Below are positions 1-64,000 of a DNA stretch of 64,000 bases, in pieces. A program made the translations under genes and the position numbers. The notes beneath the pieces are model-generated. The model ran no database searches, was not told the origin of the DNA, and worked only from the letters and a program-made list of their open reading frames with translations. How positions within the stretch are numbered: position 1 is the stretch's first letter; each line of letters begins with the position of its first letter. Origin of the DNA: Solirubrobacter pauli (GTDB taxonomy: Bacteria > Actinomycetota > Thermoleophilia > Solirubrobacterales > Solirubrobacteraceae); contig NZ_RBIL01000001.1 of NCBI RefSeq assembly GCF_003633755.1, forward strand, positions 186,001-250,000, written 5' to 3'.

Positions 1-2
1 TC

Positions 3-1829
3 AGCCTCGAGGAGCGCAAGCGCCGCTCGGGGATCAACACCGACGTGCACGAGGTCGCCATCAACAAGGCGCTCGCGTACATGCAGACCAACCGCGACCA
101 GCTGATCTTCGACCAGGCCGAGCTGTTCCGTCGCGGCTGGGCGGGCGAGCCGACGCGTGACATCCCGGACAGCTTCGTCCCGGGCTGGGGTCCGGAGGAC
201 AACTACAAGACGCAGTTCCCGCGTGCGTACGTGATCCCGGCGGGCGCCGGCCAGCGCTCCGCCGCGGCCGCCAAGCGCCTCGTGGACCTGATCGTCGAGA
301 GCAACGGCCGCGTCACCCAGGCCAAGGCGGCGTTCACCGCGGGCGGCAAGAGCTACGCCGCCGGTTCGTACGTGATCGACATGCACCAGCCGCTGCGCGG
401 CCTCGTCAACACGCTGCTCGAGCCGGGCCTGGACATCACGGACCGCGTCGACGACCTCTACGCCGGCCCGGCCGGCTGGAGCCACGGCCTGACGTGGGGC
501 GCGACCGTCGACACGCTCCAGAGCGAGTTCCCGGGCGTCGCCACCGAGCGCGTCTTCGCGGGCGCCGTCACGTCGGTCGTCCCGACCGGCAACACCGACC
601 TCGTCCTCGATCCGCGTGACGCGGAGGACGTGCTCGCGATCAACGCGCTGCTCGGCCAGGGCATCAAGCTCACGCGCCTCGCCGATGGCTCCGTGCTGAT
701 CCCGGCGAGCGCTCGCGCCGCCGCGCTCACCGAGGCGCAGACGCGCGGCCTCACGCTCACCACCGCCCCGGCGTCGTGGAGCGGCTCGACGATCGCCGAC
801 AAGGTGGTCGTGGCCTACGTCGGCGGCTCCGAGGTGCGCGACGTCCTCAAGGCCATCGGCTTCGAGGCCAAGGCCGTCACGGCCACGACGCTCACCACCG
901 CGCTCACCGCGGACGTCGACGTGCTCGTCGTCGGCGGCACGCTGAACCCGGCCACGCTCAACGCCGCGAACAAGGCCGTCTATGACGCGTTCCTCGCGCG
1001 TGGCGGCGGCATCGTCGGCCTCGGCACCGCCGGCTCGGCGCACACCACCAACGCCGGCCTGCTGACGGCCACCGGCACCGCCGGCAACAGCCTCACCTCC
1101 GGTGTGGCGAACGTCGTCAACCACGGCGGTCCGATCGTCAACAACGCCCAGCCGCACGCGTGGATCTTCCAGCCCGCGTGGTACACGAACCTCGGCCCGA
1201 ACGCCGTCGTCGAGCAGTCGTTCGCGACTGAGCCGCTGCTCGCCGGCTGGTGGCCGAAGACCGGCACCCAGGGCCGTCCGGCGGCCGCCGGCAAGGCCAC
1301 GGTCGTCCGTGCCGAGAGCGCCGCCGGCAACGGCGTCGTCCTGATCGGCACGAGCGTCGTCACCCGCCTGCACGCCAAGGGCCTGAACGCGACGTTCGGC
1401 CGCGCGATCCTGTTCGCGGCCGCGGCCAAGAACACGGCCGCGTCGACGTCCACCGGCGGCACCGTCGGCGGCTCGGTCCCGGCGACGCTGTCCCTCACGC
1501 TGGGCTCGCCGGCCTCGTTCGGCACGTTCAAGCCGGGCGTGCCCGCCGAGTACACGGCGACCACCGACGCGACGGTCATCTCCACCGCGGGCGACGCGAC
1601 GCTGTCGGTGACCGACCCGTCCACGACGAACACCGGCTTCCTCGTCAACGGCGCGTTCAAGCTCGCGCAGCCGCTGCAGGGCCTGGGTGTCGTCAAGACG
1701 TGGACCGGCCCGACGTCCAACGAGAAGGTGCCCGTCACCTTCAAGCAGGTCATCGGCGAGAAGGACCCGCTCCGCACGGGCTCCTACAGCAAGACGCTGA
1801 CGTTCACGCTCAGCACCACCACCCCGTAG
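3..1829 (+). CDS. Secreted M14-type zinc carboxypeptidase, C-terminal part (5' truncated by window)
   Basis: The frame is open from base 3, so this is the C-terminal part of a longer secreted protein. The first ~170 codons resemble the region after the catalytic domain of large bacterial M14 peptidases (segments such as AYVIPAGAGQRSAAAAKRL and GSYVIDMHQPLRGL). A class I GATase-like alpha/beta domain follows (KVVVAYVGGSEVRDVL to the GLGTAG turn). The last ~115 residues (about 1470-1826) are a beta-rich domain starting ATLSLTLG and ending LTFTLSTTTP. The same domain closes three other secreted proteins in this window. The peptidase family call is inferred from the C-terminal half because the zinc site lies outside the window. 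The shared C-terminal domain is directly visible. Confidence 0.75.
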   Translation, partial: SLEERKRRSGINTDVHEVAINKALAYMQTNRDQLIFDQAELFRRGWAGEPTRDIPDSFVPGWGPEDNYKTQFPRAYVIPAGAGQRSAAAAKRLVDLIVESNGRVTQAKAAFTAGGKSYAAGSYVIDMHQPLRGLVNTLLEPGLDITDRVDDLYAGPAGWSHGLTWGATVDTLQSEFPGVATERVFAGAVTSVVPTGNTDLVLDPRDAEDVLAINALLGQGIKLTRLADGSVLIPASARAAALTEAQTRGLTLTTAPASWSGSTIADKVVVAYVGGSEVRDVLKAIGFEAKAVTATTLTTALTADVDVLVVGGTLNPATLNAANKAVYDAFLARGGGIVGLGTAGSAHTTNAGLLTATGTAGNSLTSGVANVVNHGGPIVNNAQPHAWIFQPAWYTNLGPNAVVEQSFATEPLLAGWWPKTGTQGRPAAAGKATVVRAESAAGNGVVLIGTSVVTRLHAKGLNATFGRAILFAAAAKNTAASTSTGGTVGGSVPATLSLTLGSPASFGTFKPGVPAEYTATTDATVISTAGDATLSVTDPSTTNTGFLVNGAFKLAQPLQGLGVVKTWTGPTSNEKVPVTFKQVIGEKDPLRTGSYSKTLTFTLSTTTP

Positions 1830-1842
1830 CCCCGTAGCTCAA

Positions 1843-1871
1843 GCGGGCGGCGCCCCTGCGGCGCCGCCCGC
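1843..1871. terminator. Bidirectional hairpin terminator between convergent genes
   Basis: A perfect 12-bp inverted repeat (GCGGGCGGCGCC / GGCGCCGCCCGC) with a 5-nt loop lies between the stop at 1829 and the convergent stop at 1887. It has no U-tract, as is common in very GC-rich actinobacteria. Confidence 0.7.
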
Positions 1872-1886
1872 GTCGGGCCGGGCCGG

Positions 1887-2933
1887 TCAGGCGACCGGCA
1901 CGGCCGGGCCTTGGAGGCGCGAGCGATCGCCGTCGATGCCGTGGCGAAGGGCGGCGATGACGTCGTCGTGCGGCACACCGAGCCGGACTGCGCTGACGTC
2001 GTCCAGCCGCTGGTAATGCTCGGGTGCGAGCTCGAGGTCGAGTGACCGGAGGTACTCGTCCAGGTGAGCCGGCGTGCGAGGGCCGACGATCGGGATGAGC
2101 GCCGTGGACGCGAGCGATGCGCGCCGGCGCAGCCAGGCGAGAGCGACCTGGACGGGCGTGGTGCCCAGCTCGGCGGCGATGTCGAGCACCGCGTCGACCA
2201 CCGCCGCGCGCTGCTCGGTGCCTTCGACGTCGGCGCCCCGCGCGCTGAGCCGGCCCACCTCGCCCGCGCGGTACTTGCCGGTGAGGAGCCCGCCGCCGAG
2301 CGGCGAGTAGAGCAGCACGCCCAGGCCGTGGGCGTCGGCCATCGGCAGCAGCTCACGGTCGGCGGAGCGCTCCGCGAGGCTGTACTCGGCCTGCAGACCG
2401 GCCAGCGGCGGGAGCCCACGCACCTGCGTCTGCACGGCCGCGCCGGGGATCCGCCATGCGGGGAAGTTGGAGAGCGCGGCGTGCAGCACCTTGCCCGAGC
2501 GGATCAGCTCGTCGAACCCGGCGAGGATCTCTTCGATCGGCGTGACGCCGTCCGGGAAGTGCGGCATGAACACGTCGACGTAGTCCGTGCCGAGCCGGCG
2601 CAGGCTCGCTTCCAGCGAGCGGACCATCGTCTTCCGGCCGTTGCCGGTCGTTCCCGGGCGAGGCGAGCGCTCACGCGTGCCGCTGTACTTGGTGATGACG
2701 ACGAGCTCATCGCGGCGATCACCCAGCAGCTGGCCGAGAACCCGCTCGGCCTCTCCCCCTTGGTAGATGTTCGAGCTGTCGAACGTGGTCCCGCCGGCGG
2801 CGACGAAGCGCTCGAAGATCGCGCGGGATCCCTCGAGCCCGGCGCTGGCGTCGTGGGTGCCGAAGTTGGCGGTCCCCAGCGCATACTCCGAGACACGCAG
2901 TCCGGTCCTGCGCCCGAAGGTCAGATATCGCAA
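1887..2933 (-). CDS. Aldo/keto reductase
   Basis: A 348-residue NADPH-dependent oxidoreductase of the AKR superfamily, predicted cytoplasmic, reducing aldehydes or ketones; substrate unknown. The catalytic tetrad is visible as Asp52 and Tyr57 (TTFDSSNIY), Lys82 (VVITKYSG) and His125 (VFMPHFPDG) on a TIM-barrel pattern of normal family length. The start is TTG at 2933 with a GGGAG ribosome site about 7 nt upstream. It is transcribed divergently from the TetR gene at 3006. The two share a 72-bp promoter region with two short palindromes, so the regulator probably controls this enzyme. Confidence 0.9.
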   Translation of the reverse strand: MRYLTFGRRTGLRVSEYALGTANFGTHDASAGLEGSRAIFERFVAAGGTTFDSSNIYQGGEAERVLGQLLGDRRDELVVITKYSGTRERSPRPGTTGNGRKTMVRSLEASLRRLGTDYVDVFMPHFPDGVTPIEEILAGFDELIRSGKVLHAALSNFPAWRIPGAAVQTQVRGLPPLAGLQAEYSLAERSADRELLPMADAHGLGVLLYSPLGGGLLTGKYRAGEVGRLSARGADVEGTEQRAAVVDAVLDIAAELGTTPVQVALAWLRRRASLASTALIPIVGPRTPAHLDEYLRSLDLELAPEHYQRLDDVSAVRLGVPHDDVIAALRHGIDGDRSRLQGPAVPVA

Positions 2934-2963
2934 TGGAGCTCCCGTGGATCGCTGAGTCGGGTA

Positions 2964-3000
2964 CTACGATCCACCGTAGCAACAAAAACGAATGCTCGTT
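2964..3000. promoter_or_regulatory. Two candidate TetR operator palindromes in a divergent promoter
   Basis: The 72-bp space between the AKR and TetR genes holds CTACG-N6-CGTAG (2964-2979) and AACGA-N4-TCGTT (2987-3000). Both are suitable half-site arrangements for a dimeric TetR protein, and the second ends 5 nt before the TetR start codon. Autoregulation plus control of the reductase is inferred from this layout. Confidence 0.45.
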
Positions 3001-3005
3001 CTTTT

Positions 3006-3557
3006 ATGCCTAAGGTCACCCAGGAACACCTCGACGCCCGCCGCCAGCTGATCGTCGACGCCGCGCGCGCGTGCTTTTCGCGTCACGGCTTCGCCCGCAC
3101 ATCGATGGCCGACGTCGTCACCGAGTCGGGCTTGTCGACCGGCGCGATCTACCGGTACTTCAAGAGCAAGGACGACCTCGTCGTCGCGGTCTGCGAGCAA
3201 GGCGCCGCCGCGTTCCCCACCGCGCTCACCGCCGAGGCGATCACCGGCCTCCTCGAGCACGTCCGCCGCCTGGCCCGCGAACACGGGCACGCGCGCCTGA
3301 CCGCCCAGATCTGGGCCGAAGCGGCCCTCGAACCGGCCCTCGGCGACATCGTGCGTCACCAGCTCGAAGCGCTCCGCGCCGCCGTGGTCGCCCTCCTTCC
3401 CGAACGCCGCGCACCCGACGCCGACCAGATCGCCGAGGCCTTCGTCGCGCTGCTGGCCGCCTACAGCCAGCAGCTCGCCGTCCGCGACGACGTGGCCATC
3501 GAGCCATACACGCGCGCGCTGCTGGCCATCGTCGACAACCCGGAGAGCCCCTCTTGA
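3006..3557 (+). CDS. TetR family transcriptional regulator
   Basis: A 183-residue regulator with an N-terminal TetR helix-turn-helix (about residues 10-58, including TSMADVVTESGLSTGAIYRY). The helical C-terminal ligand-binding domain ends at residue 183. The open frame extends hundreds of codons upstream, but ATG 3006 is preferred because family homology starts here and the upstream stretch lies antisense to the AKR gene. Divergent orientation to an oxidoreductase suggests local control of a detoxification or small-molecule response. The ligand is unknown. Confidence 0.88.
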   Translation: MPKVTQEHLDARRQLIVDAARACFSRHGFARTSMADVVTESGLSTGAIYRYFKSKDDLVVAVCEQGAAAFPTALTAEAITGLLEHVRRLAREHGHARLTAQIWAEAALEPALGDIVRHQLEALRAAVVALLPERRAPDADQIAEAFVALLAAYSQQLAVRDDVAIEPYTRALLAIVDNPESPS

Positions 3558-3571
3558 CTGTCCCCCACCCG

Positions 3572-3618
3572 GGGTGCCGCAAATGAGCGCCTAGGGGTGG
3601 CGCTGGCCTGCGGCACCC
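3572..3618. terminator. Nested hairpin downstream of the TetR gene
   Basis: An outer 10-bp stem GGGTGCCGCA/TGCGGCACCC (3572-3581 and 3609-3618) encloses an inner 5-bp stem GCGCC/GGCGC (3587-3591 and 3599-3603). It sits 15 nt after the TetR stop and is probably its terminator. The rest of the 227-bp gap to 3785 shows no convincing gene. Confidence 0.55.
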
Positions 3619-3784
3619 TCGGATGGTCGGGCGACGCCGGCGGCGTCTTCACCGAGTTGCCCGTGCCTCGGGTGCCGGGACGCATGGCGCTCGTGCATCG
3701 ACTGGCCGACATCTTCGTCGCAGTCTTCATGTCCATGCGCATGCGGGCCGTGACGAGCTCGCTGGGAGGCGGGACAACCGTCGA

Positions 3785-4420
3785 TCAGGCGGAGAGCAGA
3801 CGTTGGTTCACGCGCTGCCAGTGCACCGGCCAGCTGGACGAATCGGTGTCGACGTCGAGCGCCCGCCCGTGCACCGGGTGTTCTCCGGGCACGGTCCGCA
3901 TCGCGATCTCGGCCTCGTGAAGCGGGTAGCCGGGCACCTCGAGCACCGGGCCATCTCCTCGATCTGCGCGGTTGAAGATCCCACGACGGATCAACAGGGC
4001 GACATAGTCGATCCAGTCCGCGAGCTGGTTGAACCGCCGGGTGAACTCGTCTCCCGACACGTCCCACTCGAAGAGCGCTCCGCCCGGCAGCTCGTCGACG
4101 TCGAGCTCGATCGACATCGTCTGGAGGTTCTCGTACCCGACGTCCACGAGGACCAACGGCACCCTTCCCTCGAAGTCATCACGCGTCTGACGCCAATTCA
4201 CCAGCGCCACCGACGGAGGGATGATCCGAGGCCACGTGTGCACCCGCAGCGAGGCCGCATCAACCAGCGTCCACAGGCGCCGTACCTGGTCCGGCAACCG
4301 CATCGGGGCGATCTCGGCTTCGAGTTGCTGCAACGCCTCCAGGGACGTCGGCGGCCGCCACGGCGGAACGTCTGCGGAGACCATCGCGTCCGCGAGACCG
4401 TCAAGCGCTCGTTCCAACAT
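3785..4420 (-). CDS. SUKH (SMI1/KNR4)-like protein
   Basis: A 211-residue soluble protein. The N-terminal segment LEALQQLEAEIAPMRLPDQV followed by RRLWTLVDAASLRV fits the start of the SUKH fold: an acidic helix, then LP-x(2)-(Y/V) and a hydrophobic helix. Acidic beta-strand segments (LVLVDVGYENL, GGALFEWDVSG) follow. SUKH proteins are often immunity proteins to polymorphic toxins or scaffolds in bacterial signalling. No toxin gene is adjacent, so the role is unknown. Assignment is from motif style only. Confidence 0.6.
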   Translation of the reverse strand: MLERALDGLADAMVSADVPPWRPPTSLEALQQLEAEIAPMRLPDQVRRLWTLVDAASLRVHTWPRIIPPSVALVNWRQTRDDFEGRVPLVLVDVGYENLQTMSIELDVDELPGGALFEWDVSGDEFTRRFNQLADWIDYVALLIRRGIFNRADRGDGPVLEVPGYPLHEAEIAMRTVPGEHPVHGRALDVDTDSSSWPVHWQRVNQRLLSA

Positions 4421-4474
4421 GCCGGTTTCTTAGCGCGCAGCGTTCGGCACCGTAGCCCTGCCTAAGTGGGAAGG

Positions 4475-4678
4475 TCAGACGCGAAGCAGCCTGCGAAGGT
4501 CGCCGGCAAGGTCGTCGAGCTCGTCGGGATCGCACGCGTCGAGATCGTCCTCGGCCACTGCTGCCATCGCTTCCGGGAACCGCCGCTCGAAGCTCGCAAC
4601 CTTCTCCGGGTGGGCGAGCTCGAGCTCCTCTACGAGTTCGGCGAGGGTCATGTCGTCGCGGCGGTCGTCGATCATCAC
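4475..4678 (-). CDS. Small acidic hypothetical protein
   Basis: A 67-codon frame starting GTG at 4678 (ATG follows directly at 4675), rich in Asp/Glu/Leu (TLAELVEELELAHPEKVASF, then a DDLDACDPDELDDLAGDL stretch). It is likely helical and cytoplasmic. It lies 54 bp upstream of the SUKH-like gene on the same strand and may be co-transcribed. No family recognised. The composition looks like a real protein rather than a GC shadow, but a protein this short is uncertain. The 267-bp gap up to 4946 holds no recognisable feature. Confidence 0.5.
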   Translation of the reverse strand: MMIDDRRDDMTLAELVEELELAHPEKVASFERRFPEAMAAVAEDDLDACDPDELDDLAGDLRRLLRV

Positions 4679-4945
4679 CGGACCCTAGCTCCCGGCCAAC
4701 GCGAGCAGCGCGTTCGCTCGTTCCGCCGCGGGCGGCGTGCCCTGCCTTGCATGGGAAGCGATCGAGACGCCAGAGCGCGCACGACGTCGAGTTGCAGCGC
4801 GCTTCCCTCGCCAGGCTCAGGCGGCGGAGCGCGACGCCGCCGCACAGCTAATCGCGCGCGGTGACCATCACGTGAGGCGATCGCCACCACCGCGTTCGCG
4901 GCACAGTAGCGCCGATAGTGCGCGCAATCCGTCGGCGTCGAGCCC

Positions 4946-5539
4946 TCACTGCTCGCGCGCCACGACAATCCGGTGCTCGTGGATGATGCTCACGCACCAG
5001 CCCATAAGACGAAAGACGGCATCGCCGTCGCCAGCGTCGAGTTCGTCAGTGTTCTGCACGAGCAGGGTCTTGTTCGCCTCTTCGGCAGGCCCGCCGCGAA
5101 TGTACATCTCGAACAGCCCGATGGCGAGCTTGCGCACCTCGGCTTCCGAGAGCTTCTCGACATAGCGCTTGACGGCGTCGCGCTCGGTCGTGCGCACGAG
5201 CTCGTCGAGCCGTCGCAGGAGCAGCAAAGCCCCGGATCTGGCCGGCGCCGCGCCGGCGAGGTCGAAGGCGGCGGTGTCGATGCGCAGCAGGCCCGCGGCG
5301 AGCGCGCCGGCGACCAACCCCGTGGCGATCCAGCCAGTCTCGATCCTGATGTAGTGGTCGACTAAGTAGGTGCCACCTGCGCCGAGAAGCACGACGAGGA
5401 TCAGCAACAGGACGGCTGACAGGATCAGCGAACCGCGCACCCAACGCCACCAGAACCGGATTTCGATCGCCTCGACGTGCTGGGTAGTGAGCAACAGCGT
5501 GAGAGCCGCCGCGATCGCGATACTTGCAAAGTAGGACAC
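4946..5539 (-). CDS. Two-helix membrane protein with cytoplasmic C-terminal domain
   Basis: About 197 residues from GTG 5539. The first hydrophobic helix is in the first ~20 residues (SYFASIAIAAALTLLL). A second follows the RFWWRWVRG segment (SLILSAVLLLILVVLLGAGG), with a possible third around GWIATGLVAGALAAGLL. The C-terminal half is charged and helical (LDELVRTTERDAVKRYVEKL). The frame is open much further upstream, but that would run into the divergent gene at 5575. Family not recognised. Head-to-head arrangement with a sigma-like factor 35 bp away suggests a membrane partner or regulator of it; this is inference from context. Confidence 0.6.
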   Translation of the reverse strand: MSYFASIAIAAALTLLLTTQHVEAIEIRFWWRWVRGSLILSAVLLLILVVLLGAGGTYLVDHYIRIETGWIATGLVAGALAAGLLRIDTAAFDLAGAAPARSGALLLLRRLDELVRTTERDAVKRYVEKLSEAEVRKLAIGLFEMYIRGGPAEEANKTLLVQNTDELDAGDGDAVFRLMGWCVSIIHEHRIVVAREQ

Positions 5540-5574
5540 CGTGCGGCGTACCCTAACGGCGTAAGCTTGGTGGA

Positions 5575-6174
5575 GTGGAGAGTTCAAACTCTGCCGTGTC
5601 CTTGGACGACCGCCGGGTGATCGCGCTCGCAACGGCGCTTGCGGCCGGCGAGCAGGGAGACACCCGTAGCGTCGGTGCGATCCACGAACTCGTCGTCCGG
5701 CGCCTTCGCGGCCGGATGCGATTGACCCGCTCAGAGGCGGAAGACGCCGCGTCCGAAACGTTGCGCGCATTCGCCGAGATGGCGGTCAACGACGAGATTG
5801 AGCTCGCTCGCTCCCCAGCGCTGCTGACCGCGATCGCTCAACGCAAGGCGGTAGACCTGCTCAGACGCCGGGAGTCGCACAGCCCGGCGACATTGCGCCC
5901 CGCGAGCGAGCCGAGCACGGAGGAACTCGTGATCGCGCTGCTCGAGCGCGACGCCGACGCGCGAGTCGTCCGGGCGGCCATGCGGGCCGCCTTCGCCATC
6001 GATCGGGGAGACATCGTGTACGTCGTCCGAATCTGGCTCGATCTGGCCGACGCGCAGAGCGGCGTGCCTTCTCTGCGAGAGGTCGCGGCCGAGGCACGGA
6101 TCAGCCACACTCAGGTGCGCAGGCTGCTGAACGAGTTCAAGGAACTTGTTCCGCATCCCCCCTCGGGGACGTAG
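5575..6174 (+). CDS. Sigma-70-family (ECF-like) factor
   Basis: 199 residues with a region-2-like segment (LTRSEAEDAASETLRAFAEM, then ALLTAIAQRKAVDLLRRRES) and a region-4-like helix-turn-helix near the C terminus (SLREVAAEARISHTQVRRLL). This is the layout of ECF-type sigma factors, which direct RNA polymerase to a small set of promoters. The linker between the two regions is longer and more divergent than usual, so it could be a non-canonical sigma-like regulator. GTG 5575 leaves a 35-bp intergenic space with the divergent membrane protein. It is followed 17 bp downstream by a small gene, probably in the same transcript. Confidence 0.7.
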   Translation: MESSNSAVSLDDRRVIALATALAAGEQGDTRSVGAIHELVVRRLRGRMRLTRSEAEDAASETLRAFAEMAVNDEIELARSPALLTAIAQRKAVDLLRRRESHSPATLRPASEPSTEELVIALLERDADARVVRAAMRAAFAIDRGDIVYVVRIWLDLADAQSGVPSLREVAAEARISHTQVRRLLNEFKELVPHPPSGT

Positions 6175-6191
6175 AAGCAGTTAGAGAACCG

Positions 6192-6584
6192 ATGACCCAC
6201 ACCCACATCCCCACATCCGAACCTTCCATGCTCGCCGTCGAGATCGCCGGCAAGCTCGACCCGGACCTCCGACAGATACTCTCCGCGCTGGTGGGCATCC
6301 CGCGCCAGGACGCGGAGATCGCGCTCGTCCTCGTTCGGCGAGGCACGCTCGAGGCACTCGCCGCTCTCGACATTGTCGAGATCGACGGCGAGGACACACT
6401 CATCGGACCGGTCGACGCCGTCCGGGTCACCGATCGTGGTGCCGCAGTCATTAGTGCGTGCGCCGAGTTGGCGCCCGCATCAGACACACAACTCACACGT
6501 GACGAGTTTCATCGTCGCGTCTTGGGCGACGCCCACACTGACGTCCGCTTCGCCCTCAGCGGCGGACGCCGGGAACGGAGCTGA
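6192..6584 (+). CDS. Hypothetical protein downstream of the sigma-like factor
   Basis: 130 residues, soluble, with no signal peptide or membrane segment. The middle (GTLEALAALDIVEIDG followed by DAVRVTDRGAAVISACAEL) resembles a winged-helix pattern: helix, strand-turn-strand, then a recognition-like helix ending in 'VTDRG'. The first 40 residues are a separate helical segment. Co-directional and 17 bp after the sigma-like gene, so likely co-expressed and possibly its modulator. No family assigned. Confidence 0.6.
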   Translation: MTHTHIPTSEPSMLAVEIAGKLDPDLRQILSALVGIPRQDAEIALVLVRRGTLEALAALDIVEIDGEDTLIGPVDAVRVTDRGAAVISACAELAPASDTQLTRDEFHRRVLGDAHTDVRFALSGGRRERS

Positions 6585-6588
6585 CGAC

Positions 6589-6620
6589 GAGGCCGGCGCG
6601 GCATCCGCTGCGCCGGCCTC
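6589..6620. terminator. Bidirectional hairpin terminator
   Basis: An 11-bp perfect stem GAGGCCGGCGC/GCGCCGGCCTC with a 10-nt loop sits exactly between the convergent stops at 6584 and 6629. Confidence 0.65.
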
Positions 6621-6628
6621 CCGCCTAC

Positions 6629-7324
6629 CTACTGGCGCTCGTAGTCGTCAGCGTCCACGGTTGCCAGCCGCACGCCTCCCAGCCGCAGCGATCGCTGGGA
6701 CCACGCGATGACGCCCGTCGCCTGCACGTGGTCTGCCGCATGGCGGGCCGCCAGGACGAAACCTTCCTTGATCATCGTCCGCGCACGCTGACGCTTCGGC
6801 AGGTGCCGCGGGCCAGGCATCGCCTGAAGCAGTGCCTCCGCGGTGTCGGGCACGGGCTGATAGTGCAGCGGCGCCCGCGCGGATCGGCAGTCGTGATCAG
6901 GGAAGGCGTCCTTGAAGGCAGTCACTGCCCTCGCGCTAGCGAATGCAGCCGCCTGGGCGTGGCCGTCTCGCAGCAGCTGGCCCAACGGTGCGCGCCCGAA
7001 CGCGTCCGCCACACCGAGATGCTCGAGCAGGACCCGGCGCACGTCGGCAGCATGCGCCGCGCCGAGGACATCGACGACCTCTTCTGGCGCCAGCACGGTG
7101 ATCGAGTCGGGGGGATCGACGTCGAGGAACGCGTCGCGCTCCTCGTGATCCGTCCAGCGCGCCAGACGCCAGCCTCGTGCGGCATCCGAATCGTCGAGTT
7201 CCCACCGCGCGGCGGTGATTCGCACGCCGGGCGGCGCGAGCACCTCGATCCCGTCAGGCCGCTCAGCGACGAAGCACGTACCGTCACCGAAGCGCGACGG
7301 CGCGATCATCCACACGAGGGCCAC
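6629..7324 (-). CDS. Hypothetical protein coupled to a 16-residue leader ORF
   Basis: 231 residues. The N-terminal half is strand-rich (DGTCFVAERPDGIEVLAPPGV, then DSITVLAPEEVVDVLG). The second half is helical and basic (ALLQAMPGPRHLPKRQRART). There is no signal peptide, membrane helix or recognisable active site. The GTG start at 7324 immediately follows, in the same frame, the TGA of a short ORF that has a strong ribosome site. Translation is therefore probably coupled or re-initiated from that ORF. Function unknown. Confidence 0.6.
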   Translation of the reverse strand: MALVWMIAPSRFGDGTCFVAERPDGIEVLAPPGVRITAARWELDDSDAARGWRLARWTDHEERDAFLDVDPPDSITVLAPEEVVDVLGAAHAADVRRVLLEHLGVADAFGRAPLGQLLRDGHAQAAAFASARAVTAFKDAFPDHDCRSARAPLHYQPVPDTAEALLQAMPGPRHLPKRQRARTMIKEGFVLAARHAADHVQATGVIAWSQRSLRLGGVRLATVDADDYERQ

Positions 7325-7375
7325 TCAGACCCCCTCGCAACAACGCGGGACAGACAGGTGGTTGTCCTTACCCAT
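7325..7375 (-). CDS. 16-residue leader peptide ORF (MGKDNHLSVPRCCEGV)
   Basis: ATG 7375 is preceded by a near-perfect Shine-Dalgarno (AAAGGAGATCAC before ATG), the best ribosome site in this part of the window. It reads 16 codons to TGA. The next codon in the same frame is the GTG start of the 231-residue gene. The product carries an adjacent Cys-Cys pair near its end. It may be a translational-coupling leader, an attenuator, or a very short peptide product. A hairpin at 7417-7442 lies upstream in the same untranslated region. Confidence 0.5.
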   Translation of the reverse strand: MGKDNHLSVPRCCEGV

Positions 7376-7416
7376 GTGATCTCCTTTCGAGCCGACTCTT
7401 CTTGGACGGATGCCGT

Positions 7417-7442
7417 CGACGCCACAGGCTCTGGTGGCGTCG
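7417..7442 (-). repeat. Hairpin upstream of the 16-residue leader ORF
   Basis: A 9-bp perfect inverted repeat CGACGCCAC/GTGGCGTCG with an 8-nt loop, about 42 nt before the leader ORF start on the minus strand. It could be part of a 5' untranslated control element. The remaining sequence to 7642 has no recognisable gene. Confidence 0.4.
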
Positions 7443-7641
7443 CTTGGTGCGATGTTCGTTGGCGATGAGGCCCCGGTCACGTGGTTCGGGCGTTGACCGC
7501 ACAAGCTGGAGCGGTCCGGGGTGCTCGACGCACTTAGCCGGGCTTGCCAATGCTCCTACCGCCGTTGCATCCCCAAATGGTTCAGGTTTTCCTGCGTACC
7601 CGGCATCATGGCTATCAAGGACCACCTCGGAGGACACCTCG

Positions 7642-8946
7642 ATGCCGATCGATCCGACGTCCAGCCCCACGCCTGAACCGCAGCCGACCGCTCGCGAGCC
7701 GGGTCGCCGGGTGCTCCAACCATTCAATCGCGCACTTGTCGCGCCGGCGAGCGCCGCGACAATCATCGCTCCGGCGGTGGAGATCGCCGTCGGGCTAGTC
7801 GGAACCGGCGACCAGTACCGGATCAAGCAGATGGTCGAGACGGCCTTCCGGATGATGTACGACGGACGCTGCGCCGAGGGGCTCACTATCGAGGATCTGT
7901 GCGCCGAAGCCCGCATCGGCCTCGGGCACGTCCGTGACCACTTCGCCGACGACCTGATCCTGATCGCCGACGTGGCCGTGCGCCTGATGCATGCCCTCGA
8001 CAACCGTGGCGTCGCGTACGAGCAACTGACCACGATCGGGGTTCCGTGTCGGCGCAGCTACAACGGCCTTGGTGCCGATCAGATCCGCAACGCCGCCGCG
8101 GCGATCCGTTTCATGGCCCTCGCGCCGACGGGCTCCGAGCGCTCGGCGACCAGCATCGACCTGCCTCTAACTGAGGGGACGCGCGACGACCATACGTCGT
8201 CGCGCGCCGATGCCGCGCGGCTCAAGCACTTCGAGGACGAGATCGGCGTCCGTCCGCCCGGGACGCTCGCCGAGCATGCCGGGATGCTGCTCCGCTGGCA
8301 CAACGAGACACGCGTGCGAACGAACGCGAACCGGTCCTTGTTCGCCGGCCGCGCCCTGTCAGCCGAGCAGTTCATCGCATCGGGCTTCTCAGACCTCATC
8401 GTGGCCGGTCCGATGCCGAGCGGTGTGCCGCGGCGTCGGCGCGAGACCGCGGGCGACGTCCTCTTCCCGGGGTTGCAGCACGAGCTGATTGCGACCCTCG
8501 AGGACTACAAGCGCAAGGCGGTGCTCTACCGCGGGCCGCTCTCCGGTCGCTACGACCCGGCCCGCAGCTCGCACGGTGTCTTTGAGCTGATTGAGCCCGG
8601 CCCGTCGCACCTCGAAGGGGTGCTCGGGAGCGCCGATGACTGGGGCGTCGAGTGGTACTGGTCGCCGGCCGACGAGCGACTGGTGCGGCGGGCCGTCGAC
8701 CCGGTGCGGATCGAGGACTGGCGCGTCGTCGGGCTCGCCGACGACCTGGCGACCGCCGTCGCGCTGATCTCGCACCGCCTCCGCCTTTGGCCGCAAGCGT
8801 GCATCGAGCGCGCCGCCTCCGACAGCGGCATCGGCCTACTCCAGGCTCGCGGCGTACAGAGCCATGCCGTGCTGCGGGCGATCCTGCGGATGGCCAACGC
8901 GGCGATGGTCTCCGCCGAACGTCGCGCGCGCCTGGCCCGCGGGTAG
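7642..8946 (+). CDS. Putative regulator: TetR-like N-terminal region, unknown C-terminal domain
   Basis: 434 residues from ATG 7642, which has a GGAGG ribosome site 8 nt upstream; the open frame extends further 5' without support. Residues ~55-115 resemble a TetR-type DNA-binding region (QYRIKQMVETAFRMMYDG, then LTIEDLCAEARIGLGHVRDH). Residues ~230-400 form an unrecognised domain with several aromatic clusters (DDWGVEWYWSPADERLV). The length is about twice that of ordinary TetR proteins. No obvious membrane segment. The neighbours are also accessory-type, giving no pathway hint. The 165-bp gap after it contains only a short gene-like fragment. Confidence 0.55.
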   Translation: MPIDPTSSPTPEPQPTAREPGRRVLQPFNRALVAPASAATIIAPAVEIAVGLVGTGDQYRIKQMVETAFRMMYDGRCAEGLTIEDLCAEARIGLGHVRDHFADDLILIADVAVRLMHALDNRGVAYEQLTTIGVPCRRSYNGLGADQIRNAAAAIRFMALAPTGSERSATSIDLPLTEGTRDDHTSSRADAARLKHFEDEIGVRPPGTLAEHAGMLLRWHNETRVRTNANRSLFAGRALSAEQFIASGFSDLIVAGPMPSGVPRRRRETAGDVLFPGLQHELIATLEDYKRKAVLYRGPLSGRYDPARSSHGVFELIEPGPSHLEGVLGSADDWGVEWYWSPADERLVRRAVDPVRIEDWRVVGLADDLATAVALISHRLRLWPQACIERAASDSGIGLLQARGVQSHAVLRAILRMANAAMVSAERRARLARG

Positions 8947-9111
8947 GCGACACACATCGGTCATCCCAACGTGTACCGGCTCGTCGCGCTAACCGGGCCG
9001 GTCAAGCTTGCGGCTGGACTGGCGAAGGCGCTGCCCGTTTGAGATTGCCGCTTTCGCTTTGGACGAGAAGCAGAAGTCGCGCTAGCGGCGCGCAGCACAC
9101 GAGTACGGAGC

Positions 9112-9504
9112 CTACGTTGCGGGGTCGGTTAGCCAGCGAGGCCCAGTGCCGTTGTCGACGACGACTTCAATTCCGTAGCGCTCGGCAAGTGGGCGGAGGA
9201 CCTGGTCGTCGGCCGTGCAAAGCGCGATGGTGCGGATCCGCCGCGGTCCGGCGGGTCGCAGCAGTTCAGCAGAGAAGAGCGCTTGCCCGAGGACATTCAT
9301 CCCGAGGCGGCTCGCCTTCGTCTGAATGACAACGACGTCACGGTCGACGAGATCGGGGACCTCGCCTCGGCCGGCGATGCGGGTTGGCTCGTCTGGCAAG
9401 ACGAGACCGTCCAGGCGACGCGTGCCGGTGCGCGGCCCGGGAGCGACAGCGACAAACTCCTCGAACAACGTGCCTCCGATCGCCTGCCAGAGCCGGCGAG
9501 TCAT
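9112..9504 (-). CDS. Small PD-(D/E)XK nuclease-like protein
   Basis: 130 residues from ATG 9504, chosen because AAGGAG lies 6 nt upstream; an ATG 21 nt earlier lacks a ribosome site. RRLDGLVLPD followed by the strand DVVVIQTKASRLGMNVLGQAL fits the restriction-endonuclease-like core (D...(E/Q)xK), with Gln replacing the usual Glu. A following strand RRIRTIALCTADD and the C-terminal strand YGIEVVVDNG complete an alpha/beta/alpha pattern. Family members act as nucleases or as inactive folds. Assignment is by motif only. Confidence 0.5.
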   Translation of the reverse strand: MTRRLWQAIGGTLFEEFVAVAPGPRTGTRRLDGLVLPDEPTRIAGRGEVPDLVDRDVVVIQTKASRLGMNVLGQALFSAELLRPAGPRRIRTIALCTADDQVLRPLAERYGIEVVVDNGTGPRWLTDPAT

Positions 9505-9716
9505 CGGCGTCTCCTTGAGGCTCATGGCGCGACCCTACGCGGGTCGTTCGAGCCCGATGATCACCTCGAGCCCGTCGGGCCACACAAGTTCCGCTTCTCG
9601 ATGATCTCGCTCCTTCCGGGTTCGGAGGTGAGTGTTCATCGAAGCACGATTCCTGCTCGCCGTCGAACGACGGTCGATCCGCAAGAGGGCGCCGCGAGGT
9701 TGCGCGCTGGTCGCGA

Positions 9717-10709
9717 TCAGTTTCTCGCCAGGTCGGCTTGGCCGAGGCGCTGGCGTAGCCAGTTGAGCGCGACAAGTCCCTGCGCGCGCTGGAACCCACG
9801 CAGGAGCGGAATGCCGGGAGGCGGAGGTTGCAGCGAGCCGAAGACGAAGAATCCCGTTACGGCCGCGAGGACCGACGTGATCGCGTCCGGTTCGATTGTC
9901 TGCGTCAGCGGATGTGACGTGACGATCGCCTCGGGGTCACCGCCGCCCTGCATCGCGACGCTGGGCAGCATCAGGACGAGGTCGACCCACGGCGCGCCAA
10001 CGCAGGCCCAGGGCCAGTCGACGAACACGACGCCGTCAGCGGTCAACAGCATGTTGTCCGCACGTAGATCGCCATGTAGAAGCGTCTGTCCGTGCGCGGC
10101 ATCGGTCCATGAGGTCTCCCAGCGGGCCAGCTCGTCGACGTGGTCGCCGGCCCACGGACTCAGCTCAGTGACCGCTGCTCGATCGCTGGCCGCGAGCTGT
10201 CGCCAGCCGGTGAACTCGTCCTGCCAATGCTCGGCAGCGGCGGGTGCCGCGATGGGTGCCGGCGTCAAGGTCGCGGCGAGCGCCGCCATCGCCGACAGCA
10301 CTTGTCCCAGCTCGGCATGGTCCCACGGCTGCCGCGGAGAGCTGCCCTGAACGTCTTCGAGCACGAGCGCGACCCAATCGTCACTCTCGACCATGTGCTC
10401 GAGCCGCGGCACGGGCGCCGAGCCGGCCAGAGCCGACAGCACGCACGCCTCGCGGCGCAGGATCTGCGGGCCGTTTGGCAGACATGCCTCGCCCATCGCC
10501 TTCACGAAAATCCGCCTGCCGCTCGCCAGCGTCAGCCGCGACGCCAGCCCTGGGGAGAAGCCGCCTGACGCACTGCGCTCCGCGACAACGCGTGAGCCCG
10601 AGGCCGATTCGACCGCCGTGCGCAGCGAACTCGGAAGCGCGCTCCATCGCAAGCGGGTTCCCCCCGATGCGGCCGGCACAACGATGTCGTCGCCGACGTC
10701 CCCTGACAC
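9717..10709 (-). CDS. Aminoglycoside phosphotransferase (APH) family kinase
   Basis: 330 residues with the APH/choline-kinase-type fold. The N-lobe lysine is in RRIFVKAMGE (Lys70). The catalytic loop is LLHGDLRADNMLL (His212-Asp214, Asn219), and the metal-binding Asp is in VVFVDWPWA (Asp231). The family phosphorylates small molecules such as aminoglycosides, homoserine, choline or sugars; the substrate here cannot be told. The GTG start at 10709 lacks a clear ribosome site and overlaps a degenerate tRNA-like sequence. A slightly later start is possible. Confidence 0.8.
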   Translation of the reverse strand: MSGDVGDDIVVPAASGGTRLRWSALPSSLRTAVESASGSRVVAERSASGGFSPGLASRLTLASGRRIFVKAMGEACLPNGPQILRREACVLSALAGSAPVPRLEHMVESDDWVALVLEDVQGSSPRQPWDHAELGQVLSAMAALAATLTPAPIAAPAAAEHWQDEFTGWRQLAASDRAAVTELSPWAGDHVDELARWETSWTDAAHGQTLLHGDLRADNMLLTADGVVFVDWPWACVGAPWVDLVLMLPSVAMQGGGDPEAIVTSHPLTQTIEPDAITSVLAAVTGFFVFGSLQPPPPGIPLLRGFQRAQGLVALNWLRQRLGQADLARN

Positions 10710-10763
10710 GCTGCCAGCCTATGGGCTCCGCCACAGCCGGGTTCGAATCCGGCCTCGGCACCA
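10692..10763 (+). other. Degenerate tRNA-like remnant (possible attachment-site scar)
   Basis: A GGTTCGAATCC T-loop core at 10739-10749 is followed by GGCCTCGGCACCA ending in CCA at 10763. Upstream, GCCGACG (10692-10698) can pair with six of seven bases of the 3' acceptor strand CCTCGGC. The T-stem is one base short and no normal anticodon arm can be drawn, so it is not a working tRNA. Such 3' tRNA fragments are commonly left where integrative elements recombined. No integrase is present nearby. Confidence 0.4.
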
Positions 10764-11002
10764 GCCACGTCCAGATAGCGCGTTCCGACGAAAGGGGTCG
10801 ACTACGACAGCGGCGCTGGACTTGTGCCGCGACGATTGCGGCGTACCCCTGCCGGCATCCCCGGCCGGTAGCCGGTAGCGGCGGGTTGCCCGCGTCCTCG
10901 ACGGGGTCGCCTGCCGAGATAGTTGGGCGGTACTCGCACGTCCATGGCATAGCTCGCCATGAGCAGTCATCAACCATAAGGCTGTCGGGCGCAGGCACCG
11001 TG

Positions 11003-11215
11003 ATGAGCTCGCTCGTACATGTGGCCCGTCTCGGCCGAGGTACCGGGAAAGTTTGGTGGACGAAGAACGCCACGGCGAAGAAGACTTGGCGGCACTGGTA
11101 TTTGCCGAGCGGCCGGCGCGGTGAATGTGGCCCGACGACGATCGTCTACTACCACGACGGCGGCAAGCGCTACGGCGACCCGATCAAGGTGCGCTTCCGA
11201 TCCGAGGGCGTCTAA
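11003..11215 (+). CDS. Small hypothetical protein
   Basis: 70 residues from ATG 11003. It is basic and rich in Trp/Tyr (GKVWWTKNATAKKTWRHWYL, then IVYYHDGGKRYGDPIKVRF). That composition is unlike the Arg/Ala/Pro-rich antisense shadows in this region. No ribosome site is clear and no family is recognised. The flanking stretches (10764-11002 and 11216-11414) contain nothing else convincing. Confidence 0.35.
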   Translation: MSSLVHVARLGRGTGKVWWTKNATAKKTWRHWYLPSGRRGECGPTTIVYYHDGGKRYGDPIKVRFRSEGV

Positions 11216-11414
11216 GTTCGCGCACCAACGGTCGTCGCCCGCCGCACCCGGGTCCACGCGCGCTTGTAGGCGCGATGAACCGCCGGCATGGTCGAGGGCG
11301 TAGGAAGATCAAGAGCGGCGCTTTTCGTCGATTGCGCCACTTCGTTCGCCGGAGCCGGCCCTGCCGCTTCGCATGGAGCGCAACGGCGGCGGCCGGCCGG
11401 CAGCCAACGCTCCG

Positions 11415-12056
11415 CTACGGACGCTGATTGATCGCCAGCTGGGCGGCGAACGCTCGCTTGTATGCGGGCCGCGCTTCGCCGCGGGCGACGTAGGCGGCCA
11501 GCGTCGGGAACTCGTCGAGCAGGCCTGAAGGTCTTAGCCGGAGCAGCACCGACACCATCATCAGGTCGCCGGCGCTAAAGACGTCATCGAGCCAGTCGGC
11601 ATCGCCCAAACGGGCAGAGAGCTGGATCATTCGATCGCGAATACGGTCCTTGACCAACGGCAGGCGCTCCGCGGCCCAGGGCTTGTCGCCCTCCGAGAAC
11701 TTGGCGGTCACGAGTTCGAGGATCGGCGGCTCCACGGTGTTGACCGCGGCGAACATCCAGCTGATGGCCCGCGCCCGCGCGTGGGCATCGTCTGAGAACA
11801 GGCCGGCATGGTGCTCGGCGATGTACAAGACGATCGCCCCTGACTCGAACAGGGCAAGCTCGCCTTCCTCGTAGGTCGGGATCAGGCCGAACGGATGAAG
11901 GCGCAGGTGCTCGGGCTGCTGCTTGGATTGCAGGGAGACCAAGCGAACCTCGTAGGGCCGGCCCACCTCCTCAAGCGCCCACCGAACGCGGGTGTCGCGC
12001 GCCAGGCCCATGCCGCCGTCGGGCGACCGGTCCCACGCAGTGATGACGATCGTCAT
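11415..12056 (-). CDS. Glutathione S-transferase family protein
   Basis: 213 residues. The N-terminal thioredoxin-like domain has the GST signature FGLIPTYEEGELALFESGAI (cis-Pro followed by Glu-Ser for the gamma-glutamyl moiety). An all-helical C-terminal domain follows (ISWMFAAVNTVEPPILELV, WLDDVFSAGDLMMVSVLL). ATG 12056 is preferred over an upstream start because the domain begins here. GSTs conjugate or reduce electrophiles; most actinobacteria lack glutathione, so the physiological thiol is uncertain. The gap 12117-12338 shows no feature. Confidence 0.85.
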   Translation of the reverse strand: MTIVITAWDRSPDGGMGLARDTRVRWALEEVGRPYEVRLVSLQSKQQPEHLRLHPFGLIPTYEEGELALFESGAIVLYIAEHHAGLFSDDAHARARAISWMFAAVNTVEPPILELVTAKFSEGDKPWAAERLPLVKDRIRDRMIQLSARLGDADWLDDVFSAGDLMMVSVLLRLRPSGLLDEFPTLAAYVARGEARPAYKRAFAAQLAINQRP

Positions 12057-12338
12057 CGGGAGCCTCTTCTCAGTACGGGCATATGCATACGGACCAGGCC
12101 GGAGCCGAAAACTCATCGCCGGCGGCTGAAGCGGCTGTTCGCCGACGCGTCATCACGGCAGCGCTCGAACCGACGCGGAGACGCTCAGGCACTCCCAAGG
12201 ACGATCAGCGGCAGTCAACGTAGCCGATCGTTCTGCGCCCGAGGTCGTCCCCGGAAGGAACGCTGAATCATCTCCCGTCTGGTCCGCGTGCCGGGCCACT
12301 TGCGGCCAGTGAGGGGTCGTCGGGAACGTTGACGGCTG

Positions 12339-13517
12339 CTACCGACGAATGGCTGCTTGACGACGGGCCATCGCCGCCTCGAATCGCGCGGTTCCTGCGA
12401 TCTTGGCAGTGACCTGCACGCGGGTGGCCGCCCGAGCGACGGAGCGGGAAAGACGCATCCGCGTCTTGAAGGTTCCGCGCCGCACGACGGCCGTCGCTGA
12501 ACGCGTCACGCTGCCGCGCGGCCGGCGGATCGTCACTTGGACACGCACCGTTCCGGTCACGGCTGAGGCGGCGGTGCCGGACACGGCCACCGTGCGTGAC
12601 GACCGGGAGAGTTGAGCGCTGGTGATGCGAAGCCGCGAAGGCTCCCGAGGGATCGGAGTCGGCGTGGGTGTCGCCTGTGGTGCCACGCTTGCGCTCGGGA
12701 CCGGTGTCGCGGTGGGCGCGGGCGGCGCCGGTTGAGGTCGGTCGTCCAAAGCCGCGAGCACGAGCGTGCTCATGGCGACCGCGTCGACCTCGGGCGCGGG
12801 TGTGTTCTGCATTCCCACTGTCGGCTCGACCGCTTCGCCGGTCAGATCCAGGCACCCGAGCCATCGGTGCCAGAGCGCGTCGACATGGACGGTGACGTTC
12901 TGGCGCTCAGGGGAGGCCTGATCGATCGAGTACATCGTGCTCAACCCGTTCTGCGAGAACACGTCAGGCACCAGCTGCGCTCGCGCGAACGCGGCGTGGG
13001 CTGGATCGCTCGTGAACGGCGGCCCACTCTGCGGAAACAGCTCGACCGTGATGCCGCTCGCCGCGGGGCCGCGTTGACAAGACCCCAACCGCATGACCAC
13101 ACGGTCTCCGGGCTGCCAAGGCTGCCAGAGCGTGACCTCGAGGTTGAGTGTGCCCAGGTCGGAGTCATAGACACCGATGACGCTGCGGATGTCGCTTCGC
13201 CGTTGGCTGTGCGTGGAGTCGAGCGGGTCGTCGACTCTGAAGGTGAAGATTCCACCTGGAGCCAGGGATCCGCCGTTCTGGCCCGGTGCGGCGCACGGGC
13301 ACGGCAGGTCCTCGCACGCCAACCCATCGCGGTCGCGATCGAGCCCGTCGACGTTGTTGAGCCGCGAACCGCCGGCGGCATCGAAGTAGGTCTGCGCGGC
13401 CGCGCGATTCCGGAAATCCGGGCAGTCCCGATCAGCCGCCGGCGCGGGAACCGCAGCCATCACGGCAGCGCAGGCACCGACGATCATCACGCTCAGCAAC
13501 CGTCTGACGGTGAACAC
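12339..13517 (-). CDS. Secreted protein with Excalibur calcium-binding domain
   Basis: About 392 residues from GTG 13517, giving a basic n-region (VRRLL) and a signal peptide ending at PAPAAD. Residues ~30-74 match the Excalibur domain: DCPDFRNRAAAQTYFDAAGG then DGLDRDRDGLACEDLPC, with DxDxDG-type calcium ligands and paired cysteines. A strand-rich middle region follows. A Pro/Thr linker precedes a basic Ig-like C-terminal domain (~300-392, TVRVQVTIRRPRGSVTRSAT). The open frame continues 430 codons upstream antisense to the next gene and is rejected. Likely an extracellular calcium-binding wall or envelope protein. Confidence 0.75.
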   Translation of the reverse strand: MFTVRRLLSVMIVGACAAVMAAVPAPAADRDCPDFRNRAAAQTYFDAAGGSRLNNVDGLDRDRDGLACEDLPCPCAAPGQNGGSLAPGGIFTFRVDDPLDSTHSQRRSDIRSVIGVYDSDLGTLNLEVTLWQPWQPGDRVVMRLGSCQRGPAASGITVELFPQSGPPFTSDPAHAAFARAQLVPDVFSQNGLSTMYSIDQASPERQNVTVHVDALWHRWLGCLDLTGEAVEPTVGMQNTPAPEVDAVAMSTLVLAALDDRPQPAPPAPTATPVPSASVAPQATPTPTPIPREPSRLRITSAQLSRSSRTVAVSGTAASAVTGTVRVQVTIRRPRGSVTRSATAVVRRGTFKTRMRLSRSVARAATRVQVTAKIAGTARFEAAMARRQAAIRR

Positions 13518-13673
13518 GGCGCGCAGTATGTCGCCGCGCTCGACGTGCGATTCGACAAGCCTGACCGTTCGTGCAGGTCGGTGCGCTCTCGACAGCCATG
13601 AAACTGACGACGGTGAGGCGGCGCATGCTCTCCCGTCGCGTTCGAACTCGACGAACCGGGCAGAAGGCCGAGC

Positions 13674-14879
13674 ATGATCCGCTTGCTCGCCTGTGCCTGC
13701 GCCGTGCTGGTCCTGTGGCCGTCGGTGGCGGCGGCGCAGGGCGAGGACTCGGAATGGGCCGCGGGCGGCGGCCACCTGGCGTTCCTCGCGCAGGACGAGC
13801 AGAACGTGTCGGTGCTTCGCGTGGTTGCTCCCGACGGCGCGGTGTCGGCACCGGAGGTGGTGTCTGAGCCCAACGCCGCTCCGGTGGTGGCCGTCGGCCC
13901 GCGCGGGGATGTGATCGTCGCGTGGATCGGTGAGCGCGACCGAGCGCTGCACGCGCGCTATCGGCCGGCGGGCGGGGTGCTGGGGCCCGACGAGGTCGTG
14001 ACGCCGCAACGGGTGGAGTTCGGTGCCGAGGCGGTGGTCGCCGGCGTCGACGGCGCCGGCAACGCGACGGTCACCTGGTCGCCGGAGGACCGGGACGAGC
14101 GCGGCGGGATGCGGGTGCGGACGCGGTCGGCGGCGGGCGTGTGGGGCGCTCCGCAGAACCTCGGTGGGTATCGGGTGTTCGACCCGTCGCTCACGGTGAC
14201 CGCGAACGGCAGCGCGTTCCTGGTCTGGCGGCAGGCCAGAGCGGCGAAGCACCCGAACCTCAACCAGACCGCGATCAGCGCTCGCGCGCCGGGTGGCGCG
14301 TTCACGGCGCCACGGGTGCTGGTGGGAGTCAACCGTGATCCCGGCGAAGCGACCGTGGCCGCCAACGACCGCGGGGACGCGATCGTCGTGTGGAGCCAGC
14401 TCGACGAGCACGACGACTTCCAGGTGTGGGCGTCCTTCCGCGGTGCCGGCACGCGGTTCGGACGGCCCGTGCGGCTCAACCGGTCCCGGGACATGGTCAG
14501 CCGTTGGGTGACCGTGCTCGCCGACGGGACGATGGTCATGGGCTGGACGAACAACTTCACCCGGCGCGTCGAGGCGCGCGTGCGCAACGCGGCCGGTGTG
14601 CTCGGGCCACCCGTGACGCTGACGGACGATCTCGAGGTCAACTCGGACCTGTTCCCGCTCGCGAGTGGAGGACTCGCGTGGGCGGATCGGGACCCCGGCG
14701 TCAGCCGCATCCGGCTCGCGCGCGTGGACGGGCTCGGGTTCAGCGCGCCGATCGACGTGGTGCGGGTCCATGGATGGTTCCTGGGACCGGCGTTCGCGGT
14801 CGGCCCGCAAGGCGTGGGCATCGTCCCGCGCCGGCCACGGCAGGCCGATGCGCCGATCCGGTGGCAGCCAGTGGGATGA
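13674..14879 (+). CDS. Secreted beta-propeller-like protein
   Basis: 401 residues with a signal peptide (MIRLLACACAVLVLWPSVAA). It is followed by repeated ~45-55-residue units, each with a strand pattern ending in (A/V)-x-W (DVIVAWIGERD, NATVTWSPED, SAFLVWRQA, DAIVVWSQLD, TMVMGWTNN, GGLAWADRD). This spacing is typical of beta-propeller blades. No catalytic motif is visible. It is divergent from the Excalibur gene across a 156-bp promoter region. The stop overlaps the next gene's start (ATGA), so the two are translationally coupled. Confidence 0.65.
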   Translation: MIRLLACACAVLVLWPSVAAAQGEDSEWAAGGGHLAFLAQDEQNVSVLRVVAPDGAVSAPEVVSEPNAAPVVAVGPRGDVIVAWIGERDRALHARYRPAGGVLGPDEVVTPQRVEFGAEAVVAGVDGAGNATVTWSPEDRDERGGMRVRTRSAAGVWGAPQNLGGYRVFDPSLTVTANGSAFLVWRQARAAKHPNLNQTAISARAPGGAFTAPRVLVGVNRDPGEATVAANDRGDAIVVWSQLDEHDDFQVWASFRGAGTRFGRPVRLNRSRDMVSRWVTVLADGTMVMGWTNNFTRRVEARVRNAAGVLGPPVTLTDDLEVNSDLFPLASGGLAWADRDPGVSRIRLARVDGLGFSAPIDVVRVHGWFLGPAFAVGPQGVGIVPRRPRQADAPIRWQPVG

Positions 14880-15544
14880 TCAGCAATGTGCGGGCGTCGC
14901 TACCGGCCGGTCCACTACGCACCGAGCGGCTCACCCTCCGCTCGGCCACCGCCGCGGATGCCGAAGCGACCTGGGCGTTCCGCAGCCTGGAGTCCGTGAA
15001 CCGCTGGCTCAGCGGCACCCCGGCCGACCTGGATGGCCACAGGGCGCGGTTCTCGGAGCCCGCACGGCTCTCGTCGACCGTCATCGTCATGCTCGGCCAC
15101 GGCGAGGACGCGCCCATCATCGGCGACTGCATGCTGCGCCGCGAGGACGGCTGGGCGCAGCTCGAGGTCGCGGACCGGGCCCGAGCGGTGCAAGCCGAGC
15201 TGGGCTGGCTCCTCGACCCCGCGCATACCGGCCGCGGCTACGCCACCGAAGCGGTCCGCGAGCTGATCCGTCACTGCTTCGAAGACCTCGGCGTGCGCCG
15301 CGTCACCGCGACGTGCTTCCTCGACAACGACGAGTCCTGGCACCTGATGGAGCGCGTCGGCATGCGCCGAGAGTCACACGCACGCCAGGACGCGCTGCAC
15401 CGCTCCGGGCACTGGCTCGACACCGTCGGCTACGCGCTTCTCGCTGCCGAGTGGCGTCCCCAAGGTGTGGCTGGCACCACCAAGCAGGCACGACCAGCCA
15501 CACCCGCAGACGCCAGCTTCCTCCCCAGAGCGACGGGGACGTGA
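14876..15544 (+). CDS. GNAT family N-acetyltransferase (RimJ-like)
   Basis: 222 residues from the ATG in the ATGA overlap with the preceding gene. It opens with LRTERLTLRSATAADAEATW, the usual start of RimJ/RimL-type GNATs. The acetyl-CoA pyrophosphate loop is in DPAHTGRGYATEAVREL, followed by VTATCFLDNDESWHLMERVG. It probably acetylates an N-terminal or small-molecule amine with acetyl-CoA. A ~25-residue low-complexity tail follows the domain. Confidence 0.85.
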   Translation: MISNVRASLPAGPLRTERLTLRSATAADAEATWAFRSLESVNRWLSGTPADLDGHRARFSEPARLSSTVIVMLGHGEDAPIIGDCMLRREDGWAQLEVADRARAVQAELGWLLDPAHTGRGYATEAVRELIRHCFEDLGVRRVTATCFLDNDESWHLMERVGMRRESHARQDALHRSGHWLDTVGYALLAAEWRPQGVAGTTKQARPATPADASFLPRATGT

Positions 15545-15702
15545 GTGGAAGAGTTCCCAGTGTCAACAGACACTCTCCAGACCGAAGACCAAGGACCCTC
15601 CTCTCTCCCCTCCTCCAGTCGTCAGCGAGACCGCCTCTCTCCTCCCCAGGAACGCGCTCGCTCTCCCCACGACGCCGGCCTGAAGACGCGAAACGAAACC
15701 AT

Positions 15703-15727
15703 CGGCCCCGCCTGACCAGCGGGGCCG
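15703..15727 (+). terminator. Hairpin between the GNAT gene and the copper block
   Basis: A 9-bp perfect stem CGGCCCCGC/GCGGGGCCG with a 7-nt loop sits 160 nt after the GNAT stop and 40 nt before the next start. The stretch before it (15590-15680) is strikingly pyrimidine-rich on the plus strand and holds no convincing gene. Confidence 0.55.
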
Positions 15728-15766
15728 AGTTCGTTAAGGCGGCCCGACGAGTTACCCTCAGACGCG

Positions 15767-15997
15767 ATGGGGTTGGTCCAGGTAGCGCTGTACGCGGCGC
15801 CGTTCCTGCTGCTGTTCGGGTTGCTCGCCCTCGGGCGCTTCCCCGGCGAGCGGACCATCCTCGCTCGGCGTGTCGGGCCCACGCCGCCGCGTCCGCGGCC
15901 GGCCACCCGGCGCTGGGCGCCGGGCCGAGAGCGCACCCGGCTGTCGCAGCTCGAGCGCACGAGCCATCGCTTGCGCGGACCTCCGCTCGTGGCGTAA
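15767..15997 (+). CDS. Small membrane protein with R-x-PGE-x-x-I motif (paralogue 1)
   Basis: 76 residues: one N-terminal membrane helix (VQVALYAAPFLLLFGLLALG), then RFPGERTILARR, a basic Pro/Arg tail and a C-terminal RGPPLVA. The layout helix - G(R)-x-(P/V)GE-x-x-I - basic tail - RGPP is shared with the protein at 18934-19215 and more loosely with 19336-19650. It precedes ycnI by 44 bp in the same direction, suggesting one operon. Function unknown; context suggests metal handling at the membrane. Confidence 0.7.
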   Translation: MGLVQVALYAAPFLLLFGLLALGRFPGERTILARRVGPTPPRPRPATRRWAPGRERTRLSQLERTSHRLRGPPLVA

Positions 15998-16041
15998 CGC
16001 CTCGACCGTCCGCTCAAGCCCTGACTCGAAGGAAGTTCCTC

Positions 16042-16746
16042 ATGCGCACAAGCATCGCCCTCGCCGCCGCGGCCTTCACGCTCGCCGCACCCGCCGTCGC
16101 CCAGGCCCACGTGACCCTGCAACCGAGCACGGCCGCCGCGGGCGGCTACACGCGCCTCAACGTGCGCGTGCCGAACGAGCGCGACGACGCCTCCACCCAG
16201 AAGGTCGAGCTGCAGTTCCCGGACGGGTTCGCGTCCGCCTCGTTCGAGCCGGTCCCCGGGTGGGACGTGAAGGTCGTCAAGAAGCAGCTGGAGACGCCGA
16301 TCAAGACCGACGACGGTGAGATCACCGAGGCCGTGAACACGATCACGTGGACCGCGGACGACGAGGAAGACGCGATCCCGCCGGGCGCCTTCCGCGACTT
16401 CGGGCTGTCCGTGCGCATCCCCGGCAAGGCGGGTGACACGCTGACCTTCAAGGCGCTGCAGACCTACACGGACGGCGAGGTCGTGCGCTGGATCGGCGCC
16501 GAGGACGCCGACAAGCCGGCGCCCACCGTCGCTGTCACGGAAGCCGCGGGCGAGCACGGCGCCGGCGCCGACCACGCGACACCGACGGCCACGCCCGAGA
16601 CCACCGACGCCGAGCGCACCTCGGCCACCACCGGCGATGACGGCGGCTCGAGCGACACGCTCGCGATCATCGCGTTGATCGTCGGCGCGCTCGGGCTCGT
16701 GGTCGGCACGCTCGGCCTGCTCAGCGCCCGCCGGTCCCGCGCGTAG
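16042..16746 (+). CDS. ycnI: YcnI family (DUF1775) copper-associated membrane-anchored protein
   Basis: 234 residues from ATG 16042, with an AAGGAAG ribosome site. The signal peptide ends AVAQA, so the mature protein begins with His (HVTLQPSTAAAGGYTRLNVR), the conserved N-terminal histidine that binds copper in YcnI. The DUF1775 beta-sandwich continues to ~residue 160, and a Thr/Asp-rich linker leads to a C-terminal membrane helix (LAIIALIVGALGLVVGTLGL) and basic tail. YcnI proteins bind Cu(II) outside the cell, usually beside copper importers. Here the neighbours are small membrane proteins and, convergently, MbnP/MbnH. The last 26 bp overlap the convergent mbnH end. Confidence 0.9.
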   Translation: MRTSIALAAAAFTLAAPAVAQAHVTLQPSTAAAGGYTRLNVRVPNERDDASTQKVELQFPDGFASASFEPVPGWDVKVVKKQLETPIKTDDGEITEAVNTITWTADDEEDAIPPGAFRDFGLSVRIPGKAGDTLTFKALQTYTDGEVVRWIGAEDADKPAPTVAVTEAAGEHGAGADHATPTATPETTDAERTSATTGDDGGSSDTLAIIALIVGALGLVVGTLGLLSARRSRA

Positions 16747-17887
16747 CGAACGGGTCCGAGAAGCGCTTGTCGGTCAGGACCTTCCTGTCCGTCAGCGCTT
16801 TGAGGAACGCGACGAGATCGGCCTTGTCGCCCGGGCCGAGCTCGATCTGCGAGATGAGCGGGTCCTTGTAGGGGTTCGCGCGCCCGTCGCCGGCGTTCGG
16901 GCCGTCGGCGATCACGCGCCCGCCGCCGGCGTAGTGCTCGACGGCGGCCTCGAGCGTCGGCACGGACCCGTCGTGCATGTAGGGCGCGGTCACGGCGACG
17001 TTGCGCAGCGACGGCGCCTTGAACGCGCCCATGTCCTTCGGGTCCGAGCTGAGCTCGAAGACGCCGCGGTTGGGCTCGGGGAACGCGCCGGTGCCGCCGA
17101 GGTTGTAGAGGCCGGTGTTGTGGAACAGCGGCCTCTCCTTCGGTGACCCCTTGTAGGTGACCTGGTCGTTGAAGATGAACGAGCCGTGGCAGTGGTGGCA
17201 CTCGGCGCGCTCGCCCATGAACAGCTCCATGCCGCGCTGCTCGGCCGGGGTGAGCTTGACCTTGCCCTGCAGGTAGCGGTCGTAGCGCGAGTCGGCGGAC
17301 ACGAGGCTGCGCTGGAAGGCGGCGATCGAGCGGATGATCGTCGTCCACGAGATCGGCCGCTTGGACCCCGGGAACGCCTTCGCGAACCGGGCCTTGTACC
17401 AGCGGTCCTTGGTGATCCGGCGCAGCACCTCGTCGCGGTTGGCGTCGGTGACGCCCATCTCGACCGGGTCGGCGCTGAACAGCGGCACCTCCATCTGCCG
17501 CTCGAGCGAGACGAGCGCCGGGTTGGCCCACGTGAGCGTCGAGTTGTAGACGACGTTGATCAGCGACTGCGCGCCGCGCGGGTGCACCTGGCCGGTGGAG
17601 CCGACGGCCTGCGCCTTGCCGTCCGTGAACGCCAGCTCCTGCCGGTGGCAGCTGCCGCACGACTGCGTGCCGTTGCCCGACAGGCGCACGTCGTAGAAGA
17701 GCCGCCGGCCGACCGCGACCTTCGCGTCGCTCATCGGGTTGCCCTTGGGCACGTTCGGCCTCGGGAAGCCCTGCGGCAGCTCCCACTTGTACTCGCGCGG
17801 CGCCGACGCGGACGCCATCGTCTGCACGACCACCGCCGCCAGGACGATGGTCGCCAGCACCAGCAGCCGGCGCCGCGCGGAGCTCAT
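16721..17887 (-). CDS. MbnH-type di-haem enzyme (cytochrome c peroxidase-like, partner of MbnP)
   Basis: 388 residues with an N-terminal signal/anchor helix and two c-type haem sites, CGSCH (Cys77, Cys80, His81) and CHHCH (Cys230, Cys233, His234). These sit in the bacterial di-haem peroxidase fold; the segment APYMHDGSVPTLEAAVEHY is typical. MbnH-family enzymes oxidise a tryptophan of the partner MbnP to kynurenine, creating a copper site. The ATG overlaps the stop of the MbnP gene by 4 bp (ATGA), which strongly supports the pairing. It acts outside the membrane. Confidence 0.88.
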   Translation of the reverse strand: MSSARRRLLVLATIVLAAVVVQTMASASAPREYKWELPQGFPRPNVPKGNPMSDAKVAVGRRLFYDVRLSGNGTQSCGSCHRQELAFTDGKAQAVGSTGQVHPRGAQSLINVVYNSTLTWANPALVSLERQMEVPLFSADPVEMGVTDANRDEVLRRITKDRWYKARFAKAFPGSKRPISWTTIIRSIAAFQRSLVSADSRYDRYLQGKVKLTPAEQRGMELFMGERAECHHCHGSFIFNDQVTYKGSPKERPLFHNTGLYNLGGTGAFPEPNRGVFELSSDPKDMGAFKAPSLRNVAVTAPYMHDGSVPTLEAAVEHYAGGGRVIADGPNAGDGRANPYKDPLISQIELGPGDKADLVAFLKALTDRKVLTDKRFSDPFATRGTGGR

Positions 17888-18744
17888 CGGCCGATCGCCT
17901 TGAAGACGGTCTGCGTGCCCTTGAGGCCGAAGGCGGCGAAGACGCCGGCGCACTCCGGGTCGGTCGGCGCCGACATGCAACCCGGAGCGTTGCCACCGTT
18001 GACGGTGACGTCGCTGCCGGCGACCATCGCCTTCACGTCGACCGCCACCTGCTGCTTGGCCGGGTTGAACTTCTTCAGGCGGATCGCGGGACGGTTGGGG
18101 GCGGTGCAGCTGACGGTCTGGCCGGTCGCCGGGTTACCGGTGCAACCGGCGCTGCCGAGGTGGACGAAGAACGTCTTCGCCTTCCACGTGCCGGCCGCTC
18201 CGCCCGGGTCGGTGAGCTCGATCTTGGTGAACTTGCGCCCGCCCTGCCAGGACCACGCCATCGCGGCGCTGTTGAGCGGCGCGGGCGTCGCCGGGGCGTC
18301 CGTGTGGTTGAGCGCGAACGGCACGCCGACCGTCCAGCGCGCGCCCACGTACCGGCCCGCGGGTGCCGTGCCGCGGACCACCGCGTTCATGCCGGGCGTG
18401 CCGTCGACCGCGCAGCTGCCGGTGCCGTTCTCGAGGTCGATGAGCGTCACGCCGATCCCGCCACGGGTCACGCGGTAGGTCGAGTTGGCGCCCAGCTTCA
18501 CCGGCACGGCCTTGCCGGCGCGCGTGATCAGCTTGACCTCGGAGACGAAGAAGCGCAGGTCCTGCAGCTGCGCCGGTTGGGCGGTGGTGCCGAGCCCTTC
18601 GATCGGCGTACCACACGCCACGGGCTGGTCACCCGCCACCGCGGTGAAGCGGATGTCGACCTTCTGGTCCTTGGCGGCGGCGGGCGCCGCAGCGACGAGG
18701 GCGATGCCGAGCGCGAGCGCGCTCGACCGTCCGAGATGCTTCAA
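17884..18744 (-). CDS. MbnP family protein (metallo-mystery pair, copper-binding partner of MbnH)
   Basis: 286 residues with a signal peptide ending near APAAAK. Visible family features are KVDIRFTAVAGDQPVACG (Cys44), LQDLRFFVSEVKL, GVPFALNH, the paired tryptophans in AAMAWSWQGGRKF (Trp164/166), FFVHLGSAGC (His195, Cys201) and further cysteines at 111, 213, 256 and 265. In this family a conserved Trp is converted to kynurenine by MbnH for copper binding; which Trp is modified here is inference. First gene of the pair, downstream of two unusually strong hairpins. Confidence 0.87.
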   Translation of the reverse strand: MKHLGRSSALALGIALVAAAPAAAKDQKVDIRFTAVAGDQPVACGTPIEGLGTTAQPAQLQDLRFFVSEVKLITRAGKAVPVKLGANSTYRVTRGGIGVTLIDLENGTGSCAVDGTPGMNAVVRGTAPAGRYVGARWTVGVPFALNHTDAPATPAPLNSAAMAWSWQGGRKFTKIELTDPGGAAGTWKAKTFFVHLGSAGCTGNPATGQTVSCTAPNRPAIRLKKFNPAKQQVAVDVKAMVAGSDVTVNGGNAPGCMSAPTDPECAGVFAAFGLKGTQTVFKAIGR

Positions 18745-18786
18745 GTCGTCTCCTCGAGACAGAGTGGATGAAATGCCGAAAGGCGC

Positions 18787-18888
18787 GACGGGCGCGGGTG
18801 CTCCGCGACGGGGAGAGATGGGGTCCGTCGCGGAGCACGCGCCCGTCAGGTACCGCCGGAGAGGGATGAGGGCCCGTGGCGGCGGTAC
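18787..18888 (-). repeat. Two strong tandem hairpins upstream of mbnP
   Basis: The first hairpin is 23 bp with a single 2-nt bulge (arms 18787-18811 and 18825-18847) and a 13-nt loop. The second is a perfect 9-bp stem GTACCGCCG/CGGCGGTAC (18850-18858 and 18880-18888). They lie between the small membrane-protein gene (stop 18934) and mbnP (start 18744) on the minus strand. They could be a terminator pair, an mRNA stabiliser or an attenuator. Confidence 0.6.
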
Positions 18889-18933
18889 GGCTCTCGCGGG
18901 TCGTCTAGCGCGCCGACGGGCGGCGCTGGACGA

Positions 18934-19215
18934 TCACGCGGCGAAGATCGGAGGCCCGCGGAACGTCCGCGGGGTGCGGGCCAGCAGTGACCGGACGCCG
19001 TCGGGGCGTGTGGGCCGCCAGCGCCTGGCCGGTGCCCGGCGGGCACGAGGCCGCTCGCGGCGGGCGAGGATGCGCTCCTCCCCCACGTACCGGCCGGCGG
19101 ACAGCAGCGCGAGGATCGCCAGCACCGGCAGCGCGAACAGCGCAGCCGTCACGCTCACCGCCAGCAGGGCGACGAGCAGGGCTCCAAGGACGATGTGCGC
19201 ACGGCGGGACCGCAT
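18934..19215 (-). CDS. Small membrane protein with R-x-VGE-x-x-I motif (paralogue 2)
   Basis: 93 residues: a long hydrophobic stretch likely forming two close helices (HIVLGALLVALLAVSVTAAL and LPVLAILALLSAG), then RYVGEERILARRERPR, a basic tail and FRGPPIFAA. The motif and the RGPP ending match the protein at 15767. ATG 19215 has a GAAAGG ribosome site. It lies upstream of mbnP/mbnH on the same strand but is separated from them by strong hairpins. Function unknown. Confidence 0.7.
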   Translation of the reverse strand: MRSRRAHIVLGALLVALLAVSVTAALFALPVLAILALLSAGRYVGEERILARRERPRARRAPARRWRPTRPDGVRSLLARTPRTFRGPPIFAA

Positions 19216-19335
19216 GACCTTTCACAGCCTTAGCGCACTTCCAGCGACCCCGTCAAGCACGAATTTCCCCGCTGAGCAGGGAAAACGGCACGCCGCGACC
19301 AGCCGCCCGCGCCGCTCGTCGAAATCGCCCGGATG

Positions 19336-19650
19336 TCAGGCGCGAACGGGCGGCGGACGCATCGCCAGCGCCGCCGCGAGGTCGCGGCCGACGGGCCGCC
19401 GGACCAGCGCGAGACGCGGCCGCCGGGCGGAGCTCGCCCGTCGTGCCGTGCGCGCGACGAACCGCGCGCGCAGCCGGTCGATCAGCGCTTCACCGGGGCG
19501 GACGCCCACGGTGAGCAGCGTGAGCAGCGCGACGGCCGGCGCGAACGCCAGCATCAGCCCAGGGTCGGCCAGCCCGGTGAGGGCGAACAGCAGCACGAGC
19601 GCGGCGAAGGCCACGATGGTGCCGCGCGGCATGACCACAGCGCGCTGCAT
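19336..19650 (-). CDS. Small membrane protein, divergent paralogue 3
   Basis: About 104 residues from ATG 19650 (a TTG at 19692 is possible). Two hydrophobic segments (TIVAFAALVLLFALTGLADP and LAFAPAVALLTLLTVG) are followed by VRPGEALIDRLRAR and a basic tail, the same order as the two proteins flanking the copper genes. A TATTAC -10-like hexamer lies 15 nt before the ATG and there is no ribosome site, so the mRNA may have a very short leader. Function unknown. Confidence 0.55.
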   Translation of the reverse strand: MQRAVVMPRGTIVAFAALVLLFALTGLADPGLMLAFAPAVALLTLLTVGVRPGEALIDRLRARFVARTARRASSARRPRLALVRRPVGRDLAAALAMRPPPVRA

Positions 19651-19706
19651 GAGAACGGAGGGAGTAATACCGGTTCGGGCGCCGCTGCGCAATCAGCGGC
19701 GCCGCG

Positions 19707-20357
19707 CTACGGCAGGATGTCGAGGAGGCGGGCTTCGTAGCGCCCGTTGGCCTCCTCGATCTCACCCTCGACGTGCAGCCGCGCCGGCCCGTCGTCCGTC
19801 CACAGCTCGAGGAAGAACGCCCAGCCCGGAGCCTCGGCGTCCTCGGACTTCGTGATCGCCTCGACGCGGTAGATCTCGCGCGGCGGAAGGACCAGCGCCT
19901 CCGGGACGTCCTCCTCCAGCCGCCGGCGCAGGTCGTCCTCCTCGAGCAGCTCGCCGGACAGCTCGCGCAGCTCCTCGTAGTCGCCGTCGACGACGTACTC
20001 GACCAGGTCCTCGAGCACCTTCTGCATGCCCTCCGGCAGCGGCTCGAGCGCGGGCGGAAGCGACTCCAACCTCGGCAGCACGTAGTCCGGCGTCAGCCTC
20101 AGCCGGTTGTAGAAGTAGTCCTCGCACGCGGCGCGCGCCTGGCGGCGGATGCCCTTGGTGATCCCGGCCGCGCCGAGCGCGAAGAAGCCCGCGTCGATCG
20201 CGTCCTCGAGCGTCTCGTGGCGGCGTGTCAGCTGCGCCGTGACCACGCGCCCGTGCTCGGTCTCCGTCGCCACCGAGGCTCCGTCCAGGAGCATCGAGGG
20301 CGTCTCGTGGCGGTCGTAGCCGGGAACGGCCCGGACCGCGCTGTGCATGACGATCAA
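19707..20357 (-). CDS. Conserved-looking hypothetical protein
   Basis: 216 residues from TTG 20357, chosen because GGGAG lies 5 nt upstream; a GTG 12 nt earlier is an alternative. Soluble. Helical centre with acidic repeats (LPEGMQKVLEDLVEYVVDGD, YEELRELSGELLEEDDLRRR). The strand-rich C-terminal domain (AFFLELWTDDGPARLHVEGE) resembles a small NTF2- or cystatin-like fold, but I cannot name a family. Confidence 0.65.
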   Translation of the reverse strand: MIVMHSAVRAVPGYDRHETPSMLLDGASVATETEHGRVVTAQLTRRHETLEDAIDAGFFALGAAGITKGIRRQARAACEDYFYNRLRLTPDYVLPRLESLPPALEPLPEGMQKVLEDLVEYVVDGDYEELRELSGELLEEDDLRRRLEEDVPEALVLPPREIYRVEAITKSEDAEAPGWAFFLELWTDDGPARLHVEGEIEEANGRYEARLLDILP

Positions 20358-20463
20358 GTGATCTCCCACACACGAGCATCCTACGAACGCCGCACGCGCC
20401 GGATCACTCGCTACTCTGGTCTACGTCAGCTAGCGAAGGCAACCCGAGGGCGAGACCTCTTTT

Positions 20464-20569
20464 AGACGTCCCCTTTCCAGCGAAAGCCGCCTGATCTGCT
20501 GATGGCCGAGAGTCCACCTACGGGTGGGCTTTCCGCGTTTAAGGGGTCCGGGTAATCCCTGAGACGTCT
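20464..20569. ncRNA. Candidate structured RNA element, class unknown
   Basis: A nested multi-helix fold can be drawn: AGACGT/ACGTCT (20464-20469 with 20564-20569), CCCCTT/AAGGGG (20470-20475 with 20541-20546) and GCG+AAAGCC/GGCTTT+CGC (20480-20488 with 20527-20536). Two small hairpins complete it: CACC-UACG-type (20515-20526) and GGG-TAAT-CCC (20550-20559). It lies 15 nt before a peptidoglycan-binding-domain ORF on the plus strand and ~100 nt upstream of the minus-strand gene, so its strand is unresolved. I could not match it to a known riboswitch. Confidence 0.4.
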
Positions 20570-20583
20570 CGGGGCAAGTCCCA

Positions 20584-20937
20584 ATGGACGCGGCGGCCCC
20601 GAAGGACGACGATGGATGCATAACGATGCACCTGTCTCGCCCCCTCATCGCCCGCCCCCATCCGCTTCGGCTCCCGCGCGTGGGCGCGGGTGCCGTCGCC
20701 GCGCTCCGCGCCGTCGCCGTGCCCGGCTCCGTCCCCGGCGGTGCGCCCGCCCTGCACGCTCGCGTCGCCCAGGAGCGCCTCGCCGCCCACGGCTACCTGC
20801 CCGCCGAGGCGGTCACCGGTCGCTACGACCGCCGCACGCTCGACGCCATCGCTCGCTTCCAGGCCGCCTTCCTGCTCCCGGTCGACGGCCAGCTCGACGC
20901 CCGCACGGCGGACGCGCTGCTCAGCGACGTGAGCTGA
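20584..20937 (+). CDS. Peptidoglycan-binding domain protein
   Basis: Up to 117 residues. The last ~60 match the PG_binding_1 fold (VAQERLAAHGYLPAEAVTGR, then TLDAIARFQAAFLLPVDGQL and TADALLS). The N-terminal half is basic/hydrophobic without a textbook signal peptide; ATG 20626 (MHLSRPLIARPHPL) is a plausible alternative start. It follows the structured RNA candidate and precedes rsmD by 16 bp. It may act at the cell wall. Confidence 0.6.
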   Translation: MDAAAPKDDDGCITMHLSRPLIARPHPLRLPRVGAGAVAALRAVAVPGSVPGGAPALHARVAQERLAAHGYLPAEAVTGRYDRRTLDAIARFQAAFLLPVDGQLDARTADALLSDVS

Positions 20938-20953
20938 GTAGCGTGAATGGGCA

Positions 20954-21502
20954 ATGCGCGTGATCACCGGAACTGCTCGAGGCACGAAGCTGCGCCCGCC
21001 GTCGTCGGACGGCACGCGGCCGATCAGCGACCGTGGCAAGGAGGCGCTGTTCAGCATCCTCGGCCAGCGGATCCCGGCGAGCCGCTTCCTCGACCTGTTC
21101 GCCGGCACGGGCGGCGTCGGGATCGAGGCGCTCAGCCGCGGTGCCCTGAGCGCGACCTTCGTGGAGAACGGCGACGTCGCGCTGCGCGACCTGCGCTGGA
21201 ACCTCGAGCGCACCCGCCTGGACGACGCCGCGGTCGTCCTCGGCCAGGACGTCTTCCACTACCTCAAGCGACCGCCCGCCGACCCGTTCGACGTGATCTT
21301 CGTCGCGCCGCCGCAGTGGAAGGAGCTGTGGGAGCCGACGGTGCAGCTGATCGACGCCGCTCCGGCTTGGCTGGCCGAGGACGGGGTCGTGGTGGTGCAG
21401 ACCGACCCGAAGGAGATCCACGACCTCGAGCTCGAGCACCTGGAGCGGCGGGACGTGCGCCGCTACGGCGGGGTCGCCTTCGCCTTCTACACCTCTAGTT
21501 GA
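20954..21502 (+). CDS. rsmD: RsmD-type 16S rRNA (guanine966-N2)-methyltransferase with altered catalytic motif
   Basis: 182 residues. MRVITGTARGTKLRPPSSDG, RPISDRGKEALFSIL, the SAM-binding loop FLDLFAGTGGVGIEALSRGA and VENGDVALRDLRWNL all fit RsmD. The catalytic motif normally reads (D/N)PP(Y/F), but here it is FVAPPQ, so the key acidic/amide residue and the aromatic are both replaced. Length is normal. Either this lineage uses a modified active site or the protein is inactive or retasked. The stop overlaps the convergent GGDEF gene by 8 bp. Confidence 0.8.
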   Translation: MRVITGTARGTKLRPPSSDGTRPISDRGKEALFSILGQRIPASRFLDLFAGTGGVGIEALSRGALSATFVENGDVALRDLRWNLERTRLDDAAVVLGQDVFHYLKRPPADPFDVIFVAPPQWKELWEPTVQLIDAAPAWLAEDGVVVVQTDPKEIHDLELEHLERRDVRRYGGVAFAFYTSS

Positions 21503-22580
21503 GGGTGAGCTCTGACATCGCGACCACGCAGCGGTCGCGTCCGCCGCGCTTGGCGGTGTAGAGCGCGTCGTCGGCGCGGCGCATCGTCGCGTCGGCCGGT
21601 TCGCGGCCGTCCCAGACGGCGATGCCGGCGGACACGGTCTGATGGAACGGCGTCGCCTCGCGCAGGCGCTCGATCACGGCCTCGGCGTCACGGGCGCCGA
21701 GCAGCACGGCGAACTCCTCGCCGCCCACGCGCGCGACGCGGCCGTCGTCCCCGAGCGCGACGGTCCACACGGCGGCAGCCTCCGCGAGCAGCGCGTCGCC
21801 ACCGGCGTGGCCGTGCGAGTCGTTGTAGGTCTTGAAGTGGTCCAGGTCGAGCATCGCGATCGCGAACGGCTCGTCGCGCGCGACGCCGTCGGCGAGCCAC
21901 TCCGTCCAGGCGCGGCGGTTCGCGAGCCCGGTGAGCATGTCCGTGCTCGCGACCCGGTCGAGCTCGGCGAGCAGGTGGTCGCTCTCGCGCGCGAGCCGCT
22001 GCAGCTCGAGGCGCTGCTCCTCGCTGCGCGCGGCGTCGGCGCGGATGCGCTGCACGAGCCGCTGGATCGTGAGCCCCAGGACCGTGCCGACGACCGCGGT
22101 CACGGCGCCCTGGCGCATGCCCGCCAGCGGGTAGCCGGCGCCGCCGATCAGCAGCGGCGGGACGACGAAGAAGACGAGCACCGCGCCCAGCACGAGGATC
22201 AGGTGCGAGCGCCGGTGGTAGAGCGCGCACCAGACGACCGGCAGCAGCGTCAGCACGCTGATGCCGGCGGCGGCGCCGCCCGCCGCGTCACGCAAGAGCG
22301 CGACCGCGACGAGGAAGCCCAGCACCGGTACGACGCTCAACGTCCCCCAGAGCCGGCGCCACGGGAGGAGGTACACGGCCGCCACGCAGAGGGCGGTGAG
22401 CGCGACCGCGGCGGTGTACTCCGGCCAGCGCACCTCGGTCCCGATCGGGACGAGCGCGAAGGCGATCGCGGCCGCCGCGGCGAACGGCGCGCAGCGGCGC
22501 GCGAGCTCACGTCGGGAGGCGGCCGGGATCATGCGCCCGTTCTCGGCACGCGCGCCGTCGGACTTGAATCTGGTGCTCAA
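21495..22580 (-). CDS. Membrane GGDEF diguanylate cyclase
   Basis: About 361 residues from TTG 22580, which overlaps the upstream stop (TTGA); ATG 22532 is the alternative. Five to six hydrophobic helices fill residues ~25-165, then a short coiled coil (ARSEEQRLELQRLARESDHL) leads to a GGDEF domain: STDMLTGLANRRAW, FAIAMLDLDHFKTYNDSHGH and the active loop ARVGGEEFAVLL. No RxxD inhibitory site precedes the loop. It should make cyclic di-GMP in response to a membrane or envelope cue. Last gene of an apparent operon with the metallophosphoesterase and DUF916-like genes. Confidence 0.85.
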   Translation of the reverse strand: MSTRFKSDGARAENGRMIPAASRRELARRCAPFAAAAAIAFALVPIGTEVRWPEYTAAVALTALCVAAVYLLPWRRLWGTLSVVPVLGFLVAVALLRDAAGGAAAGISVLTLLPVVWCALYHRRSHLILVLGAVLVFFVVPPLLIGGAGYPLAGMRQGAVTAVVGTVLGLTIQRLVQRIRADAARSEEQRLELQRLARESDHLLAELDRVASTDMLTGLANRRAWTEWLADGVARDEPFAIAMLDLDHFKTYNDSHGHAGGDALLAEAAAVWTVALGDDGRVARVGGEEFAVLLGARDAEAVIERLREATPFHQTVSAGIAVWDGREPADATMRRADDALYTAKRGGRDRCVVAMSELTLN

Positions 22581-23458
22581 CGCAACTTGATCGTCCGCGT
22601 CGCAGGACGATGGCTGCGGCCGACGGCGGCTCGCGACCGGCGCCGCACCAGCACCACCGCGCCGGCGAGCACGACGAGCACGGCGAGGACCAGCAGCCAC
22701 GGCATGGCGATCGCGTGGCCGGTGCGCTTGACCGGCGGAAGCGGTGCGACCGAGCCGGCCGCGTCGGTCACGAGCGGGAGCAGCTCCACGATCGCCGACA
22801 GCCGGCCCGCGGGCGTGACGCCCGGCACGCGCGCCGTGCCCTTCCAGGTCCGGCCCGGTAGGAGCGCGGGCGTGTCGGGCAGCCGCCCGGAGCGCGTCGC
22901 CCAGCGGCCGAACGGTCCGGAGACCGAGACGGTCGGCTGCGCGGACAGGACGGCGTTGCCGGTGTTGCGGACGACGTAGGCCACGACGGCGTCGCCGCCG
23001 GAGTAGTCCACCTGGACGTCCTCGACGGCCAGGCTCGGCGTCAGCGGCCCGCCGACGCGCAGCCGCACCGGCACGGTGGCTTCGCTCCCGCCGCCGGTGG
23101 CGACGATGCCGCCCAGGCGGTCGCCGGGGTGGGCGTCCCGGGGCAGCGCCAGCGTGAACGGCACGTCGGCGGTGTCGCCGGCCGCGACGGTCACGGTCGT
23201 GCGGGACAGCGTGATGCCGTCGCTCGCGCGGAGGGTGAGCGCCAACGGCGCCGTGCCGTTGTTGAACACCGCGACGGCGTCGACCTGGGACCCGCCGGGG
23301 TTGAGCGTGTAGCGGAAGTCCTGCCGGCCGGAGCCGAAGCTCGTCTCGGCCGGGGCGACCGTCCAGTCCGCTGCCGCGGCCGGACGGGCGAAGAGCCCGA
23401 CCAGCCCCAACGTGAGCAGCAGAACACCGACGAAGGGGCTGATCGGGCGCAACGTCAT
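22577..23458 (-). CDS. DUF916-like (WxL-interacting protein family) membrane-anchored protein
   Basis: 293 residues: signal peptide; then a domain opening WTVAPAETSFGSGRQDFRYT with LNPGGSQVDAVAVFNNGTAP and VPFTLALPRDAHPGDRLGGI; then a second Ig-like domain (VVAYVVRNTGNAVLSAQPTV); then a C-terminal helix (MPWLLVLAVLVVLAGAVVLV) and an arginine-rich tail. This is the order seen in DUF916/WxIP proteins, which bind peptidoglycan and WxL-domain proteins. It starts 4 bp after the metallophosphoesterase stop. That protein ends in the WxL-like domain discussed in the findings, so this is a candidate wall receptor for that domain. Confidence 0.8.
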   Translation of the reverse strand: MTLRPISPFVGVLLLTLGLVGLFARPAAAADWTVAPAETSFGSGRQDFRYTLNPGGSQVDAVAVFNNGTAPLALTLRASDGITLSRTTVTVAAGDTADVPFTLALPRDAHPGDRLGGIVATGGGSEATVPVRLRVGGPLTPSLAVEDVQVDYSGGDAVVAYVVRNTGNAVLSAQPTVSVSGPFGRWATRSGRLPDTPALLPGRTWKGTARVPGVTPAGRLSAIVELLPLVTDAAGSVAPLPPVKRTGHAIAMPWLLVLAVLVVLAGAVVLVRRRSRAAVGRSHRPATRTIKLR

Positions 23459-23462
23459 GCTC

Positions 23463-25271
23463 CTACGGGTTCGTCGTCGACAGCGTGAACGTCAGCGACC
23501 GGGTGTAGGCGCCGGTGCGCAGGGCATCGCTCGCCTTGATGACCTGCTTGAAGTTCACGTCGACCTTGTCGTTGGCGACCGGAGCGGTCCACGCCGACTT
23601 GGAGAACGTGACCTGGAGCGGCTCCGGGAGGGAGAACGCGCCGTTGGTGAGGTGCCCCGGGTCGGAGACCGTGAGGGCGGCGTCGCCGGCCGTGGAGATC
23701 ACGGTGGCCTCGGTCTTGGCGGTGTACTCGCCGTCGACACCGGGCGTGAAGGCGCCGAACGACGGCGCCGCGCCCAGCGTCAGCGACAGCGTGGCCGGGA
23801 CCGAGCCGCCGACCTGGCCGTCCGTGTTCGCCTCGGCAGCGTGGATGGTGACCTTGTCGACGATCGAGCCGACCGGCTGCGCCGGCGTGGCCCCACTGTC
23901 CGGGCCGCACCAGGACTCCTGGCCGAGCTCGACGGCCGCGTTCGGCGCCGCGCACGTGCCCGAGCGGACGTTCTCCACCACGAGCTTGTCGTTGCGCACC
24001 TGGACCTTGACGTAGGTGCGGACGTGCTCCTGGTTCTCGACCGAGTTCGCGTAGTGGCTCTTCGGATTCAGCGGGTCCGGCCCGAACTCGCCCGCGACGG
24101 GCTTGGTCAGGTCGTAGTACTTCGAGCCCGAGGCCGAGTTGCCGGTGACGTAGATCACGCCGCCGGGACCCGTGACCACCGAGGCCGCGCCGGGCTGCTC
24201 GGCCGCGTTGGCCTTCTGGCCGTTCTTGAGCGCGTAGGAGCGCGAGTAGCTGTGGTCGTGACCGGCCAGGACCAGGTCGACGCCCAGGTTCGAGAACGCC
24301 GTCGGGAAGTCCAGGCGGCGCTGCTTGTTGTCGCCGTCGTTGGCGTGCGACGCCGGCGAGTAGATCGCGTGGTGGAACACGAGGACCGTGTAGCGGGCCT
24401 CGCCACCGTGGGCGTTGACCGTGTCCGTGACGTACTTGACGTGCGCCGGGTCCGAGCCGTTGGCGTAGGCGTTCGAGTTCAGGTGGATGAACAGGACGTC
24501 CTTGTAGACGTACCAGTAGTCGCCACCGGAGCGGGTGTTCGCGTCGCCGTTGTAGAACGCGGCGGAGCGGTCGGTGTTCGGCGTCCAGAAGTGCTGGTCG
24601 TAGGCCTTGCCACCGACGTCGTGGTTGCCGATCGTGGCCGCCCACGGGTACTGGCGCAGCACGTCGGACTTCAGGAACGCGTCCCACTGGGACTCGGTGT
24701 TGGCGGTCTCGACCTGGTCGCCGCCCGAGACGAGCAGCTCGGCGTCCGGGTTCGCGGCCGTGGACACCTTCAGGGTGTCCTCCCAGCCGGCGCCGTCCTT
24801 GCCGACGTTCCCGGAGGAGCCGATCTGCGGGTCGCCGTAGAACAGGAAGTCGAAGCCGCCGCCGAACGTCTGCGTCTTGAACGTGTACGTGGCCGACCAG
24901 GCGCCCTCGGAGCCGACCCGGTAGGAGTACGCGGTGTTCTCCTGCAGGCCGCTGAGGACCGCGTGGCCGTTGAAGCCGCCGTTGACCGTGTTGGCCGTGA
25001 TGGTGGCGGTGAACGTGGTGGCGCCGGCCGGGAACTCACCGCCTGAGAGCGTCGAGGTCGGGGCGACCTGCACCGACTGCGCGGTGTTGGCGGACGTGTA
25101 CCAGGACACGACGCGCTGGTTGGCCTGGGCGCCGACGCCGAGCACGATGCTCGAGGTCGTGGCCGGAGCCTGGGCGCCGGCCATCGTGATCGAACCGATG
25201 CCCAGTGCTGCGGTGGCGGTGATGGCTGCGAGTCCGGCAGCCATCGCCCGCGGTTTGAAGCTGTGTGTCAC
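23463..25271 (-). CDS. Secreted metallophosphoesterase (purple-acid-phosphatase-like) with C-terminal WxL-like domain
   Basis: 602 residues from GTG 25271 with an AAGGAGA ribosome site. A signal peptide is followed by a fibronectin-like N-terminal domain (~40-135). The metallophosphoesterase core has YGDPQIG (Asp147), VSGGDQVE (Asp185), TIGNHD (Asn216/His217), LVFHHAIYSP (His300) and LAGHDHSYSR (His337/339), the full two-metal set. Residues ~488-602 are the shared C-terminal domain ending SLTFTLSTTNP. It probably hydrolyses phosphoesters at the cell surface. A TTCAC-type element upstream hints at phosphate control. Confidence 0.9.
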   Translation of the reverse strand: MTHSFKPRAMAAGLAAITATAALGIGSITMAGAQAPATTSSIVLGVGAQANQRVVSWYTSANTAQSVQVAPTSTLSGGEFPAGATTFTATITANTVNGGFNGHAVLSGLQENTAYSYRVGSEGAWSATYTFKTQTFGGGFDFLFYGDPQIGSSGNVGKDGAGWEDTLKVSTAANPDAELLVSGGDQVETANTESQWDAFLKSDVLRQYPWAATIGNHDVGGKAYDQHFWTPNTDRSAAFYNGDANTRSGGDYWYVYKDVLFIHLNSNAYANGSDPAHVKYVTDTVNAHGGEARYTVLVFHHAIYSPASHANDGDNKQRRLDFPTAFSNLGVDLVLAGHDHSYSRSYALKNGQKANAAEQPGAASVVTGPGGVIYVTGNSASGSKYYDLTKPVAGEFGPDPLNPKSHYANSVENQEHVRTYVKVQVRNDKLVVENVRSGTCAAPNAAVELGQESWCGPDSGATPAQPVGSIVDKVTIHAAEANTDGQVGGSVPATLSLTLGAAPSFGAFTPGVDGEYTAKTEATVISTAGDAALTVSDPGHLTNGAFSLPEPLQVTFSKSAWTAPVANDKVDVNFKQVIKASDALRTGAYTRSLTFTLSTTNP

Positions 25272-25340
25272 CGACGTTCTCCTTCGTCAGTTTGAGTGCG
25301 ACATAGACCGCGTCGCAGCTTTCACCAGCGAAGCGTCGGT

Positions 25341-25396
25341 GGGTGTGAACAACCCGGTTCCTGTCAATGAGTTGAATATGAGTGAGTCGTTCACAC
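25341..25396 (-). promoter_or_regulatory. Upstream region of the metallophosphoesterase gene with TTCAC elements
   Basis: On the minus strand, GTTCACACCC occurs at 25350-25341. The 18-bp element GTGTGAACGACTCACTCA occupies 25396-25379, its first bases overlapping the hupE stop codon. The latter contains the palindrome GTGA-N5-TCAC and is repeated in inverted orientation upstream of hupE. Confidence 0.4.
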
Positions 25397-26563
25397 GCCG
25401 GCAACACGTTGCACGAACCACAGCAGACCCATCGCGCACACACCCGTGGCGATCGCCCCGGTGGCCGACAGCCCCGCCAACGGCACCCGTCGGCGCAACA
25501 GCAGCAGCGCCGGGAACACGGCCAGGATGATCGCGATCTGCACGCTCTCGATGCCGAGGTTGAACACCAGCAGCGAGGACAGCAGGGACCACGAGAACGC
25601 GCGGTCCAGACCCAGCGCCGACGCGAACCCGAGGCCGTGCACCAGCCCGAAGACGAACACCAGCGCCAGCCGCTGCCAGTCCAGGCCTTCCGCGCCGTCG
25701 TCCGGGCGCCAGAGCCGGTAGAGCGTCATCCCGGCGACGACCGAGATCGACAGCGCGATCACCGGCTCGATCACCGACGCGGGCGCGCTGACGACGCCGA
25801 GCGCAGCGAGGATGAACGTCACCGAGTGCGCGACCGTGAACGTCGTGGCGACGGCGATGATGTCGCGCAGCCGGCGCGAGCCGGCGATCAGCGCGAGCAG
25901 GAACAGGATGTGGTCGATGCCCGTGTAGAGGTGCTCGGCACCGAGCCGGAAGAACGCCCAGTACTGCTCCAGACGGCTCTGCTCCGTGGAGAACGAGGGG
26001 TGCGCGGCGTCCAGGCTGGCGGTGCCCGACTGCACGTCGAGGTCCTCGTAGGTGACGATCGTGTGCGTGCTGCGCACGTACTGCTCGCTGCCGGGGAACA
26101 GCTTGCTGGTGAGCTCGTGCGCCCCGGCGCCCGCCGGGCACGCGAAGTCCAGCGCCAGGCGCGCGTAGGGCACGCCGTCGCGCTGCTCGATCTCCACCCC
26201 GCCGTCACGGCTGGGCCGGCAGCGGGTGCCGTCGGCGCTGACGCCGAAGCGGCCGGTCACGTACGCGACGACCGTGTCGATGTGCTCGTCGAGCGCGGCC
26301 GCCTGGGCCTTCGGGTCGCCGCCGTCGAACGCGGCGGTGCCGTCCTCGAAGAGCGGGTCGTCGTGCTCGACGTCGGCGGCGGAGACGACCAGCAGGTCGT
26401 ACTCGAGGGCCAGCTCGGTGCGCACGTGGTCGCGCGCTCCCTGCGTGGCGTCGACGTACACGACGGAGGTGAACCCGTGCGCGAACGCAGATGATGAGAA
26501 AATGAGAAACGCGCCCAGCGTGAGCGCGATTGTGAGAGCTCTATGTGAGAAGTGTTTGACCAT
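25391..26563 (-). CDS. HupE/UreJ family membrane protein
   Basis: 390 residues from ATG 26563, where a signal peptide begins (MVKHFSHRALTIALTLGAFL, ending SSAFA); the frame is open to GTG 26605. After cleavage the mature protein starts HGFTS. A ~170-residue extracytoplasmic domain precedes a six-to-seven-helix HupE/UreJ_2 domain with LYTGIDHILFLLALIAGSRR and FGLVHGLGFASALGLDRAFS, whose His/Asp residues are the family signature. Related proteins are linked to nickel/cobalt transport, but many such larger forms have no known cargo. A tandem TTCAC element lies in the promoter. Confidence 0.85.
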   Translation of the reverse strand: MVKHFSHRALTIALTLGAFLIFSSSAFAHGFTSVVYVDATQGARDHVRTELALEYDLLVVSAADVEHDDPLFEDGTAAFDGGDPKAQAAALDEHIDTVVAYVTGRFGVSADGTRCRPSRDGGVEIEQRDGVPYARLALDFACPAGAGAHELTSKLFPGSEQYVRSTHTIVTYEDLDVQSGTASLDAAHPSFSTEQSRLEQYWAFFRLGAEHLYTGIDHILFLLALIAGSRRLRDIIAVATTFTVAHSVTFILAALGVVSAPASVIEPVIALSISVVAGMTLYRLWRPDDGAEGLDWQRLALVFVFGLVHGLGFASALGLDRAFSWSLLSSLLVFNLGIESVQIAIILAVFPALLLLRRRVPLAGLSATGAIATGVCAMGLLWFVQRVAGV

Positions 26564-26610
26564 GGCGTCACCGAGTCGGGGCGACGCATCGTCTCTGTCA
26601 CACACCGGCC

Positions 26611-26632
26611 TACCTGTGAAGGGTGTGTGAAC
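26611..26632 (-). promoter_or_regulatory. PHO-box-like tandem 11-bp repeat upstream of hupE
   Basis: On the minus strand GTTCACACACC is followed directly by CTTCACAGGTA: two TTCAC-containing units in exact 11-bp register. That is the layout of PhoP-binding direct repeats in Streptomyces and relatives. It also lies in the 5' region of the divergent lipoprotein gene. Confidence 0.45.
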
Positions 26633-26673
26633 GACTCACTCACTCACTACGACGAGCCGCCAGGCTCTGCCGT

Positions 26674-27333
26674 GTGAGATCGCGCTCTGTGCTCGCCCTC
26701 GTGCTGACCGCCGCGCTCGTCGGCGGCTGCGGCGCGGCCGACGACTGGTCGCGGCCGCACGAGGCGCCGACCGCCGTCGGCGCGCTCGGCGCCGGGTTCG
26801 TCGACCCGGACGCGCCACCGGCGCCGGAGGCGACGATCACGCCGCGTCCCGGCTCGTGGAGCGCCGTCCACCCGTCACCGGGCTACCGCGTCGTGCTGCT
26901 CACGACCGGCGAGGACGCCCCGACCCGGACGCTCGAGGCGGCCGTCACCCGCTGGGCCGCGGACGAGGACGTGTCGTTGAAGACCGTCACCGCGTCCGAG
27001 CCGAGCGACTACATCGCGTCGACCGTGCGGGCCATGCGGCTCGCGCCGGACCTGATCGTCGTGGCCGGCAACGGCCTCGTCGATCCATTGGCCCTGGTCA
27101 GCGCCAACCACCTCGACCAGCAGTTCCTGGTCCTGGGAGCCGAGGTGGCCGAGCCGACGTTCAACGTCACCGCCGCGAACTGGACGGGCGCCGCCTTCCG
27201 TGGCGAGGGCCTCGCGATGCGTGATGCCTACGATCCCGCGTCGTTCACGCCGCGGCGCGCGGGCGAGGCGCTCCGCGCCGGCGTCGCGGCGGTGCTGCAC
27301 GGGATCACCGGCATCGTGGTCCGCCTGGCGTAG
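26674..27333 (+). CDS. BMP-like substrate-binding lipoprotein
   Basis: 219 residues from GTG 26674 (the frame is open to 26623). The lipoprotein signal is RSRSVLALVLTAALVGGC, with Cys lipidated after LVGG. The remaining sequence looks like one lobe of a BMP/PBP-I-type binding protein (YRVVLLTTGEDAPTRTLEAA, LAPDLIVVAGNGLVDPLALV, QQFLVLGAEV). It is shorter than standard two-lobe binding proteins (~300 residues). No permease or ATPase genes follow, so transport is unproven. Divergent from hupE over a region with tandem regulatory repeats. Confidence 0.65.
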   Translation: MRSRSVLALVLTAALVGGCGAADDWSRPHEAPTAVGALGAGFVDPDAPPAPEATITPRPGSWSAVHPSPGYRVVLLTTGEDAPTRTLEAAVTRWAADEDVSLKTVTASEPSDYIASTVRAMRLAPDLIVVAGNGLVDPLALVSANHLDQQFLVLGAEVAEPTFNVTAANWTGAAFRGEGLAMRDAYDPASFTPRRAGEALRAGVAAVLHGITGIVVRLA

Positions 27334-27350
27334 CGGTAGGCTCGCGCGCC

Positions 27351-27650
27351 GTGGTGTACGAGATGCGGGTCGACCAGCTGTTCCTGCGCCTGGACGGGCG
27401 CGTCTTCGAGGTGCTGTCGGCCGAGTCCGACTACCAGCACCGCGTCCATGTCGACGTGGTCGGCTTCGCCGTCAAGGGGCCGGATCGCAAGGGCACCTAC
27501 AAGGTGCGGATCGGGATCCTCGACGGCGAGGAGCTCAAGCTGGGCGCCACGCGCACCCAGGTCGAGCTCGACGCGGCGCAGTTCGAGCGCTTCGAACGGC
27601 TCGTCGCGGCGGCCAAGGCCGCGCGCGACGCCGGTCCGGACCCGTGGTGA
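27351..27650 (+). CDS. Small hypothetical protein
   Basis: 99 residues, soluble, beta-rich (VYEMRVDQLFLRLDGRVFEV, HRVHVDVVGFAVKGPDRKGT, YKVRIGILDGEELKLG) with a C-terminal helix. It looks like a compact PH-like or barrel domain. It starts 17 bp after the lipoprotein gene and is probably co-transcribed. No family recognised. Confidence 0.6.
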   Translation: MVYEMRVDQLFLRLDGRVFEVLSAESDYQHRVHVDVVGFAVKGPDRKGTYKVRIGILDGEELKLGATRTQVELDAAQFERFERLVAAAKAARDAGPDPW

Positions 27651-27655
27651 GCTAG

Positions 27656-28006
27656 CTACTTCGTCGCGGCGTCGATCTGCTCCTGGACGCTGTCCTGGAT
27701 GGCCTCGGCGTCGGCGCCGGCCTGCTTGGTGGCCGCGTCGATCTGCTCCTCGACGCTGTCCTGGATCTCCTCGGCGTCGGTGCCGGACTGCTCGATCGCG
27801 GCGTCGACGTCGGCGCCGGCCTGCTTGGTGGCCTGGTCGATCGAGTCCGTGATGTCCTTCTGCGCGTCCTTCTGGTACTCGAGCGACTGGCGGGTGATCT
27901 CCTTTGCAGTCTCGTTCGCGTCGTTGGAGGCGTTGTTGACGACGACGAGCGTGCCGATGCCGAGGACGGCGCTGACGGCGAGAGCGAGGAAGCCACGGAT
28001 GATCAT
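27656..28006 (-). CDS. Membrane-anchored repetitive coiled-coil protein
   Basis: 116 residues: an N-terminal anchor or signal helix (MIIRGFLALAVSAVLGIGTL), then an amphipathic helix with internal repeats. The unit DAATKQAGADAEAIQDSVQE and near copies recur about every 18-22 residues down to the C terminus. This pattern resembles apolipoprotein-like or coiled-coil helices. ATG 28006 has AAAGGA upstream. Convergent with the previous gene. Function unknown; repeat-number variation between strains would be expected. Confidence 0.65.
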   Translation of the reverse strand: MIIRGFLALAVSAVLGIGTLVVVNNASNDANETAKEITRQSLEYQKDAQKDITDSIDQATKQAGADVDAAIEQSGTDAEEIQDSVEEQIDAATKQAGADAEAIQDSVQEQIDAATK

Positions 28007-28092
28007 GGGAGGGGGTCCTTTGTGCGGTTCGTTTGGGGAGGTCGTTGCTGCGAGAGGAAGACTCGCGTTTTCGCCCCCGCCGCATCGTCGCG

Positions 28093-29004
28093 TCAGCCGG
28101 TGAATGCGCGGCGACGAACCGCCATGGGGATTCGTGCAGACCGCCGTAACGTGGCCAGCGGCGATCCGGACCTCCCGACGAGGATGCCGACGAGCACGAG
28201 CGCGATGCCGACCGCCTGACGCCAGCTGAGCAACTCGCCGGCCAGCAGCGTGCCGAGCAGGACGCCGGTCACCGGGTTCAGCAGCCCGACCAGGCCGACC
28301 GTCGACGCCGGCAGGTGGCGCAGCCCGCCGAACCACGCGACGTACGCGACCGCCGTGGCGATCACGGTGACGTAGGTGAACCCGAGCGCCGCCTGCGCGT
28401 CGAGCGCGGGCGGGGCGCCTTCGACGAGCGCGGCGGGCACGAGCAGCAGCAGACCGCCGGCGACGAGCTGCCAGGACGTGGACGCGAGCAGCTCCACCTC
28501 CCCGCTCCAGCGCTTGGCGAGCACGTAGCCGGTCGCGGACATCAGCATCGCGGTGACGGACGCCGCGACGCCGAGCGCGTCGACCGCTCCACCCCCGCCC
28601 AGCAGCATGGTGGCGACCCCGGCGATGCCGATCGCCGCGCCCGCGAGCGGGACCAGCCGTGGCCGCTCGGCCACGATCGCCCACGCCATCAGCATCAGGG
28701 CCACCGGCGACGCGGCCATGATCGTCGACGCGATGCTGGTCGGCAGCCGCTGCGCCGCGAGGTAGATGAGCGCGAAGAACGCGCCGACGTTCATCGCCCC
28801 CAGCAGCGCCGAGCGCCACCACCAGGCCCCACGCGGCACGCTGCGAGCGATGAGCAACAGCAGCAGGCCGGCGGGCAGCGCGCGGATCGCGGCACCCCAC
28901 AGCGCGGCGTCCGCCGGCAGGAACTCGCGCGTCACGTAGTAGTTCGAGCCCCACGCGACGGGTGCGATCGCCGTGATCATCGTCCACCGCCAAGTTGCTT
29001 CCAT
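28093..29004 (-). CDS. EamA/RhaT family drug/metabolite exporter
   Basis: 303 residues from ATG 29004 with ten predicted membrane helices in two EamA repeats (MITAIAPVAWGSNYYVTREF... and LLASTSWQLVAGGLLLLVPA...). The second repeat ends LLNPVTGVLLGTLLAGELLS, the family signature. It exports small metabolites or drugs by proton exchange; substrate unknown. The start codon lies inside a perfect palindrome that, with a second one 21 bp upstream, is a likely repressor operator. No cognate repressor gene is adjacent. Confidence 0.85.
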   Translation of the reverse strand: MEATWRWTMITAIAPVAWGSNYYVTREFLPADAALWGAAIRALPAGLLLLLIARSVPRGAWWWRSALLGAMNVGAFFALIYLAAQRLPTSIASTIMAASPVALMLMAWAIVAERPRLVPLAGAAIGIAGVATMLLGGGGAVDALGVAASVTAMLMSATGYVLAKRWSGEVELLASTSWQLVAGGLLLLVPAALVEGAPPALDAQAALGFTYVTVIATAVAYVAWFGGLRHLPASTVGLVGLLNPVTGVLLGTLLAGELLSWRQAVGIALVLVGILVGRSGSPLATLRRSARIPMAVRRRAFTG

Positions 29005-29030
29005 GGAAGCTAGTTTAGCTTCCTCGGAAG
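28997..29030 (-). promoter_or_regulatory. Paired TTCC-NN-GGAA operators at the EamA start codon
   Basis: GCTTCCATGGAAGC (28997-29010) and CTTCC-TC-GGAAG (29019-29030) are two palindromes with centres 21 bp apart, i.e. two DNA turns. The first contains the ATG itself. This arrangement suggests tight repression by a MarR- or TetR-type dimer pair and a leaderless or very short-leader transcript. Confidence 0.55.
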
Positions 29031-29040
29031 GTAAACGCAA

Positions 29041-29069
29041 GCGGGCCCGCCCTGCAAGGACGGGCCCGC
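29041..29069 (-). terminator. Hairpin terminator after the M1 peptidase
   Basis: A 9-bp perfect stem GCGGGCCCG/CGGGCCCGC with an 11-nt loop, 7 nt after the stop codon on the minus strand. Confidence 0.65.
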
Positions 29070-29076
29070 TCGTGGC

Positions 29077-31647
29077 TCACGGCGTCGTCGTGGACAGCGT
29101 GAAGGTCAGCGTTCGCGTGTACGCGCCGGTGCGCAGCGCGTCGGTCGCCTTGATCAGCTGCTTGAAGGCGACGTCGACGCGGTCGTTGGACACCGGCGCC
29201 GACCACGCGCTCTTCGAGAGCGAGACGCGCAGCGGCTCCGGCAGCGAGAACGCGCCGTTGGCGAGGTGGCCGGGATCGGAGACCGTCAGCGCCGCGTCGC
29301 CCGCCGTGGAGATGACGTTCGCGGTCGTGGTGGTCGCGTACTCCTGCTCGACGCCCGGCGTGAAGGTGCCGAACGTCGCCGGCGTGCCGAGCGTGAGCGA
29401 CAGCGTCGCCGCCACCTCACCGCCGGCCGCTCCCGGGACGTCGACGCCGTACGGCGCGCAGCCGCCGGTCGCGTCGTAGAAGCCGCCGCCGGCCAGCCCA
29501 GGCCCGGTGATCTGCGGCTTGTTGCCGGCCGCCGGAGAGCCCGTGTACGGCGTGTCCCACCACTGCTTGAAGAACTCCTCGAGCTTGTTGTGGCAGGCCG
29601 GGGACTGGTTCGGCAGGTACTTGTGGAACTCGGCCTTCAGCGGGGCCTCCTCCATCGAGCCGCCGCGGTAGGCGACCTGGATGTGCCGGAGCGCGGCGTT
29701 GTAGTTCTCTCTGCCGAGGATCGCCCGCAGCGCCAGGTACGACGTGCCGGGGCGCGTGTAGGCGTTCGACGTGCCGTTCATGGACGCCGACGTCGGGTTG
29801 CTCGGCGCGGTGTTCCAGAACGTGGTGGAGGTGCTGTTGTAGTTCTGGTTGAAGCGGGCCACGAGGCTCGCCTCGAACGCGGCGTCACCGGCCGTGGTGC
29901 CCTGGCCGCCGGCGGCGTTGGCCGCCGCCAGAGCGGTCTGGTAGTACTCGGCCGTCGTCGCCTGGCCTTCCTTGAACCACATCAGCTTGGGCGCGCCCTC
30001 GGCCACGTTGTCGCCCCACCACTGGTGCATGTTCTCGTGGGCGAACGTGTTGACGTTCGTGCCCTGCGCGCCGCCGATGGTGCCGCCGACGAAGACGATC
30101 TTCGTCTGCATCTCCTCCTCGAAGCTCGCGCTCGGGAGGGCGACGACGATGCCGTTGGCGTTGAACGGGAACGGCCCCGTGATCGACTCCTGGAAGTGCG
30201 TGATGCTCTCCTGCTGGTCCATCGCGACGCGGTTGAGCGCCTTGCGCGCGGGCGTGATGTTCGCGTCCTGCGCCTCGAAGTAGACGACGTCGTTCGCGCC
30301 GTCACGGAACGTGTAGTCGAAGTTGCCGACGCTGTTCTCGACCAGGTAGTTGGCGATCGGCTCGCTGGACTTCCAGTGGTAGCTCGTCGAGCCGGCGGGG
30401 AAGTTCGCGCTCGGGGCGTCGTCGCCGGAGCTCACCAGCCGTCCCGGCCCGATCGCGAGCTTGCCCTTGGTGACCGTGTCGTAGATGTCGTACGTCGGCT
30501 TGACCGACGGGTGGTTGTTGAGCGGCATCCACGCCTCGGTGCCGGTCGGCTCGGAGGTGACCATCGCGCCCTCGCTGCCGGCCGTGCTGTTGCGGAACCA
30601 GCCTTCGGTGCCGGTCGGCGACGGGCGCACGCCCGGGCGGCCCGTGTAGTTGACCGTGACCGTGAAGTCGGTGCCGGTCGGGATCGGCGCGCTGGGCGTG
30701 ATCACGAGCTTGGTCTCACCGCAGGGCAGGTTCTGGTTGGCGGCCTGGGTGTTGATCGGCGGGCACGCGGGCGGGTTCGGGTTGGCCGCGTTGATCGGCG
30801 TGACGAGGCCCGTGCGATGCGCCAGCGGGTCCGGGTCGTCCTGCCCGTTGGGGTCGCCCGGGTAGGTCGGCTGCTTGAACGTGAAGGTCGCCGGCTGCCC
30901 GTTGACCGTCACCGACTGCACCGTGAAGTCCGGGCCGGGCACGGTCGTCGACGTGATCGTGTTGTGCCGGTCGAAGTCGAGGCTGAAGTCCGCCAGGCAC
31001 TGCGTCGAGCGCTGCAGGAGGTCGACGTGCGTGCCGGGCAGGAACAGGTTCGTGAGCGCGTCGTAGTTGATGAAGACGTCGCTGTGGAGGCTCGCGTAGC
31101 CGCCGTTGCCGATGTCCGGGTACACGCGATCGCCGGGCTTGGCGAGCGTGCGCGCGCCCGAGGTGCAGTCCTCGGCCGCGGCCGCGACCGCGCCGGTCCG
31201 CTTGGCGGGGAGCCGGACGGCCGAGCCGCGCACCGGCGTTCCCCCGTGGACGCGGATGTCGCGCTCCGAGGTCGCGCAGCCGAGCCCGTGGGCATCGGTC
31301 GACGACGGCGTGCACGCCGCCAGGTAGTAGTTGCCGCGGCTGAGCCCGTCCGGCAGCCGCACCGCCACCGCGTACGGCGTCGTCGCGCCCGCGGGCACCG
31401 TCACGGACGTCCGGCCGACGAACAGCGCCTTCGCGCCGGTGCGCTGCACGCGCACGGTGACCGGCGCGATGACCGTCCGCGCCGTCCGGTTGACCACTTC
31501 GCCGCGCACGGTGCCGGCCCGTGCGCCGGAGGCCAGCGAGCTGACCGAGCCCACCGACACGCCGGGCGCCGACGCGAACGCCGGACCGGCCGTCACCGCG
31601 AAGGCAAGCAGCGCGACGCCGCCGGCGCGCGCCCTGAATCGAGACAT
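29077..31647 (-). CDS. Secreted M1 family metallopeptidase with C-terminal WxL-like domain
   Basis: 856 residues from ATG 31647 (GGAGGG ribosome site 8 nt upstream; an earlier start lacks one). After the signal peptide there is an Ig-like region (~30-130), an M1 N-terminal saddle domain, and the gluzincin centre FAHENMHQWWGD (His537, Glu538, His541) with Glu560 in MWFKEGQATTAE: HExxH-18-E. The exopeptidase motif in the saddle domain is not a clear GAMEN (SASFEEEMQ). The last ~115 residues are the shared domain ending LTFTLSTTTP. It likely cleaves peptides outside the cell and is held at the surface by its C terminus. Confidence 0.9.
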   Translation of the reverse strand: MSRFRARAGGVALLAFAVTAGPAFASAPGVSVGSVSSLASGARAGTVRGEVVNRTARTVIAPVTVRVQRTGAKALFVGRTSVTVPAGATTPYAVAVRLPDGLSRGNYYLAACTPSSTDAHGLGCATSERDIRVHGGTPVRGSAVRLPAKRTGAVAAAAEDCTSGARTLAKPGDRVYPDIGNGGYASLHSDVFINYDALTNLFLPGTHVDLLQRSTQCLADFSLDFDRHNTITSTTVPGPDFTVQSVTVNGQPATFTFKQPTYPGDPNGQDDPDPLAHRTGLVTPINAANPNPPACPPINTQAANQNLPCGETKLVITPSAPIPTGTDFTVTVNYTGRPGVRPSPTGTEGWFRNSTAGSEGAMVTSEPTGTEAWMPLNNHPSVKPTYDIYDTVTKGKLAIGPGRLVSSGDDAPSANFPAGSTSYHWKSSEPIANYLVENSVGNFDYTFRDGANDVVYFEAQDANITPARKALNRVAMDQQESITHFQESITGPFPFNANGIVVALPSASFEEEMQTKIVFVGGTIGGAQGTNVNTFAHENMHQWWGDNVAEGAPKLMWFKEGQATTAEYYQTALAAANAAGGQGTTAGDAAFEASLVARFNQNYNSTSTTFWNTAPSNPTSASMNGTSNAYTRPGTSYLALRAILGRENYNAALRHIQVAYRGGSMEEAPLKAEFHKYLPNQSPACHNKLEEFFKQWWDTPYTGSPAAGNKPQITGPGLAGGGFYDATGGCAPYGVDVPGAAGGEVAATLSLTLGTPATFGTFTPGVEQEYATTTTANVISTAGDAALTVSDPGHLANGAFSLPEPLRVSLSKSAWSAPVSNDRVDVAFKQLIKATDALRTGAYTRTLTFTLSTTTP

Positions 31648-31737
31648 GGATAGATCCCTCCGTAGACCCACTCGCGCGCTGGCGCGCGAGCAAACGGCGA
31701 GACCGTGGCAGCCCCAGATGAGACCGCGGCGAGTCTC

Positions 31738-34137
31738 TCATGTTTCTGGATCGGCTTTGTCCAGTTTCGCTGCCGGCCAGCCGTGAGCCTCGAAGAACGG
31801 CATCCGCGCCAGATCAGGATCGGCCTGCTCGGCTGCGAGCAACGCGATGCCGACGCTGCCCTTGTAGAGGCTGTCCACTCGCCCTTCGGACTCGGCCGGC
31901 GTGATCTGCGCGGCGGCGCGGCTCGCGAGCACCCGGGCGCGGTGCAGCCAGGCCGCGTCCCCGGTGTGGCGATGCAGCGCCAGCAGCGCGTACGCCCGGC
32001 CGCCGCGGCCGCAGCACAGCTGGCCGATCTGGTCATCGGCCTCCCACGCGTTCCATGCCGCGCCGTGCGCAAGCGCGCCGAACCGCGGGTCGCGGTACAC
32101 CTGGTCGGCGAGGGCCCACAGGTAGACGTGCCCGGCGCTGCCGTTGCACCAACCGGTCATGTGCTCACGCCCGCCCGCGACGACCGGCCAGCGACAGCCG
32201 CGCCGGTGCGGCTCGGCGAGCTGCGCGAGCTCCTCGAGGCGCCCGGGCAGCGTGTCCGGCGGGGCGCTCCGCGTCACCGCGGTCCAGCGCAGCGTCGCGT
32301 AGAGGATGCCGGCCCAGCCGTGCGCGATGCCGAGGTAGCGCAGCTCGGGCGCGCTGCTCACGGACGCGTACGCGTCGAGCTCGGCCCAGATCCCGGTCAG
32401 CGTCTGATCGCCCAGCGCGATGAGCGCCGGCATGTCCGGCCCGAGCGCCTCCAGCAGCTGCGCGCAGGCGAGCAGCGTGCTCGCGCGGCCGAGCGTGAGG
32501 TCGAGGTTCGCGCACGGGGCGACCGAGGCGTCGATGAACCCCTGGACGGCGGCGAGGGCGCCGTACGCGTCGCCACGCGCGTGCGCGACCAACGCCGCGA
32601 CGCACCACGCGCCGGCCGCCGTGTGCAGCGCGGAGATCGGTCCGACGGTCCCGGCCGTGAGCTCGATCTCGTCGCTCGTCCAGGCGTCGTCGTCGCCGCG
32701 GTGCGCGAGCGCGCGCGTGCACCACACGTCGGCCAACGCCAGGAGCTCGGGCTCCGCCCGCAGCCCGGCCAGCCGGTAGAGCGCGTAGGCGATGCCGGCG
32801 GCCCCGTAGTTGACGGAGCTGGTCGGCGCGACCGGCAGTCCGGTCGGGAAGAACGGGCCGTCGGGGCCGACGCGCGCGAGCACGGCGTCCACCAGCGCGT
32901 GCGCGTGCCCGAGCTCGACCGGACGAGCCACGGCCGGGTGCGCCGTGCGGACCACCCCGTCCAGCGCTCGCGCCAGCGCCGCCACGTCGGGCAGCCGGTC
33001 CTCCGGCCGCTTGGCGAGGCAGGTGGCGAGCACCGCCTCCAGCTCCGGCCAGGGCGCGACACCCGCCGCCGTGAACGGCTGCGGTGGGTCCTCGGCGATC
33101 TGGCGCAGCAGCTCGCCCTGCTCAAGGGCGAACTCGTGCGGGTGCGCACCGGTGGCGAGCACATACAGGAGGGTCGCGAGCGCGTGCTGCTCGCCGGCGA
33201 AGCTCGACGGCGGCGCATGCTGCCCGCCCCGGACCGCCGAGGCGTACTCGGGCTCGAAGTAGAACGGGATGCCGGCACGCGGCGCGAGCGCGAGCAGCGG
33301 GTCCGCGCTGTCCGGAAGCCGCGCGACGCCGAAGTCGAGCAGACGCACGGCGCCGTCCGGCCCGACCAGCAGGTTGTCCGGATGCACGTCCGAGTGCAGG
33401 GCGCCGCGCGCGTGCAAGCGCACGTACGCGTCCGTGATCGCGCAGCACAGCCCCGCCAGCTCCGCGCGCGCGTCCTCGCGCCGCAGCTCGTCCGCCGCGA
33501 CCCGCGCGGGCACCCCGACGATCCACTCGAGCACCAGGTACGGGCGCCCGCCCTCCTCCCCCGCCGCGAGCAGGCGCGGCGCGGGGTCGCCGGCGAGGTG
33601 CTCGAGCAGCGCCGCCTCGCGCGCGGCGAGCCGGGCGACGTGCGGGCGGCCGGCGGCGACGAACAGCTTCAGCGCCGCGACGGTGCCGTCGTCGCCGCGC
33701 ACCTGGTGCAACTCGGTGTCCTCGAGCACCTGGATCGGGGCGACGACCTCCCACCCGGCGAACCGGTCGCCGGGCATGAGGCTGAGGCCGATCGCCGCCT
33801 CGCGGCCCGAGTCGGCGGCGACGAGCACGCCGGAGTCGATCAGCCGCTGCAGCATCGGGTACGCGTCCTCGAGCGTGCGCGCCGGATCCTCCCCGCGCTG
33901 CTGGCTGAACGCGATCACCGCGTCGACGATCCGCGCGGGCGAGCGGAAGCGCTCGAGCAGGTCCGCGGACGGCTCGTCGACGACGCGGGAGCCGCTGCGC
34001 GCGCCGGGACGGGTGACGAGGAACTCGTCGTCGGGCGCGTCGAGCGCGCGCCGCAGCTCGGGCGACAGCTCCACGACCGGCACGATGGTCACGTCAGGCG
34101 GGACCACGAACACGTCGGTGATCGTCCCGGTGCTCAT
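31738..34137 (-). CDS. Ser/Thr kinase-LanC cyclase fusion (lanthipeptide-synthetase-like)
   Basis: 799 residues. Residues ~36-106 resemble a PqqD/RRE-like peptide-recognition domain (DDEFLVTRPGARSGSRVVDE). A protein kinase domain follows: Lys157 (VAALKLFV), HSDVHPDN (Asp250, Asn255) and DFG (Asp268). From ~410 a LanC-like alpha/alpha toroid has His606 (IAHGWAG), GWCNGSAG (Cys664) and QLCCGRGG (Cys708-Cys709). The usual CHG zinc motif reads CCG, giving three Cys ligands as in the ProcM-like group. There is no N-terminal phospho-lyase domain as in class III/IV enzymes. The ATG overlaps the upstream gene stop (ATGA). It should phosphorylate Ser/Thr of a substrate and catalyse thioether closure. 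Confidence 0.83.
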   Translation of the reverse strand: MSTGTITDVFVVPPDVTIVPVVELSPELRRALDAPDDEFLVTRPGARSGSRVVDEPSADLLERFRSPARIVDAVIAFSQQRGEDPARTLEDAYPMLQRLIDSGVLVAADSGREAAIGLSLMPGDRFAGWEVVAPIQVLEDTELHQVRGDDGTVAALKLFVAAGRPHVARLAAREAALLEHLAGDPAPRLLAAGEEGGRPYLVLEWIVGVPARVAADELRREDARAELAGLCCAITDAYVRLHARGALHSDVHPDNLLVGPDGAVRLLDFGVARLPDSADPLLALAPRAGIPFYFEPEYASAVRGGQHAPPSSFAGEQHALATLLYVLATGAHPHEFALEQGELLRQIAEDPPQPFTAAGVAPWPELEAVLATCLAKRPEDRLPDVAALARALDGVVRTAHPAVARPVELGHAHALVDAVLARVGPDGPFFPTGLPVAPTSSVNYGAAGIAYALYRLAGLRAEPELLALADVWCTRALAHRGDDDAWTSDEIELTAGTVGPISALHTAAGAWCVAALVAHARGDAYGALAAVQGFIDASVAPCANLDLTLGRASTLLACAQLLEALGPDMPALIALGDQTLTGIWAELDAYASVSSAPELRYLGIAHGWAGILYATLRWTAVTRSAPPDTLPGRLEELAQLAEPHRRGCRWPVVAGGREHMTGWCNGSAGHVYLWALADQVYRDPRFGALAHGAAWNAWEADDQIGQLCCGRGGRAYALLALHRHTGDAAWLHRARVLASRAAAQITPAESEGRVDSLYKGSVGIALLAAEQADPDLARMPFFEAHGWPAAKLDKADPET

Positions 34138-35294
34138 GCCTGCCTCCAGATCGCCTGGGTCGGTGCCCACGTGGCCGGGTCCACGCCCTCGAGGCGGATC
34201 CGCTCGAGGGCGTACCGCCACGGCTCACCGCCCGCTCCTGCGCGTGCGCTGAGCACCGCCGCGGCGAGCCGTACGCACAGCCACAGCCGCCAGCTCTCGT
34301 GCCCCTGCAGCCCGGTCGTCTGCGCGTGCGCGGGCGGGTCCGTGCCCCACGACAGCAGGCCCGCGGGGTCGATCTCGGCGGTGAACGGCACGCCGTGCGC
34401 GGGAACGCCGTCGAGGCGCTCCCGTAGGCGCTCACCCGCGACGGCGAGCCGCTCGAACCGGTCGAAGTAGGCGACCAGCTTGTCCGGGCGCAGCACGCCG
34501 TCGACGTCCGCGCCGACCTTGAACGCGGCGGCGCGCGTCTCGGCGAGCACGTCGACGACATCCGGCAGCACGTCGACGAGCACGTCGGGTTGCGGGCTGA
34601 CGTACAGCTTGAAGGTGCCATCGCCGTGGTCGTGCTCCGGCGGTGCGCCCCACGACAGCCACGGCGACTCGTTGTCGGTGGTCCTCGTCGCCGTCCAGCG
34701 TCGCCCGATCGTGCGCGTCAACGGCATTCCGGCGGCGACGCCGAGCTGCTCGGCCAGCGCCGCCCGCGTGGGCAGCCGTCGCCGCCACAGCGGGGTGAGC
34801 GGCAACCGGTTGTAGCTGTACAGGCGCCCGGCCAGCACGGTCGTGTCGTCCAGCTCGAGCCGTTGGCCGTAGTGGAGCGCGGCGACCGACAGCGCGGCGA
34901 TCCGCCCGTCTCCGTTCGCCGGCTCCGGCGGCGGCGCCAGCAGCGCCAGCGCCTCCGCGCCGGCGACGAAGCGTCCGCCGGCATCGATCTCCAGCACCCC
35001 GTCGAGCACGAGCCGCGTGACGGTCGGACGCAGGTCCGCGCCGAGCAGCGAGTGCACGTACCGGGGCAGCCGGCCGGGAGTGCGCAGCGTGAGGTACAGC
35101 AGCGCCGTGTCCCGGTCGATCGCCTTCGGATGCCGCCCCGGGCCGGGCGTCCGCGGGAGCAGGACCCCGTACAGGTCGGGGTCCTCCTCCGCCAGGCCGA
35201 GGGCAGCCCGCTGATCGGCCCCGAGCCGGTCCACCAGGATCAGCTCGAACGCGTCGTTGGCGCGGAAGTCCGACGCCGCGATCCTGTCGAGCAC
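34134..35294 (-). CDS. HopA1-effector-like protein, candidate phospho-Ser/Thr lyase
   Basis: 386 residues, soluble. The C-terminal half has TDNESPWLSWGAPPE and FKLYVSPQPDVLVDVLPDVV, then AAAFKVGADVDGVLRPDKLV, recalling the HopA1 effector family (also LxmY of class V lanthipeptides), where a basic pocket binds phosphorylated residues. The N-terminal half is helical and unrecognised. It lies between the Cys-repeat gene (21 bp upstream) and the kinase-cyclase (4-bp overlap). The inferred role is elimination of phosphate from Ser/Thr to give dehydro-residues, filling the lyase step missing from the kinase-cyclase. The GTG start at 35294 follows a GGCGGAGG ribosome site. Confidence 0.7.
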   Translation of the reverse strand: MLDRIAASDFRANDAFELILVDRLGADQRAALGLAEEDPDLYGVLLPRTPGPGRHPKAIDRDTALLYLTLRTPGRLPRYVHSLLGADLRPTVTRLVLDGVLEIDAGGRFVAGAEALALLAPPPEPANGDGRIAALSVAALHYGQRLELDDTTVLAGRLYSYNRLPLTPLWRRRLPTRAALAEQLGVAAGMPLTRTIGRRWTATRTTDNESPWLSWGAPPEHDHGDGTFKLYVSPQPDVLVDVLPDVVDVLAETRAAAFKVGADVDGVLRPDKLVAYFDRFERLAVAGERLRERLDGVPAHGVPFTAEIDPAGLLSWGTDPPAHAQTTGLQGHESWRLWLCVRLAAAVLSARAGAGGEPWRYALERIRLEGVDPATWAPTQAIWRQA

Positions 35295-35315
35295 CGAGTC
35301 GATCAGCGCCTCCGC

Positions 35316-36050
35316 CTAGCCGTCCTGGAGCTTCTTCTTGCGCTCGGCGAGCTCCGCCAGCGCCTCGTTGAGCTGGCCCTCGAGCGCCTCGATCGCCTCC
35401 ACGCTCTGCGGCGCCATCTGCTCCTTGAGCGCCTCCTCCTGCACCTCGACCTCCTTGAGCGCTTGCTGCAGCTGCGCCTTCAGCGCGGCGAGCCCTTCGG
35501 GTCCCTCCAGCGGATCGATGATCGAGCCGCGGCACGCGATCGTGCCGGGGCAGATCGTGCCGCCGAGGCACCCCGAGCCGGCCGGGCAGTGCGAGCCGAG
35601 GTCGCAGATCGAGCCGATCTTGCAGATGGTGTTGCCGGGGCAGATCGTGCCGCCCGCGCACAAGGTCACGCCCGCGCACAGCGACTCACCCGCGCACGAG
35701 ACGAGCTGCGAGCAGCCGTCGCAGAACGTCGGCGACCCGCACAGCGTGCCGCCGGCGCAGGAGATCGCCACCGAGCAGCCGCCGCAGTGCGTCGGCGAGA
35801 GGCACAGGGAGTGCCCCGCGCACGAGACGGCGATCGAGCACGCCCCACAGGCGGTCGGCGCCGCGCACAGCGTGGGGCTCGCGCACAGCGTGCCACCCGG
35901 GCACAAGGATGGTGTGCCGCAGTTGCTCCCTGCGGGGCACAGCGAGGGTGTCCTGCAGAGCGTGCCCACCGGGCACGGCGCAGCGACTCCTCCTACCGCC
36001 TGGACATCGGGAACGACGTTGATGACCAGGTCCCGGACACGGAAAGCCAT
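35316..36050 (-). CDS. Cys-grid repetitive protein, candidate giant RiPP (lanthipeptide-type) precursor
   Basis: 244 residues. A short N-terminal segment (MAFRVRDLVINVVPDVQAVG) precedes a core, residues 26-173, with 27 cysteines. Every neighbouring pair is exactly six residues apart, except three 3-residue steps (68-71, 89-92, 110-113). Nineteen cysteines have Ser or Thr at position -2 (TLC, SLC, TIC). Residues 68-130 are three 21-residue repeats of type CxxCSxxxSCAGxxLCxxxxx. Residues ~180-244 form a coiled-coil tail (LAALKAQLQQALKEVEVQEE). ATG 36050 has a GAAGGGAGAG ribosome site. First gene of the operon with the HopA1-like and kinase-cyclase genes. Alternatively a Cys-bridged beta-solenoid resembling insect antifreeze proteins. 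Confidence 0.75.
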   Translation of the reverse strand: MAFRVRDLVINVVPDVQAVGGVAAPCPVGTLCRTPSLCPAGSNCGTPSLCPGGTLCASPTLCAAPTACGACSIAVSCAGHSLCLSPTHCGGCSVAISCAGGTLCGSPTFCDGCSQLVSCAGESLCAGVTLCAGGTICPGNTICKIGSICDLGSHCPAGSGCLGGTICPGTIACRGSIIDPLEGPEGLAALKAQLQQALKEVEVQEEALKEQMAPQSVEAIEALEGQLNEALAELAERKKKLQDG

Positions 36051-36154
36051 AAGCCCACTCTCCCTTCGCGGTGACGCGGTTGTCGCTCGACCCTACAGGC
36101 GTTCACCGATCGGTAGGGATTTCTTTTTCATACTCCGGAATCCGGGCTGACCGT

Positions 36155-36183
36155 GCCCCGCCACCGACCGACGGCGGCGGGGC
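36155..36183 (-). terminator. Hairpin after the beta-solenoid gene
   Basis: An 8-bp perfect stem GCCCCGCC/GGCGGGGC lies 8 nt after the stop of the solenoid gene and ~105 nt before the start of the Cys-grid gene. It probably separates the two transcription units. Confidence 0.5.
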
Positions 36184-36190
36184 GGCCGGA

Positions 36191-39100
36191 TCAGCGTCGC
36201 GCGGTCTTGGCCCTGGCCTTCTGCCTCGTCTTGATCTTGCGCTTGGCGGACGGCTTGCGCTTCGCCTGTGGCTTGGCCTTCACCGGCGGCTTGCCCACGG
36301 CCGGAGCGGGCGGCGCGAACGCGGGCGCCTGGACCGGCAGCGCCGCCGCCGGCGCTTCGGGCGCCGCCGCGACCGTGGTCGTCTTCGGCGCCGCGGTGCC
36401 CGTGCGGCGAACGGTCACGGCCGCCGCGCCGTAGGTCGGGACGTAGCCGCCGGTGACCGCGCCGAACGTGCCGGCGACCGCGCCGGTGATCACCGGCACG
36501 TCGCCGTTGACGGCGGCCGGCGCGACGACGTCCAGCCGCCCGCCGAGTTGCGCCGCGCCGGTCACGGCGATGCGCCCGGAGGACGCCGCGGTGAGCGTCG
36601 GGCGCAGCACCGCGCCCGCCGACTGGGTGAAGCCGCCCGCGTTGAGCGTCGAGCCGGCGCCGAGCGCGAGCACGCCCTGGTTGGCGAACGTGCCGGCCGC
36701 GGTCAGCGAGCGGCCGCCGGCCAGCTCGAGCGTGCCGCCCGCGGCGTTGCGGACGAACCCGGTCAGCGCGTCGCGGGCGACCACGCCGGTCCCGGTGAGC
36801 TCGGTGAACAGCACCTGCGATCCGGCGTTGAGCACCAGCCGCGCCGCGTTGGCCTTCAGCGCGCCCGGGAGCACCAGGCCCGCGCCGTTGCCGACGAGGT
36901 AGGTGCCGCCCGCGAGCGTGCCCTCGCCGCCGAACAGCGGGCCGCTCCAGTTGAGCAGCTCGGGCAGCTCGAGGCGGCCGTCGAGGATCTCGACGGTGCC
37001 GTCGTTGTCGATCGTCGCCTCGGCCACGGCGCTGCCGGTGCCGCTCTTGCGCAGCGTGCCCGTGTTGTGGATGAGCCCCGCCTCGCCGTAGCCGAATCGG
37101 TAGGCGGAGTCGTCGAGCTTGGCGGTGCCGTCGAGCACGAGCGTGCCCGTGTTGCGGACCGCGGAGCCGCGCTCCATCCACACGGTCGCGTCGTCGATCG
37201 TCAGCGTGCCCGCGTTGCGCAGCTCGCGGTCCTCGTCGAGCCGGACGTCGTCGGTGATCGCCGCCGTCGCGCCCGCCGCCAGCACCGTCGCGCCCGGTCC
37301 GGTCTGGTCACCGTCGGACCAGGCGAACGAGCCGGTGACGGTCAGCGCGCCCGTGCCGGTGACGCTGCCGCCGGTCTGCCTGAGCGTCGCGACCGTGACG
37401 GGCCGCAGCACGCGCAGCTCACCGCCGGCGACCTCGGTGGTGCCGGTCAGCGTCGCGCCGGCGTCGACGACGAGGACGCCGTCGCCGAGCGTGATGTCCT
37501 TGAACGCGCCGGTGTGCGTGACGGCCTCGTCGCTCTCGAGCTCGAGCGGGCCGTTGATCGTGCCGTCGTTGTCGACGACGAGCCGCAGGTGCGACGCGCT
37601 CGTCCCGCCGGTCTTCTCGATCGTGCCCGTGTTGAGCAGGGTCGCGTCACCGTGGATGCCGGACGAGGTGCCGCACTTGTCGTCGTTGGGCGTGTCGAGC
37701 TCGATCCGGCCCGCGTTGGTGATGCGGGTGTCCTCGAAGGTGCCGAGGTCCGCGCCCTTCTCCAGCCGCAGCAGGCCCTGGTTGACCAGCACGCGGCCGT
37801 CGTCCATCGACGCCGAGCCACAGCCGAAGCTGGTCAGCGGCGTGATCACGATCCGCCCCGTGGGCGTGACGGTCGTGGTGCCCGGCCCGTTCTGGCGGCC
37901 GCCGTCCCACGTGATCCGGCCACTGACGTTGAGGTTGCCGGTCAGCGCGCCCGCGCGGTGGATCACGGTGCCCGCGATCGTCAGCGTGTCGCCGGGCCGG
38001 ACCGACAGCGCGTCGGCGATCTCCACCGTGCCCGGCAGCTGCACCGCCCCGGTGAACGTGCGCTCGCCGACGAACACGACGCGGTTGGCGGCGTCGGCGC
38101 CGGTGAACGTGCCCGTGTCGGGCTCACCGGTGCCCACTTCGAGGCGCAGCTCGCCGACCTTGCCGTCGACCGTGCCGACGTTGTGCAGCGGCGCGCCGAT
38201 CGTCGAGCTCGTGCCCGCGGTCTTGGTCAGCGTGCCGAGGTTCTCGATCCGCTCGGCGGGGGCCTCGAAGTCGTCGAACACCATCGACGTGCCGCGCGCG
38301 TCGATCACGCCGCGGTTCTCGAGCACGCGCCCGCCCGTCAGCGACGAGAAGCCGTTGAGGATCAGCGTCGCGCCGGCCGCGACCTTCGTGGTCGCGGGGC
38401 CGGCCATCTTGCCGTCCGTCCACTCGAGCGTGCCGGTGATGTCGGCCGCGGCGGCGAGCGTCCCGCCCTCCAGCCGCGCCGTGACGATCCCGACGGCACC
38501 GTTGACCGTGGCGCCGCTGATGACCGTGCTCGCGGTCAGCTTGGCGCCCGCGCCGAGCTCGAACGTCCCGCTCTTGAGCGTCGCGCCGGCGAACTCGCCG
38601 GTCGAGACGTCCTTGCCGCCACCGCCGAGCGCGATGTCCTTCACCAGGCCGTCGTTGTCGACGGCGGCGGTGGTGCCGTTGGCGCCGGTGCCAGTGCGCT
38701 TGAAGGTGCCGCCGACGTGGATCGACGCGCCTCCGGAGCCGTTGATGGTGCGCGCGTCCCCCGCCATGTCGAGCGTCCCGACGACGTCGAGCACGCGGCC
38801 CGCCGCCAGCGACGTGTTCGCGCTGTGCGTGAGCGTGCCGGTGATCCGGGTCGTGCCCGCGCCGGTCATCGTGCCGCCCGACCACGCGAAAGCGCCGCCG
38901 AAGACGAACGTGCCGGTGCCGCCGAGCGTGCCCGCCGACATCGTCGTCGCGCCGCTGCCGGTGACGGTGCCGGTCGCGTTGACCGTGCCGCCGTCGAGCG
39001 CCGCGTCGGTGAGCTTGGCCCCGCTGGAGAGCTCGAACGTCCCGGAGTGCAGGTGCGCGCCGGCGAACTCGCCCGTCGAGCCGCTGCCGCCGCCCTCGAG

Positions 39101-40096
39101 CTCCACGTTCTCGATCCGGCCGTCGTTCTCGACCGCCGGGTACAGCTCGACCGGGCCCGTCGGCGCAGTGCGCTTGATCGTGCCGGTGTTCTTGATCAGC
39201 GGCGTGCCGGAGCGGTTGATGTAGCGGCCGTCCCCGGCGAGGGCGAGCGTGCCCTCGATCGCGAGCGTGCGCGTGTCGGCGAGCGACGTGTTCGCCGTGT
39301 GCGTCATGGTCGACGTCACGCGCGTGGTGCCCGTGCCGCCCATCGAGCCGCCCGACCAGGTGAACGGGCCGTTCACGTGCAGCGTGCCGGCGCCGCCGAC
39401 CGTGCCGGTGGTCATCGCGCCCGACGCCGTCACGGTGCCGGTCACGTTGACCGTGCCGCCGTCGAGGGTCGTGCTCGCGAGCGCGGCGCCGTCGCCGAGC
39501 TCGAACGTGCCCGAGTGCAGGTTGACGCCGTCGAATGCGCCGGTGGAGCCGCTGCCGCCGCCCTCGAGCTCGACGTTCTGGATCAGGCCGTCGTTCTCGA
39601 CCGCCGCGTAGATCTCGACGATGCCCGTCGGGGCGGTGCGCTTGATCGTGCCCGTGTTGCGTACCAGCGGGGTGCCGTTGCGGTTGATGTACTTGCCCGC
39701 GCCGGCCAGCTCGAGCGTGCCCTCGATCGCCAGCACGCGGGTGCTTTCGAGCGTCGTGTTCTGGGTGTGTGTGAGCGTGCCGGTGACGCGGGTCGTGCCC
39801 GAGCCGCCCATCGAGCCGCCCGACCACGTGCCCGAGCCCATCGTCAGCGTGCCGGAGCCCAGCAGCGTGCCGCCGAGGTCCAGCCGCGCCACGCTCGCCG
39901 TCGTGTCGAGCGTGACCTGCTTGCCGCTCGGGACGATGGCCGTGTCGCCGGCCCCGGGCACGCTGCCGCCCGACCAGCTCGCCGCGGTCGTCCAGGCGCC
40001 GCCGTTGGGCCCGGTGTAGGTGATGTCGGCCGCCTGGGCCGTGCCGCCGAGCGCTGCGAAGGCAGCGAACGTGGCGAGTGCGATCCGTCGCTTCAT
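36191..40096 (-). CDS. Giant secreted parallel beta-helix (autotransporter-passenger-like) repeat protein
   Basis: 1301 residues from ATG 40096 (signal peptide MKRRIALATFAAFAALGGTA). The body is built of G/T/S-rich solenoid repeats. A ~180-residue supra-repeat recurs at least three times, with segments such as FTWSGGSMGGTGTTRV, LAIEGTLALAGDGRYI, NTGTIKRTAPTG and ENVELEGGGSGSTGEF. This is typical of right-handed beta-helix adhesins and PL-6-like folds. The protein ends in a Lys/Arg/Ala/Pro tail (QAKRKPSAKRKIKTRQKARA), suited to binding wall polymers or the membrane. The gene starts 2 bp after the RHS-like gene stop, so they form one operon. Confidence 0.8.
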   Translation of the reverse strand: MKRRIALATFAAFAALGGTAQAADITYTGPNGGAWTTAASWSGGSVPGAGDTAIVPSGKQVTLDTTASVARLDLGGTLLGSGTLTMGSGTWSGGSMGGSGTTRVTGTLTHTQNTTLESTRVLAIEGTLELAGAGKYINRNGTPLVRNTGTIKRTAPTGIVEIYAAVENDGLIQNVELEGGGSGSTGAFDGVNLHSGTFELGDGAALASTTLDGGTVNVTGTVTASGAMTTGTVGGAGTLHVNGPFTWSGGSMGGTGTTRVTSTMTHTANTSLADTRTLAIEGTLALAGDGRYINRSGTPLIKNTGTIKRTAPTGPVELYPAVENDGRIENVELEGGGSGSTGEFAGAHLHSGTFELSSGAKLTDAALDGGTVNATGTVTGSGATTMSAGTLGGTGTFVFGGAFAWSGGTMTGAGTTRITGTLTHSANTSLAAGRVLDVVGTLDMAGDARTINGSGGASIHVGGTFKRTGTGANGTTAAVDNDGLVKDIALGGGGKDVSTGEFAGATLKSGTFELGAGAKLTASTVISGATVNGAVGIVTARLEGGTLAAAADITGTLEWTDGKMAGPATTKVAAGATLILNGFSSLTGGRVLENRGVIDARGTSMVFDDFEAPAERIENLGTLTKTAGTSSTIGAPLHNVGTVDGKVGELRLEVGTGEPDTGTFTGADAANRVVFVGERTFTGAVQLPGTVEIADALSVRPGDTLTIAGTVIHRAGALTGNLNVSGRITWDGGRQNGPGTTTVTPTGRIVITPLTSFGCGSASMDDGRVLVNQGLLRLEKGADLGTFEDTRITNAGRIELDTPNDDKCGTSSGIHGDATLLNTGTIEKTGGTSASHLRLVVDNDGTINGPLELESDEAVTHTGAFKDITLGDGVLVVDAGATLTGTTEVAGGELRVLRPVTVATLRQTGGSVTGTGALTVTGSFAWSDGDQTGPGATVLAAGATAAITDDVRLDEDRELRNAGTLTIDDATVWMERGSAVRNTGTLVLDGTAKLDDSAYRFGYGEAGLIHNTGTLRKSGTGSAVAEATIDNDGTVEILDGRLELPELLNWSGPLFGGEGTLAGGTYLVGNGAGLVLPGALKANAARLVLNAGSQVLFTELTGTGVVARDALTGFVRNAAGGTLELAGGRSLTAAGTFANQGVLALGAGSTLNAGGFTQSAGAVLRPTLTAASSGRIAVTGAAQLGGRLDVVAPAAVNGDVPVITGAVAGTFGAVTGGYVPTYGAAAVTVRRTGTAAPKTTTVAAAPEAPAAALPVQAPAFAPPAPAVGKPPVKAKPQAKRKPSAKRKIKTRQKARAKTARR

Positions 40097-40098
40097 CG

Positions 40099-43000
40099 TC
40101 ACATTCCGATCTCGGCGAGCTGTCGGCGCACGCCGCTGTTGATGGATCCGTAGTCGCGCTGGTTGCGCGCGTGGTCGAGGCCCTGGTCGAGCGTCTCCTC
40201 GACGGCCTCGGTCGGCGTGAGGTTGACCGGCAGCACCTTGTCGATCACCTTCAAGCCGCACTTGAGCCAGGCGACGGCCTGCTCGGGCAGCGACTCCTTC
40301 TGCTCGCCCTCGTAGATCTCCATCGCGCCCTCCGCGATCTCGACCGCGGTGTCGATCTTCTCCAGGCCGTCGTTGAGCTTGCCCGCGGTCTCGACGATCG
40401 GGTTGTCCTCGAGCGGCAGCTCGGAGACGGTCTCGATCGCGTCACGGCCGTCCTCGCTCCGGACCCAGTCGACGACCTTGTTGAAGCCGCCGACGATGCT
40501 GTCGACGACGCCACCGCCGGTGCTGCCGCCACCGGCGCCCTCGTCCATGCCGGACGGGTCGCGCTTGCCCACGGGGTCGTTGCCCGCGTAGACGAAGACG
40601 TTCATGCCGCCCTCCTGCAGGATCGGGTCGCGCGCGGTGAAGCGGCCCGTGGCCGGCTCGTAGTCGCGCAGGCCGAAGCGCACCAGGCCCGTCACCGGGT
40701 CCTCGATGCCGCCCGCGAAGCCCAGCGGGATCTCGAACGTGCCCGTCTCGGCGGCCTTGTTGCGCACGCCGAACGCGTTGCCGGCGTACGTCTTGACGAC
40801 GGCGCCGGCCGCGTCGGTGATCACGCGCGGCGTGCCGACCTGGTCGGTGCCGACGTAGTACCGCGCGCCGCCGCGCTCGAGCGCGAACAGCAGGTCGTAG
40901 CGGTCGTAGAAGTACTGCGTGACCTCGGTGCCGACACGGCTCGCCGACACCTGAAACGGGCGCGACGCGTCCCCGTACAGGAACTCGGTGCGCACGCCGC
41001 CGGCGACCCGCGCCCGCAGGCGCCGCGACGCGTCGTACTCGTAGGTGACGGTCGTGCCGCCGACCGTGGCGGACTTCAGCTCACCCTTGTCGCCGTAGGT
41101 GAACGTGTCCGCGCCGCGGCTGACGAGGAAGCCCGCCGCGTCGTAGGTGTGCGTGCCGGTCATCCGGTCGTCGTCGGCGTACGACTTCCCGGCGCGGTTG
41201 CCGTTGACGTCGTACGTCCAGGACTCGTTCGCGTCGCCGGAGACCGACTTGAGCTCGCCGTCGGGGAAGTACGTGTAGTCGTAGGTCTTGGTCGTCCCGT
41301 TGATGGTCTCGACCCGCTTGGTGATGCGGCCCGAGTCGTCACGGGTGACGACGTTCTCGTAGCGCTTGGCGCCCTTGACGGTGAGCGCGCGGCCCTTCGC
41401 CGCACCCGCGTTGTCGTAGGTCAGCGCGAGGCTGAGCGCGTCGTCCGTGATCTTGCTGACGTCCCCGAGCGGGCCGCCGCGCTCGTACGTGAACGGGCCG
41501 TAGCCGGTGAGGTTGCCGTCGTCGTCACGCGTGAGCGCGCGCTTGGGCGTGCCGGCGAGCTGGATCGACTCCAGCTGCATGTCGGCCCCCCAGCCGTACG
41601 TGAACTCGCCCGCGCTCGTCTGGAGCAGGCCGTCGAAGGCGAACGCGTCGGTCTTCGCGCCGCGCGTGGCGGACGTGATCCGCGTGGTCGCGTCGGCGTA
41701 GCCGAACGTCGCCTCGCCCACCCCGGTCAGGCGGCCGTCCGTCTTGCGGGCGTAGGACGTCGTCCCGCGGCCCGGCAGCGTGACCGACTGCAGGTAGTGG
41801 TCGTCGTCGTAGGCGCGCGTCTGCGGGGACACCCCCGGCGCCGTGTACGACGTCAGGTTCGCGGTCGGCGAGAACCCGTACGTGTGCGTCTTGCCGCTCG
41901 GCATCGTCACGCCCGTGCGGTTGCCGGCGTCGTCGTAGGTGAAGCCGTAGGTGTGGCCGCTCGGCAGCTTGACCGAGGTCACGCGCTCGACGCCGTCGTA
42001 GCCGTACGTGACCGTGCGGCTCTCGCCGTCCGTGCGCGTCAGCAGCCGCTGCGGGCGCGTGGCGTCGTAGCCGTAGGTAATCTCGCGCGTGCCCTGGACG
42101 ACCTTGGCCAGGCGGCCCTTCGCGTCCCACGTCATCGTGCGCGGCACGATGCCCGTCCCGTAGCTGTGCGTGACGGGATGGCCCTTGGCGTCGAAGGTGG
42201 TCGAGACCTCGCGGCCGGACGGCGACGTGCTCGTCAGCGTCCGGGTCGTGCCGTCGTACTCGCGCCGTGACGTCTTGCCGTTGATCGTCGTCTCGTCCGC
42301 GAGCGTGTCGATGCTGAACGGGCTCGCCGGCGACTTGAGGTCGACCGTGCGCTCGTTGGTGGTGACCTTCGTGCGCCCGTCCGGCGTGCGGACCGTGGCG
42401 CGGGCCGTGTAGGGCGCGCGCATGCCCCACCGCGGGTCGCCCGCGAGCGTGGTCGTGACCACGGTGCCGTCGGGCTGGGTGACGCGCGTGACGCCGTCGG
42501 CGCCGTACTCCATCACCGACTTGGCGCCGGACGGGTCGATCGTGGTCGAGCGCGTGCCGCCGCCGGGGAGCTGCTCGGCCTCGAACGTCGTCAGCTTGCC
42601 CAGGTCCGACGTGCGCTTGATGCGGTAGCCGGTCGCCGTCGCCTCACGCGTGAGCGTGACGATCGAGCCGCTCTTGTCCTCGTCGGTCTTCAGCCGCCCG
42701 GTGGCGGCGTCGTAGGTGAAGTGCGCGTCCTTGCCGAGCGGGTCGGTGAACGTCTTCAGCAGGCCGCCCGGCGTGTAGTCGAGCGTGTGCGCTTCGTTCT
42801 CCGCGTTCTTGACCTCGCCGAGCATGCCGTCGGGACGGATGGTGAGGCTCGTGCGCAGGTTGCCGGGCGCGACGATCGCGGTCGCCTTGCCGGCACCGTC
42901 GCGCTCGATCGTGACGACGTTGCCGTCCCCGTCGGTGACCGTCTTGAGCCGGCCCGCGGCGTCGTAGCCGAACGTGAAGCGGACGACACCGGTCAGCGCC

Positions 43001-46000
43001 TCCAGCGTCTTCAGGTGGCGGCCGGAGCGGTCGAACAGGAACACCTGCGTGCCGTCCTGGCTCGGGAGCGAGAAGTCGGCGTCGACGAAGCCCGGCAGGC
43101 CCGGCGAGACGCGGCGGATGCGCGCGTTGCCGGTGTCGGCGATCTGCACCGACTGGTCCGGCGCGACCGTGACGTCCTCCGGGAACGTGAGCTGCGCCTG
43201 GGCCGGCGCGTTGCCGTCGCCGGCGTCGCCGCTGCGGCCGGTGCCGGCGTAGACGGCGACGGTGCCGTCCTTGGCGATCCGGCGGACCAGGTGATGGATG
43301 CGGTCGGAGACGTAGACGGTGCCGTCGTCGGCGACGTCGAGGCCGTAGGCCTGCCCGATGTCCGCGGCCAGCGTCGTCGCCTCGCCCTGGGCGGTGAGTT
43401 TGACCACGCGCTCGTTGAGCGCGTCGGCGACGAAGACCGACCCCTCGGCGTCGACGGCGACGTCGGTCGGCAGGTTCAGGTCCGTGGTGAGCGTGTTGAT
43501 GCGCCCGTCCGGCGCGACGCGGCGGACGCGGTTGCGGCCGGCCTCGGCGATGTAGAGCGTGCCGTCGGCGGCCAGCGCGAGACCGCGCGGCTGCTTGAGG
43601 CTCGCGCTCGTGGCCGGGCCGCCGTCGCCGAGCGTGTCGGGGTCTCCCCCGCCGGCGAACGTCGACCGGTTGCCGAGCGGGTCGATCTTGACGATCCGCG
43701 CGTTGCCGGTGTCGGAGATGAAGAGCGTGCCGTCGTCGGCGACGGCCACGTCACGCGGCGCGGTCAGGCCGTCCTCGTCGTCGGCGACGATGTGCACCAT
43801 GCCGTTCTTGTCGACCTTGAGCACGCGGTCGGCGCCGGTCTCGGCGACGTAGATCGAGCCGTCGGCGCCGGCGTCGGTGCCGCGGGCGGTCTCGAGCGGG
43901 AACATCGTCGCCGGCTTCGTCGGGTCGACGTTGCCGTCGGACACGCCGACCGCGGTGTCGAGCTCCGCGCGGATCGCCTCGGTGGTGACCTTCGAGCCGT
44001 CGCCCTTGTAGAGCGTGCGGGCCTGCGGGTCGTAGGCGTGGTGCACGTCGAGCGTCCAGCCGCCGAGCGCGTCGCTGCCGGCGCCGAGGACGCCCACGGG
44101 GCGCTCCCACTCCTGCCAAGCGATGATCTCGCGGCGCGACTCGTCGTCGCCTCCCGCCTCGTTGCGGGTGACGGGCGCGCCGCCGAACTGGCCGAAGGAC
44201 GCCTCGAACTCGGACGCCTCCAGGTACTCGGCCGCGTACACGTAGCCGATCCGCACCTCGGCGTTCTGCGCCCCCTCGACCGTGCGGCCGTAGGCGTCCA
44301 CGCCGTCCCACTCGAACGTGTGCTTGAGGTTCGCCTTGGGTGTGAACGTCTGACGGAACTCCTGGCCGGCGACGGTCACCTCGAGCTCGACGCGCTTCAG
44401 GCTCGGCTTGATCGACGCGCCCGTCAGCGGGATCTCGAGCCGGTAGGCCTCCTTGTAGCCGGGGACGCGGCCGGAGTTGTAGTAGAGGTTGAGGGGCGTG
44501 CCGGGGACGGAGAGGGTCTCGCCGAGCGTCTGGTTGAAGACGCCGATGATCGAGCCGGCGGCCTCGCACTCGGGGCAGTAGGGCGGGGGCGGCGGCTCCT
44601 CGTCCGGGGCGTCGCAGTCGGCCTTGCAGCCGTACGGCCAGTTGTAGTCCCAGGGCGTGAAGTGCTCGACCTCGACGCGCCACAGCGACTTGCCGGCGCC
44701 GTACTCCTGGGCGAGCTTCGTGCGCTCGGCGTCGTCGAGGCCCTGGTTGTCCGCGGTGCCGTCGCCGTCCGTGTCGACGTTCGCGCGGCCGCCCGACTCG
44801 CTGATGATCTTGATGACCACGCCGTTCTTGGACGGCACCCACGCGCCCTTGGCCTCGTCGTAGTACGCCGACGGCACGATCGTGCCGGCCTTGAAGCCGA
44901 GGAAGTTGTCGACGTAGGTCGTGACCGGCTTGGTGAACTTGACGTCGGTGGCGCCCGCCTCGACGGCGTCATCGACGGAGAACTCGACGGCGTAGGTGTA
45001 GGCGGAGCTGTCCGGCAGCTCGCCCGGCATGCGCTCCTCGCCGTTCGCGCCGACCGTGTACTCGGTCGCGCGGACCTCGAGGTCGCCGAGCGGCTTCGTC
45101 TGGCCGTTCGGCAGCGTCATCGTGGCGTCCGTGCCGGGGTCGAACATGAGCGTCGCCTGGCGCGGATCGCTGTCGTCGGCCGGCGTCGTCTCGCTCGTGG
45201 CGACCTGCAGCGTGTCGGCCTTCTCCTCGATCTCCGTGACCTTCGCGTCGTACGGGGTCATCACCACGTCGGCGATGTCCACGTAGTCCTGCCACGGGAT
45301 CGGCTCCGTGCGCTGGACGCTCATGAAGCCGTCCTGCTCGAACGTCAGCGTGAGGTCCGCGCCACCGTTGACGGCGAGGTCGTAGCCGCCGTCCTCACGG
45401 GTCGCGGTGTAGCCGAGCTCGGAGTGGTCGAGCACGGTGACGCGCGCGCCCTTCATCGGCGTCCCGTCGGCCTTGAGGACCTTGCCGCGGACGACCGCCA
45501 CCTGCTTGTCGGCGATCGTGCTGGGCTTGACCTCCTTCTGGATCGGGTTGCTGCCCGTGTAGAGGAACTCGGTGCCGTCGGCGACCGTGGTCGGCTTGCT
45601 CGGCTCGGGCGCGGGGGCGACGTCGGCCGGGTCCGCGGCGGGGGTGAGCGGGGGCTCAGGGAAGTCGGGGGTCGGGGTGGCCGTGACCGTCGGGGTCACG
45701 GTGGCGGTCGCCGTGGCGGTGGCGGTGGCGGTGGCCGTTGCGGTGGCCGTGGGCGTCGCGGAGGCGGTGGCCGTCGCGGTGGCGGTCGGGCCCGGGTTCG
45801 GGTTCGGGTTCGGCGCCGGCTGCGGGACGGGCTGCGGCGCCGGGCCGGGAGCCGGCGTGGGCTGCGGGCCGGTGCGCACGGTGATCTCGCCCGAGGCGCG
45901 GCAGTTGTTCTTCTCGTTGCGCTCGCGGACCTTGTTCTTCGGGTCCGCGCAGGCGATCACGCGGTACGTACCCGCGGGCACCGTGAGCGTGTACGTCGCC

Positions 46001-46275
46001 GCCGCGCTCTTCCTGGCGGCCAGCGCCTTGACCGACCCGCTGGTGAGCGCGCGGTCGTCCTTGCTCGGCTTCGCGTCCTTCGAGAGCGTGAGCGCGACCT
46101 GCGACGCCTTGGCCTTCGCGGGACCGGCGTTCTTCACGGTGACCGTCGCGGAGCCCGCGTCGGCCTGCAGCTTGGCGACCGACAGGTCGGGCCGAGCGGG
46201 TGCAGCGTATGCCGGGCTCGCGAGCAGCGCGAACCCAGCGGCAAGCATCACGCTTGCGCGAGGGAAGATCTTCAA
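40099..46275 (-). CDS. Teneurin/RHS-like giant secreted protein with CARDB, NHL and YD repeats
   Basis: 2058 residues from TTG 46275 (signal peptide KIFPRASVMLAAGFALLASP). Order: CARDB-like domain (PDLSVAKLQADAGSATVTVK), Pro- and Ala/Thr-dipeptide linkers, a carboxypeptidase-regulatory-like domain (VVRGKVLKADGTPMKGARVT), a teneurin-type beta domain (TLSVPGTPLNLYYNSGRVPG), NHL propeller repeats (APRDVAVADDGTLFISDTGN and copies), many YD repeats, then the RHS core signature RFGLRDYEPATGRFTARDP. The last ~150 residues after PSG are a variable helical tip, the usual toxin position; no toxin family recognised. No immunity-like small gene follows; the beta-solenoid gene starts 2 bp downstream. Confidence 0.88.
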   Translation of the reverse strand: MKIFPRASVMLAAGFALLASPAYAAPARPDLSVAKLQADAGSATVTVKNAGPAKAKASQVALTLSKDAKPSKDDRALTSGSVKALAARKSAAATYTLTVPAGTYRVIACADPKNKVRERNEKNNCRASGEITVRTGPQPTPAPGPAPQPVPQPAPNPNPNPGPTATATATASATPTATATATATATATATATVTPTVTATPTPDFPEPPLTPAADPADVAPAPEPSKPTTVADGTEFLYTGSNPIQKEVKPSTIADKQVAVVRGKVLKADGTPMKGARVTVLDHSELGYTATREDGGYDLAVNGGADLTLTFEQDGFMSVQRTEPIPWQDYVDIADVVMTPYDAKVTEIEEKADTLQVATSETTPADDSDPRQATLMFDPGTDATMTLPNGQTKPLGDLEVRATEYTVGANGEERMPGELPDSSAYTYAVEFSVDDAVEAGATDVKFTKPVTTYVDNFLGFKAGTIVPSAYYDEAKGAWVPSKNGVVIKIISESGGRANVDTDGDGTADNQGLDDAERTKLAQEYGAGKSLWRVEVEHFTPWDYNWPYGCKADCDAPDEEPPPPPYCPECEAAGSIIGVFNQTLGETLSVPGTPLNLYYNSGRVPGYKEAYRLEIPLTGASIKPSLKRVELEVTVAGQEFRQTFTPKANLKHTFEWDGVDAYGRTVEGAQNAEVRIGYVYAAEYLEASEFEASFGQFGGAPVTRNEAGGDDESRREIIAWQEWERPVGVLGAGSDALGGWTLDVHHAYDPQARTLYKGDGSKVTTEAIRAELDTAVGVSDGNVDPTKPATMFPLETARGTDAGADGSIYVAETGADRVLKVDKNGMVHIVADDEDGLTAPRDVAVADDGTLFISDTGNARIVKIDPLGNRSTFAGGGDPDTLGDGGPATSASLKQPRGLALAADGTLYIAEAGRNRVRRVAPDGRINTLTTDLNLPTDVAVDAEGSVFVADALNERVVKLTAQGEATTLAADIGQAYGLDVADDGTVYVSDRIHHLVRRIAKDGTVAVYAGTGRSGDAGDGNAPAQAQLTFPEDVTVAPDQSVQIADTGNARIRRVSPGLPGFVDADFSLPSQDGTQVFLFDRSGRHLKTLEALTGVVRFTFGYDAAGRLKTVTDGDGNVVTIERDGAGKATAIVAPGNLRTSLTIRPDGMLGEVKNAENEAHTLDYTPGGLLKTFTDPLGKDAHFTYDAATGRLKTDEDKSGSIVTLTREATATGYRIKRTSDLGKLTTFEAEQLPGGGTRSTTIDPSGAKSVMEYGADGVTRVTQPDGTVVTTTLAGDPRWGMRAPYTARATVRTPDGRTKVTTNERTVDLKSPASPFSIDTLADETTINGKTSRREYDGTTRTLTSTSPSGREVSTTFDAKGHPVTHSYGTGIVPRTMTWDAKGRLAKVVQGTREITYGYDATRPQRLLTRTDGESRTVTYGYDGVERVTSVKLPSGHTYGFTYDDAGNRTGVTMPSGKTHTYGFSPTANLTSYTAPGVSPQTRAYDDDHYLQSVTLPGRGTTSYARKTDGRLTGVGEATFGYADATTRITSATRGAKTDAFAFDGLLQTSAGEFTYGWGADMQLESIQLAGTPKRALTRDDDGNLTGYGPFTYERGGPLGDVSKITDDALSLALTYDNAGAAKGRALTVKGAKRYENVVTRDDSGRITKRVETINGTTKTYDYTYFPDGELKSVSGDANESWTYDVNGNRAGKSYADDDRMTGTHTYDAAGFLVSRGADTFTYGDKGELKSATVGGTTVTYEYDASRRLRARVAGGVRTEFLYGDASRPFQVSASRVGTEVTQYFYDRYDLLFALERGGARYYVGTDQVGTPRVITDAAGAVVKTYAGNAFGVRNKAAETGTFEIPLGFAGGIEDPVTGLVRFGLRDYEPATGRFTARDPILQEGGMNVFVYAGNDPVGKRDPSGMDEGAGGGSTGGGVVDSIVGGFNKVVDWVRSEDGRDAIETVSELPLEDNPIVETAGKLNDGLEKIDTAVEIAEGAMEIYEGEQKESLPEQAVAWLKCGLKVIDKVLPVNLTPTEAVEETLDQGLDHARNQRDYGSINSGVRRQLAEIGM

Positions 46276-46439
46276 GGCGGCGTCCGTACCTTTATTGCGA
46301 TTCCTGGGGAGTGCCGACAGGCTCCCGGAGCGGACCGCCACGTTACGGGCGGTTACCCACACACCCACAGCGCGGGGACCACCACACCGGCGGTGCGGGA
46401 ATCACGCCGATCGAAGGATGTACGTGCGACCCTGTGGCG

Positions 46440-46817
46440 ATGCGCCGTACCCTCGTCCTCGCCCTCGCCCTGCTGACCCTGTGCGCGCCGGGCGTCGCCC
46501 TCGCCGCCGGCTCCTCCTACGTCCGCGACCCGTTGTCGGACCGCCTGGCGCAGAAGCCCAAGACGCTCGCCTTCCGCGACGTGGACCTCACGAGCCTGCG
46601 CTGGAAGCACTGGGGCTGGAGCAAGGCGATCGGCCGCGGCACGGCCAGCGTCCTGCTGTGCGAGCCCAGCTGCGCCGAAGGCCGCCGCGTCCGCGGCAAG
46701 GTCCGCGTCGTCCTGCGCAAGCGCGTGGCCGAGGGCGACCGCCGTGTCTACCAGTGCATCGAGGCCCGCATCACGGGCGTGCCGAAGGCCTACTCGAAGA
46801 TCAGCTGGCAGTGCTGA
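46440..46817 (+). CDS. Small secreted protein with three conserved-looking cysteines
   Basis: 125 residues from ATG 46440: signal peptide (MRRTLVLALALLTLCAPGVALA), then SSYVRDPLSDRLAQKPKTLA, a strand-rich basic core (LRWKHWGWSKAIGRGTASVL, LLCEPSCAEGRRVRGKVRVV) and an ending KISWQC. Mature cysteines lie in LCEPSC, YQC and the final residue, enough for two disulfides. Family not recognised. Divergent from the RHS-like gene over 164 bp. Confidence 0.6.
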   Translation: MRRTLVLALALLTLCAPGVALAAGSSYVRDPLSDRLAQKPKTLAFRDVDLTSLRWKHWGWSKAIGRGTASVLLCEPSCAEGRRVRGKVRVVLRKRVAEGDRRVYQCIEARITGVPKAYSKISWQC

Positions 46818-46829
46818 GCACGTCGATCC

Positions 46830-47546
46830 TCACTCAGGCGGTTCGGCTTCGGGCCTGATCGGCACGATGTCGTCGATGCGAGCGCCTTCCTCGAGGTCAG
46901 CGCTGTCGACGTACCCGCGAAGGTTGAGGCTCGGCGGGGTGTAGTACTGCACGGCGTCGAGGAGGAACGCGTAGAACCAAAGGAAGCTGTCGTGCCCGTA
47001 GTCCAGCCGGCACGCGGTGAGCGCGTCCTGCGGGTAGTTCTGCAGCACGGCGGCGTCCTCGCGTGGCGATCAGGCGGTGGTGAACTGGTCGACGACGAAC
47101 AGAGCATTCGTGCGGTCCATCTCGGGCAGCGCCTGGTTCGCTCGCACAAACGCTCGGAACAGCGCCCTGCTGCTGGTCTCGGCGCCCGACGCGCCGCGCT
47201 CGACCGCGTCCTCGACCAGCGCGCTCGTCAGCGTCGACTTGACCTCGATGGCAGCGAGCACGCTCTCCACCGGGTGCACCCCGAGTCGCCCGGCCGTGAC
47301 GAACGCCGGCGACACGTCCGAGTCGACGATCAGCAGATCCTGCTGACCACTCTCCTCACCGCGGTCGTTGATCACCACGCCGCTGGACAGCGACATGCGC
47401 TGCGGCAGGTGCGGCGCGAGCGCTGCGGCGAGGTCCTCCTCCCGCATCTCGCCCTTGGTCAGCGCGTGCCGGACCGCGTCGGACCGGAGCACGCCGGCGC
47501 GGAGGTTCGCCGACAGGGCTCGCATGGAGTTCTGAAAGGCAGACAC
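46830..47546 (-). pseudogene. DUF6602-like gene interrupted by an in-frame TGA
   Basis: From GTG 47546 the frame reads an apparent DUF6602 (nuclease-like) domain: LTKGEMREEDLAAALAPHLP, LSSGVVINDRGEESGQQDLL, IVDSD and VLAAIEVKSTLTSALVED, the last with an ExK core. A TGA at 47070 ends it after FVVDQFTTA. The same frame then continues without shift through SPREDAAVLQNYPQDALTAC and DYGHDSFLWFYAFLLDAVQYY to a stop at 46830. That stretch looks like the rest of the same protein. Most likely a nonsense mutation; a functional truncated protein or readthrough is possible. Confidence 0.65.
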
Positions 47547-47596
47547 CGATCGCGGTCGTTCCCTCCGTGGGAGCGGAACAAACGGCCGATCGCCGG

Positions 47597-48496
47597 TCAG
47601 GTGAAGCGCACGTCGACCGCCGCGGCGAGCTCGCGGGCGCGAGCGGGGTCGAAGACCGCCGCGCCCGGGACCTCGGCGGCGGCGGCCGCGGCTCCGACGG
47701 CCAGCGCGACCGCGGCGGGCCAGTCGGCGCCGGTGTCGCGGGCGGCCACGAGCGCGCCGAGGGTCACGTCGCCGCAACCGACCGGGTAGCGGCCACGGGT
47801 CGGCGGGGTGGCGCGCAGGACGACGCCGTTCGCCGCCAGCTCGAGCCCCGCGGCGCCGCGGGTGATGCACGCGACGCCCTGCGCGGGGCGCAAGGCGCGG
47901 ACGTCGACGTCCGCGCCGAGCAGGCCGTGCGCCTCGTGCTCGTTGATCTTCACGAGGTCCGGCATCACGCGCACGCCGGCGGCGAGGGCCTCCCCGCTGC
48001 CGTCCAGGGCGACTGAGGCACCGGCCGCACGGGCCGCTTCGAGGAGGACGGCGGCGCCGTCGACGGGCGCGCCCGGCGGCAGCGAGCCGGACAGGGTCAC
48101 CCAGCTCGCGCCGGTGGCGGCGTCGCGCACCGCGTCCACGAGCGCGTCCCACTCGGCCGCGGCGATGGGTGGCGCGCCCTCGTAGAACTCCGTCAGGTCC
48201 TGGCCCTCGCCCGCGACGGAGACGCAGATGCGCGGCTCCGCGTCGGTCGGGACGCGGCGGACCTCGAGGCCGGCGGCCTCGAGCTGCGTCTCGATCCACG
48301 CGCCGTTCGCGCCGCCGAGCGGGGCGACGGCGCGGACCGGCGTACCGAGCTGCGCGGCCGCTCGCGCGGCGTTGAGGCCCTTGCCACCGGCGACCGCGAC
48401 GACCTCGTGCGGGCGGTGGATCCGCCCCACCACGACGGGCCCGCTCACCCGGTGCAGCCGGTCGACCGCCGGGGTCGGCGAGATGCAGACGATCAT
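47597..48496 (-). CDS. PfkB family carbohydrate kinase (1-phosphofructokinase/tagatose-6-P kinase type)
   Basis: 299 residues with the ribokinase-like fold: N-terminal signature VAVAGGKGLNAARAAAQLGT, middle PDLVKINEHEAHGLLG, and the C-terminal active site YPVGCGDVTLGALVAARDTG, where Asp of GCGD is the catalytic base. The order and the KINE motif fit the FruK/LacC branch, which phosphorylates hexose phosphates. No PTS or sugar-uptake gene is adjacent, so the substrate is open. It precedes the DUF6602 relic on the same strand by 50 bp. Confidence 0.87.
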   Translation of the reverse strand: MIVCISPTPAVDRLHRVSGPVVVGRIHRPHEVVAVAGGKGLNAARAAAQLGTPVRAVAPLGGANGAWIETQLEAAGLEVRRVPTDAEPRICVSVAGEGQDLTEFYEGAPPIAAAEWDALVDAVRDAATGASWVTLSGSLPPGAPVDGAAVLLEAARAAGASVALDGSGEALAAGVRVMPDLVKINEHEAHGLLGADVDVRALRPAQGVACITRGAAGLELAANGVVLRATPPTRGRYPVGCGDVTLGALVAARDTGADWPAAVALAVGAAAAAAEVPGAAVFDPARARELAAAVDVRFT

Positions 48497-48518
48497 GCGG
48501 GCGGTGACGGTAGCGATC

Positions 48519-48546
48519 GGGCGCCGCGGCTCCAGCCGCGGCGCCC
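48519..48546 (-). terminator. Hairpin terminator after the cupredoxin/Ig-like gene
   Basis: A perfect 12-bp stem GGGCGCCGCGGC/GCCGCGGCGCCC with a 4-nt TCCA loop, 8 nt past the stop at 48555. Confidence 0.7.
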
Positions 48547-48554
48547 GTGACCCC

Positions 48555-51500
48555 CTACGGGTTGGTCGTCGACAACGTGAACGTCAGCGTCTTCGCGTAC
48601 GTGCCGGTGCGCAGCGGCTCGTCCGCGGCGATCCGCTGGCGGAACCCGATCGTGACCGCGTTCGAGACCGCCTGCGTCGGGAACGCCAGCACGCGCACCG
48701 GGCTCGCCCCGACCGGCGCGAAGGCCGAGTCAGGCGTGGTGGCGTTGGTCGCCTTGACCTCCACCGGGTTCGTCAGCGCGAACGTCCCGTTCACCAGGCG
48801 GCCGGGACGCTGCGTGTCCGCGTCGACCACGGTCAGGTCCGCCGACTGCGCCGTGCTCGTCACCGTCGCCGGCACCGTGGCCAGGTAGTCGGCCGCGACG
48901 CCGGGGATGAACGGCCCGAACGGCGTCGAGGTGCCGAGCGTGAGCGACAGCGCGGACGCGACCGTGCCGGTGATGGTGGTCTCCACCGAGGTCTCGGTGG
49001 GCGTGACGGTCGGGGTGACCGTCGGCGTCACGGTGGGCGTCACCGTCGGCGTGACCGTCGGCGTCACCGTCGGCGTCACCGTCGGCGTCACGGTGGGCGT
49101 CACCGTCGGCGTGACCGTCGGCGTCACGGTGGGCGTCACCGTCGGCGTGACGGTGGGCGTCACCGTGGGGGTGACCGTCGGCGTCACCGTCGGCGTCACG
49201 GTGGGCGTGACCGTCGGCGTCGGCGTCGGCTCCGCCTCACGCGTGAACGTGCGGCTCGCTGGCGTGGCGTCGACGTTGCCCGCCGCGTCCTTCGCGCGCA
49301 CCCAGAACGTGTACGAGCCGAGGGCGGTCAGCGTGACCTCACGCGGCGACGTGCACGCGACGTACGTCCCGGCGCCCGAGGGCGTGTCCAGGCGGCACTC
49401 GAACGTCGCACCGGCCTCGCTCGTGAACGCGAACGAGGCCGTGCCCGCCGTGACCGTGCCGGACGGGCCGCCGGTGATCGTCGTGTCCGGCGCGGTGGTG
49501 TCCACCGTGAACGTCCGCGAGGCGGGCGTCGCGTCGAGGTTGCCGGCGGCATCCCGCGCACGGACGAGGAACGTGTACGCCCCGTCCGCCAGCGGGCCGA
49601 CCGCGCGCGGCGACGTGCACGCCACGTAGGTCCCGGTCGCCGCGCCCGGACCGTCCAGACGGCACTCGAACGTCGAGTTGGGCTTCGTCGAGCCGAACGA
49701 GAACGACGGCGACGCGTCGTTCGTCGTCCCGGTCGGACCGGCGGTGAGCGACGTGTCCGGCACGGTCGTCTCGACCGTGAACGTGCGCGTGGCGGGCGTG
49801 GCGTCGACGTTGCCCGCCGCGTCCTTCGCGCGGACCGAGAACGTGTACTCGCCGTCGGCCAGCGGACCGACCACGCGCGGCGACGTGCATGCGACGTAGG
49901 TCCCCGTCGCCGCTCCCGGGCCGTCCAGGCGGCACTCGAACGAGGCACCCGCCTCGCTCGAGAACGCGAACGACGGCGACGCCGTGTTCACCGTGCCCGT
50001 CGGACCCGAGTCGATCGTGGTGTTCGGGGCCGTGGTGTCCACCGTGAACGTCCGCGTCGCGGGCGTCGGGTCGACGTTGCCGGCCGCGTCCTTGGCACGC
50101 ACCGAGAACGTGTACTCACCGTTCGCCGTCGTCGTGTACGCCTGCGGCGACGTGCACGCGGCGTACGTGCCCGCCCCGGACGGCGTGTCCAGGCGGCACT
50201 CGAACGACGCACCCGCCTCGCTGGAGAACCCGAACGACGCCGAGGTCGCGTTCGTCACACCGGACGGACCGCTCGCGATCGCCGTGTCCGGCGCCGTCGT
50301 GTCCACCGTGAACGTCCGGGTCGCGGGCGTCGCGTCCACGTTCCCGACCGCGTCCTTCGCGCGCACCGAGAACGTGTACTCGCCGTCGGCCAGCGGACCG
50401 ACCGCACGCGGCGACGCGCACGCCGCGTAGGTCCCGGTCGCCGAGCCGGGCCCGTCCAGGCGGCACTCGAACGTGGCACCCGCCTCGCTCGAGAACGTGA
50501 ACGACGCCGAAGTGGTGTTGACCACGCCGCTCGGCCCGGCCGAGATCGTCGTGTCCGGCGCGACCGTGTCCACCGTGAACGTCCGCGTCGCGGGCGTCGG
50601 GTCGACGTTGCCGGCCGCGTCCTTGGCACGCACCGAGAACGTGTACTCACCGTTCGCCGTCGTCGTGTACGCCTGCGGCGACGTGCACGCGGCGTACGCG
50701 CCCGCCCCGGACGGCGTGTCCAGGCGGCACTCGAACGACGCACCCGCCTCGCTGGAGAACCCGAACGACGCCGACGTCGTGCCGACCGTGCCCGACGGGC
50801 CCGAGTCGATCGTCGTGTTCGGCGCAGCCGTGTCCACCGTGAACGTGCGGCTGGCCGGAGTGGTGTCCACGTTGCCCGCGGCGTCCTTCGCCCGGACCAG
50901 GAACGTGTACGCCCCGTCCGCCAGCGGGCCGACCGCGCGCGGCGAGGTGCACGCGACGTACGTGCCCGTCGCGGCGCCCGGGCCGTCCAGGCGGCACTCG
51001 AACGTCGAGCCGGCCTTCGTCGAGTCGAACGCGAACGAGGGCGACGCGTTGCTGGTCGCGCCCGTCGGGCCGCTCGTGACCGACGTGTCCGGCAGCGACG
51101 TCTCGACCGTGAACGTCCGCGAGGCCGGCGAGCCGTCCACGTTGCCCGCGGCGTCGATCGCCCGCACGAGGAGCGTGTACGTCCCGTCGTTGAGCGGACC
51201 GACCGTGCGCGGCGACGTGCACGCGGCGTAGGTGCCGGTCGCCGTGCCGGGGCCGTCCAGGCGGCACTCGAACGTCGAGCCGGACTCGCTCGAGGAGAAC
51301 GCGAACGCCGGCGAAGCGGTGTTCACGGTGCCCGTCGGGCCGGAGTCGATGGTCGTGTTCGGCGCGGCGGTGTCCACGGTGAATGTGCGCGTGGCGGGCG
51401 TCGGGTCGACGTTGCCGGCCGCGTCCTTCGCGCGGACCGAGAACGTGTACTGCCCGTTCGCGGTCGTCGTGTAGGCCTGCGGGGAGGTGCAGGTCGCGTA

Positions 51501-53912
51501 GGTGCCGGAGCCGGACGGCGTGTCCAGGCGGCACTCGAAGGAGGCACCCGCCTCGCTCGTGAAGCCGAAGGACGCCGACGTCGCGTTCGTCAGCCCCGAC
51601 GGACCGCTCACGATCGTCGTGTCCGGCGCGGCCGTGTCGACCGTGAACGTGCGGCTCGCCGGCGTGGCGTCCACGTTGCCCGCCGCGTCGGTCGCGCGCA
51701 CGAGGAACGTGTAGGCGCCGTCGGCGAGCGAGCCGAGGATGCGCGGGGACGTGCAGGTCTGGTAGCTGCCGGTCGCGCCGCCGGGGCCGTCGAGACGGCA
51801 CTCGAACGTCGAGCCCGACTCGCTGGACGAGAACGTCAGCAGCGGCGAGCTGGTGCTCACCGTGCCCGTCGGCCCCGAGTCGATCGTCGTGTTCGGCGCG
51901 GTGGTGTCGACCGTGAACGCGCGCGTCGCGGGCGTCGCGTCGACGTTGCCGGCCGCGTCGGTCGCGCGCACCGAGAAGGTGTAGGCGCCGTTGGCGGTCG
52001 TCGTGTACGTCTGCGGCGACGTGCACGCGGCGTAGGTCCCGTTGCCGGACGGCGTGTCCAGGCGGCACTCGAAGGTCGAGCCGGCCTTGGTGGACGTGAA
52101 CGAGAACGCGGCCGAGGTGCCGTTGACGAGGCCCTGGGGACCGGCGGTGATCGCCGTGTCGGGCGCGCTCGTCTCAACGGTGAACGTCCGCGAGGCGGGC
52201 GTCGTGTCCACGTTGCCGGCGGCGTCGACCGCGCGCACGAGGAACGTGTAGCTCCCGTCCGCCAGCGGGCCGACCTGACGCGGCGTGGTGCAGGCCACGT
52301 ACGTCCCGGTCGCCGTGCCCGGGCCGTCGAGGCGGCACTGGAAGGTCGCGCTCGAGTCGGGCGAGGAGAAGCCGAACGACGGCGACGTCGTGTTGACCGT
52401 GCCCGAGGGCCCGCTGGAGATCGTCGTGTCCGGCGCGACCGTGTCCACCGTGAAGGTGCGCGACGCGGGCGACGCGTCGACGTTGCCCGCCGGGTCCTTC
52501 GCCCGCACGAGGAACGTGTACTGCCCGTTCGCGGTGGTGGTGTAGCTCTGCGGCGACGTGCACGCGCCGTAGGTGCCCGCGCCCGAGGGCGTGTCCAGCC
52601 GGCACTCGTACGTGACGTTCATCTCGTCGGAGGAGAACAGGAAGGCCTGCGAGGTCGTCGCGACCGTGCCGCTCGGTCCGCCGTTGATGGTCGTGTCCGG
52701 TGGCCCGGTGTCGACCGTGAAGCTGCGTGTCGCGGGCGTCGGATCCGGGTTCCCGCTCGGGTAGACCGCGCGCACCGAGAACGTGTAGGCGCCGTTGGTG
52801 GAGACCGCGTAGGCGCGCGGGGACGTGCAGGCCGTCCACGCGCCGGCGCCCGACGGCATGTCGAGCTTGCACTCGAAGGTCGCCCCCGACTGCGGTGACG
52901 TGAAGCTGAAGCTCGCGGAGGTCTGGTTCGTCGGCCCGCTCGGTCCGGACGTGATCGACGTGTCCGGCGGATCGGGGGTCGCGGTCGGCGTCGGGGTCGG
53001 CGCCGCTTCGACGACCACCGAGCCCGTCATGTCCGGATGGACGCCGCAGACGAACGCGTAGGTTCCGGGCGTGGAGAAGGTGCACTCGCCGGACCATCCC
53101 GACGGCTGCGCGAAGCTGGGCAGCGGCGGGGCCTGCGTGATCACCACACCGGTCTTCTGCACGCACGACGTGGGCGCGCGCGAGAACACGACGTTGTGCG
53201 ACGAGCTGCCCGTCGGGTAGCTGAAGTCGACGGTCGCGCCGGCGGTGACCGTGACGCTGTTGTCGGTCGGGTCGCTGCTCGACACGTCCTGCCACCGGAA
53301 GACCGAGCCGCTCGTGTCGATCGCCCGGATGCCCGGGCGCGACGGCGGGGTGGCCGTCGCCGTCGGCGTGGCGGTGGGGGTCGTCGTCGGCGTGGCCGTC
53401 GGCGTCGTGGTCGGCGTGGGGGTCGGCGTCGCCGTGCCGGTCACCTCGACCGTGCCCGTCATCCAGTCGTGGGCCTGGCAGTAGAACGAGTAGGTCCCGG
53501 GCGCGCTGAACGTGCACGTCCCCGTCCACGGGCCGCCGACCGGGTAGTCCGGCAGCGGCGCGGTCGTGTTCCCGTCCATCGGGTTCCCGGACGTCTGGGT
53601 GCACGAGGTGGGCTGCGCGCCCGTGAACACGGCGTTGTGCGGAGCGACGCCGCTGGGTGCCTCGAACGTGACGCGCTCGCCCGCGGCGATCGTCACCTCG
53701 TTGTCGTCAACGTCCCCGGCGGCGTCCTGGAAGTAGTAGTCGTGCGCGACGAACGCGGCGTCGGCGTACGCCGACGCGGGGAACGTGACCTTGGCCGCGG
53801 GGGCGGCGGCCGGAGCCGGGGCAGGCTGCGGCGCGGCTGCCGACGCCCACGTCGGAACCACGATCAACGCCACGAGCAGGCATGCCAACCATGGCAGCGC
53901 CGACTTCCTCAT
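48555..53912 (-). CDS. Giant secreted protein: two cupredoxin domains, ~14 Ig-like repeats, TVTP stalk, WxL-like C-terminal domain
   Basis: 1785 residues from ATG 53912 (GGGGGAG ribosome site). After the signal peptide are two plastocyanin-like domains with complete copper ligands: His92, Cys145, His148, Met151 and His239, Cys289, His292, Met295. Residues ~320-1595 are about 14 near-identical ~91-residue Ig-like repeats, each with one Cys pair (ATFECRLDTPSGAGTYAACT) and ending RTFTVDT. A TVTP-repeat stalk then leads to the terminal domain, ending LTFTLSTTNP and carrying a ~25-residue insertion relative to its three relatives. Likely a long, wall-attached fibre presenting copper or redox heads outward. 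Confidence 0.88.
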   Translation of the reverse strand: MRKSALPWLACLLVALIVVPTWASAAAPQPAPAPAAAPAAKVTFPASAYADAAFVAHDYYFQDAAGDVDDNEVTIAAGERVTFEAPSGVAPHNAVFTGAQPTSCTQTSGNPMDGNTTAPLPDYPVGGPWTGTCTFSAPGTYSFYCQAHDWMTGTVEVTGTATPTPTPTTTPTATPTTTPTATPTATATPPSRPGIRAIDTSGSVFRWQDVSSSDPTDNSVTVTAGATVDFSYPTGSSSHNVVFSRAPTSCVQKTGVVITQAPPLPSFAQPSGWSGECTFSTPGTYAFVCGVHPDMTGSVVVEAAPTPTPTATPDPPDTSITSGPSGPTNQTSASFSFTSPQSGATFECKLDMPSGAGAWTACTSPRAYAVSTNGAYTFSVRAVYPSGNPDPTPATRSFTVDTGPPDTTINGGPSGTVATTSQAFLFSSDEMNVTYECRLDTPSGAGTYGACTSPQSYTTTANGQYTFLVRAKDPAGNVDASPASRTFTVDTVAPDTTISSGPSGTVNTTSPSFGFSSPDSSATFQCRLDGPGTATGTYVACTTPRQVGPLADGSYTFLVRAVDAAGNVDTTPASRTFTVETSAPDTAITAGPQGLVNGTSAAFSFTSTKAGSTFECRLDTPSGNGTYAACTSPQTYTTTANGAYTFSVRATDAAGNVDATPATRAFTVDTTAPNTTIDSGPTGTVSTSSPLLTFSSSESGSTFECRLDGPGGATGSYQTCTSPRILGSLADGAYTFLVRATDAAGNVDATPASRTFTVDTAAPDTTIVSGPSGLTNATSASFGFTSEAGASFECRLDTPSGSGTYATCTSPQAYTTTANGQYTFSVRAKDAAGNVDPTPATRTFTVDTAAPNTTIDSGPTGTVNTASPAFAFSSSESGSTFECRLDGPGTATGTYAACTSPRTVGPLNDGTYTLLVRAIDAAGNVDGSPASRTFTVETSLPDTSVTSGPTGATSNASPSFAFDSTKAGSTFECRLDGPGAATGTYVACTSPRAVGPLADGAYTFLVRAKDAAGNVDTTPASRTFTVDTAAPNTTIDSGPSGTVGTTSASFGFSSEAGASFECRLDTPSGAGAYAACTSPQAYTTTANGEYTFSVRAKDAAGNVDPTPATRTFTVDTVAPDTTISAGPSGVVNTTSASFTFSSEAGATFECRLDGPGSATGTYAACASPRAVGPLADGEYTFSVRAKDAVGNVDATPATRTFTVDTTAPDTAIASGPSGVTNATSASFGFSSEAGASFECRLDTPSGAGTYAACTSPQAYTTTANGEYTFSVRAKDAAGNVDPTPATRTFTVDTTAPNTTIDSGPTGTVNTASPSFAFSSEAGASFECRLDGPGAATGTYVACTSPRVVGPLADGEYTFSVRAKDAAGNVDATPATRTFTVETTVPDTSLTAGPTGTTNDASPSFSFGSTKPNSTFECRLDGPGAATGTYVACTSPRAVGPLADGAYTFLVRARDAAGNLDATPASRTFTVDTTAPDTTITGGPSGTVTAGTASFAFTSEAGATFECRLDTPSGAGTYVACTSPREVTLTALGSYTFWVRAKDAAGNVDATPASRTFTREAEPTPTPTVTPTVTPTVTPTVTPTVTPTVTPTVTPTVTPTVTPTVTPTVTPTVTPTVTPTVTPTVTPTVTPTVTPTVTPTETSVETTITGTVASALSLTLGTSTPFGPFIPGVAADYLATVPATVTSTAQSADLTVVDADTQRPGRLVNGTFALTNPVEVKATNATTPDSAFAPVGASPVRVLAFPTQAVSNAVTIGFRQRIAADEPLRTGTYAKTLTFTLSTTNP
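49000..49229 (-). repeat. Short tandem repeat encoding a TVTP stalk
   Basis: About nineteen 12-bp units of the type GTGACGGTCGGC / GTCACCGTCGGC (plus strand), differing only at synonymous positions. They encode (Thr-Val-Thr-Pro)n between the Ig-like repeats and the C-terminal domain. Copy number is likely variable. Confidence 0.85.
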
Positions 53913-53951
53913 CAACTTCTCCCCCTCGTACTTCTGCGAACCGGAGGCGTA

Positions 53952-53981
53952 AGCCTAAGCCGATGGGCAAGCCGAAGTCAA
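53952..53981 (-). promoter_or_regulatory. Candidate sigma-70-type promoter of the cupredoxin/Ig-like gene
   Basis: On the minus strand TTGACT (53981-53976) and TAGGCT (53957-53952) are separated by 18 bp, about 40 nt upstream of ATG 53912. Confidence 0.35.
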
Positions 53982-54021
53982 TAAGTTGCTCACCAAAACA
54001 TATTGATGAGGCGCGTTCGGG

Positions 54022-55416
54022 TTAGCTGCGACAGGGAGAGGCGCCGCCGTCGACCGGGCCGTCGAGCAGCCCGCCGAGCGACGGCCGGGGCCGCGGATCG
54101 GGGTTCGGGAGCACGGAGCCGTTGCGCTCGACGTAGGTCCACCCCACGCCCTCGCGGGCGATCCGGTCGACCGCGGCGAGCAGCCGGTCGATGTCGTCGG
54201 CGCTCGTGCCGACGCCGATGCTCGCGCGCACCGCCTGACCGGAGCCGCCGTCGCGCGCGACGAAGTGGTCCATCAGCGGGTGCGCGCAGAACGCGCCGTC
54301 ACGGACGCCGATGCCGTGCTCGGCGCCCAGCGCCGCCGCGAGCAGCGCCGGGTCAAGCCCTTCGACGTTGAAGCTGACCACGCCCACGCGGTCGCACGCG
54401 CCGCGCTCCCACAGCTCGTACGTGCGCACGCCGTCGAGCGCGTCCAGACCGGTCAGCAGCCGGTCGAGCAACTCGAGCTCGTGCGCCACGATCTGGTCCC
54501 AGCCCGTCTGCTGGAGGGCGTTCACGGCGGCCGCGATCGCGAAGGCGCCGAGCGCGGCGGGCGTGCCGCCCTCGTGGCGCGCGGGGCCCGTGCCCCATTC
54601 CACGCCGTCGGCGGTGACGCGGCGCACTGCGCCGCCACCCGCCAGATAGGGCTGCCCGGCGTTGAGCCAGTCGGCCCGGCCGGCGAGCACGCCGGCGCCG
54701 TACGGCGCGTAGACCTTGTGGCCGGAGAACGCGACGTAGTCGACGTCCAACGCGGTGATGTCCACCGGGCGGTGGGCCGCGAGCTGCGCGGCGTCCAGCG
54801 CGACCCGGGCGCCGTGCGCGTGGGCGAGCGCGACGATCTCCTCGATCGGCCACACCTCGCCCGTCACGTTCGAAGCCCCCGTCACGGACACCAGCGCGGG
54901 GCCGCCGCCCAGCGTGCGCAACGCGCGCTCCAGCGCGGCGAGCGCCTCGGCGGGGCTCGCCGGGATCCCGAGGTCGCGCACGTCGGCGCGACGCCACGGG
55001 AGGAGGTTCGCGTGGTGCTCGCCCGTGAAGGTGAGCACCGTCGCGCCCGCGGGCAGCGCACCCGCGAGCAGGTTGAAGGCGTCGGTGGTGTTGCGGGTGA
55101 ACAGCACCAGGTCGTCCTCGCGGGTGCCCAGGAACTCGCCCACGAGCTCGCGCGCACGCGTGTACGCCTCAGTGCTCACCAGCGACGCGAACCCCGCGCC
55201 ACGGTGCACGCTGCCGTAGTAGGGCAGCAACTCCTCGACCGCGGCGGCCACCGACTGCAGGGCCGGCGCGCTCGCCGCGTTGTCGAGGTTCGCGTACCGG
55301 ACCCACTCGCCGTCCACGAGCGGGACCGAGAGGTCGTGACCGACGAGCTCCAGCAGGCCGTCACCGGCGCTGATGGACGTCTGGATGGGGGCCATGCTGG
55401 AGCTCATCGGCGTCAC
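54022..55416 (-). CDS. Class V aminotransferase, cysteine-desulfurase (SufS)-like
   Basis: 464 residues. Features: RYANLDNAASAPALQSVAAA, LVLFTRNTTDAFNLLAGALP, FTGEHHANLLPWRR, ARVALDAAQLAAHRPVDI (Asp binding PLP) and the Schiff-base Lys in YVAFSGHKVYAPYGAGVLAG. The loop FCAHPLMDHFVA carries the only Cys near the expected persulfide position, which is atypical. It could be a cysteine/selenocysteine desulfurase, a cyst(e)ine lyase or an isopenicillin-epimerase-like enzyme. GTG 55416 (ATG 55407 also possible) lies 4 bp after the upstream gene, the last of a four-gene operon. Confidence 0.85.
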   Translation of the reverse strand: MTPMSSSMAPIQTSISAGDGLLELVGHDLSVPLVDGEWVRYANLDNAASAPALQSVAAAVEELLPYYGSVHRGAGFASLVSTEAYTRARELVGEFLGTREDDLVLFTRNTTDAFNLLAGALPAGATVLTFTGEHHANLLPWRRADVRDLGIPASPAEALAALERALRTLGGGPALVSVTGASNVTGEVWPIEEIVALAHAHGARVALDAAQLAAHRPVDITALDVDYVAFSGHKVYAPYGAGVLAGRADWLNAGQPYLAGGGAVRRVTADGVEWGTGPARHEGGTPAALGAFAIAAAVNALQQTGWDQIVAHELELLDRLLTGLDALDGVRTYELWERGACDRVGVVSFNVEGLDPALLAAALGAEHGIGVRDGAFCAHPLMDHFVARDGGSGQAVRASIGVGTSADDIDRLLAAVDRIAREGVGWTYVERNGSVLPNPDPRPRPSLGGLLDGPVDGGASPCRS

Positions 55417-55420
55417 GTTC

Positions 55421-58153
55421 CTACTTCTTGACCTTGATCGACTTCCCGGTCGCCTTGCCGGACTGGTACTTGGAGTCCCCCGGCCAGGTGATCGCGACCT
55501 TCCAGGTGCCCTTGGCCAGCTTCGGCACCGTGACGGTGACCGTGCCGCTCTTGAGCGTGCCCGTGACGGTCTTCGTGGTCTTGCCCTTGGTGAACTTGAT
55601 CGTGACCTTGCCGCTGGCCTTGACCTGGCCCTTGGCGGTGCTGATCGTCACCGTGTACTTGCCGCTCTTCTTGCTCGTCGGCGCCTTCGAGAGCGTGCCG
55701 GCGACCTTGCTCACCTTGGCCTTGGCCGTCGGCGTGACGATCGGGGCCGGCGTCGGCGTCGGCGTCGAGCCGGGGGTCACGTTCACCGGGGCCGGCGGGT
55801 CCTCGACCACCGGGGCCGGGTTGACCGTCAGCCTGCCGGACTCGGTGAACGCGTCGATGTCCTCATCACCCGCGTAGGTGAGCGTGAACTGGTACGTGCC
55901 CGCGGCGATGGCCGGAAGCGCGACCGAGGCCGCGTTGCCGGAGAGAGCACCGGCGCCCGACGCGATCTCCGTCGCCCCCGACTTCACGCTGACCGCGACG
56001 TTGCCGGTGACCGTGCGGCCGGCGGCGCTCGCGATCGTGACGCTCACCGACGGGGCGGTGGGCGCCGTGACCGGGTTCGCGGTCACGGTGCGCGTCGTGA
56101 ACCTCGGGCCGCCCGGCAGGCCGCCGAAGAACACGTCCAGCTTGCGGATGAGGTTCTTGCCGCCCGCGACGCTGCCCGGCGTGGTCGGCAGCCCCCACGC
56201 GGTGAGGACCGTGGTCTTGCGGAGCTGAGCGACGTGCCAGGCGCCGACCACGGTCTTGAGGTGGGTGATCAGCGTCGCGTCCGTGTTCGCCTTCACCGCG
56301 GCCAGATAGGCCGTCTTGGCCGCAACGCTGCTGGCCGGCGTGCGGGCGGGCGTGAGCCAGTCGAGCGCGCCCGCGAGCGCCGTCGGACCGATCGGGATCG
56401 GGCTGGTGCCAGGGCTGGCGACGGTCACGGCCGTGTCGGTGTTGCTGACCGTCGCGGTGTCGCCGTCGACGAGGTACTGGGCGTCATCGGTGTCGATGCC
56501 CGTGTTCGGGATGACCGTGCTGACGTCGGTCTTCCAGTTGAACGTCGCGAGGTCGGCGTTGATCTTGTTCCAGATCGGCGCGCCGGCCGGGAGCTGCGTC
56601 GCCGAGATGCCCAACTGGTTCGGCTTCGGGTTCGTGAACCACCACTGCGACATGTACTCCGTGTACTCGGAGACGGCGCCCGCGGCGTTCTTCTGGATCC
56701 ACTGGCGGGTGATGCCGCCGTTGGGCGCGTCGCCCGCCTTGGCCTGATGCGCGAGCAGGAACGGCACCTGGAGCTTCTTGGTCGTCTGCAGCGGCTTGGT
56801 GGTGTCACCGGCCGGATAGAAGGTGACCGACTGCGATGCGCCGCGGGCAGGGTCGTACTGCGTGACGATGTTGTTGAGGTACTGCTGGAGGACGTGGCCG
56901 TAGAGGAACGTCGGGTTCGCGTTCGCCAGCGCCGCCGTGCTGCCGTTGTTGGCGGTGTTGCGGGACTGGAACGGGTTGACCGCGCTCGTGGTCGAGCCGC
57001 CGACCTGACCGCCGTCGAGCACGGTGTCGAAGTTGAAGACGGTGACGTCGTGCTCCTGCGCGTCCTCGTTGATGAACGGCAGCACCGGGCGGGTGTTCGG
57101 GCACCACGTGCCGCCGAACAGGATCACCGCGTTGGCGTCGGTGCCGCTCTTGAGCAGGTCGACCAGCTCCGGGTAGGTGACCTGCTGGATCCGCCAGCCA
57201 CCGTCGGCCGCGGCGTTGTCCGCGTCGGTGAGGACCGGAACCTCGGAGCCGCGATCGACGCGCGGGGCCTGCTCCTTCTGGCGGGCGTTGACCTCGGACT
57301 TCCACCAGGCGAACTGGTCGAGCTCGTCGAGGGTCGCGGGACCGACCTTGCCGATCGCCGCGTTCACATCCGCGGCCGCCGCGGCGGTGCTCGCCTCGTC
57401 GGTGAGGTTGACCCAGCTCACGACCTTGGCCGGCTGGGCCGTCGAGCCGTCCGGGGTGACCGTGTTGGCCTTGTCGTAGACGAAGAAGAAGCTGTCCGTC
57501 ACGTCGGCGGGCGTCGCGGTCTTGTAGTCGTAGAGCGCGCCGCCGTTGACGTTGCCGACCTCGGTGCTGTAGCCCGCGGTGGCGCCGTAGTCGTTGACGG
57601 TGTTCGTGCCCGTGACGGTCTTGACGACCGCGGTCTCGCTCCCCACACCGGTGGCGGTCGCGGTCACGCCGTTGCCGAGGTACTGGCCGACGAGGTTCTT
57701 CCACGCGTGGCCGTACGTCGTCCGCGAATCCGCCGCGAGCTCGGTGATCGTCTCGGACTTGCGGATGTCGAGGGCGGGCACGGTGACGGTGCCGACCTTG
57801 ACGCTGCCCGACAGGTTCGGGTTGAACCAGTACACCTGCTTGACGCCGGCGGAGCTGGCAGCCGCCTCGACCGCGCGCGCCCGCTCGGCGAACGACGCGT
57901 CGCCCGCGGGATCACCGATCAGGAAGGCGAACTGGCCGTCCTGCTGGAGCAGCCACTGGAACCGGTCGTACGTGATGGACTCGATCACCGGGCTGGTGTT
58001 CGACGTCGGCAACCCGAGCGCGTGCTGCAGGAACGTCGCGTGGTTGTACTTCGTGGTCGTGGCGGCGTCGGCCGCGGTGGCCGTGAGCGGGATGACCGCA
58101 GCGGCAGCAGCCAGCGCAGCGACCATCCGCGCCCTCCGATGGGGGACGTGCAT
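55421..58153 (-). CDS. Large secreted protein with thioredoxin-like WCxxT segment and C-terminal Ig-like domains
   Basis: 910 residues from ATG 58153 (GGAGGA ribosome site). The signal peptide ends AADAA. The first ~650 residues form an unrecognised domain; it contains FGGTWCPNTRPVLPFINEDA near residue 350, which looks like a thioredoxin-fold active site with one Cys (WCPNT), and QFAFLIGDPAGDASFAERAR near the N terminus. Two Ig-like modules follow (TYQFTLTYAGDEDIDAF and GTWKVAITWPGDSKYQSG) joined by a Pro/Thr linker, and the end is Lys-rich. Likely extracellular with a thiol-redox role. Context with a symporter and desulfurase-like enzyme suggests sulfur compounds; inferred. Confidence 0.65.
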   Translation of the reverse strand: MHVPHRRARMVAALAAAAAVIPLTATAADAATTTKYNHATFLQHALGLPTSNTSPVIESITYDRFQWLLQQDGQFAFLIGDPAGDASFAERARAVEAAASSAGVKQVYWFNPNLSGSVKVGTVTVPALDIRKSETITELAADSRTTYGHAWKNLVGQYLGNGVTATATGVGSETAVVKTVTGTNTVNDYGATAGYSTEVGNVNGGALYDYKTATPADVTDSFFFVYDKANTVTPDGSTAQPAKVVSWVNLTDEASTAAAAADVNAAIGKVGPATLDELDQFAWWKSEVNARQKEQAPRVDRGSEVPVLTDADNAAADGGWRIQQVTYPELVDLLKSGTDANAVILFGGTWCPNTRPVLPFINEDAQEHDVTVFNFDTVLDGGQVGGSTTSAVNPFQSRNTANNGSTAALANANPTFLYGHVLQQYLNNIVTQYDPARGASQSVTFYPAGDTTKPLQTTKKLQVPFLLAHQAKAGDAPNGGITRQWIQKNAAGAVSEYTEYMSQWWFTNPKPNQLGISATQLPAGAPIWNKINADLATFNWKTDVSTVIPNTGIDTDDAQYLVDGDTATVSNTDTAVTVASPGTSPIPIGPTALAGALDWLTPARTPASSVAAKTAYLAAVKANTDATLITHLKTVVGAWHVAQLRKTTVLTAWGLPTTPGSVAGGKNLIRKLDVFFGGLPGGPRFTTRTVTANPVTAPTAPSVSVTIASAAGRTVTGNVAVSVKSGATEIASGAGALSGNAASVALPAIAAGTYQFTLTYAGDEDIDAFTESGRLTVNPAPVVEDPPAPVNVTPGSTPTPTPAPIVTPTAKAKVSKVAGTLSKAPTSKKSGKYTVTISTAKGQVKASGKVTIKFTKGKTTKTVTGTLKSGTVTVTVPKLAKGTWKVAITWPGDSKYQSGKATGKSIKVKK

Positions 58154-58207
58154 GCTTCCTCCTGTTGATGTCTATGTGTGGGTGCTGCGGGGTGCTGCGG
58201 TGAGAGA

Positions 58208-59296
58208 TCAGGCGCGGCGCCGGCGACCGAACAGCTGCTGGCGAACCTCGCCGAACGCGAGGCAGAAGAAGCCGAGCGCGACGAGGGCCACGAGGATCCC
58301 GACGCCGGCGAGCCGGCTCGGAGCCCCGGTCACGCCGTCCGCCACGAGCTTGTACGTCGGGGCGGCTGCGTCGTTCACGACCGAGGCGGTGCCGGCGACC
58401 ACGCCGGAACCGGTGGCCGCCGCCGTGCCGGCCGGAGTGACGACGTTCGGGTCGCCGGGAACCGTGCCGGCTGTCGTCTCCGGCGTGCCGGTGGCGGCCG
58501 GATCCACGCTTCCGGGGTCCGGCGGCGCGGCGCCCACGGCGGTGGAGGTCGACGCGTCCGACGAGGGCGTGCTCGCGGCGGTCGCGCCCGGCGTCGCGCC
58601 GGCGCCGGCGCCGGTCGAGGCGCCCGACGTCGCGTTCGACGAGCCCTTGGTCGAAGCGGTCGATGTCGACGGAGCCGTGGTGCTCGAGGCCGTCGTCGTC
58701 GCCGACGATCCCGTGGACGAGGAGCGCTTCGTGCTCTGGCTCTTCGCCGTCGACGTCGTCTTCGTGCTCTGCGTCTTCGTCGTCTGCGTCTTCGTCGTCG
58801 GGCTCTTGGTCGTCGCCGCCGACCTCGTGGTCTGCGTCTGCGGCGTCGCGCTCTGCGTGCTCGGGGCCGTCGCCGCGGCGTTCGACGTGCCGCCGCTCGA
58901 CGGCGCCGGGGTGGACGTGGCGGTCGTCGAGGGCGCGACCGTCGCGGCCGGCGTCGGGGTCGGGGTCTTCTGCTGCGAGACCCAGGTCTGGTACGAGCTG
59001 ATGCGCGCCCACTCCGACCACTTGGCGGTCTTGAGCAGGTTCCCGTCGCTGTCGTAGTAGAGGATCTCGCCCTGGGCGAAGTCGTACTGGACGCCCGGGA
59101 TCGGCGTGCAGGCCTCGTCGTCGTATCCGGGCAGCGTGTCGCGCCCGTCCGTGAACGTCTGCCCGTCGATCGTGACCGTGACGGGGACCGGGTGCTCGGC
59201 GGGGTTCGTGACGCCCTGCGCGTGAGCGGCAGGGGCGGCGCTGAGTACGGCGACGCCGACGACCGCGGCGGCCGTCCAACGACTCTTGAGGTTCAC
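58208..59296 (-). CDS. Secreted Ser/Thr-rich stalk protein with C-terminal membrane anchor
   Basis: About 362 residues from GTG 59296, chosen for its AAAAGGA ribosome site 6 nt upstream; ATG 59323, overlapping the symporter stop, is the alternative. Signal peptide, then a ~100-residue folded head (VTVTIDGQTFTDGRDTLPGY, QYDFAQGEILYYDSDGNLLK). A ~190-residue Ser/Thr/Ala stalk, probably glycosylated, follows. The C-terminal helix (GVGILVALVALGFFCLAFGE) ends in an Arg-rich tail. It has a sorting-signal-like end but no LPxTG. It lies between the symporter and the thioredoxin-like protein genes. Confidence 0.65.
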   Translation of the reverse strand: MNLKSRWTAAAVVGVAVLSAAPAAHAQGVTNPAEHPVPVTVTIDGQTFTDGRDTLPGYDDEACTPIPGVQYDFAQGEILYYDSDGNLLKTAKWSEWARISSYQTWVSQQKTPTPTPAATVAPSTTATSTPAPSSGGTSNAAATAPSTQSATPQTQTTRSAATTKSPTTKTQTTKTQSTKTTSTAKSQSTKRSSSTGSSATTTASSTTAPSTSTASTKGSSNATSGASTGAGAGATPGATAASTPSSDASTSTAVGAAPPDPGSVDPAATGTPETTAGTVPGDPNVVTPAGTAAATGSGVVAGTASVVNDAAAPTYKLVADGVTGAPSRLAGVGILVALVALGFFCLAFGEVRQQLFGRRRRA

Positions 59297-59322
59297 TGCC
59301 GTCCTTTTCTTGGGAGCGAGCA

Positions 59323-60885
59323 TCAGCTACGCACCAGCTCTGGGTTCGGAGCGTGCGGAGCGACGGGTTGGGGCTGGGCCGGCCACGGGCCGGCGACGGT
59401 GTGAGGCTGCGGCTGCGCGGGCCACGCGGTGGCGACGGGCTGCGGCTGCGGCTGCGCGGGCCACGCGGTGGCGACCGGCTGGGGTTGCGGCTGCGCCGGC
59501 CACCCGTGCGCCACCGGCTGCGGCTGTGCCGGGCGCGGGGTGAGCACGTCGTCGTCCTCGACGAACTGGGCGCGGCCCTCGAAGATCGCGTCGTCGAGCA
59601 TGCCGGTCTGCCGCGCGACGACCGTGGCGCTGACGGCGGCCGCGGTGACGTTGGTCGCCGTGCGCGCCATGTCGGCGATCACGCCGATCGGGATGGTCGC
59701 CGCGACGAACTCGAGCGGCAGGCCCGCCGCCGCCATCACCGTGGCCGCGGAGACCGTGGCCGCGCCGGGCACGCCGGCGACCCCGATCGAGACGACGATG
59801 CTGAGGATCGCCAGCAGCAGGTACTGCCCGGGCGAGTAGGCGAGGCCGTAGGCGTTGATGCCCCAGACGGCGATCAGGATCGGCCAGATGCCCGCGCAGC
59901 CGGGCATGCCGATGTTGGCGCCGAGCGGTGCGGTGAAGTGCGCGATCTCCGGGTGCACGCCGACCTTGCGCGTGAGCTGGCCCGTGGTCACCGGCAGCGT
60001 GCCGATCGAGCTCTGGGTCGTGAACGCGGTGAGCTGGGCCGGGAAGATCTTGCGGAAGAACGCGACCGGCGACACGTTGGCGAACGAGGAGAGCAGGACC
60101 GAGTTGATGCCCCAGGTGTGGATCGTGCAGGCGGCCCACACGAGCACCAGCAGCCCGAGCAGCGACGTGAAGCTCTTGCCGAGGTTCGTGCTCATGCCGA
60201 CCATGTGCGCCGTGAGCGCGACGATCGCGTACGGCGTCATCCGGATCACGTAGCTGACGACCTTGAAGACGACGAGCTTGAGCGCCTCGATCCCGTCAGC
60301 GAAGATCTTGACCTTCTCGCCCTGCTTCTCGGCGAGCGAGAGGTAGGCGATCGAGATCGTGACCGCGATCAGGATGATCGGGATGATCGCGTTCGCGCTG
60401 AAGCTCCCGACCACGTTGGTCGGGAAGAAGCTGACGACCACGTCGCCGAACTGCTGCACCTGGCCCGCGATGGTGTCCGAGGGGACCGCGCCGAGCTTGG
60501 CGCCGGTGCCGTCACCGGGGCGGAAGATGAACGCGAGCGCGAGCGCCAGGATGACGCCGAGCGCGTTGCTCAGCAGCAGCCAGAACGTGGACCGCAGGCC
60601 GATGCTCTTGAGCTTGGCGATCGTTCCCAGCGACGTCATCGCCGACACGATCGCGACGAGCACGAGCGGCGCCACGGTGGCGAGCAGGACGTTGATGTAG
60701 ATCCGCCCGATCGGGTTGACCGCCTGGACGTGCTGCTCGGCGACGATGCCGATCGGAATGCCGATCGCCAACGCGAACAGCGCGATCACGCTGAAGTTCA
60801 GCGCGCGCTTGCGCATCCAGAAGATGACGCCCCAGCTGACCCCTACGGCGGCGAGCGTCGCCACGCTCGGCCAATCCCAGTTCAT
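59323..60885 (-). CDS. Cation:dicarboxylate/amino-acid symporter (DAACS/SLC1 family, TcyP-like)
   Basis: 520 residues with eight helices and two re-entrant loops of the SLC1 fold: IGRIYINVLLATVAPLVLVA, AFTTQSSIGTLPVTTGQL (serine-rich HP1) and SVGVAGVPGAATVSAATVMA (HP2 region). Sequence style is closest to the cystine-type (TcyP) branch, but dicarboxylate or glutamate cannot be excluded. The C-terminal ~75 residues are a cytoplasmic tail with imperfect repeats of PAQPQPQPVATAW, absent from typical members. First gene of the operon to 54022. Confidence 0.82.
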   Translation of the reverse strand: MNWDWPSVATLAAVGVSWGVIFWMRKRALNFSVIALFALAIGIPIGIVAEQHVQAVNPIGRIYINVLLATVAPLVLVAIVSAMTSLGTIAKLKSIGLRSTFWLLLSNALGVILALALAFIFRPGDGTGAKLGAVPSDTIAGQVQQFGDVVVSFFPTNVVGSFSANAIIPIILIAVTISIAYLSLAEKQGEKVKIFADGIEALKLVVFKVVSYVIRMTPYAIVALTAHMVGMSTNLGKSFTSLLGLLVLVWAACTIHTWGINSVLLSSFANVSPVAFFRKIFPAQLTAFTTQSSIGTLPVTTGQLTRKVGVHPEIAHFTAPLGANIGMPGCAGIWPILIAVWGINAYGLAYSPGQYLLLAILSIVVSIGVAGVPGAATVSAATVMAAAGLPLEFVAATIPIGVIADMARTATNVTAAAVSATVVARQTGMLDDAIFEGRAQFVEDDDVLTPRPAQPQPVAHGWPAQPQPQPVATAWPAQPQPQPVATAWPAQPQPHTVAGPWPAQPQPVAPHAPNPELVRS

Positions 60886-60935
60886 AGTGCTCGTTGCCCC
60901 TCCGTTCGACCCGGCGCGACTGCCGCGGGAGGCTT

Positions 60936-60967
60936 AATCTACACGAACCTGATCGGGTTTTCAGGTT
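60936..60967 (-). promoter_or_regulatory. Promoter with internal inverted repeat upstream of the symporter operon
   Basis: On the minus strand CTGAAA (60964-60959) and TAGATT (60941-60936) are spaced by 17 bp. An inverted repeat AACCTG/CAGGTT (60946-60951 and 60962-60967) covers the -35 and spacer, a position suited to repression. The rest of 60886-61082 shows no gene. Confidence 0.4.
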
Positions 60968-61082
60968 TTTCGTCTCGAACGTGCGTCCGGACGGCCCAGG
61001 GCGCGCTCATCTGCCCTGCGCGCGGCAAAGTAGCATTCCCCATCGTCTTTATCGACTTAGGCCGGTCGACCGGGTGATGGCG

Positions 61083-61835
61083 CTACGCGCTGCGGCTGAC
61101 GGCCTCGGCCTCGGGCGCGCGGACGGCGTAGTCCAGATCCGGGCCGTCGGCCCGGCCGATCAGCCGCCAGCGCACGTCCACGTCGACCGCGTTGCCGAGC
61201 GTCACGTCGACCTCGTGGTGCAGCGCGAGCGAGACCACGCGACCGTCCTCGACGTCGAACTCGCGCGCGCCGGGCCGGCGACGGCGGCCGAGGACCGCGA
61301 CGAGCGAGTCGACCAGCGGGCGCCAGGTGACGATCCAGTCGCGCATGAGCCCGGTGCGGATCGCGAGGTCGAGGTGGCCGGGACCCCAGCGCGACGGCGG
61401 GATCTGGGTCGCCACCTGATAGCCGAACGCCCGCTGCGCTTTGACGCTGACGTCGGCGCAGCGGCCGCGCGCGGTGCGCCAGAGGTGCGGCTCGCCGTCG
61501 GACACGCCGACCGGGCCGATGCACAGCGTGCAGGTGTCCCCGTGCGCCTTGGTGGCGGACACGTAGCGGAGGTTCGGAAGCTGGAAGGCGATCGCGAGCG
61601 GCTCGAGGAGGCTCACGAGCGGGTTGCCGGCCAGCAGGTTCTCGTGCTCGGGCAGCGCGACGCCGACGTGGACGCCGAGCGGCATGTAGGTCGACTGCTG
61701 GCGGGCGGTCGCGAGGTACGGCTCGATCTGGGCCATGAACGGATCGACCCACTCGCGCGTGGTGCCGAGCTGCGCGGACCGGATGAACGAGCCGGCGGGC
61801 GGCGCGTAGCGGGTGAACTCGGGCACCGGCTGCAC
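61083..61835 (-). CDS. Hypothetical protein with CxxC segment
   Basis: 250 residues, soluble. Features are YMPLGVHVGVALPEHENLLA, a GDTCTLCIGPVGV segment with CTLC, and a strand-rich C-terminal half (ARGRCADVSVKAQRAFGYQV, VVSLALHHEVDVTLGNAVDV). No signal peptide or recognisable active site. Divergent from the LCP gene across 87 bp. No family assigned. Confidence 0.6.
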   Translation of the reverse strand: MQPVPEFTRYAPPAGSFIRSAQLGTTREWVDPFMAQIEPYLATARQQSTYMPLGVHVGVALPEHENLLAGNPLVSLLEPLAIAFQLPNLRYVSATKAHGDTCTLCIGPVGVSDGEPHLWRTARGRCADVSVKAQRAFGYQVATQIPPSRWGPGHLDLAIRTGLMRDWIVTWRPLVDSLVAVLGRRRRPGAREFDVEDGRVVSLALHHEVDVTLGNAVDVDVRWRLIGRADGPDLDYAVRAPEAEAVSRSA

Positions 61836-61922
61836 CCTACAAAGCTCGTCGCGCGGGCTCGCCGGTCGGCGCGGCGCTCAAGCCCGCGGCGCACGCCGCC
61901 GAGATCAAGGGGTAGTCCCTCG

Positions 61923-63281
61923 ATGCCCGCGCCTCCCTCCCACCGCGGCGCGCTCGGTCGCCTGCTGGCCGCGTGCGCGATCGTCTTCGCCTGCTGCGCC
62001 GGCGGGGTCGTCGCCGTCGGCGCGACCGAGCTGCACGCGACCGCCCGCGCGCTCGAGGCGCAGCCGCGTGTCGACCTCGGCGAGGACGGCGGCGTCGTCA
62101 CGTCGACGACCACCGGCGGCGGCGACGACGACACGCACGCCGACGGCCGGACGATCCTGCTGATCGGGTCCGACCACCGCGCGAAGGCCGCGGCGCGCGA
62201 CGCGCGGTCGGACACGATGATGCTCGTGCGGCTCAGCCCGCGGGCGAAGGCGGTGTCCGTGCTGTCGGTGCCGCGCGACCTGCAGGTGCAGATCCCGGGC
62301 AAGGGCACCGCGAAGCTCAACGCCGCCTACGCCTACGGCGGCGTGCCGCTCGCGGTCAAGACCCTGCGCGCCGTGCTCGGCACCCGCATCGACCACGTGA
62401 TCGACGTCGACTTCGCCGGCTTCCACGCGCTCGTCGACGAGCTCGGCTGCGTCTACGCCGACGTGGACCGCCGCTACTTCAACCGCAACGACGGCACCGC
62501 GGCCACGAACTACGCCTCGATCGACATCCGGGCGGGCTACCAGCGCCTGTGCGGCGCCGACGCGCTCGACTACGTCCGCTACCGCCATGGCGACAACGAC
62601 CTCGTGCGCGCCGCCCGCCAGCAGGACTTCCTGCGCCAGGCCCGGACGCAGATCGGCGTCGCCGACCTGCTCGGCGACCGCCACGCGCTCCTACGCCTGC
62701 TCGGCCGGCACACCCGGACGGACATCCGCGGCTCCAAGCAGGTCACCGCGCTCGCCAAGCTCGTGGTCGCCGCGGCCGACAAGCCCGTCGTCCAGGTGCC
62801 GTTCCCGGCGACGATCGGGCCGAGCTACGTGTACGCCGAGCCGGCCGTGATCGAGCGCACCGTCCACCGCTTCCTGCACCCGGCGGCGACGGTCCCCGCG
62901 CACGCGACCGGCGCCAAGCCGAAGCCCAAGCGCGCCCGCACGCGCACCCGCACCCACCTACCCGCCGTGCAAGAGCAGACGAGCCGCACGTACACGGTCA
63001 AGGACGCCCAGGGCACGTCCCACCGCGCACGTCGCCGCACCTTCCGGATCGCCGTCGGCGAGTACTACGGCGTCCAGACCCTCGACTGGCCGGACCCGCC
63101 GATCCTCGCCGCGCCGCACGAGGAACGCACCCTCGGCGGCCGCACCTTCAGCCTCTACTACGACGGCACGCAGCTCCGCCGCGTGGCGCTTCAGACCGGC
63201 GACGGCACGGCCTGGGTGTCGAACACGCTCACGCTGCGCCTGACCAACGCGCAGATGCTCAGGCTCGCACGGAGGCTCTAG
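61923..63281 (+). CDS. LytR-CpsA-Psr (LCP) family cell-wall glycopolymer ligase
   Basis: 452 residues from ATG 61923: short cytoplasmic N terminus, one membrane helix (LAACAIVFACCAGGVVAVGA), then the LCP domain. Conserved blocks are ILLIGSDHRAKAAARDARSD, MMLVRLSPRAKAVSVLSVPRD, KLNAAYAYGG, IDHVIDVDFAGFHALVDELG and ALDYVRYRHGDNDLVRAARQ, containing the arginines and aspartates that bind the polyprenyl pyrophosphate. A basic linker (KPKPKRARTRTRTHLP) and a second small domain end the protein. It attaches wall polymers to peptidoglycan from lipid carriers. Confidence 0.9.
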   Translation: MPAPPSHRGALGRLLAACAIVFACCAGGVVAVGATELHATARALEAQPRVDLGEDGGVVTSTTTGGGDDDTHADGRTILLIGSDHRAKAAARDARSDTMMLVRLSPRAKAVSVLSVPRDLQVQIPGKGTAKLNAAYAYGGVPLAVKTLRAVLGTRIDHVIDVDFAGFHALVDELGCVYADVDRRYFNRNDGTAATNYASIDIRAGYQRLCGADALDYVRYRHGDNDLVRAARQQDFLRQARTQIGVADLLGDRHALLRLLGRHTRTDIRGSKQVTALAKLVVAAADKPVVQVPFPATIGPSYVYAEPAVIERTVHRFLHPAATVPAHATGAKPKPKRARTRTRTHLPAVQEQTSRTYTVKDAQGTSHRARRRTFRIAVGEYYGVQTLDWPDPPILAAPHEERTLGGRTFSLYYDGTQLRRVALQTGDGTAWVSNTLTLRLTNAQMLRLARRL

Positions 63282-63316
63282 TCTGGCCTCTCGCGCGTGC
63301 GGGAATCGATCAAGAC

Positions 63317-64000
63317 ATGAGCTCCGAGACGGATTGGAGCGCGGAGTACGCCCGTCGGCTCCAGACGTTCGACGCCCTGCGCGTCGCCATCCACGACCGC
63401 CTCGCCGCGTGCCTGGACCGCGAAGCGATCGCGCTCTCGCAGATCGAGTCGCGCACCAAGACCGTCCGGAGCTTCGCCGAGAAGATCACGAGCAAGGGCA
63501 AGTACGCCGACCCGCTCGAGGAGATCACCGACCTCGCCGGGCTGCGCGTCATCGTCTACTACCCCGACGACGTCCGCGCGGTCGGCGCGGTCATCGACCG
63601 CGAGCTCACCGTCGACTGGACGAACTCCAACCGCAGCGGGCATGACGATCCGCCGGACCGGTTCGGCTACCGCTCCGACCACTACATCGTCAGCCTCCCG
63701 GAGTCGGAGCGCTTCGCCGGCCTGCGCGCCGAGATCCAGGTGCGCACGGTCATGCAGCACGCCTGGGCGGCCGTCGACCACGAGATCCGCTACAAGGCCG
63801 CCGACCTCCCGCGTGACCTGAGCCGCCGGCTGTTCCGCCTCAGCGCGCTGCTCGAGCTCGCCGACGAGCAGTTCGCCGGGCTGCAGCTCGCCAGCCGCGA
63901 GCGCAGCGCCGAATACGCCCGCGCGCTCGAGCACGGCGACCTGGCGGTCGCGGTCGACATCCTGTCACTGCGGGTCCTGGCCGAACGCGCGGACGTCGGC
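63317..64000 (+). CDS. RelA/SpoT-domain protein (alarmone synthetase-like), 3' truncated by window
   Basis: 228 codons from ATG 63317 with no stop before the window end. Residues ~40-170 carry the RelA/SpoT synthetase fold: IESRTKTVRSFAEKITSKGK, EITDLAGLRVIVYYPDDV, the RFGYRSDHYIVSLPES loop and EIQVRTVMQHAWAAVDHEIR, with the Glu/Gln-Arg residues that bind GTP/GDP. No HD hydrolase domain precedes it, so it resembles small alarmone synthetases making (p)ppGpp or related nucleotides. A helical C-terminal extension continues past the window. It starts 35 bp after the LCP gene, on the same strand. Confidence 0.85.
   Translation, partial: MSSETDWSAEYARRLQTFDALRVAIHDRLAACLDREAIALSQIESRTKTVRSFAEKITSKGKYADPLEEITDLAGLRVIVYYPDDVRAVGAVIDRELTVDWTNSNRSGHDDPPDRFGYRSDHYIVSLPESERFAGLRAEIQVRTVMQHAWAAVDHEIRYKAADLPRDLSRRLFRLSALLELADEQFAGLQLASRERSAEYARALEHGDLAVAVDILSLRVLAERADVG

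What the first reader, a model, noticed from the sequence alone, without database searches (positions are those of the whole stretch)
35316..36050. 244-residue protein with 27 cysteines on an exact 6/3-residue grid, candidate giant RiPP substrate
Seen: Cys at 26, 32, 38 ... 173 with only 6- or 3-residue spacings. Ser/Thr sits at -2 of 19 of the cysteines. Three 21-residue repeats lie in the middle, with a short N-terminal segment and a coiled-coil tail. The gene heads the operon with modification enzymes. Inference: dense (methyl)lanthionine or other thioether cross-linking of a whole fibre- or solenoid-like protein, rather than a small antibiotic. The coiled-coil follower would be unusual for a RiPP. 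Alternative: disulfide-bridged beta-solenoid similar in geometry to insect antifreeze proteins.
Basis: partly seen in the sequence, partly recalled or inferred. Interest (0 to 1): 0.9.

Follow-up and report, generated by a model that had tools for sequence, protein, structure and literature searches.

The report
Giant multi-ring lanthipeptide precursor cassette
A bacterium carries a protein with 27 evenly spaced cysteines that, judging by its neighbouring enzymes and by relatives in many phyla, is probably stapled with a chain of thioether rings, each cysteine joining a serine or threonine a few residues after it; this is inferred from sequence and has not been shown chemically.

Summary
In detail: 27 Cys on one 3-residue grid (spacings 6 or 3) and three 21-residue repeats; the gene is on the minus strand. 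It heads a compact operon: precursor, HopA1/LanY-type phospho-Ser/Thr lyase, and Ser/Thr kinase fused to a zinc-type LanC. The lyase was found in 34 further loci from about ten phyla, with the kinase-LanC near it in 33. A precursor lies beside the enzymes in 32 of all 35 loci (in three the contig ends first): a leader like M.FRVKDLMINVLP, a variable Cys core, usually a helical tail. Cores share one rule: 285 of 302 Cys in 32 precursors can each be paired with a private Ser/Thr 3-5 residues C-terminal (shuffle mean 146), and 33 of 36 in seven precursors added later. In the window protein all 27 Cys pair this way. Best reading: up to 27 small Cys-first (methyl)lanthionine rings. A disulfide solenoid is not supported. 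No dedicated protease or exporter was seen to recur. Chemistry, shape and role are unproven.

The parts
35316..36050 (-). Precursor protein, 244 aa, 27 Cys (stop codon 35316-35318)
   Evidence: profile A8 E 4.2e-28 in the own genome (the profile includes this sequence)
36058..36066 (-). Shine-Dalgarno-like AAGGGAGAG before the ATG at 36050
   Evidence: read by eye
35976..36050 (-). Leader-like segment, residues 1-25 (MAFRVRDLVINVVPD...), in the family often like M.FRVKDLMINVLP
35523..35975 (-). Cys core, residues 26-176: 27 Cys, each with a private Ser/Thr at +3 (2), +4 (22) or +5 (3)
35661..35849 (-). Three 21-residue repeats, residues 68-130, each starting CxxCSxxhS (proposed pair of overlapping rings)
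   Evidence: the CxxC[ST]xxx[ST] pattern occurs in 12 of 32 precursors
35322..35501 (-). Helical-hairpin tail, residues 184-243
   Evidence: AlphaFold2 helices 184-212 and 217-243; tail profile matches relatives left out of it, such as L044, L045, L050 first copy, L120
34134..35294 (-). LanY/HopA1-type phospho-Ser/Thr lyase, 386 aa; residues 3-108 weakly resemble RiPP recognition elements in fold
31738..34137 (-). Ser/Thr kinase fused to LanC; likely start ATG 34137, overlapping the lyase stop as ATGA (the listed ORF starts at GTG 34221; residue numbers in this report follow the listed ORF)
33820..34116 (-). N-terminal part of the kinase-LanC, PqqD/RRE-like (suggestive only)
   Evidence: hhalign probability 45%, E 2e-4 against a PqqD profile (comparison); 2 of 24 members hit Pfam PqqD, best E 0.012, no better than hits to unlike families
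32938..33693 (-). Kinase domain with Lys, HxD and DFG elements
   Evidence: Pkinase E 3.1e-11; motifs
31789..32826 (-). LanC domain with C692, C736, C737 (CCG type) and H634
   Evidence: LANC_like E 7.9e-24; these residues invariant in 24 of 24 aligned members

Best explanation
The gene encodes the precursor of a very large lanthipeptide-like RiPP. Proposed steps: (1) the N-terminal strand-like leader (MAFRVRDLVINV), perhaps with the helical tail, docks the protein on the enzyme pair; (2) the kinase domain phosphorylates Ser/Thr of the core; (3) the LanY/HopA1-type lyase eliminates phosphate, giving dehydroalanine and dehydrobutyrine; (4) the LanC domain of the CCG type adds each Cys thiol to the dehydro residue 3-5 positions downstream. 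The result is up to 27 small rings of Cys-first polarity: 22 of the C-X3-S/T type, 2 of C-X2-S/T and 3 of C-X4-S/T, with overlapping pairs at the three CxxCSxxxS modules. The core would be a chain of mostly five-residue rings joined by single residues, between a leader and a helical hairpin. Shown here: the genes, their co-occurrence, conserved residues at catalytic positions, the predicted fold of the lyase, the spacing rule. Inferred: that the enzymes act on this protein, the ring pairing, the polarity, and that the tail stays on.
For: Enzyme pair and precursor recur together across phyla. The precursor profile finds nothing else of note in 21 genomes. Private Cys to Ser/Thr(+3..+5) pairing: first set 252 of 266, shuffle means 129-134 by flank length; 225 of 239 without the window protein, z 17.6; 147 of 159 without window, L046, L050, L051; precursors added later 33 of 36 against 16.8, no shuffle of 2000 as high. 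The mirror window -5..-3 is near chance in each of these sets. Lyase fold: Foldseek best LxmY, HopA1, class III lyase domains, SpvC/OspF; VIA Z 16.2 to 4rsx, 15.8 to LxmKY. Lyase K259-R269-Y276 have the spacing of CaoY K219-R229-Y236 (PMC9486802, passages) and are invariant in 30 of 30. Kinase Lys and HxD and the LanC Cys-Cys-Gly are invariant in 24 aligned members.
Against: No chemical data; spacing statistics show a constraint, not a bond. 17 of 302 Cys stay unpaired within +3..+5. Some upstream windows do show an excess before correction: -3..-1 201 of 302 (z 7.3) and -4..-2 179 (z 4.6). One precursor of 25 pairs better at -3..-1. The precursors of L065 and L075 match neither the leader nor the tail profile and were assigned by eye. 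The RRE assignment is weak. No dedicated protease or exporter recurs, unusual for a RiPP. Two Cupriavidus loci also hold a class I LanB and have the kinase-LanC on the other strand about 1 kb away. Control frames (162 long stop-to-stop frames of the loci, not checked as genes) show a slight excess of Ser/Thr at +4 (186 of 1327 against 150, z 3.2) and +5 (z 4.6), far below the family's at +4 (125 for 239 Cys against 49).
Confidence: 0.8

Rival explanations
1. Same precursor and enzymes, but rings of the usual polarity (Ser/Thr N-terminal of Cys, as in T-x-C or S-x-C, the first reader's -2 position).
For: 19 of 27 Cys in the window protein have Ser/Thr at -2. Over 32 precursors the -3..-1 window pairs 201 of 302 Cys (z 7.3) and -4..-2 179 (z 4.6); offset -2 alone z 3.1.
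Against: Offset +4 is far stronger (z 14.2). The upstream excess disappears when the +3..+5 partners are removed (z 0.4), while the downstream excess survives removal of upstream partners (z 11.9). 24 of 25 precursors pair more Cys at +3..+5 than at -3..-1, one fewer.
Confidence: 0.1
2. Unmodified Cys-rich beta-solenoid held by disulfides or a Cys ladder (antifreeze-like, or a left-handed hexapeptide beta-helix in which C-X3-S/T imitates the [LIV]-X3-[STAV] hexad; the hexad is recalled, no call).
For: A strict period of 6 fits hexapeptide-type solenoids, and the Ser/Thr at +4 fits the hexad. 18 of 26 precursors have an even number of Cys.
Against: AlphaFold2 leaves the core at block means of pLDDT 40-59 with only two short strands and no solenoid (a weak negative). 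No Pfam hexapeptide match at E up to 1. The spacing rule persists in relatives with other spacings (4, 7, 10, 12). The window protein has an odd number of Cys. I see no signal peptide by eye. The enzymes lie beside every precursor found.
Confidence: 0.06
3. Dehydration occurs but few rings form; the dense Cys serve metal or redox binding, with dehydro residues as electrophiles.
For: Nothing direct; it is not excluded by the sequence.
Against: The near one-to-one private pairing of Cys and Ser/Thr and the kept LanC zinc-type residues.
Confidence: 0.04

Closest known systems
Class V lanthipeptide dehydratases (LxmKY of lexapeptide, CaoK/CaoY of cacaoidin)
   Same: Separate HopA1-type lyase (LanY) with the K...R...Y spacing of CaoY and the fold of LxmY.
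   Different: The class V kinase is APH-like and a cyclase, where present, is separate (PMC9486802, PMC10604976, PMC12328550, passages); here a PF00069 kinase is fused to LanC. Where CaoY has Arg187 this family seems to have an invariant Lys (my reading of the spacing).
Class IV lanthipeptide synthetase LanL (and class III LanKC)
   Same: PF00069-type kinase followed by a LanC domain in one chain, with zinc-type Cys as in LanL.
   Different: No lyase match in that chain; LanL equivalog score 144 against a cut-off of 650; the lyase is a separate gene with an extra N-terminal part.
ProcM/SyncM (class II, CCG-type cyclases, prochlorosins)
   Same: CCG motif linked to substrate tolerance (PMC10783134, PMC12328550, passages); Cys-first rings occur there (SyncA6 'CS-CS directionality', PMC9872173, passages).
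   Different: Class II LanM chemistry; small peptides with few rings and both directions (partly recalled).
Ranthipeptides with Cys-X3-Asp thioethers (recalled, no call)
   Same: Repeated C-X3-X units with a partner at +4.
   Different: Radical SAM chemistry; the window operon genes scanned show no radical SAM family.

Membership tests
Lanthipeptide (any class) | Precursor with Ser/Thr and Cys beside dehydration and cyclisation enzymes | tested here: met
Lanthipeptide (any class) | (Methyl)lanthionine in the product | not testable with these tools
   needs mass spectrometry
Class IV (LanL) | Lyase, kinase and LanC in one polypeptide | tested here: not met
   lyase is a separate gene; the kinase-LanC N-terminus shows no lyase match
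Class IV (LanL) | Zinc-type LanC domain fused to a PF00069 kinase | tested here: met
Class III (LanKC) | Cyclase without zinc ligands | tested here: not met
   C692, C736, C737 in 24 of 24
Class V | HopA1/LanY-type separate lyase | tested here: met
   Pfam HopA1 itself matched in only 2 of 30 members, best E 7.5e-4
Class V | APH-type kinase (PF01636) | tested here: not met
   the kinase matches PF00069 above its cut-off and no APH family in Pfam; one NCBIfam APH model only at E 0.19, 11.2 against 205 bits
Class II (LanM) | LanM dehydratase domain | tested here: not met
   LanM model matches only residues 472-795, the LanC part, 54.9 against 304 bits
Class I (LanB/LanC) | LanB dehydratase in the cassette | tested here: inconclusive
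   none among the window genes scanned; a LanB lies beside the precursor in L045, and an ORF of like sequence in L055 (by eye)
Left-handed hexapeptide beta-helix | Hexapeptide repeat profile or a predicted solenoid | tested here: inconclusive
   no Pfam match; AlphaFold2 core of low confidence
RiPP recognition element (PqqD-like) | PqqD-like winged helix in an enzyme | tested here: inconclusive
   hhalign 45% for the kinase-LanC N-terminus; VIA Z about 7 to NisB and TigE for the lyase N-terminus, a value the tool calls common

The most novel reading that the evidence does not exclude
A lanthipeptide synthetase class beyond those listed in the reviews I saw (bipartite: LanY-type lyase plus kinase-LanC, possibly with RRE-like domains) that installs Cys-first rings by a C-X2-4-S/T rule in proteins of up to about 33 Cys, between a leader and a retained helical hairpin: a ring-chain structural protein of the cell rather than a secreted antibiotic.
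Probability: 0.5. Interest if true: 0.92.

Novelty: new variant of a known kind. Interest (0 to 1): 0.82.

Why it matters
It would be a minimal three-gene thioether-stapling cassette, spread across distant phyla, with a simple code: each Cys is closed onto a Ser/Thr three to five residues downstream. If right, one enzyme type processes cores from 3 to 33 Cys, which makes ring polarity and iteration directly testable and offers a tool for making long stapled polypeptides. It would also add an enzyme arrangement between classes IV and V, bearing on how the lanthipeptide classes evolved.

Tried and rejected
Direct homologue search with the precursor in plasmids gave matches that I reject as low-complexity or out of frame (Haliscomenobacter, two Klebsiella, Staphylococcus; the second Klebsiella record was not opened), and one in relatives gave a collagen-like repeat. 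Profile searches of the lyase and of the kinase-LanC N-terminus against PDB sequences found nothing significant; the fold comparison was needed. The kinase domain alone matches in 294 of 299 genomes and is no marker. The M1-type peptidase downstream (29077-31671) was considered as a maturation protease. Among ORFs of 90 residues or more, groups shared by three or more loci were the lyase, the kinase-LanC, ORFs antisense to them, and three groups that Pfam names as two-component regulators (five loci, and another three) and sortilin-type or M4-peptidase proteins some kb away (three loci): none is a constant partner. Ten neighbouring genes from nine loci, picked by length and GC3, gave nine unlike Pfam families and one none; no peptidase or transporter among them. 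So the M1 gene is not counted as part. Ser/Thr at -2 as the ring rule: set aside. Solenoid: no support. Ten paper searches showed no description of this enzyme arrangement or precursor family; the library is open-access only. Papers: passages by term search in PMC9486802, PMC12328550, PMC10676316, PMC10604976, PMC9872173, PMC10783134; all others only in search listings.

Dropped rows and choices: L048 (near copy of L047) and L045 (near copy of L055) were left out of the spacing counts; for L052 only the second of two units was used (the first has no Cys). The +3..+5 window was chosen after seeing the offset table on the first set. Of the seven later precursors, L052, L064, L074 second copy and L061 came from leader or tail profiles, L120 from the tail profile, L065 by eye; L121 was chosen by eye for its Cys core although an overlapping frame scored better with the tail profile (7.5e-4 against 0.022). 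In the first set L075 matches neither profile.

Full report
What is in the sequence. The ORF at 35316-36050 lies on the minus strand and encodes 244 residues with 27 Cys on one 3-residue grid; 0 of 100,000 permutations keep that grid. Its GC3 (0.92) is like that of the genes that follow. Three 21-residue repeats lie at residues 68-130. After a gap of about 20 nt follows a 386-residue gene, whose stop overlaps the likely ATG of the next gene as ATGA. That third gene is a kinase fused to LanC. The own genome has a single LanC match.

Relatives. A protein search of plasmids with the two enzymes found both in Paenibacillus peoriae and Cupriavidus oxalaticus at 38-41% identity. An alignment of the three lyases then brought in 30 loci from the collection of 84,980 species genomes. 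The organisms fall in nine phyla on the tree's labels (Acidobacteriota, Actinomycetota, Pseudomonadota, Bacteroidota, Gemmatimonadota, Nitrospirota, Elusimicrobiota, Vulcanimicrobiota, and one MAG labelled Nitrososphaerota), with Bacillota (L044) as the tenth. Many are MAGs. Of the 32 loci L044-L075, 31 carry a kinase-LanC near the lyase (some cut by contig ends); in L064 the contig ends just after the lyase. In the two Cupriavidus loci the kinase-LanC is on the other strand about 1 kb away, and in L073 it is in two pieces. A search of 396 genomes of the window's phylum with the lyase profile matched 4, one of them the own genome and one only weakly (E 4.8e-7, 88 positions); two gave new loci, L120 and L121, both with a kinase-LanC. 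With the single protein the only match in 299 genomes of the class was the own one. So the cassette is rare, but the pattern-based scan is no census. On the lyase tree the window gene pairs with Amaricoccus, a pseudomonadote (95/87), which suggests transfer but does not prove it.

Precursors. Beside the enzymes lies a small gene with an N-terminal segment like M.FRVKDLMINVLP, a Cys core of very variable length and spacing, and in most a helical tail. Counting the window, L044-L075, L120 and L121, a precursor was found in 32 of 35 loci; in L056, L067 and L073 the contig ends before it could be seen. L065 and L075 were assigned by eye, as neither profile matches them at E 5. L050 and L074 have two precursors. 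In L061 it lies downstream of the kinase-LanC. L044 is whole units in tandem (three cores). The precursor profile, searched in 21 genomes, matched in 20 (not in the L075 host); I checked the coordinates against the loci, and the only match elsewhere was one weak stretch with three stops. Families: the window precursor and nine others were scanned with Pfam. The tail of the window one gave E 0.02 at best, L045's nothing, and eight others E 0.03 at best. The repetitive L044 precursor gave 25 weak families, one (DUF760) over its whole-protein cut-off but with no single stretch passing, which I take for a repeat effect. Eight were scanned with NCBIfam, best E 0.002 far below the cut-off.

The spacing rule. 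In 24 precursors without the window one, Ser/Thr at +4 of Cys stands far above shuffles that keep the Cys in place (125 against 48.7, z 14.2), and +2 is depleted (10 against 51.2). Asking for a private partner for each Cys at +3..+5 gives 252 of 266 in 25 precursors (shuffle mean 134, highest of 300 is 150), while the mirror window -5..-3 gives 133 (mean 132.8). Without the window and the loci L046, L050 and L051 it is 147 of 159 against 71.4. Seven precursors added after the rule was seen give 33 of 36 against 16.8, and 18 of 36 in the mirror window against 16.7. Nearer upstream windows are not at chance: over all 32, -4..-2 pairs 179 of 302 (z 4.6) and -3..-1 201 (z 7.3), against 285 (z 19.7) for +3..+5. 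When the +3..+5 partners are taken out, the upstream excess is gone (z 0.4 and 0.7); when upstream partners are taken out first, the downstream excess stays (z 11.9 and 12.8). So the upstream excess looks like an echo of dense Cys. In the window protein every one of the 27 Cys finds a partner: 22 at +4, three at +5 in the CxxCSxxxS modules, two at +3. The pattern CxxC[ST]xxx[ST] recurs in 12 of 32 precursors; in L120 it reads CGPCSQLIS beside CDGCSQLVS here, and all 13 of its Cys pair. Control frames show a slight excess (z 3.2 at +4, 4.6 at +5), far smaller in size.

Enzymes. [quoted passage not shown] Lys229, Tyr231, Lys259, Arg269 and Tyr276 are invariant in 30 of 30; the last three have the spacing of CaoY Lys219, Arg229 and Tyr236 (PMC9486802, passages). 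By my reading of the spacing, Lys229 stands where CaoY has Arg187, and Tyr231 where SpvC has His106. Only 2 of 30 members reach Pfam HopA1, at best E 7.5e-4, and the window's own does not. The kinase keeps its Lys and HxD in all 24 aligned rows, and DFG in 21 (the others read DLG, DYG, DFA); LanC keeps C692, the CCG pair and H634 in all 24. The CCG motif is tied to ProcM-type tolerance (PMC10783134, PMC12328550, passages). Class II-V enzymes are said to have no identifiable RRE (PMC10604976, passage). Here the kinase-LanC N-terminus shows a PqqD-like profile match (45%, against 0.2% for the full lyase as a comparison), but its Pfam hits to PqqD are no better than to unlike families. The lyase N-terminus has a weak fold likeness to NisB and TigE (Z about 7). 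I call this suggestive only.

Shape and role. AlphaFold2 leaves the unmodified core at low confidence, with two short strands, and gives a helical hairpin for the tail. This does not favour a solenoid, though a low-confidence model excludes little. No dedicated exporter or protease was seen to recur. I infer that the product may stay in the cell; its role is open.

Verdict. Its ring assignment changes to Cys-first. The enzyme arrangement meets none of the class definitions in full: classes IV and V each meet one defining feature and fail one. Chemistry remains to be shown.

Noticed in passing
L045:16982-20146 (minus), L055:6255-9422: In two Cupriavidus loci a LanB-type ORF lies beside the precursor (Pfam-tested in L045 only), together with a stray copy of the kinase-LanC N-terminal segment (in L045 within ORF 14336-15409, minus).
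   Followed up: partly
L052:7733-8467: A MAG labelled Nitrososphaerales archaeon carries the cassette; its precursor has two tandem units and the first has no Cys. Binning error is possible.
   Followed up: partly
L044:9801-10553: The Paenibacillus plasmid precursor holds three leader-core-tail units in tandem, with cores CGITCLASCG (twice) and CTITCLASCG.
   Followed up: partly
window 23463-25271, 29077-31671, 48555-53915 (minus): Three likely secreted proteins share a similar C-terminal stretch (LSLTLG...F..F.PG...), seen by eye.
   Followed up: no
window 40099-46368 (minus): A 2089-residue ORF with YD/RHS-like repeats (by eye), beside a large repeat ORF (36191-40261) and the cassette.
   Followed up: no
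L071:9309-9938: A Chitinophagaceae precursor with a period of about 10 residues (TCKRTNDDDI repeats), in which most Cys have Thr at +3.
   Followed up: partly
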